Shown one piece after another: positions 1 through 24,274 of a DNA stretch of 24,274 nt; position 1 is the stretch's first letter; each line of letters begins with the position of its first letter. A program made the position numbers and the translations under genes. The notes beneath the pieces were generated by a model. The model saw nothing but the letters and a program-made list of their open reading frames with translations, searched no databases and had not been told where the DNA came from. The stretch comes from a virus. Location of the stretch: IMG/VR virus record IMGVR_UViG_3300025122_000150, positions 1 to 24,274 of that record, one strand, 5' to 3'.

Positions 1-2
1 CT

Positions 3-3000
3 AAATTAAGAGAGGCCTGTCAACCAGACACCAGCACCAATATGAACGCAATAATGGGCATGGCAAATAACAATTTAGAAAATCCAAACAACACTATTGA
101 CGCAGCTGCCGAAGGATTTGGAGTACTAGATCTGGAAGCGCTTCAAGCATTTTTGATGGACGTCGCCGCACTTATAACACCCGCAGAATTATGTAGTCTT
201 TTTGATGGAGAAGCTTCACAAAATACATTAATTGCTATAAAACAATTACAACAAGTCAAATATCCGACCCTTCGTAAGAATTTTCCAGATATCACTGTGA
301 TTAGGTCATTCTTTTTATTGCTCGGAGAACATATTGATAAAGAAGCTTGTCACGCTGCGGTTAAAAGAACGGGACAAATATCACATCCTGAGTTATGTGA
401 TGACACAGCAGATTTGCCGTTTAGACGCGATTTATTAGAGGGAAGAGCCACAGAAGAACAAATAAATGATCAATTGAAGAAGCTTGCACAGAAACAAGTT
501 GATTTGTTATCTGAACTTGCAATAATGATAAGTTCAGATAATCCTGTATCTGACAAATTAACTGTACAGCCCACAAATCCAAATGCAGATCCAAGTGTTC
601 AATATATGGCGAAAAAAGTACTTAATTCAATTTTTAGAGCTATTGGAACATCTTTTGATAAGAACATAGTAAGTTATCATGGTTTTTTAAAAAGAAAAGC
701 CTTCAAACTTGAAGAAGCCATTGAAATTGTAAAGGAATTAGAAGAGCAAGATCTGTTAGGTGACGATTTGAGCTTGGAAGACCAAAAGAAAGCAGCGGCG
801 ATTCTCGCTGGCGAAGGCGTTTCGGTTAATACAGCTACAGCTGTTATTGCACGACCATTGGTGACACACCTAGGGGATACATATTCAGAACATACAAGCG
901 GCGTTGAGAATCTTTTGTTTGGTGGTGATATCGCCACCAGTAATTATTCTTATGACACGAACGGCACCTATCATCGATATACGATAGGGGCCAATTCTCC
1001 AGGAGAAGTCACTTTTTTAGAATATTGGTCAGACACTGGAAAATGGGTAGTTAAATCAGAATCTGACAATGGAGCCAGATTATTTTATAGTTCCACCACT
1101 ACAACATCGGCATCGTCGCCTTCTGAAATATTTTCCATGGCGCTGGCCCTGGTTTGGTCGCGTGACATTGGCGGCAACCCATCCCCCATCGAGGCAGGCA
1201 AAATCAACCCCGAATTTCAAACGAAGATACTTCAAGAAATTGCGGCGATCGGCATGCCACATTTTAAAGAATCATATCATGAGTCTTTTATGAGGTTAAT
1301 AGCACAGTATGGTCGAAGTTTATCCAAAAGTGCGCTAGCACAATATAGTGAATTTGCAAACTTAGCTTTAATACCCGCCCATGTTCCAGATTGCGATGAT
1401 GACGAAACGGAAACCAAGAAAAAAGGACTTTTAAATTTAGAATATACAAAAGACCAAACAATTAAAATATATAATGACCTCGCGAGTAAAACAGAATTTG
1501 AAGTTAAAATTGATGAATTTGATCCATTTGAACTTGCTGCATTAGAGGGAGTTATTTCAACTATGTTAAAGTTTTATATAGTTGAGTTTTGTATTAAAAA
1601 TGTGTTTGCATTCTCAATATTTAGATTATCAAATACTTTAGGTTCAAATATTATTGGTGACTATATTTTTGAAGGGATGTTTAGAGATTTAGCAAAATAT
1701 GGATATCACATAGATGATTTTAAGAATGAGATTATTAAAATTATTACCAGGCGCAAAGCAACAGCGATAGACAAAGATCAATATCATTCTTCGTTTGAAG
1801 AAGAACATATGCATACTATTGAAATTGATGAAAACGGCAATGGTAAGACAACGATTTCTTTTGGGAATCCGAGAGAATCAGACCATGTACATGATGTCGT
1901 TGACCGCCAAATTGTGGCTTATACAGATGAGGAGGGGGATACACATACACATTCTTTTTCAAATAAATTGCCATACGGAAGTCAATACACTGATAAGAAT
2001 AGATACAGATACCTTTTTAAAGAGCAGCTGATCGATTGTTCTTGGATAATCGCAAAATATATTAGTAGAACGGGAATACTACGAGATAACTGGAAAGAAA
2101 AACAAAAATTAAGAGATGATACACTTGTATTAGAACAGAGATTATTGAACTATTGGTATGATCTGATTCAATTCGGTAGGGAGGGAACAGGCAACTATGA
2201 TGTCATAAATGTAAGTGCTAAGTGGCGGAATCTTTACCCAAACACTTTAAGAAAGCCGAGATCCGTCAAGGACGTATCCAGCGGCAGCAGCCCGTTGTCT
2301 CTGTACAGTGCAAAGCTTTTGCTCTCTAGAAGTTACAATAATCGTTATGGAATTGATTATGACAGCAGCACTAAATTTAAACCTGATGGACTTAAAGAAT
2401 TTATCCGTCATTACCAAAACGACCGGGACATTCTAAACACAGCAGGTTCTTCCGGGAATTACGAACATGCCGGCGCCATGCGATTTTGGGACGAAACAGA
2501 CGACCTCGACGTGTATGGCAAACCACGTACGTTTATTTATCACATAGTTGATTGGTTTCAGTGGTCTTCTTTAGCAAAAGTGGCTATTGGCGACATCGAG
2601 TGGGGCAATGCTGATTCACTGTTGAGCATTCAAGAAGGCAACCCGGGCTTCGCCGGTTGGGACGTTATGAATGAAAAAGGCGTATTGCTTAGCGAGGTGA
2701 GTAAAGAAGTAGGTCAGGCTAGGCATGCCGCGGGCTGGGACGTTCCGGAAAATTGGCAAGGATGGGATGGTTGGGGTTCTACATATGCAGACTCAATCAC
2801 CCCAGCGCGCTATGGAATTACACAAAAAGATGTAGATTATCTTCGAACAATGCCAGTGGATTCTCTAGTAAGAGTGGTGAGAAAAGCTATCTCGTTAGCC
2901 ATTTATGCTTGGTGGGGTACTACATATGCGGAAATATATAACGCTAATTATATTGATGGCGGATTTAACCGCACATTAGCAGATGACCTAGGTCTTTTTG

Positions 3001-5915
3001 CTTCAGCAGATGAACAACTATCGTTGGAAACCTGGGAATATCAGTCTCCTGATACAAAATATTCTATGATATTCCCTCTTACAAAATTATATGACGTCTC
3101 GCGGAAGCCAAATCTAAGTGAGACCCGACTAACAGGAGGCCCTTATCTTGAAAATGGAGGGTTTATATTGGAACGATATATAAGAATTCAGGAAGACCCG
3201 GATGCAAACACGAATAATGAGTGGTCGCAAACCGATCGATATGCTAGTTGGTACTCTCCCGACACGGAAGCCGACAACTCGGAGAAAACAGATCATTTAA
3301 TAGATATTGTTAATCTAGATGCGTGGGAAGAATATGTTAATATGGTCACTACGGCCGCATCCGGAGGAAAATACGACAAAGGAGAAGTACTTTATACAGA
3401 TTATTTTGAAAGATGGTATTACGGATTGAGAATAGTATATGTACATCCACCACAGACATCCCCCTCGACTGGCGCGAATTGGGATCAATTTAAAAACTTA
3501 TCATCTTTATTTTCCGACGAGACCCACGCGGTGGGTCTGGGCAACATCGGCATCGACGACAACACGGCTAGACTTAGAGCATATGATAAAAAAGCATTTT
3601 ATATCAGAGAGGGCAACCAAGAAATTTTTACTACGCCGTTAGCTAATGTTGAAATCCCTATAGATGAAGTCTATTGGCACAAGGATGCTGGAGGTGTGCT
3701 TTTAACATCGGCATCCCCCGTGGGAATTGTACATCACTACCCAAAAGAGAAATTAATAATGAAACTGTCGAGAGACCCAGTATTTCATACTTTTTTTGGG
3801 GCAAACGGAATTTTTCCTGTAAACTTAATGTTAACAACGTTATCAATATATAATGTAAATTATTTTACGTCTTTATTTAAATTAGGAGGGGAGGGCGCAA
3901 CGACAAAGGATCCTTTCTATGCGATTAAAAATGCTCTTAAAACATCATTTAATGCGTTAGTAGACTCAGGAACTAATAATTGGTCGTCTGAAGACGATTC
4001 TGCTCTCGCAGCTACAGCAGAAGATGAAGAAACAATTATGGAAATGATTGCAAAAACACCATGGTTAATATTAAAAGGTGTGTTAGAATCAATTCCTGGA
4101 TTTGGATGGCTCCTTGGCAGATCTGGTTTAGGCGCCAAGGTTCGCAGCGCCCTCGGACCACCGGACAAAATTGCCATATGCGCAGCTGCACCATCACTTA
4201 TACAATCTACTTCTGATGTAACGTCAGACGGCGACCCAGACTGGTCAGAAGCAGGCGGGCCATGGAAAGTGTATTATAAGATTCCACTGTTAACATCCGC
4301 AGGCGCGCTCGTTAAAAAGTTCTTATATCAGAACCCAGAATACAATGATACCTGGGGTTTTATACCTGTGACCAATGCCGCGGATCCCGATGGTCCTAAA
4401 GTGCCGGGTACAAAATTAGGTTGGATAGACACCTATTTGCCCGATCCGGCCGGGATCGGCACATACTTTATGAGCGCGCAAAAGGTGGAAAAGTTATACA
4501 CAGATTGGCTATCGGACACGGGATTTTTGTCCATCGACGCAGGAGGGGGCGAGTGGCAACCCGGGGAAGAGCCCGGAATCGCTGCTAGCGTAATTGATAG
4601 GGACTATATAACCAGAGAGGAATATGAACATTTAGCACTTGAGGCATATCCAAACTTTACGGCTGGCCCGGACTGGACAGATAAGTATAAAGCAAATTTT
4701 GATGACCCTAAAGAGACAGATTTATTTACGGTTTATAATAAAAAAGGCGCAGGTAAATGGACTTTTTATAAATATTATTTAGATATTAAAGATATTTTAC
4801 CAGAGGGTTTGTGGAGTGATCTAGGAGAAGTGCATGCTAAAGGATTAACTGGTGCAGATGATCCTGGCTGGGCAATTGTTGCGGATACATTTCCTATGTA
4901 CTTACTAAGATCCGAATCAGTTTCTAAAGAAGAATACTTTAAAACTAAATTTTATCAGATATCGGACCCCCGCGTTCCTTTCACTAGTAATGGATGGGTT
5001 TTAACTTTTCCAAATGAGCTTGGTTCCCTTCATCTGCCGAAGGCTACGTTTGAGAAACAATACCACAAGAGAAGAATACGCATTGACAATCAAGTTGCAC
5101 ATACGCAATATCAACCAAATTGGATAATGGGGCAGAAAAGCATTGCAGATTATAACGCCAAGTCACAAGGATATGGTCAAAGCCAAGGCGAGACCCTAGT
5201 ACTTCATGAAACTAACGCTGAATGGATTAATGCGCGAGACTTATATGAGTCAGAAACTCCAGTAGCGGATTTAATGCAGGAAATAGTAAAAAGCATAAAA
5301 GCTTTTGAATTTATGAACGAAACAGATATGAAAGTAAAGATTGGACTTTGTCAATATTTATCCAGCACCTATAGGCCTGATTCCCCTTGTCTACAAACTA
5401 TTAACTTGATTCATCTAGCTGAGAACTATGCCTCAATGCCGGGAGCGGCCGCTGAAACGCCTATCAGCTATCGCTCAATTCAAATTCGTAATATAATAGA
5501 GGCTCCATATGGCGAATTATTAGCTGTAGCTGGAGTTAAAATAGCAAAACACCCTAATCCTTCGCCTGATGGTGACTGGAACAACAACGGCGACAACGAC
5601 CAAATGCAATATTACACCGAAAATTACCAGGGGAGTTATGGGTATTATGATAAAAAATATTGGGCAGATTATACAAAGATGATGCATAAATTAGGAGATT
5701 CGAATTTCACAGCACCGATGGGTTGGAACGGATTTAAGCACCTCCCAGAGCAGGAGGCCCAACCATCACCACAAAAAGAGCAGAAGAGTCAGAAACAGAT
5801 AGAGGCGGAGGAACAAGCGAAGATCGACGCGTCATACGGCCAAGGTTCACCCATCAGCGGCGACGACCCGAACATGGACGACGCGTCGCAGGGACCACCC
5901 GCCTGGCCCGACTAA
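3..5915 (+). CDS. Giant phage virion structural protein, 5' partial
   Basis: The reading frame is open to the window edge (first full codon at 3). The first ATG (42) has no Shine-Dalgarno upstream and the 13 codons before it are open, so the true start is probably outside the window. I recognise no enzymatic family. From ATG 42 (residue 1): residues 30-110 are helical with an ITPAEL...LFDGEAS pattern; 508-530 is a hydrophobic stretch; 589-640 holds three His-x-His pairs (HMH, HVH, HTH) with acidic turns; the middle is very rich in Trp, Tyr and Gly; 1339-1366 is a hydrophobic Gly-rich segment (TPWLILKGVLESIPGFGW); the last 60 residues are polar, Gln/Glu/Pro-rich and probably disordered. Size, composition and position directly before gp25 suggest a virion tail or baseplate component. 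GC-rich islands (near 2450-2780, 3510-3560, 4130-4580, 5560-5915) sit in AT-rich surroundings. It ends with TAA. The structural role is inference; the exact function is unknown. Confidence 0.85.
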   Translation, partial: KLREACQPDTSTNMNAIMGMANNNLENPNNTIDAAAEGFGVLDLEALQAFLMDVAALITPAELCSLFDGEASQNTLIAIKQLQQVKYPTLRKNFPDITVIRSFFLLLGEHIDKEACHAAVKRTGQISHPELCDDTADLPFRRDLLEGRATEEQINDQLKKLAQKQVDLLSELAIMISSDNPVSDKLTVQPTNPNADPSVQYMAKKVLNSIFRAIGTSFDKNIVSYHGFLKRKAFKLEEAIEIVKELEEQDLLGDDLSLEDQKKAAAILAGEGVSVNTATAVIARPLVTHLGDTYSEHTSGVENLLFGGDIATSNYSYDTNGTYHRYTIGANSPGEVTFLEYWSDTGKWVVKSESDNGARLFYSSTTTTSASSPSEIFSMALALVWSRDIGGNPSPIEAGKINPEFQTKILQEIAAIGMPHFKESYHESFMRLIAQYGRSLSKSALAQYSEFANLALIPAHVPDCDDDETETKKKGLLNLEYTKDQTIKIYNDLASKTEFEVKIDEFDPFELAALEGVISTMLKFYIVEFCIKNVFAFSIFRLSNTLGSNIIGDYIFEGMFRDLAKYGYHIDDFKNEIIKIITRRKATAIDKDQYHSSFEEEHMHTIEIDENGNGKTTISFGNPRESDHVHDVVDRQIVAYTDEEGDTHTHSFSNKLPYGSQYTDKNRYRYLFKEQLIDCSWIIAKYISRTGILRDNWKEKQKLRDDTLVLEQRLLNYWYDLIQFGREGTGNYDVINVSAKWRNLYPNTLRKPRSVKDVSSGSSPLSLYSAKLLLSRSYNNRYGIDYDSSTKFKPDGLKEFIRHYQNDRDILNTAGSSGNYEHAGAMRFWDETDDLDVYGKPRTFIYHIVDWFQWSSLAKVAIGDIEWGNADSLLSIQEGNPGFAGWDVMNEKGVLLSEVSKEVGQARHAAGWDVPENWQGWDGWGSTYADSITPARYGITQKDVDYLRTMPVDSLVRVVRKAISLAIYAWWGTTYAEIYNANYIDGGFNRTLADDLGLFASADEQLSLETWEYQSPDTKYSMIFPLTKLYDVSRKPNLSETRLTGGPYLENGGFILERYIRIQEDPDANTNNEWSQTDRYASWYSPDTEADNSEKTDHLIDIVNLDAWEEYVNMVTTAASGGKYDKGEVLYTDYFERWYYGLRIVYVHPPQTSPSTGANWDQFKNLSSLFSDETHAVGLGNIGIDDNTARLRAYDKKAFYIREGNQEIFTTPLANVEIPIDEVYWHKDAGGVLLTSASPVGIVHHYPKEKLIMKLSRDPVFHTFFGANGIFPVNLMLTTLSIYNVNYFTSLFKLGGEGATTKDPFYAIKNALKTSFNALVDSGTNNWSSEDDSALAATAEDEETIMEMIAKTPWLILKGVLESIPGFGWLLGRSGLGAKVRSALGPPDKIAICAAAPSLIQSTSDVTSDGDPDWSEAGGPWKVYYKIPLLTSAGALVKKFLYQNPEYNDTWGFIPVTNAADPDGPKVPGTKLGWIDTYLPDPAGIGTYFMSAQKVEKLYTDWLSDTGFLSIDAGGGEWQPGEEPGIAASVIDRDYITREEYEHLALEAYPNFTAGPDWTDKYKANFDDPKETDLFTVYNKKGAGKWTFYKYYLDIKDILPEGLWSDLGEVHAKGLTGADDPGWAIVADTFPMYLLRSESVSKEEYFKTKFYQISDPRVPFTSNGWVLTFPNELGSLHLPKATFEKQYHKRRIRIDNQVAHTQYQPNWIMGQKSIADYNAKSQGYGQSQGETLVLHETNAEWINARDLYESETPVADLMQEIVKSIKAFEFMNETDMKVKIGLCQYLSSTYRPDSPCLQTINLIHLAENYASMPGAAAETPISYRSIQIRNIIEAPYGELLAVAGVKIAKHPNPSPDGDWNNNGDNDQMQYYTENYQGSYGYYDKKYWADYTKMMHKLGDSNFTAPMGWNGFKHLPEQEAQPSPQKEQKSQKQIEAEEQAKIDASYGQGSPISGDDPNMDDASQGPPAWPD
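3520..3538 (+). repeat. Perfect 8-bp hairpin inside giant gene
   Basis: AGACCCAC (3520-3527) and GTGGGTCT (3531-3538) are perfect reverse complements around a 3-nt GCG loop. Five of the eight pairs are G-C, so the structure should be stable in RNA. It lies in a short GC-rich island of the coding region. No function is known. Confidence 0.5.
4441..4459 (+). repeat. Perfect 7-bp GC-rich hairpin inside giant gene
   Basis: CCGATCC (4441-4447) pairs with GGATCGG (4453-4459) around a 5-nt loop, in a GC-rich island of the first giant gene. The pairing is seen directly; any role is unknown. Confidence 0.45.
5879..5888 (+). repeat. 10-nt palindrome near gene 3' end
   Basis: CGACGCGTCG is a perfect palindrome close to the stop of the first giant gene. 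Nine of its bases, CGACGCGTC, also occur at 5825-5833, giving a short direct repeat in the GC-rich, disordered C-terminal coding tail. Confidence 0.35.
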
Positions 5916-5957
5916 AACAAAGATATGCCCTTTCAATTAAAAAAATATCACACCTCT

Positions 5958-5995
5958 ATAAAATAAAGTTATTTGTAGAAAAATAGTTATTTTAT
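5958..5995 (+). repeat. AT-only inverted repeat in gp25 leader
   Basis: ATAAAATAA (5958-5966) pairs perfectly with TTATTTTAT (5987-5995) around a 20-nt loop. The stem has no G-C pair and no oligo-T tract follows directly, so a terminator is unlikely. It may be low-complexity chance pairing. The adjoining TATAAAATA (5957-5965) resembles the T4 late promoter TATAAATA with one extra A, which is not enough to call a promoter. Confidence 0.3.
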
Positions 5996-6017
5996 TCTCT
6001 AATTAGTAATAGAGAGG
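5996..6017 (+). promoter_or_regulatory. RBS hairpin covering the gp25 Shine-Dalgarno
   Basis: TCTCTA (5996-6001) is complementary to TAGAGA (6010-6015), giving a 6-bp stem with an 8-nt loop. The 3' arm is most of the Shine-Dalgarno AGAGAGG (6011-6017), which lies 7 nt before ATG 6025. If folded, the hairpin would hide the ribosome-binding site. The pairing is seen directly; the regulatory effect is inference. Confidence 0.5.
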
Positions 6018-6024
6018 TAATAAA

Positions 6025-6405
6025 ATGTTTGGATATTCACCGAAAATACCTTTAATAATAGATACTGTTGATGGTATTGCTTTGACAAAGACAATTAAAG
6101 AAGTCGTACAACAAAATTTAAAAATGTTAATTTTAACAAACCCTGGAGAAAGAATAATGATGCCTGACTTTGGAGTCGGCCCAAAAAGAATATTGTTTCA
6201 GCAAAAAGATGCAAATATCAGCGGGACAATTACTAGCAAGATTAATCAACAAGTGACTAAATATTTGCCATTTCTGACATTAGATTTTGTTAATGTTGAA
6301 CCTATAGGACCCGAGTCAGATGTTCATACAGTATCTATAAGAATTGGTTATACAATTGGGGCTGCTGGGGATGCTGGTCTTTTAGATTTAAATGTAACAG
6401 CATAA
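6025..6405 (+). CDS. 25: Baseplate wedge protein, gp25/W-like
   Basis: This 126-residue protein has the usual size and pattern of the T4 gp25 / P2 gpW baseplate wedge family. The signature is NPGER at residues 39-43, followed by MMPDFG (45-50) and a short VGPKRILFQ segment, then an amphipathic helix and a beta-hairpin C-terminus. In the known family the protein sits in the inner baseplate and binds the J/gp6 protein and the tail sheath, helping to trigger contraction. The start ATG has a good Shine-Dalgarno (AGAGAGG, 7-nt spacer) that is partly inside a hairpin. The J-like partner follows after 27 nt, as expected for this module. It implies a contractile-tail virus or a related injection machine; the giant structural neighbours favour a phage. 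Confidence 0.93.
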   Translation: MFGYSPKIPLIIDTVDGIALTKTIKEVVQQNLKMLILTNPGERIMMPDFGVGPKRILFQQKDANISGTITSKINQQVTKYLPFLTLDFVNVEPIGPESDVHTVSIRIGYTIGAAGDAGLLDLNVTA

Positions 6406-6432
6406 CTAATTATATAATAAAAGGGAAGAAAT

Positions 6433-8265
6433 ATGACTCACGCGAGACAAGATCGAAAAAACATTACTATTAAATATACTAGTAGAGAATATGACACGAT
6501 AAGAGCAGACTTAATATCTCATGCTAAACGTTATTATCCAAACACTTTTAAAGATTTTAATGAAGCTTCGTTTGGTTCATTAATGTTAGACACTGTTGCT
6601 TATGTAGGAGATATTTTATCATTTTATTTAGACTTTCAAGCGAATGAAGCGTTTCTTGGGACAGCCTTAGAATATAATAATGTTTTAAAAATTGGCCGTC
6701 AGATGGGATACAAATATAATCCTTCGTCTTCTTCACAAGGGAGGTTGACGTTTTATATAACAGTGCCAACAAAAACCGCTGGTTCGGGCCCCGATCCTGA
6801 GTATATGCCAGTTCTATTGGCAGGGTCCTCATTTGTTGCGGATAACGGAGGGAATTTTACTTTAGTTGAAGATGTCAATTTTGCAGAATCTACAAATGAG
6901 ATCGTTGTTGCATTAAGCAATTCAGAAACTGGAACACCTCTTACATACGCAATAAAAGCCTCTGGGGTGGTGGTATCTGGGTATTTTAATGAAACAACAG
7001 CTCAGATTGGGACACACCAGAAATTTGTAGTTGCCTCTTTAGGCGATACTAATGTCGCAGAAATTATAAGCGTTGTAGACGGATCTGGAAAAGAATATTA
7101 TGAAGTAGAACATTTAGCACAAAATATTGTTTATCATCAAATTAAAAATTCAAATTTTGGTAACGATGCGGTACCGTTTTTGTTTAAGCCAATGATAGTG
7201 CCAAGAAGATTTGTTTTAGAGCGCACAGATGAAGATACATATTTACAGTTTGGAGGCGGATCAGATGCAAAATTAGAAACAATTGCAGACAATCAATTTT
7301 TTGCATCTAAGTTAGATCCAAGTAAAGTTGTTTTGCAAATGCATGGGAAAAATTATGTTTCTGATACAACTTTTGATCCATCTATGTTGTTAGAATCAGA
7401 TAAGTTTGGGATTGCGCCAGCGGATACAACTTTATATATTGTGTATAGAGCCGATACATTTGAAGCATCAAATGTGAGTGTTAATTCAATTACAAATGCG
7501 GGGGAGATCGATTTTGAATTTCCAAGCTTAACATCCAATTATAGCCCTACAAAACTATCAGAAGTCCAAGGCACTTTAGAAATGACCAATGATGAAGCTA
7601 TAATTGGAAGTGTACCTATTAATGATATTGATGAAGTTAAAGAAAGAATTTATGGCACGTTTGCGACACAAGACAGAGCAGTTACAAAACAAGACTATAT
7701 TAGTTTAATGTATAGAATGCCATCAAAATTTGGCGCGGTTAAACGAGCCGCCGTCGCGCAAGACCATGATTCAAATAAAAGAAATTTAAATTTGTATATA
7801 GTGTCAGAGAGTCCCTCTGGAGCTTTACAAAAAACAAATACAACAATAAAACAAAATTTAAAAACATGGATAGAACAATATAAAATGATAAACGACACTG
7901 TAGACATTTTAGATGCTAACATCGTTAACTTTGGAATTGAATTTGTTGCAGTGGCTGATTTAAATACAAATCGCTATGCATTACTTTCTAATGCTGTCGA
8001 AATATTAGGAGAATTCTTTACTGTACACTCGGATATAGGACAAGCGTTATATGTCACTGACATATATAAAGTATTGAATAGTGTGCCGGGAATAATTGAC
8101 GCAGTAGACGTTAAGATTGTTAGAAAATCAGGTGGGTTTTATTCGAATGATACATTTAATATGGATTCTCACTTATCGCCTGATGGAAGATATATAACTG
8201 TTCCAATCGATACTATTTTTGAACTCAAATATCCAAAAGTCGATATAAAAGGTGTAATTAAATAA
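6433..8265 (+). CDS. 6: Baseplate wedge protein, gp6/baseplate J-like
   Basis: This 610-residue protein matches the baseplate J / T4 gp6 family in layout. Residues 10-95 carry the N-terminal helical block with SREYDTIRADL, FNEASFGSLMLDTVAYVGD and NEAFLGTAL...GYKYNP. A beta-rich middle follows, and the C-terminal part has the family landmark AVTKQDYISLMYRMP (near 415-430), which marks the conserved end domain. In known contractile tails this protein forms the wedge ring that joins gp25/W and gp7/I. The start has an AGGGAAG ribosome-binding site about 6 nt upstream. The stop TAA overlaps the next ATG (TAATG), suggesting translational coupling. Base composition is low GC (30-35% in lines counted by hand) and uniform. 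The family call is confident; fine details of subunit contacts are inferred. Confidence 0.93.
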   Translation: MTHARQDRKNITIKYTSREYDTIRADLISHAKRYYPNTFKDFNEASFGSLMLDTVAYVGDILSFYLDFQANEAFLGTALEYNNVLKIGRQMGYKYNPSSSSQGRLTFYITVPTKTAGSGPDPEYMPVLLAGSSFVADNGGNFTLVEDVNFAESTNEIVVALSNSETGTPLTYAIKASGVVVSGYFNETTAQIGTHQKFVVASLGDTNVAEIISVVDGSGKEYYEVEHLAQNIVYHQIKNSNFGNDAVPFLFKPMIVPRRFVLERTDEDTYLQFGGGSDAKLETIADNQFFASKLDPSKVVLQMHGKNYVSDTTFDPSMLLESDKFGIAPADTTLYIVYRADTFEASNVSVNSITNAGEIDFEFPSLTSNYSPTKLSEVQGTLEMTNDEAIIGSVPINDIDEVKERIYGTFATQDRAVTKQDYISLMYRMPSKFGAVKRAAVAQDHDSNKRNLNLYIVSESPSGALQKTNTTIKQNLKTWIEQYKMINDTVDILDANIVNFGIEFVAVADLNTNRYALLSNAVEILGEFFTVHSDIGQALYVTDIYKVLNSVPGIIDAVDVKIVRKSGGFYSNDTFNMDSHLSPDGRYITVPIDTIFELKYPKVDIKGVIK

Positions 8266-10280
8266 TGTCTATTAAAAAATATTATGCCACAAAAGACAAC
8301 ACAATAACAAATGCATTTAAAGCCGACCTTTCCAACCGGGGAACGGGCTCTAATATGGGCGCATCAGATATTTTGGAAGTTTTTTCAATTTATGGGCAAG
8401 CTTCTTCAAGCGCCTCCGGAAGTACGGCAGAACTCTCTAGGGTTTTAATGCAGTTCCCAGCCACTGGGGATTCTGGAATTCAACAAGATAGAAGTGATGG
8501 CAAGATTCCCGCTAGCGGCAGTGTTAACTTTTATTTAAGAGTTTTTAACGCAAGACATTCACAGACATTACCAAGAGATTTTACCATGACATTGTTGCCA
8601 ATATCTAGTTCATGGGAAGAAGGTTTTGGCTTAGATATGGAGAGTTATCAAGATGTAACATTAGACAAATCAGGATCAAACTGGGTAAATAACCAGACTC
8701 GTGTTGCTGCGACTGCAACAATAACCATTGTAGATCTAGGCAGCAACACTACAGACATCAATCAATTGCATGGTACTACCGGATTCACAATTACAGATTC
8801 TGCTGGAAATGCCATAGAATATTATTTTGATAAAGCTGGGGCTGCAGGTTCTACAGGAACTTCTACAGCCGATGGTATCGTGATACAGGTTAATGGAATG
8901 AGTGCAGCAACTGATGTTGCTGCTCAAGTAGAAGCTGCATTAAATAGCGCAAATGGTCATGGTAACAGCGGTAAAGAGACTATCACTATTAGTCGTACCG
9001 ATAATGTTATAAATTTAACACATGACGCAAAAGGTCCAGATGGCAATAATATTATTGATCCGGGCTCGACCCCTACGCCTACTTATATCCAATATACAGG
9101 TTTTTCCGGTGGCGCCGGTATTTGGACTAAAGCTGGCGGAGACTTTCACACAAGTTCGATTTATGAAGCCAGTTTTGTTGGAGGAACAGAAGACATTGAG
9201 GTGGATATAACGGCACTAGTAGAAGAATGGATAACTGGTTCAAGCAATGATGTTAAAGGTGCACCGGTAGGATATTTAGGAAAAGATAATTATGGAGTTG
9301 GCATAACCTTGCATACAGGAACTTTTGAATCATATTATTCTGGTTCAGACGCGTCAGATAGTACGCATCATGTAATCCCGGGCACATCCGTATACCATAA
9401 TTTGTCAGGCCCGTATAAATCATATTATACAAAAAGATTTTTTTCTAGAACATCTGAACATTATTACAAAAGACCGTGCATTGAAGCACGTTGGGATTCA
9501 TCTAGAAAAGACGATAGAGGAAATCTTTACGCTAGTAGTTCATTAGCAGCTACCCAAGAAAATTTATTTACACTATATTTATATAATTCTGTCCGCGGCC
9601 AGCTTCGAAACATCCCAGACATTGGTGATGGTGATCATATTTATGCAAAATTTTATACATCTGCTTCTGGTGGAGATATTATAACAGGGATTGTTGGTAG
9701 TGGCACTTTAATCTCATATGAAAATGCTGTTACTGGAGGGTGGAAAGAAACTGGGATTTATACAGCTTCTTTTGCTTTTAATAATACAGCTAGTGTTGTA
9801 TACGATGTTTGGTTTACAGGTAGCGAGGCAGAACCAAGCACATATATAGAATATCATACAGGGTCTTTTAGCCCAAAAAGTTTACAATCACAGGATTCAT
9901 ACATTAACCCAAAATATGCTACAACAATAAATAATCTTAAATCAGTTTATACGACAAATGAGACCGCTCGATTTAGACTCTATACTCGAAAAAAAGATTG
10001 GAGTCCGACTATTTATTCTAAGGCAACAACCACCCCAGCTTCAGATGTAATTGAAAAAGCATATTATAAAATTTATAGAGCTATAGACGAGCTAGAGATC
10101 ATAGATTATGGAACGGGCAGTGCACAACATACACAACTTTCTTATGATATCTCTGGTAGTTATTTTGATTTAGATATGTCGTTATTTGAGAAAGAATACC
10201 AATATGGTATTAAATTTTTATACTATATAAATGGTTCTTATTATGAACAACCAGAGGCGTTTAAATTTCGTGTTGAATAA
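8265..10280 (+). CDS. DNRLRE-like beta-rich tail/baseplate protein with inserted module
   Basis: This is a 671-residue, Ser/Thr/Gly/Tyr-rich protein. Residues 1-143 resemble a DNRLRE-type beta-sandwich: a tY...T.ITNAF start, a NMGASDILEVF strand, LSRVLMQFP, then VNFYLRVFNA and SSSWEEGFG. The fold seems to resume at IWTKAGGDF (about 286) and continue through VDITALVEEWI to a closing KRFFSR...RPCIEARWD strand near 390-415. Residues 145-285 look like a separate inserted module. Residues 430-670 form further beta-rich, probably Ig-like units ending in FKFRVE. The start is fixed by TAATG overlap with the J-like gene and an AAAAGGTG ribosome-binding site about 10 nt upstream. The position between J-like and I-like genes suggests a baseplate-attached or fibre-like part, perhaps touching glycans. 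The DNRLRE call is by eye and moderate. Confidence 0.75.
   Translation: MSIKKYYATKDNTITNAFKADLSNRGTGSNMGASDILEVFSIYGQASSSASGSTAELSRVLMQFPATGDSGIQQDRSDGKIPASGSVNFYLRVFNARHSQTLPRDFTMTLLPISSSWEEGFGLDMESYQDVTLDKSGSNWVNNQTRVAATATITIVDLGSNTTDINQLHGTTGFTITDSAGNAIEYYFDKAGAAGSTGTSTADGIVIQVNGMSAATDVAAQVEAALNSANGHGNSGKETITISRTDNVINLTHDAKGPDGNNIIDPGSTPTPTYIQYTGFSGGAGIWTKAGGDFHTSSIYEASFVGGTEDIEVDITALVEEWITGSSNDVKGAPVGYLGKDNYGVGITLHTGTFESYYSGSDASDSTHHVIPGTSVYHNLSGPYKSYYTKRFFSRTSEHYYKRPCIEARWDSSRKDDRGNLYASSSLAATQENLFTLYLYNSVRGQLRNIPDIGDGDHIYAKFYTSASGGDIITGIVGSGTLISYENAVTGGWKETGIYTASFAFNNTASVVYDVWFTGSEAEPSTYIEYHTGSFSPKSLQSQDSYINPKYATTINNLKSVYTTNETARFRLYTRKKDWSPTIYSKATTTPASDVIEKAYYKIYRAIDELEIIDYGTGSAQHTQLSYDISGSYFDLDMSLFEKEYQYGIKFLYYINGSYYEQPEAFKFRVE
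8697..9119 (+). other. Inserted Ser/Gly-rich module inside the DNRLRE-like domain
   Basis: Residues 145-285 of the 671-residue protein begin with ATATITIVDLG and GFTITDSAGNAIEYYFD, pass through IVIQVNGMSAATDVAAQVEA and TITISRTDNVINLTHDAKGPDGNN, and end at FSGGAG. The segment separates SNWVNNQTR from IWTKAGGDF, which read as one continuous domain when joined. I recall similar TITD..G...Y.FD / AAQV..A..S.NG / LT....G..GN patterns in other phage structural proteins, but cannot confirm this here. Boundaries are approximate. Confidence 0.5.
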
Positions 10281-10298
10281 TATAGGTTTGGTGAAATA

Positions 10299-13200
10299 AT
10301 GAGTATCAAAGACATTTTTGAACAAGACAATCCCAAAGTTTTAACATCAACAAATCTAGAAGAACTTGGTGCTGAAATAGAATCGGAAGATTATGTTGAT
10401 TCTTATGTATTAAAACAAAATAAATTTACGCCGCCCGTAGACTTCAGCCAACCTAAGAACTTTGCAAAATTTGGTTTAGCTGCAAGATATTATACTGACA
10501 CAATTGAGAGAATTTATCAAGATTTTCCGTATGATGGTTCTTTATATGAAAAAACGGCATGGCATAACAGTTCATCGTATTTAGATAATTATATTTTTGA
10601 AAATGAATATCCACGTACAAATGGACACGTAACTTTATCATATTTAGATTGGGGAACTCAAGTAACGGCATCTGATGGGTATGGTGCGACAGCAACATCA
10701 TCGTATGATTATATAAGATTTACAGGCGGGCCACACTCAGGCAATATATATGATTTAACAAAAGACCGCGGCCTAAATTTAAGATTCGGTGGTGCAGAAG
10801 GTGCCACTGTTGAATTTTGGTTAAAAAAATCTGAATTTATAAGCTCGCTTACAGAAAAAGAAGTAATACTTGATGTTTGGAGCACCGGAACGATTTCTGG
10901 TACGGTAGCAGGCGCAAATGAAGGGTATGCGCGCTTACGCATTGAGATGTCTGCAACAGCAGGCGCTTCCGATCCATCGCCATTTTACATAACATATATG
11001 TCAGGGGCTGATGGGTTTGCAAATGAAGCAATAGGATCATCTAATATCACTACAGCCTCTGTTGCGGATGATATTTGGCATCATTATGCATTTACATTTC
11101 AAAACGATGGAGATAATGTAGCCGCAGAATTATATTTTGATGGTACACATGATGCAAGTGTTTTAACAGGAACTTCAATTGGCCATGTTAGTAGCTCATT
11201 GGCTGCAAATATTGGAGCTTTAGTTACGAGACCTTCGGGAACATTTTCTACAACAGTGCCCTATTCCGCAGAAAATGGATGGGGAAAATTATCTGCGTCT
11301 ATGGATGAATTTAGATTTTGGAAAGCTAGAAGAAACCCACAACAAATAGGTCGATATCGTATTAGTCAGGTTGGTGGTGGGTCGAACACAGATGAAGCAA
11401 ATACAAAATTAGGAGTTTATTATAAATTTAATGAAGGGATTTCCCAGACAAGTTCTGTTGATTCGATAGTATTAGATTATTCTGGACGAATGAGCAATGG
11501 ATCATGGACAGGTTATCAATCCGGCGCACGAAGTTTAAATTCTGCAATTGTAGAAAGTTCAGCTTCTACGTTTGAATATAAAGATCCGATTATATATTCT
11601 TTTCATTCCGATGTGCTAAACTTAAAAACAAGACTCAATGCTTCCGGAAGTGAATGGGATCGACAGAACACATCTGCTCTCTATTATTCTTATCCTTCGT
11701 GGATAATCGAAGAAGACGAGGAAAGAGCAGGAACTTTATTAAAGCTTACTCAAATTATTGCATCTTATTTTGATACATTATTTCTACAAATAGAGGCTTT
11801 TCCACGAATAAAAGACATATATTACGCAGATGGAACTACCGGCAGTTTTAAACCATTACCTTTTGCAGAAGATATATTACAGAATACTGGATTTTTAACA
11901 CCAGAAATATTCGCGGACGCCACTGCTTTAGAATTTTTTCTTAATAGGAATGAAGAGAAAAAGTTTACAAAAAGATTGCATGAAGTTAAATCTTACATAT
12001 ACCAAAATATATATAATAATTTAACTTACATTTATAAATCAAAAGGCACAGAAAGAGGACTTAGGAACGTATTACGATGCTTTGGTGTCGATGACGAATT
12101 GGTTAGAATTAATACATATGCAGAAAATTCTGTATATCAGTTTCGTGATAATTTACGGGCGACTGCAGTTAGAAGAAAATATATTGATTTTTATCACCAC
12201 TCTCAACGTAACTCGAATGTATATCAATACGCTGATTCTTCAAACTCGAATTCTGTATCATATATCAACGGAAGAGATGAATCTGCTTCAGGTTCGGCTG
12301 TTACAGTAGAAGCAGAAGTATTATTTCCAAAAGCTCTTCCATTTTGGCATGACTTGTATGTGCCTTATCATTCAACTGCTTCTTGCTTATTTGGCGCACA
12401 CACAGCGATTAAAGATGGTGTGGCAGGAGATGTATCTTGGGATCCAACCGACTCTACAAATTTTAAAGTTTTGGCAGTTAGAAATAGACAAGGAGCCCCC
12501 TCGACTTATTTTAGATTAACTGGTTCATCAGGTGGATTTGTTCCTACGCTTACTAGTAGTTTATTTTTGCATACGTATAATAATGAAAAGTGGAATTTTG
12601 CTGTACGAGTTAAGCCTTCAAAATATCCATTAGTTAGTATCGTTGAGGGCACAACAGGTTCAACAACGAGTAGAGATCCTTATGTGGTCGAATTTTATGG
12701 TGTTAACACTTTAGGTAATCAGATCAAAAATGAATTTATCGTTTCTGGCACAATGACATATGCTCAAGGCGCAGCTTTTATAACAAGTTCTACACGATTG
12801 TATGTAGGGGCACACAGAACAAATTTCACAGGGTCGCTTATCGATTCTACTGATGTTAAAATAGGTTCTTTAAGATATTGGACTGACTATGTTCCCGATA
12901 ATGCGATAAGAGAACATTCTAAAGATGTAACAAATTTTGGTACGGAACACCCCCAAAGAAGCATAGGACTATTTCATGAGCGGTTGTCCGGAACGTACAT
13001 ACCACAAATGGAAACATTAGCACTAAACTGGGAATTTTCGAATATATCTGGATCAGATGACAATGGCCAATTTACAGTCGATGACATTTCTTCAGGTTCA
13101 ACAGAACTAACAAGTAGACATTCGTGGGTAGGTTCGATTGTTAAAAATCAACACACCGGCCGCGGCCACTTTTTTGACGCACCGCCGAATCATACTTCAT

Positions 13201-16200
13201 CATACAGTGTAGAATATATACACACTAATAAAAAGCAATTACCGGAAACATTAGGTACAGATGACGCCGTACAAATTTTAACAGATGATGACGTATATTT
13301 GGCAAGAGATTTTAAACCAATTAAATTTATATATGGAATTGAAAAAAGCATGTACCAAGTTATTTCAGAAGAAATACTTAATTTCTTTTCCAGTGTAAAA
13401 GATTTTAATAATTTGATTGGCGAACCAGTTAATAGATACCGACAAGAATATAAAGATTTAAACAAGTTAAGACAATACTTCTTTGAAAGAGTACAAAACA
13501 CACCAGATATAGAAAAGTTTGTTGAATATTTTAAATGGATAGATTCTTCTGTATGGAAAATGTTAGAACAGCTTATTCCAGCTAGTTCTAATTTTATTGA
13601 AGGATTGAGAAATGTTGTTGAGAGTCACGTTTTAGAAAGAAATAAATATTGGACAAAGATGCCAACATTGGACTTAAAACGGTCTGACCCTGAAGGTCAA
13701 TTGTTAGGAATTAATGAGCTTTTATATGATTGGGAATTTGGTCATTCTCCAAATCAACTTTTTAATTTAAAAAGCATTGCATTTAATGGTGCCAATAACC
13801 AGTCACAACTTACAGTTTCTGATCATACTAGTCTTAGTTTTGGTGCTGATGGAACAGCAGCAAATGAGCCTTCTTTCACATTTTCTTCTTGGATAAATAT
13901 GACAGACGCGTCTAGATTTTATATTCTAGGCAAAAGAAATACTTCAACATCGAAGTCTGAATATGTTTGGTATGTAGATGCTTCGGACAAACTAATCCTT
14001 CTTATCAACGACACCAACACCACTAATTTTATAGCAAATGCAGCCGATGCCGCAGTAACGAGTTATGAAGGCCAATGGATTCACGTATGTACAACATACG
14101 ATGGGTCCGGTGGCGGCGCCGGGATAAAAATGTACATTAACGGCTCAGCGGTTGCGATGGCGTCACCCAGCACCGGAGGTTCGTACACCGCCATGGATAA
14201 CACCAATGCAGATTTTTTCATTGGACGTTCGGCTGCAAACACCGCTAATCTTGTCGCAGAAGGATTTATTGATGAGACTGCCGTTTTTAATAAAGAATTA
14301 ACCGTGGCCGAAATTTCGAAACTCCATAGATCTGGACTTACTTGGGACTTAAATAATTTCTTTCATGCTAAAGATCATCTAGTTTCTTGGTGGAGGATGG
14401 GTGACAAAGCAACGGGAACATCCCCAAATTTCACTATTCCAGACCAGATTGGCGATAATGATGCTGTGATGACTGTTTTCCAAGATACTGAAACTAGCAA
14501 AGTTGTTACAAACGCTCCACCTTCCACACATACGAATGAAAATGAGAATTGTCTTTGGTGGAAGGAGAGAGCAGAAAGAACAAATCCAGTTATTTCTTCT
14601 GGTGACGTCAACATCGATAGTGAAAAAGATGGCATTCTTAAAATTTTAACAACTAAAACTAGCGCTTCTGGCCCATCTTTAAGTGGTTCGTCGGGAATTT
14701 ATGAAGGGTCATCGTATGTTTTACGTAATCTTTCGTTGCCTTACAAATTTTCAGTTGACGAGTCTATACAAATACATGGCGGATCAAACTTTCATCCAAA
14801 TAAGCAAGCTGGCATTTTTAAAGCAGAAGCAGATAAAGATGATAGTACTAGTTTTCTTGTTGTTAGCGCGTCTAGTGTAGATTCTTTTGAAAATTGCACC
14901 GACAACTCAGGACTAACCCAGAAACGTAAACATTCATTTGGAGCATATTTGCGGTCTGAGGTACCAAATTTTGAGGATAAAGATTCTTATTTAAAAACAA
15001 AAGGCGCTTTATTTTCTCCATTTAGTTTGCATAGCGCTTCTAATGATGGAGGATATTCTGATACATTCACAAGTAGTTTTAAAGCTGGAATAGATATTAC
15101 AAATCTTCATGAAGATAGTTACGGGCCTTGGTACGAGACACCATTACAAGGTCACTTTACAGAGAAATATGTTGGAGGGCTTCAGTATAGACATGTTGCA
15201 GTGAATACGGGCTCAGATGATAAAACTAATCGACCTGAAGGTTGGTGGTTAACAATTCACGGAAACACTCTTTTCTTTTATGGGCCCGGAGCAGATACTC
15301 AAGACAGAACTAGACCAAAAGCAAATCGATTCAGAGAACCAATGGCTAAACGCCCGGTCAATATTAAAAATATTCTACAAAAGACGGGTTCAACTATAAT
15401 TGGAAACTATGAACACGATTATCAAATAATTCAAACTTCTGGAAGAAGAACGAATAATAGATATTTTGTTAAGAACGAAGGTATCACTATTGCAAATCAA
15501 GAAACTTCAGCAGTATCAGGGGTTATTGATTTTACTTTACCAGATAGAAATATATCAGGTTCAAATGATTTTGTTTTTGTTGAAAGATTTTCCGCTCCCG
15601 GCGGCCCAGAAGTTATGTCTAGAGGATTTTTAGATGTTGAGGCAGAAGAATATTCAATTTATAATGCATTGCCATGGCGTAATCTTACAGTCCGACAACC
15701 ATTAAATTCATTATTAACAAAACACTGCGGCCAGTTTGGATATGATATTGACACTGGATATGGATATACTGCTTCATTCCATAAAGTTCATAGAAACTCT
15801 TTGAAACGAATTGAAGGCGATCTTACGACTGGATACGTGACTGGCACAACATATGATAATTGGTACGTACGACATGCAATTCCAAGATCTGAAACACATT
15901 ACGCTTGGATAACAGCCTCAGTAGATTATTCCGCTTCTGCTAGATTTTCTGGATATACAGGAAAACGTTGGTATGAATCTAGCTCTGTAGGTTGGACCGG
16001 CGCGATTGGGTTTGTAAGTGCGAGTGATTTTGTTGGTTGGGACGCCCCTGGCTACACCCTCGGGACTGACAAAAATATTTTACTTGGAGCTGGAATTCCG
16101 GACCAGGATTTGGTTTATGGCGACTTTGCAGGACTTAATACTATAATTTATGAACCAGTATCGTCTTCAGAGAATACGCTTGGATATCCCTTGGGAACAT

Positions 16201-19200
16201 CTTTGGGGTCTGCCGACCTCACCGAACTTCAATATAGAAATGTAACTTTTTTTACCAACACGGCAATTAGCCTTGTCGCACCAGGCGCGGCCAACCTTTT
16301 GATGCTTAAACGAAACGGACCTTACGGATGGCCTTCTTGGAAACAAATTAGAGGATATGAACATCCAATTGTTAAATCTCATAAGAAACAAAATATTATT
16401 TCTCATATGAAAGCACCAAAGCTTAAAGTGATAAAGCCATTTACAACAGACCCTTTTGAATATCCACACCCTCATCCTCATAAAGAGAGAATTAACCTGA
16501 ATTATCAAGAAATGGGAGTGGTAGACAAAACTTTTAAAAAGTATTGGACCATCTTTGTCACAAATAAACAAGATCGCTTCAAAAATTATAATGAACCAGT
16601 AGTAGTCTCAAGGTACAAACCAATTTTACATCATTTCGAGTATGAAGAAAATAAGACATTTCAAACCACTACTCTAAAATATACACACGCAAATAATTTG
16701 TCAGTGTTCACGCATGTTGAATTAAGAATGGACCTTGATTATTATCGATATGATAAGCCAAAAGATATTTTTACACGTGACCAAAAAATACAAATATATG
16801 ATAGTCTTTTAAGTATGTACATTGATGATTCTCCGCTTGAGCCATTTAAACCACGTGCCATTTATTGTAGTGAGGATATATTTCCAAGAGAAATTAATAC
16901 ATTCGCCTCTTCTATAAGAAGTCGACAATTATATGCACCAGGTTTTTGGAAAGAGCGTGGCACTGACCGGCTTGAGCCACCGGAAGGTTCAATGGTTGGT
17001 GTTTATAATTCTCAAGGAGAGGGCGGTGATGAAGCTCATGTCCAAAGTATTTGGCCATTAGATCCGAGAGATAAATATGATGATCCTGCATTGCCTTCGA
17101 CCAGTAGCGGCGACGGCGCAGGTGAATTACAAAACAATTATTGTATTTTTTATAATGACGCTCATGGTCATCCCATTAAAGCTGGTGCATTGTATGCAAG
17201 ACCAATTCCATTTTCTGGGACTACGGAAGAGTTATTTTCTGGAGACACTCTCTTTGAAGTTGCTGATCAATCGGGCAGAGCCCCGTTCCCAGAACATACA
17301 TATGACAAATGGATTGATGAAATTAAAAGAGTAGGTAAAGACTATTCAGTAATCCCGGAATTTAGGATTAGTGAACATTTAGACCATTATATGATGGACG
17401 CTTCCGGAGGTCTTGAAAATTATCTTAAGAAAAATATTAGTTGGCTTAGTTTAACAGGTACGGCCGTTTCTGCGAGCAATGAAGCCGATTTTTATAAAGT
17501 TTACGGTATGAGCGATTTTTTGAAATATTTTTCAATTATTAGAGATGATCATGAAGACATATTTGGAAAAAGTGCACATGGAGTTCCTCAAATTGATGAA
17601 CAGGGGGCGCCGACAGGAAAAGTAATAACTGTTGCTTCAATCGGGTCAGAAGCTGAAATTAGACTTAAATGCAAAGCCTTAATGAAGTTTTTACCATACG
17701 ATGGATTTTACCCTGCTCTCAGGACAGTCCAATTAGCACAATTAATGTCGCAGTCATATGCTAGCACAAACGCAGCTAACAATGATAAGTGGGTGATTCG
17801 TGATAAAAATAATAATCCTGCCAGTTGGGCCGCGGCAATGAAACCATTTTATGCTCCCGGGATAATGTTTAATTCTATTAAATCTGGAGTCGCAGTGGAT
17901 TACCCAGTTTACATCTCGCCATCGCACGCCATCACTGGTACTAATTCAGGTGAATACTGGGATGTTCAACATATGAGAATTTCAGAGTCAACTGACACCA
18001 ACTTTTTTAAGCGGTTTCCTTTCGAGAGATTATTGGCGCCACACCAAGGGAATCCTTCACTAATATATGATCTTGAGCCTCATGCTTCTGCTAGTCTAGA
18101 TGCGACTAGTTCTTTACGTCATCATTTTGATGATCGTTATACTATAGGAATAAACAACTTTTTAGCAGAAGTACCATCATTTTTCTTAAGAGGTGGAGAG
18201 ATGACCCAAATCGAATCAGGCTGGGAAAGTGAATTTGAAACAGTTAATTTAGATTCGGATGGTCCACAAGAATATACTATGAGAATTGTTTTGTCTCATG
18301 GCACATCTGCCTCTTATGAAGATGCATCCAAGTCTTATGCTGCAGCGGGTGAATTTAGCCCAATCGGACAGACTTCTAAAGCTGGGAATCATATCTCATA
18401 TGTAGATAATCCTAGAACAATCACAATGTATGATCGTCAGTGGAGCGCACCTTTGACGAATGGTATAAATTACCCCAGAGGTCATGGTTCTTCTTTTGGA
18501 CCGCCATTTGTGTCGAAGGGTATTAGGAAAGGTGTTCTCTCAGGCGTCGCCACACCAGTAGACCGTCCATCTGGCACTTATGAACCATATACTCCTCCTT
18601 ATTTTGATGGGTATTCGCATGTAGAACTAACGTTTAGGCCCGATTCGTTACCAGACCACATATTAAGCCAGTCAAAGGGCGCCGCCGGACAATTCTCTTT
18701 AAGTCAGATATTAAACAACTTAACTGCTACATTTGCCAGACAGTGCACACAGGCTTTTCATGTCCCAACTACAGACTACCCCGCAAGCATGTATTGGGCT
18801 TATACAGGATCTCACAATCCCGCAGTACGGCATTCCATGCAAATAACGGCGTCAATTAATATATCATTAAAACGCCAAAAGAAATTTAAGGTTACATACG
18901 CAACCTCCACTGAAATAGACTCTGAAGTTGAGCCCGGATACCCACCAGACAAATTTGAAGAGCACACAACAGATGGAGAACAATATAAATGGGTAATACA
19001 GCCAAAGTGGGAAACGCCGATATTAGATTTTGCGAATGTGGATGCGACGGTACCAGAAGGTGCTCCTTCTTCAGAAAATTCATTTTCCGGAAGCGACGGT
19101 ATAGCAAAAGGAATGTGGCATCAATATGGTTCAATCCCTGAACCAGGCACTGGGCTTACTTTATCTATTCAAGACGATTATATTGGGAAGCGCATCCTCA

Positions 19201-20270
19201 CTGACGCAGCTTTAACTGCATCTTTAGCAAAATTGGTTGGATTTAAAAAAGACTTTCAACGTGCACCATCACGTAAACTTGGACAGCTAGCCAATGAAAA
19301 AGTAATAAAAGAAGCTGTAGTCGCTATTCCATTTTGGTGGCCTTCCAAGAGCGAAGCTTTTAATCTGAACTCACACGAACCAAACTTTTTTGAACTAGAT
19401 CCAAACGCCGTAAAAAAATATCTTGGGTTAGTAGATGGTGATCCTTTCAAAGTTAAGATTGAAGGGAAACAATCGAAATTTAAAAATGCCATTACTCCTG
19501 CGGGAGCCCGTCAAATCGATTTGATGAAACGATATGTATTTCCGCCTCATTTTGATTTTATTCAACATATTGGTGAGTGGGGTAATAGACCGATGCCTTC
19601 TATGGCCATATTTGAGTTTGGACATACGTTAAAACAGAATGATTTGTTAAATATCTGGCAGAACGTATCGCCAGATATTGGAATTCAATGGAAAGAGGCA
19701 GAATCGACATTAGCGTTCCCACTATGGACTTCTTTTTTCGATACGACTAATAATGCGATGCATACTTTTGCTCAACACTTTGATTTAGATCAGACTAGCG
19801 ATGTAAAGTTACCATATAATATACAATGGATAGTATTTAAAGTTAAACAACGGGCAAAAACAAATTATTATGCAGAAAGAGCCGATGGCGACCCCGCTAG
19901 AAAATTAAATATCGATGTAGACCTACCTTTTAGAAAAGCAAAAGAAGCAGCAGGTGAAACTTATAAGCCAGCATTCCAGGAAATACCATATAGTTATAAT
20001 TGGCCATATGATTATTTTTCACTTGTTGAGCTAGTCAGGCTTAATGCAACTGTTAAAACTGAAAACCAAAAAAGAAGAGAAGACGAAACGAATACCATGT
20101 ATCTTATGGCAAAAGAACAGGCCGCAGCAGAATTAAAGAAACAAGAAAAACAAAAAGGTGCAAATAAGAAAAAGCAATCAGATGTTTGGAAAGCTATATT
20201 GCAAGAGATGGTTAAATCAGGAAAAATTGATACTGGATTTAGTTTATTCCCATATAAAGATGAAAAATGA
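10299..20270 (+). CDS. Giant 3,323-residue tail protein: I-like module plus three LamG domains
   Basis: One uninterrupted frame of about 365 kDa. Domains read by eye: residues 136-410 LamG/concanavalin-like (VEFWLKK, DDIWHHYAFTF, MDEFRFWKARRNPQQI); 467-600 helical tail module ending in YKSKGTERGLRNVLRCFGVD (581-600), the hallmark of tail protein I-like families; 668-885 a second LamG-like domain (EKWNFAVRVKP, GSLRYWTDYV); 1016-1118 helical; 1155-1395 a third, clearest LamG (FTFSSWINM, GQWIHVCTTYDG, IDETAVFNKELTVAEI). Residues 1400-3240 are unrecognised, beta-rich, with an HPHPH cluster at 2057-2061. The last 80 residues are Lys/Glu/Gln-rich and probably coiled coil. Following the gp25- and J-like genes, it is likely the wedge component equivalent to P2 I / T4 gp7 fused to surface-binding domains. 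The start has a weak GGTG ribosome-binding site with a 5-nt spacer; the stop is TGA. The role is inference; LamG calls are good. Confidence 0.85.
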   Translation: MSIKDIFEQDNPKVLTSTNLEELGAEIESEDYVDSYVLKQNKFTPPVDFSQPKNFAKFGLAARYYTDTIERIYQDFPYDGSLYEKTAWHNSSSYLDNYIFENEYPRTNGHVTLSYLDWGTQVTASDGYGATATSSYDYIRFTGGPHSGNIYDLTKDRGLNLRFGGAEGATVEFWLKKSEFISSLTEKEVILDVWSTGTISGTVAGANEGYARLRIEMSATAGASDPSPFYITYMSGADGFANEAIGSSNITTASVADDIWHHYAFTFQNDGDNVAAELYFDGTHDASVLTGTSIGHVSSSLAANIGALVTRPSGTFSTTVPYSAENGWGKLSASMDEFRFWKARRNPQQIGRYRISQVGGGSNTDEANTKLGVYYKFNEGISQTSSVDSIVLDYSGRMSNGSWTGYQSGARSLNSAIVESSASTFEYKDPIIYSFHSDVLNLKTRLNASGSEWDRQNTSALYYSYPSWIIEEDEERAGTLLKLTQIIASYFDTLFLQIEAFPRIKDIYYADGTTGSFKPLPFAEDILQNTGFLTPEIFADATALEFFLNRNEEKKFTKRLHEVKSYIYQNIYNNLTYIYKSKGTERGLRNVLRCFGVDDELVRINTYAENSVYQFRDNLRATAVRRKYIDFYHHSQRNSNVYQYADSSNSNSVSYINGRDESASGSAVTVEAEVLFPKALPFWHDLYVPYHSTASCLFGAHTAIKDGVAGDVSWDPTDSTNFKVLAVRNRQGAPSTYFRLTGSSGGFVPTLTSSLFLHTYNNEKWNFAVRVKPSKYPLVSIVEGTTGSTTSRDPYVVEFYGVNTLGNQIKNEFIVSGTMTYAQGAAFITSSTRLYVGAHRTNFTGSLIDSTDVKIGSLRYWTDYVPDNAIREHSKDVTNFGTEHPQRSIGLFHERLSGTYIPQMETLALNWEFSNISGSDDNGQFTVDDISSGSTELTSRHSWVGSIVKNQHTGRGHFFDAPPNHTSSYSVEYIHTNKKQLPETLGTDDAVQILTDDDVYLARDFKPIKFIYGIEKSMYQVISEEILNFFSSVKDFNNLIGEPVNRYRQEYKDLNKLRQYFFERVQNTPDIEKFVEYFKWIDSSVWKMLEQLIPASSNFIEGLRNVVESHVLERNKYWTKMPTLDLKRSDPEGQLLGINELLYDWEFGHSPNQLFNLKSIAFNGANNQSQLTVSDHTSLSFGADGTAANEPSFTFSSWINMTDASRFYILGKRNTSTSKSEYVWYVDASDKLILLINDTNTTNFIANAADAAVTSYEGQWIHVCTTYDGSGGGAGIKMYINGSAVAMASPSTGGSYTAMDNTNADFFIGRSAANTANLVAEGFIDETAVFNKELTVAEISKLHRSGLTWDLNNFFHAKDHLVSWWRMGDKATGTSPNFTIPDQIGDNDAVMTVFQDTETSKVVTNAPPSTHTNENENCLWWKERAERTNPVISSGDVNIDSEKDGILKILTTKTSASGPSLSGSSGIYEGSSYVLRNLSLPYKFSVDESIQIHGGSNFHPNKQAGIFKAEADKDDSTSFLVVSASSVDSFENCTDNSGLTQKRKHSFGAYLRSEVPNFEDKDSYLKTKGALFSPFSLHSASNDGGYSDTFTSSFKAGIDITNLHEDSYGPWYETPLQGHFTEKYVGGLQYRHVAVNTGSDDKTNRPEGWWLTIHGNTLFFYGPGADTQDRTRPKANRFREPMAKRPVNIKNILQKTGSTIIGNYEHDYQIIQTSGRRTNNRYFVKNEGITIANQETSAVSGVIDFTLPDRNISGSNDFVFVERFSAPGGPEVMSRGFLDVEAEEYSIYNALPWRNLTVRQPLNSLLTKHCGQFGYDIDTGYGYTASFHKVHRNSLKRIEGDLTTGYVTGTTYDNWYVRHAIPRSETHYAWITASVDYSASARFSGYTGKRWYESSSVGWTGAIGFVSASDFVGWDAPGYTLGTDKNILLGAGIPDQDLVYGDFAGLNTIIYEPVSSSENTLGYPLGTSLGSADLTELQYRNVTFFTNTAISLVAPGAANLLMLKRNGPYGWPSWKQIRGYEHPIVKSHKKQNIISHMKAPKLKVIKPFTTDPFEYPHPHPHKERINLNYQEMGVVDKTFKKYWTIFVTNKQDRFKNYNEPVVVSRYKPILHHFEYEENKTFQTTTLKYTHANNLSVFTHVELRMDLDYYRYDKPKDIFTRDQKIQIYDSLLSMYIDDSPLEPFKPRAIYCSEDIFPREINTFASSIRSRQLYAPGFWKERGTDRLEPPEGSMVGVYNSQGEGGDEAHVQSIWPLDPRDKYDDPALPSTSSGDGAGELQNNYCIFYNDAHGHPIKAGALYARPIPFSGTTEELFSGDTLFEVADQSGRAPFPEHTYDKWIDEIKRVGKDYSVIPEFRISEHLDHYMMDASGGLENYLKKNISWLSLTGTAVSASNEADFYKVYGMSDFLKYFSIIRDDHEDIFGKSAHGVPQIDEQGAPTGKVITVASIGSEAEIRLKCKALMKFLPYDGFYPALRTVQLAQLMSQSYASTNAANNDKWVIRDKNNNPASWAAAMKPFYAPGIMFNSIKSGVAVDYPVYISPSHAITGTNSGEYWDVQHMRISESTDTNFFKRFPFERLLAPHQGNPSLIYDLEPHASASLDATSSLRHHFDDRYTIGINNFLAEVPSFFLRGGEMTQIESGWESEFETVNLDSDGPQEYTMRIVLSHGTSASYEDASKSYAAAGEFSPIGQTSKAGNHISYVDNPRTITMYDRQWSAPLTNGINYPRGHGSSFGPPFVSKGIRKGVLSGVATPVDRPSGTYEPYTPPYFDGYSHVELTFRPDSLPDHILSQSKGAAGQFSLSQILNNLTATFARQCTQAFHVPTTDYPASMYWAYTGSHNPAVRHSMQITASINISLKRQKKFKVTYATSTEIDSEVEPGYPPDKFEEHTTDGEQYKWVIQPKWETPILDFANVDATVPEGAPSSENSFSGSDGIAKGMWHQYGSIPEPGTGLTLSIQDDYIGKRILTDAALTASLAKLVGFKKDFQRAPSRKLGQLANEKVIKEAVVAIPFWWPSKSEAFNLNSHEPNFFELDPNAVKKYLGLVDGDPFKVKIEGKQSKFKNAITPAGARQIDLMKRYVFPPHFDFIQHIGEWGNRPMPSMAIFEFGHTLKQNDLLNIWQNVSPDIGIQWKEAESTLAFPLWTSFFDTTNNAMHTFAQHFDLDQTSDVKLPYNIQWIVFKVKQRAKTNYYAERADGDPARKLNIDVDLPFRKAKEAAGETYKPAFQEIPYSYNWPYDYFSLVELVRLNATVKTENQKRREDETNTMYLMAKEQAAAELKKQEKQKGANKKKQSDVWKAILQEMVKSGKIDTGFSLFPYKDEK

Positions 20271-20313
20271 TTGGAAAGACTTTAAAATATAATAAAAAGA
20301 GATAATTAAAGAT

Positions 20314-20351
20314 AGGGAGAAATAACTTTTAATATTAAAAGTAAAAAATAA
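20314..20351 (+). promoter_or_regulatory. Hairpin-bridged ribosome-binding site
   Basis: The only Shine-Dalgarno for the 20352 gene is AGGGAGA (20314-20320), about 31 nt before the ATG, too far for normal use. Between them lies a perfect 18-nt palindrome, ACTTTTAATATTAAAAGT (20325-20342). Folding it into a 7-bp stem with a 4-nt loop leaves about 14 unpaired nt between GGAG and ATG. An in-frame TAA lies directly before the ATG, so no earlier start exists. The arrangement recalls the T4 gene 25 leader, where a hairpin brings a distant Shine-Dalgarno close. Function is inference. Confidence 0.6.
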
Positions 20352-21401
20352 ATGAGTTTTTTTAATCAAAAAGAAGAAGTAATAGATTTGCAGCTTACGC
20401 AATATGGTAAACATCTATTGTCGAAAGGATTGTTTAAACCGACTTTTTATGCTTTTTATGATAATGATATTTTATATGATTCAGAATATATTGGTTTAAT
20501 TGAGGATCAGAATACAATTAAAACAAGAATAAAAGACCAAACGCCGCGGAATAAAACACAATATTTATATCATGGTCTAGAAAATGATTTTTTAAAGATA
20601 TCAGAAAAGGATAAAGAAAACGTGCTAAAGAGTAACAAACTTCAAGCGACACCGGAAAAAAGTTTTGCTTTAGCTATGCCGCTTGGCAATTCAGCTTTTG
20701 ATAGTGACTATCTCCCGGCTTGGAATATTAATTATTTAAATGGAGAACTTTCTAGTTCGACTATAGTAACTCCATATTCAGCGTCACAACCCACAATTAA
20801 TATACCACAATTAGAGAGCACGATTACTTATAAAATAATTCGCGACCCAAAACCTATAGTACATCCGCTTAATCAACCCGATCCGGACGGAGTAGGATTA
20901 GATCATGAAGCTTTTAATCACTTTTATTTTTCGGAGTCACCTGAGTTTTTAAATTCAGAAAATCCAGATGAAGTATTATTTGGAGATGGTACTAGATTTA
21001 TTATAGAAGGTGAATATTTATTATTAGAATTGATTGAAAGAAACACAACATTTGAAACTAAAAATTTTGATATTGAAATATACGAAGTTGAAAACGTAAC
21101 TGGTTCAAATGGAAAGATTATAGAACGATATCTTCCTTTAATAATGCCAATACCCCCGGATGAGCTTAGCGGTAACGAAGATGAATTGTTGGAAAAATTA
21201 CCTGATATAGGACCAGACTATGTAGAATATTATTTAGATTTCCTTGTTGATGATGAAATACCACCGGGAATAATATGTAAGAGTAAAGAATTAGAAAAGA
21301 CTCAAAATATATTTTCTGATAGTCTTGTTGACTGCCCAGAAAAAACTGGAATTAGTGTAAAACTTTATTCCACAGACGCAGAAGGAGATGATGTCTGCTA
21401 A
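20352..21401 (+). CDS. Unrecognised phage structural-module protein
   Basis: This 349-residue acidic protein belongs to no family I can name. Its N-terminus has a compact motif, EEVIDLQLTQYGKHLLSKG followed by PTFYAFYDNDILYDSEY, which looks like a conserved folded domain. A loop-rich middle follows (to about 165), then an acidic half with FLNSENPDEVLFGDGTRF and repeated Asp/Glu/Tyr patches. Three Cys lie near the C-terminus, one being the last residue. There is no signal peptide or membrane segment. It sits between two giant structural genes in the same operon, so a virion tail or assembly role is likely. The start is fixed by an in-frame TAA just before ATG; the ribosome-binding site is distant and bridged by a palindrome. 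The stop overlaps the next ATG (TAATG). A small fibre, connector or chaperone are all possible. Confidence 0.85.
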   Translation: MSFFNQKEEVIDLQLTQYGKHLLSKGLFKPTFYAFYDNDILYDSEYIGLIEDQNTIKTRIKDQTPRNKTQYLYHGLENDFLKISEKDKENVLKSNKLQATPEKSFALAMPLGNSAFDSDYLPAWNINYLNGELSSSTIVTPYSASQPTINIPQLESTITYKIIRDPKPIVHPLNQPDPDGVGLDHEAFNHFYFSESPEFLNSENPDEVLFGDGTRFIIEGEYLLLELIERNTTFETKNFDIEIYEVENVTGSNGKIIERYLPLIMPIPPDELSGNEDELLEKLPDIGPDYVEYYLDFLVDDEIPPGIICKSKELEKTQNIFSDSLVDCPEKTGISVKLYSTDAEGDDVC

Positions 21402-24274
21402 TGTCGCACAAACCTCAATTATTTCGTGGAATATCAGAAATTACACTTCGTCAACGAGAGGACGTCCTCCCGAATTCCGGGTGGAAACAAGAACCGCATA
21501 TGGAAATCAAATTGACGACGATGTGGTCAAATGACAATAACTATTATAAATCTGATGCTACCGAACCTCATAATCCTTTAGGAATCGCACCGGCTTTTAT
21601 AAAACATATTAATGCATCATTCCCGAAAGCCGCTGCATGTACTCAAAAGGTGATGATAGTGCGACATCATCATTCTCCTTCGTGGGCGGTCAACCACAAC
21701 GACGATCCCACGTTCGGGTTTTCCTATTCACCATGGCCTGCCTATGCCAAGGCAGGCGTACACTTTGGAGAGTGGGGGAGTTATCCACCGCTCCTGGTAC
21801 ACGCGTCGGGCATGATCGATTTTACTGGAATGGATGCCGAAGAACTCCTGGCTATGCTCGAATCCACGGGGAAACGGCGTTGGTTGAAGAGTTCCACTAT
21901 GAAAGAATACGCAGAAAAGTATCGACAGACAATTTCAGATCCGGCTCTGACAAAATGGTGGGGCTCTGGCGCGTCTGGATGGGTCGACACCATGACCTCA
22001 TACGGGTATCTGGGTTATGAAAAAGCCATCCCCGCCAAAAATATCGCTCAGAGTGCCTTCCGAGTTCAGGATTATCATAGTAAGAATATCTGTGCGGCAT
22101 GGCCATCGGACGATACACAATCAATGTTTTTTTCAATCGTCGCCCCGGGATTGCAGGACCCGGCATTCGCGGGGAGCGCGGCGTTCAGTGCCCGGGCGAC
22201 GGGCTGGCACAAAGACGTTGAAACACCAGATACTTGGGGCAATTTCACCATGGATGACGACAACAACCCACTATCCGGCAATCCGCTACAAAGCTATTTC
22301 AAGATTCCGATGTTTCCTCAAGACGTATATATTACAGTAATTCCATATTGGATTGTAAATTTACCAGGAAAGCCGCCTTATGCTCTTGTGGACCATGACT
22401 CGGTTATAAACTATAATATAATAGAAGGAGGAGGAATAACTAATAAAGCTGCAATTAAAAATAATAATCCTAACATCGCAAATAGCCCATTCTATGGAGG
22501 GATTGTATGGCCTGATATGTTAGATTTCCGCCTAGTCGACCAAAACACCGGCTTTCCGGAGTTTCCAATACTTGATAATTCTAAGTTTACTATAAATGAC
22601 AACGTATTAACTATTGTAAAAGATTTAGTCGAATCCGCCGGCGCCGCCGCCGCCGCCGCCGAAGCCACCGCCGAAGCACTGCTAGAGAAGGCGAAACAAG
22701 CGCATCAAAAAGTTTTAAAAACGGTACATCCGAAAAAACCTTTATATTTTTCAGATATTTTGTTATCTAGGGACAGTCACAATCGATGTAGATTTTTCTT
22801 TGGCATTGATCAAAGAAGACTTATTCTTGATAATATTGCATTCCCAGGGGTTATAAAGTATTTGGAATCAGCTGGAGATTGGGCCGTCCCTCAGTTAGGG
22901 CAAATTATGCTTTTAATAAAATATTTTTCTTTTAAAATGAAAAGAAGAAGAGTTTTATTTAATCCTGATGGTACATTATCAACAGAAGACACACATCTTA
23001 CACCTAATACACCAAATATAAATAATTCTGCTGAAGCAGATTTTTCAACAGAAACACTTGCTATAACCGAAGAGATGAACGTGAAAAAATTAAAAGATTA
23101 TATCTCATTCCCAGGCTCTTTGGGGTTAGATGGATTTCCAATAAATTTCACAGCTGAAAAAGGTATTGGTACTGATCCGTCGACCACTGTTGATTTAGGC
23201 TTTTCCATACAAGAAGTTGAAGGAATTACACATAACCCCGCGCCCGACGCTGGTCTATGGGGAGAATTCGAACCGTTCCGCCATTTTTCTGGGATAGACT
23301 TTGATGTCGCTAGATATCCGGCAGGACATTTTCAATATGGTGTTGAAATTGAAATTATGGACCCCACTATTAATTTTCTAGAAAATAAAATTTTCAATTT
23401 ATCTAATTCGTTAAGACAATTAAAAGATTATAGAGTATATCGGCAAAGCATTATAGATGCCAAACCTCGTTTCGCCCCATATGAAGGGATGCCAACTGGG
23501 GAAAATTTGATAGTTCCGGGAGGAACTTGGGGTGCGGTGGGTGATCAATGGGTTTATGGATTAGATCCGAATGACGTCGCGGAGAACGCAGCCACAGATT
23601 ATAAGATATTACACCACTGTTTGACTGGGCAGCCATTACCTGTTAATTTTATAGAAATGATGACCACCTTGATAACGAAAGAAGCTCTGGATAACATTTC
23701 GTTATCGAACGTAATTACTATTATGGAAGAATTAGAAACATATGCTAAGGAATTAATTCGGCCTCTCGCTATTCACGGAAAAAGGAAAAAGTCATTAGAT
23801 GGAAAAATAATTATAGAAAATATGACACCATGGGCAGACAACGCGGCGGACCGGCGCCGTCTGATTATCGACCATTGGTTTGAGAACGATACCTTTGACG
23901 CTTCGGAAGACGGGGGGTATGAATTTATTCAGATGGCATCTGACAACGATTGGTTTGAACAGTATAATCATCAGGGTAGCGCTGCGGAGGGCACTTGGGA
24001 AGCCAACGCCGAACTTTCCCAAGGTACGCTGGACCGACGCAAGAATCATGCTTTGTGGAGATGTTCTGAACTATATTATAACAGGGTCACGAGCAGGGAG
24101 TCCACAAAATATTTCACTAGCAGGACTGTTCCTTTTGATTGGTCGTCATCTTGGCTTGGAGACGGAAAAGGATTCGATAACCCATTAACGACAGAACCAA
24201 CATATTTTTCACCAACAATTTTTAAAGTTCCCGGGAAACATCATAAGCGCTTAACAAGCCCGGGCCACGGCCCT
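21401..24274 (+). CDS. Giant phage virion protein, 3' partial
   Basis: I translated this frame by hand from ATG 21401 and found no stop through the last base, giving 958 codons and a gene that continues past the window. The start overlaps the previous stop (TAATG); AAGGAG (21382-21387) lies 13 nt upstream. No named domain is recognised. Visible features: a VRHHHSPSW His cluster near residue 87; a Trp/Gly-rich N-terminal third; an Ala-rich helix at residues 413-424 followed by a Lys-rich helix; RCRFFFGIDQRRLILDN near 465; a basic FKMKRRRV patch near 510; QYGVEIEIMDPTINFLENKI near 650, followed by helices. Like the 5' giant gene, it mixes Trp/Tyr-rich segments with helical blocks, so both may be related virion proteins. 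GC is 53% over 21661-22260 (counted by hand), versus about 30-35% in nearby AT-rich lines. Function is unknown; the structural role is inferred from context. Confidence 0.83.
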   Translation, partial: MSHKPQLFRGISEITLRQREDVLPNSGWKQEPHMEIKLTTMWSNDNNYYKSDATEPHNPLGIAPAFIKHINASFPKAAACTQKVMIVRHHHSPSWAVNHNDDPTFGFSYSPWPAYAKAGVHFGEWGSYPPLLVHASGMIDFTGMDAEELLAMLESTGKRRWLKSSTMKEYAEKYRQTISDPALTKWWGSGASGWVDTMTSYGYLGYEKAIPAKNIAQSAFRVQDYHSKNICAAWPSDDTQSMFFSIVAPGLQDPAFAGSAAFSARATGWHKDVETPDTWGNFTMDDDNNPLSGNPLQSYFKIPMFPQDVYITVIPYWIVNLPGKPPYALVDHDSVINYNIIEGGGITNKAAIKNNNPNIANSPFYGGIVWPDMLDFRLVDQNTGFPEFPILDNSKFTINDNVLTIVKDLVESAGAAAAAAEATAEALLEKAKQAHQKVLKTVHPKKPLYFSDILLSRDSHNRCRFFFGIDQRRLILDNIAFPGVIKYLESAGDWAVPQLGQIMLLIKYFSFKMKRRRVLFNPDGTLSTEDTHLTPNTPNINNSAEADFSTETLAITEEMNVKKLKDYISFPGSLGLDGFPINFTAEKGIGTDPSTTVDLGFSIQEVEGITHNPAPDAGLWGEFEPFRHFSGIDFDVARYPAGHFQYGVEIEIMDPTINFLENKIFNLSNSLRQLKDYRVYRQSIIDAKPRFAPYEGMPTGENLIVPGGTWGAVGDQWVYGLDPNDVAENAATDYKILHHCLTGQPLPVNFIEMMTTLITKEALDNISLSNVITIMEELETYAKELIRPLAIHGKRKKSLDGKIIIENMTPWADNAADRRRLIIDHWFENDTFDASEDGGYEFIQMASDNDWFEQYNHQGSAAEGTWEANAELSQGTLDRRKNHALWRCSELYYNRVTSRESTKYFTSRTVPFDWSSSWLGDGKGFDNPLTTEPTYFSPTIFKVPGKHHKRLTSPGHGP
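21736..21757 (+). repeat. Perfect 7-bp GC-rich hairpin inside last gene
   Basis: GCCTGCC (21736-21742) pairs with GGCAGGC (21751-21757) around an 8-nt loop. It lies in the GC-rich island of the 3' giant gene. It resembles short mobile palindromes seen in some bacterial genomes, but one copy cannot establish that. Confidence 0.45.
22138..22201 (+). repeat. Long-range GC-rich stem inside last gene
   Basis: CGTCGCCC (22138-22145) is the reverse complement of GGGCGACG (22194-22201). After a one-base bulge at 22146, GGG (22147-22149) pairs with CCC (22191-22193), giving 11 pairs closing a loop of about 41 nt. It spans the most GC-rich line of the window (46 of 60 bases at 22141-22200). Confidence 0.45.
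22637..22672 (+). repeat. GCC trinucleotide tract encoding an Ala-rich linker
   Basis: The reading frame runs GCC GGC, then six GCC codons (22643-22660), then GAA GCC ACC GCC, giving an AGAAAAAAEATA peptide near residues 413-424. Identical Ala codons in a row contrast with mixed GCA/GCT/GCG use elsewhere in the gene. This is typical of replication slippage. It may encode a flexible or helical linker between the N-terminal part and a Lys-rich helix. Confidence 0.7.

Follow-up and report, generated by a model that had tools for sequence, protein, structure and literature searches.

Gene organization of the tail locus

The window, the whole 24,274-base stretch of IMG/VR virus record IMGVR_UViG_3300025122_000150, encodes in order a 1,957-aa ORF, a gp25-like protein, a gp6/J-like protein, a 671-aa protein, a giant 3,323-aa protein, a 349-aa protein and a 958-aa ORF that is open at the end. 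This gene order is common to relatives. The giant gene, with its modules M1 to M4, is one frame, as the sequence-only reading had proposed, and its coordinates are exact (Table 1). Relatives of M1 are found at at least 519 IMG/VR loci and those of M4 are encoded in at least 547 IMG/VR stretches; complete relatives are mostly single chains of 2,797-3,850 aa.

Upstream, the gp6/J-like protein is 29% identical to the wedge protein of Flavobacterium phage immuto at 99% coverage. The giant had been placed after gp25- and J-like genes; the gp25-gp6 tail cluster is indeed present, but the 671-aa gene intervenes between gp6/J and the giant. This intervening protein has no Pfam or PHROG match, and its profile has no match in a sequence search of the PDB. 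The profile does match genes in the same position in Microcystis phage Mel-JY01 (386 aa, 9e-29), immuto (gp111, 3e-22) and LR756508 (429 aa, 2e-21). At about residues 141-270 it carries an insert rich in Ala, Ser, Thr and Asn, which relatives of about 480 aa lack.

Downstream, the 349-aa gene has homologues in 133 loci, and its profile yields a single insignificant match in a PDB sequence search. Its N-terminal motif and several cysteines are kept in relatives, and Mel-JY01 may hold a weak homologue (1.5e-4). The 1,957-aa ORF ahead of the gp25 gene (42-5915) falls into neither a Pfam nor a PHROG family (best E >0.1) and shows only weak similarity to its positional counterparts in relatives.

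Table 1 Features of the window. LamG boundaries are from an iterated LamG HMM (i-E given); residue numbers are those of the giant protein.
Feature	Coordinates	Strand	Basis
gp25/W-like baseplate wedge and sheath initiator, 126 aa	6025..6405	+	Pfam GPW_gp25 3.5e-13; PHROG baseplate wedge subunit 6.7e-13
gp6/J-like baseplate wedge, 610 aa	6433..8265	+	phrog_219 baseplate wedge subunit 2.2e-22
671-aa gene between gp6 and giant	8265..10280	+	conserved core
Giant gene, 3,323 aa, modules M1-M4	10299..20270	+	ATG start, no internal stop
M1, residues 1 to about 1570, I/gp7-like core and LamGs	10299..15007	+	split genes in relatives; AlphaFold2
LamG 1, fixed, residues 157-357	10767..11369	+	LamG HMM 2e-50; beta-rich in model at about 110-404
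Core block 1, helices 437-594	11607..12080	+	AlphaFold2; hhalign to cyanophage gp7 and P2 gpI
KGT segment, residues 582-600	12042..12098	+	hhalign
LamG 2, fixed, between helical blocks, residues 711-875	12429..12923	+	LamG HMM 5e-11; AlphaFold2 strands
Core block 2, helices 1018-1090, LIPASSNF motif at about 1094	13350..13568	+	AlphaFold2; conserved in family
LamG 3, mobile, residues 1174-1346, site 1151|1405	13818..14336	+	LamG HMM 8e-31
M2, residues about 1570-1845	15008..15831	+	borders from split genes
M3, residues about 1845/1940-2232	15832..16992	+	borders from split genes
M4, residues about 2235-3323	17001..20267	+	stand-alone in split genes L080, L083, L086, L088
349-aa gene, conserved partner downstream of giant	20352..21401	+	motif MxFFNxKEEV...LSKG...DDDVLYD (alignment)

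M1 contains a core related to gp7 and gpI

In relatives, M1 also stands alone as a gene of 1,270-1,276 aa, with split genes in L006, L009, L021, L047, L093 and L102. The AlphaFold2 model of residues 1-1151, built from 72 aligned sequences (pLDDT 81.8, pTM 0.64), contains helices at 437-594 and 1018-1090, separated by a beta-rich stretch at 619-861; the first helices are flanked by beta-rich regions on both sides. The KGT segment, KGTERGLRNVLRCFGVD, begins at residue 582, where a KGTERGLRNVL..FGVD hallmark had been noticed near 581-600. The KGT core is nearly invariant in the family, and most insertions lie outside it.

A core profile (residues 440-625), made from 72 family members together with immuto, Mel-JY01 and LR756508, aligns at KGT with cyanophage/DLP6 gp7 with a score of 42.7, against a maximum of 20.8 for shuffled columns (0/100). 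Seven P2 gpI-type proteins give a score of 29.3, weaker than for cyanophage gp7 and above a null maximum of 21.7 (0/40). Between cyanophage gp7 and T4 gp7 the alignment covers 107 columns (Prob 95.6). The proposed I-like tail module is thus partly borne out, by the profile of the KGT core and by the tail cluster, but not by direct comparison with T4 gp7, where hhalign places the core/M1 profile at chance. On these profile alignments, the KGT core is distantly homologous to, and probably the equivalent of, the corresponding part of gp7/gpI.

The significant homology spans 31-39 columns of the core. Core block 2 alone falls below significance against gpI or T4, and its P-x-S motif (IPASSNF) resembles KPASRHL of P2. 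Curated gp7/gpI models of Pfam and PHROG do not match the giant, which keeps the protein out of those curated families, and a PDB sequence search with the M1 profile returns no matches. Structure prediction, a check named beforehand, yielded the two helical blocks, but the best 50 PDB matches listed by Foldseek for the M1 model are dominated by LamG, comprising LamG-like and unrelated proteins without gp7 or gpI; the matches in a viral library are mostly unnamed proteins of uncultured viruses. The missing curated hit, the chance-level T4 comparison, the Foldseek result, the few columns and the second block count against assigning the giant to the wedge.

Two fixed and several mobile LamG domains

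All three LamG domains claimed from the letters alone are found by the iterated HMM. Pfam Laminin_G_3 (PF13385) reaches 86 bits (cut-off 27.6), with the best stretch at 1189-1340, and a Pfam search of the N-terminal 1,160 residues places Laminin_G_3 at 234-350. Foldseek matches the M1 model to pentraxin/LG structures at E about 1e-5, showing the jelly-roll fold.

LamG 1 is present in all relatives scored, and LamG 1 and LamG 2 align in nearly all of them. Since the beta-rich stretch holding LamG 2 is located between the helices in the model, the view that a LamG splits two helical blocks is right. The immuto protein gp109 has about 77 residues between the core blocks where the giant carries LamG 2, so the inter-block region is variable in the wider family. 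LamG 3 is missing in most relatives. In a first set of 27 relatives it appeared unique to the window, and the larger set dispelled this, with at least six relatives (L034, L035, L036, L046, L060 and L064) carrying a LamG at the same site. Extra LamGs occupy about a dozen insertion sites, which in residues of the giant are 936, 1151, 1655, 1723-1738, 1844, 1903-1950, 1974, 2233, 2290, 2388 and 2544-2571. This is the pattern expected of two structural LamGs accompanied by mobile adhesion or decoration LamGs. The LamG fold suggests that these domains may bind carbohydrate.

Comparison with known wedge proteins

The giant is about 19 times the size of P2 gpI (176 aa) and 3.2 times that of T4 gp7 (1,032 aa); the earlier estimate of about ten times gpI was too low. 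Both known proteins resemble it in their position after gp25/W and gp6/J and in a KGT segment in register, and both are devoid of LamG. The direct similarity to T4 gp7 is insignificant, and that to P2 gpI is weak but above the null.

Cyanophage T4-like gp7 proteins (PHROG 2885/4406/701) share the gp25-gp6-giant order, the KGT core, the great size and built-in accessory domains. This arrangement is seen in the Prochlorococcus phages P-SSM2 (PSSM2_111, 5,195 aa) and P-HM2 (PHM2_086, record 46318-59682, about 4,450 aa) and in Synechococcus phage S-CAM9 (3,884 aa). In P-SSM2 and S-CAM9 the accessory domain identified by Pfam is YHYH, in contrast to LamG in the giant, and a sub-threshold match to PF23786 ‘Baseplate_wedge’ lies near KGT. 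Homology to the giant covers about 31 core columns, with the core at about residue 210 rather than 582; the giant has no PHROG match to phrog_2885, and the core alone was aligned by hhalign. The cyanophage proteins show no match to M2-M4, and the cyanophages looked at have no extra gene between gp6 and gp7, unlike the window. Since cyanophage gp7 proteins of 3,884-5,195 aa occupy the same position, giant size alone is not new, and describing the giant as an unusual baseplate design was an overstatement; what is new is the modular anatomy, with modules that are often separate genes in relatives.

The gene order of the window, extra gene included, recurs around immuto gp109 (1,265 aa) and the proteins of Mel-JY01 (1,336 aa) and the huge phage LR756508 (1,404 aa), which have a homologous core (full-protein E 1e-16 to 2e-21). 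They have no detectable LamG, and no M2-M4 was found in the regions examined. A study of pelagimyophages reported that they lack T4 gp7 and that ‘VrlC’ seems to take its place (PMC7029224). The VrlC-type protein, which occurs in pelagimyophages and cyanomyophages and was put forward there as a T4 gp7 substitute, is counted among the systems closest to the giant.

Virion proteomics of relatives, also suggested as a check, exists for a cyanophage: purified virions of S-CREM2 yielded 91 unique peptides of its 1,937-aa protein (ORF122), which is encoded in the same position (PMC10665884). The presence of such a protein in virions is thereby established for cyanophages only, not for the lineage of the window.

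These comparisons bear on a different reading, in which the giant is mainly a receptor-binding, tail-fibre-type adhesin whose N-terminus merely docks, with KGT as the docking motif and another gene, such as the 671-aa gene, encoding the wedge subunit. The richness in LamG, the large part of the chain without recognizable relatives, the conserved extra gene directly after gp6 and the shortness of the proven homology all fit such an adhesin. Nevertheless, the KGT core is nearly invariant with insertions mostly outside it, the profile of the 671-aa gene matches no gp7, and a cyanophage gene with the KGT core is both annotated and detected as a wedge protein. We therefore regard a mainly adhesive giant as unlikely.

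M2-M4 occur as fused or separate modules

The claim that residues 1400-3240 are unrecognised holds: they have no Pfam or PHROG match and none in the 50,697 phage records searched. M2-M4, the C-terminal part of the giant, match no cultured phage. The AlphaFold2 model of M4 (residues 2235-3310) has a pTM of 0.79 and a pLDDT of 69, and Foldseek finds no match for it in the PDB (best E 1.8). With a pLDDT of only 69, the lack of a PDB match hints at an unseen fold for M4 but does not prove one.

In 28 loci the chain is broken into separate genes, and relatives divide these modules between two genes; the single-chain state is thus optional. Breaks are confined to three borders, at about residues 1485-1572, 1840-1978 and 2227-2241 of the giant. 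At the first of these, the match of the upstream gene stops earlier in four breaks. The frame is uninterrupted at each border in 134-162 loci. In a tree of M1 with 59 scorable rows, 12 of them split, at least eight changes between the fused and split states are needed.

Because the relatives come from metagenomic contigs and some of the split genes overlap by 4-47 bases, the splits might be frameshift or assembly errors, the giant always being one chain. The probability of this is close to negligible: none of the 28 loci is broken away from the three borders, and in the inspected splits the downstream gene starts with ATG (one with GTG) just after the upstream stop or near it, often behind a purine-rich stretch and in several with a GGAG-like sequence. 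In addition, the halves are separated in two split loci by other genes that take up 2-6 kb. Alternatively, the ORF might give several products by post-translational processing, a fused frame without a special structural role, as relatives that encode the modules separately with the same borders could indicate. This is very unlikely, as the frame remains uninterrupted across the borders throughout a deep tree and neither a protease nor an intein was found.

In L021, genes resembling gp15 (weak), sheath (6e-10), gp19-like tube (weak) and T4_baseplate (9e-14) lie between the M1 gene and the M2-M4 gene and thereby tie both halves to the tail operon. The stretch L021:12430-18520 reads as a rearranged tail operon with tail sheath stabiliser-like, sheath, tube-like and T4_baseplate genes. 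In L102, M1 and M2 are separated by about 2.1 kb with several small ORFs (L102:11773-13892).

A putative wedge scaffold with peripheral modules

The giant is likely the wedge scaffold of a marine myovirus that branches deep among the T4-like phages, combining a gp7-type core in M1 with peripheral modules that bear lectin-like domains. In favour of this are the gp25 and gp6 neighbours, the homology of the KGT core, and the tail genes between the modules in L021. The cyanophage giant gp7 in the same place, found in S-CREM2 virions, points in the same direction, as do the splits at three borders with their start codons, the repeated changes in the tree and the positions of the LamGs. The extra gene between gp6 and the giant, and proteomics from cyanophages only, count against it.

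The M1 core, as a diverged P2 gpI/T4 gp7-type protein, would form the baseplate wedge together with a dimer of the gp6/J-like protein and the gp25-like sheath initiator. Its placement in the baseplate of the virion is proposed by analogy with S-CREM2 ORF122. Also by analogy, the core would provide the scaffold strand of each wedge, and the insertions in and after it (LamGs and M2-M4) would face outward, towards the place at which simpler phages attach their receptor-binding parts. The two permanent LamG jelly rolls lie around and within the core and would project from it. Extra LamGs, inserted where the chain tolerates them, may serve in adhesion or decoration.

M2, M3 and M4 would belong to the outer baseplate, covalently linked here and formed by separate polypeptides in other phages. 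More specifically, we tentatively propose that they could constitute an outer baseplate layer of about 1,750 residues, conserved in hundreds of uncultured marine T4-like phages, with M4 as an unseen fold, linked covalently or as separate subunits and acting as a rack for lectin-like domains; this proposal is possible rather than probable.

Giant gp7 wedge proteins would thereby be known not only from cyanophages but also from a deep, abundant group of uncultured marine T4-like phages. Fused and split modules, together with gain and loss of LamG at defined sites, represent natural experiments that hint at contacts between parts of the chain within the baseplate and at candidate host-recognition domains in phages without a cultured host.

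Placement of the virus

A T4-type gp23 major capsid gene is present in four of eight relative contigs tested (3e-63), and eight relative contigs contain no match to Pfam PF23786 or gp8 elsewhere; both observations were counted for the wedge-scaffold reading. Among cultured phages, the one relative gp23 searched is nearest to those of Microcystis phage Mel-JY01 (37%) and of Rhodothermus phage RM378 (34%). The latter serves as reference for the ‘Far-T4’ phages (PMC4360716), so the virus is placed in or near that group. The window virus is best explained as a deep-branching marine T4-like myovirus of an uncultured, abundant group.

A scan of cellular genomes gave six contigs with family members, mostly small MAG contigs, and no clear host. 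One member, L111 (CP070664.1, about 588-592 kb), lies inside the assembled chromosome of a candidate division WOR-3 MAG, with fragmented ORFs downstream; it may represent a provirus, a mis-join or long-read errors.
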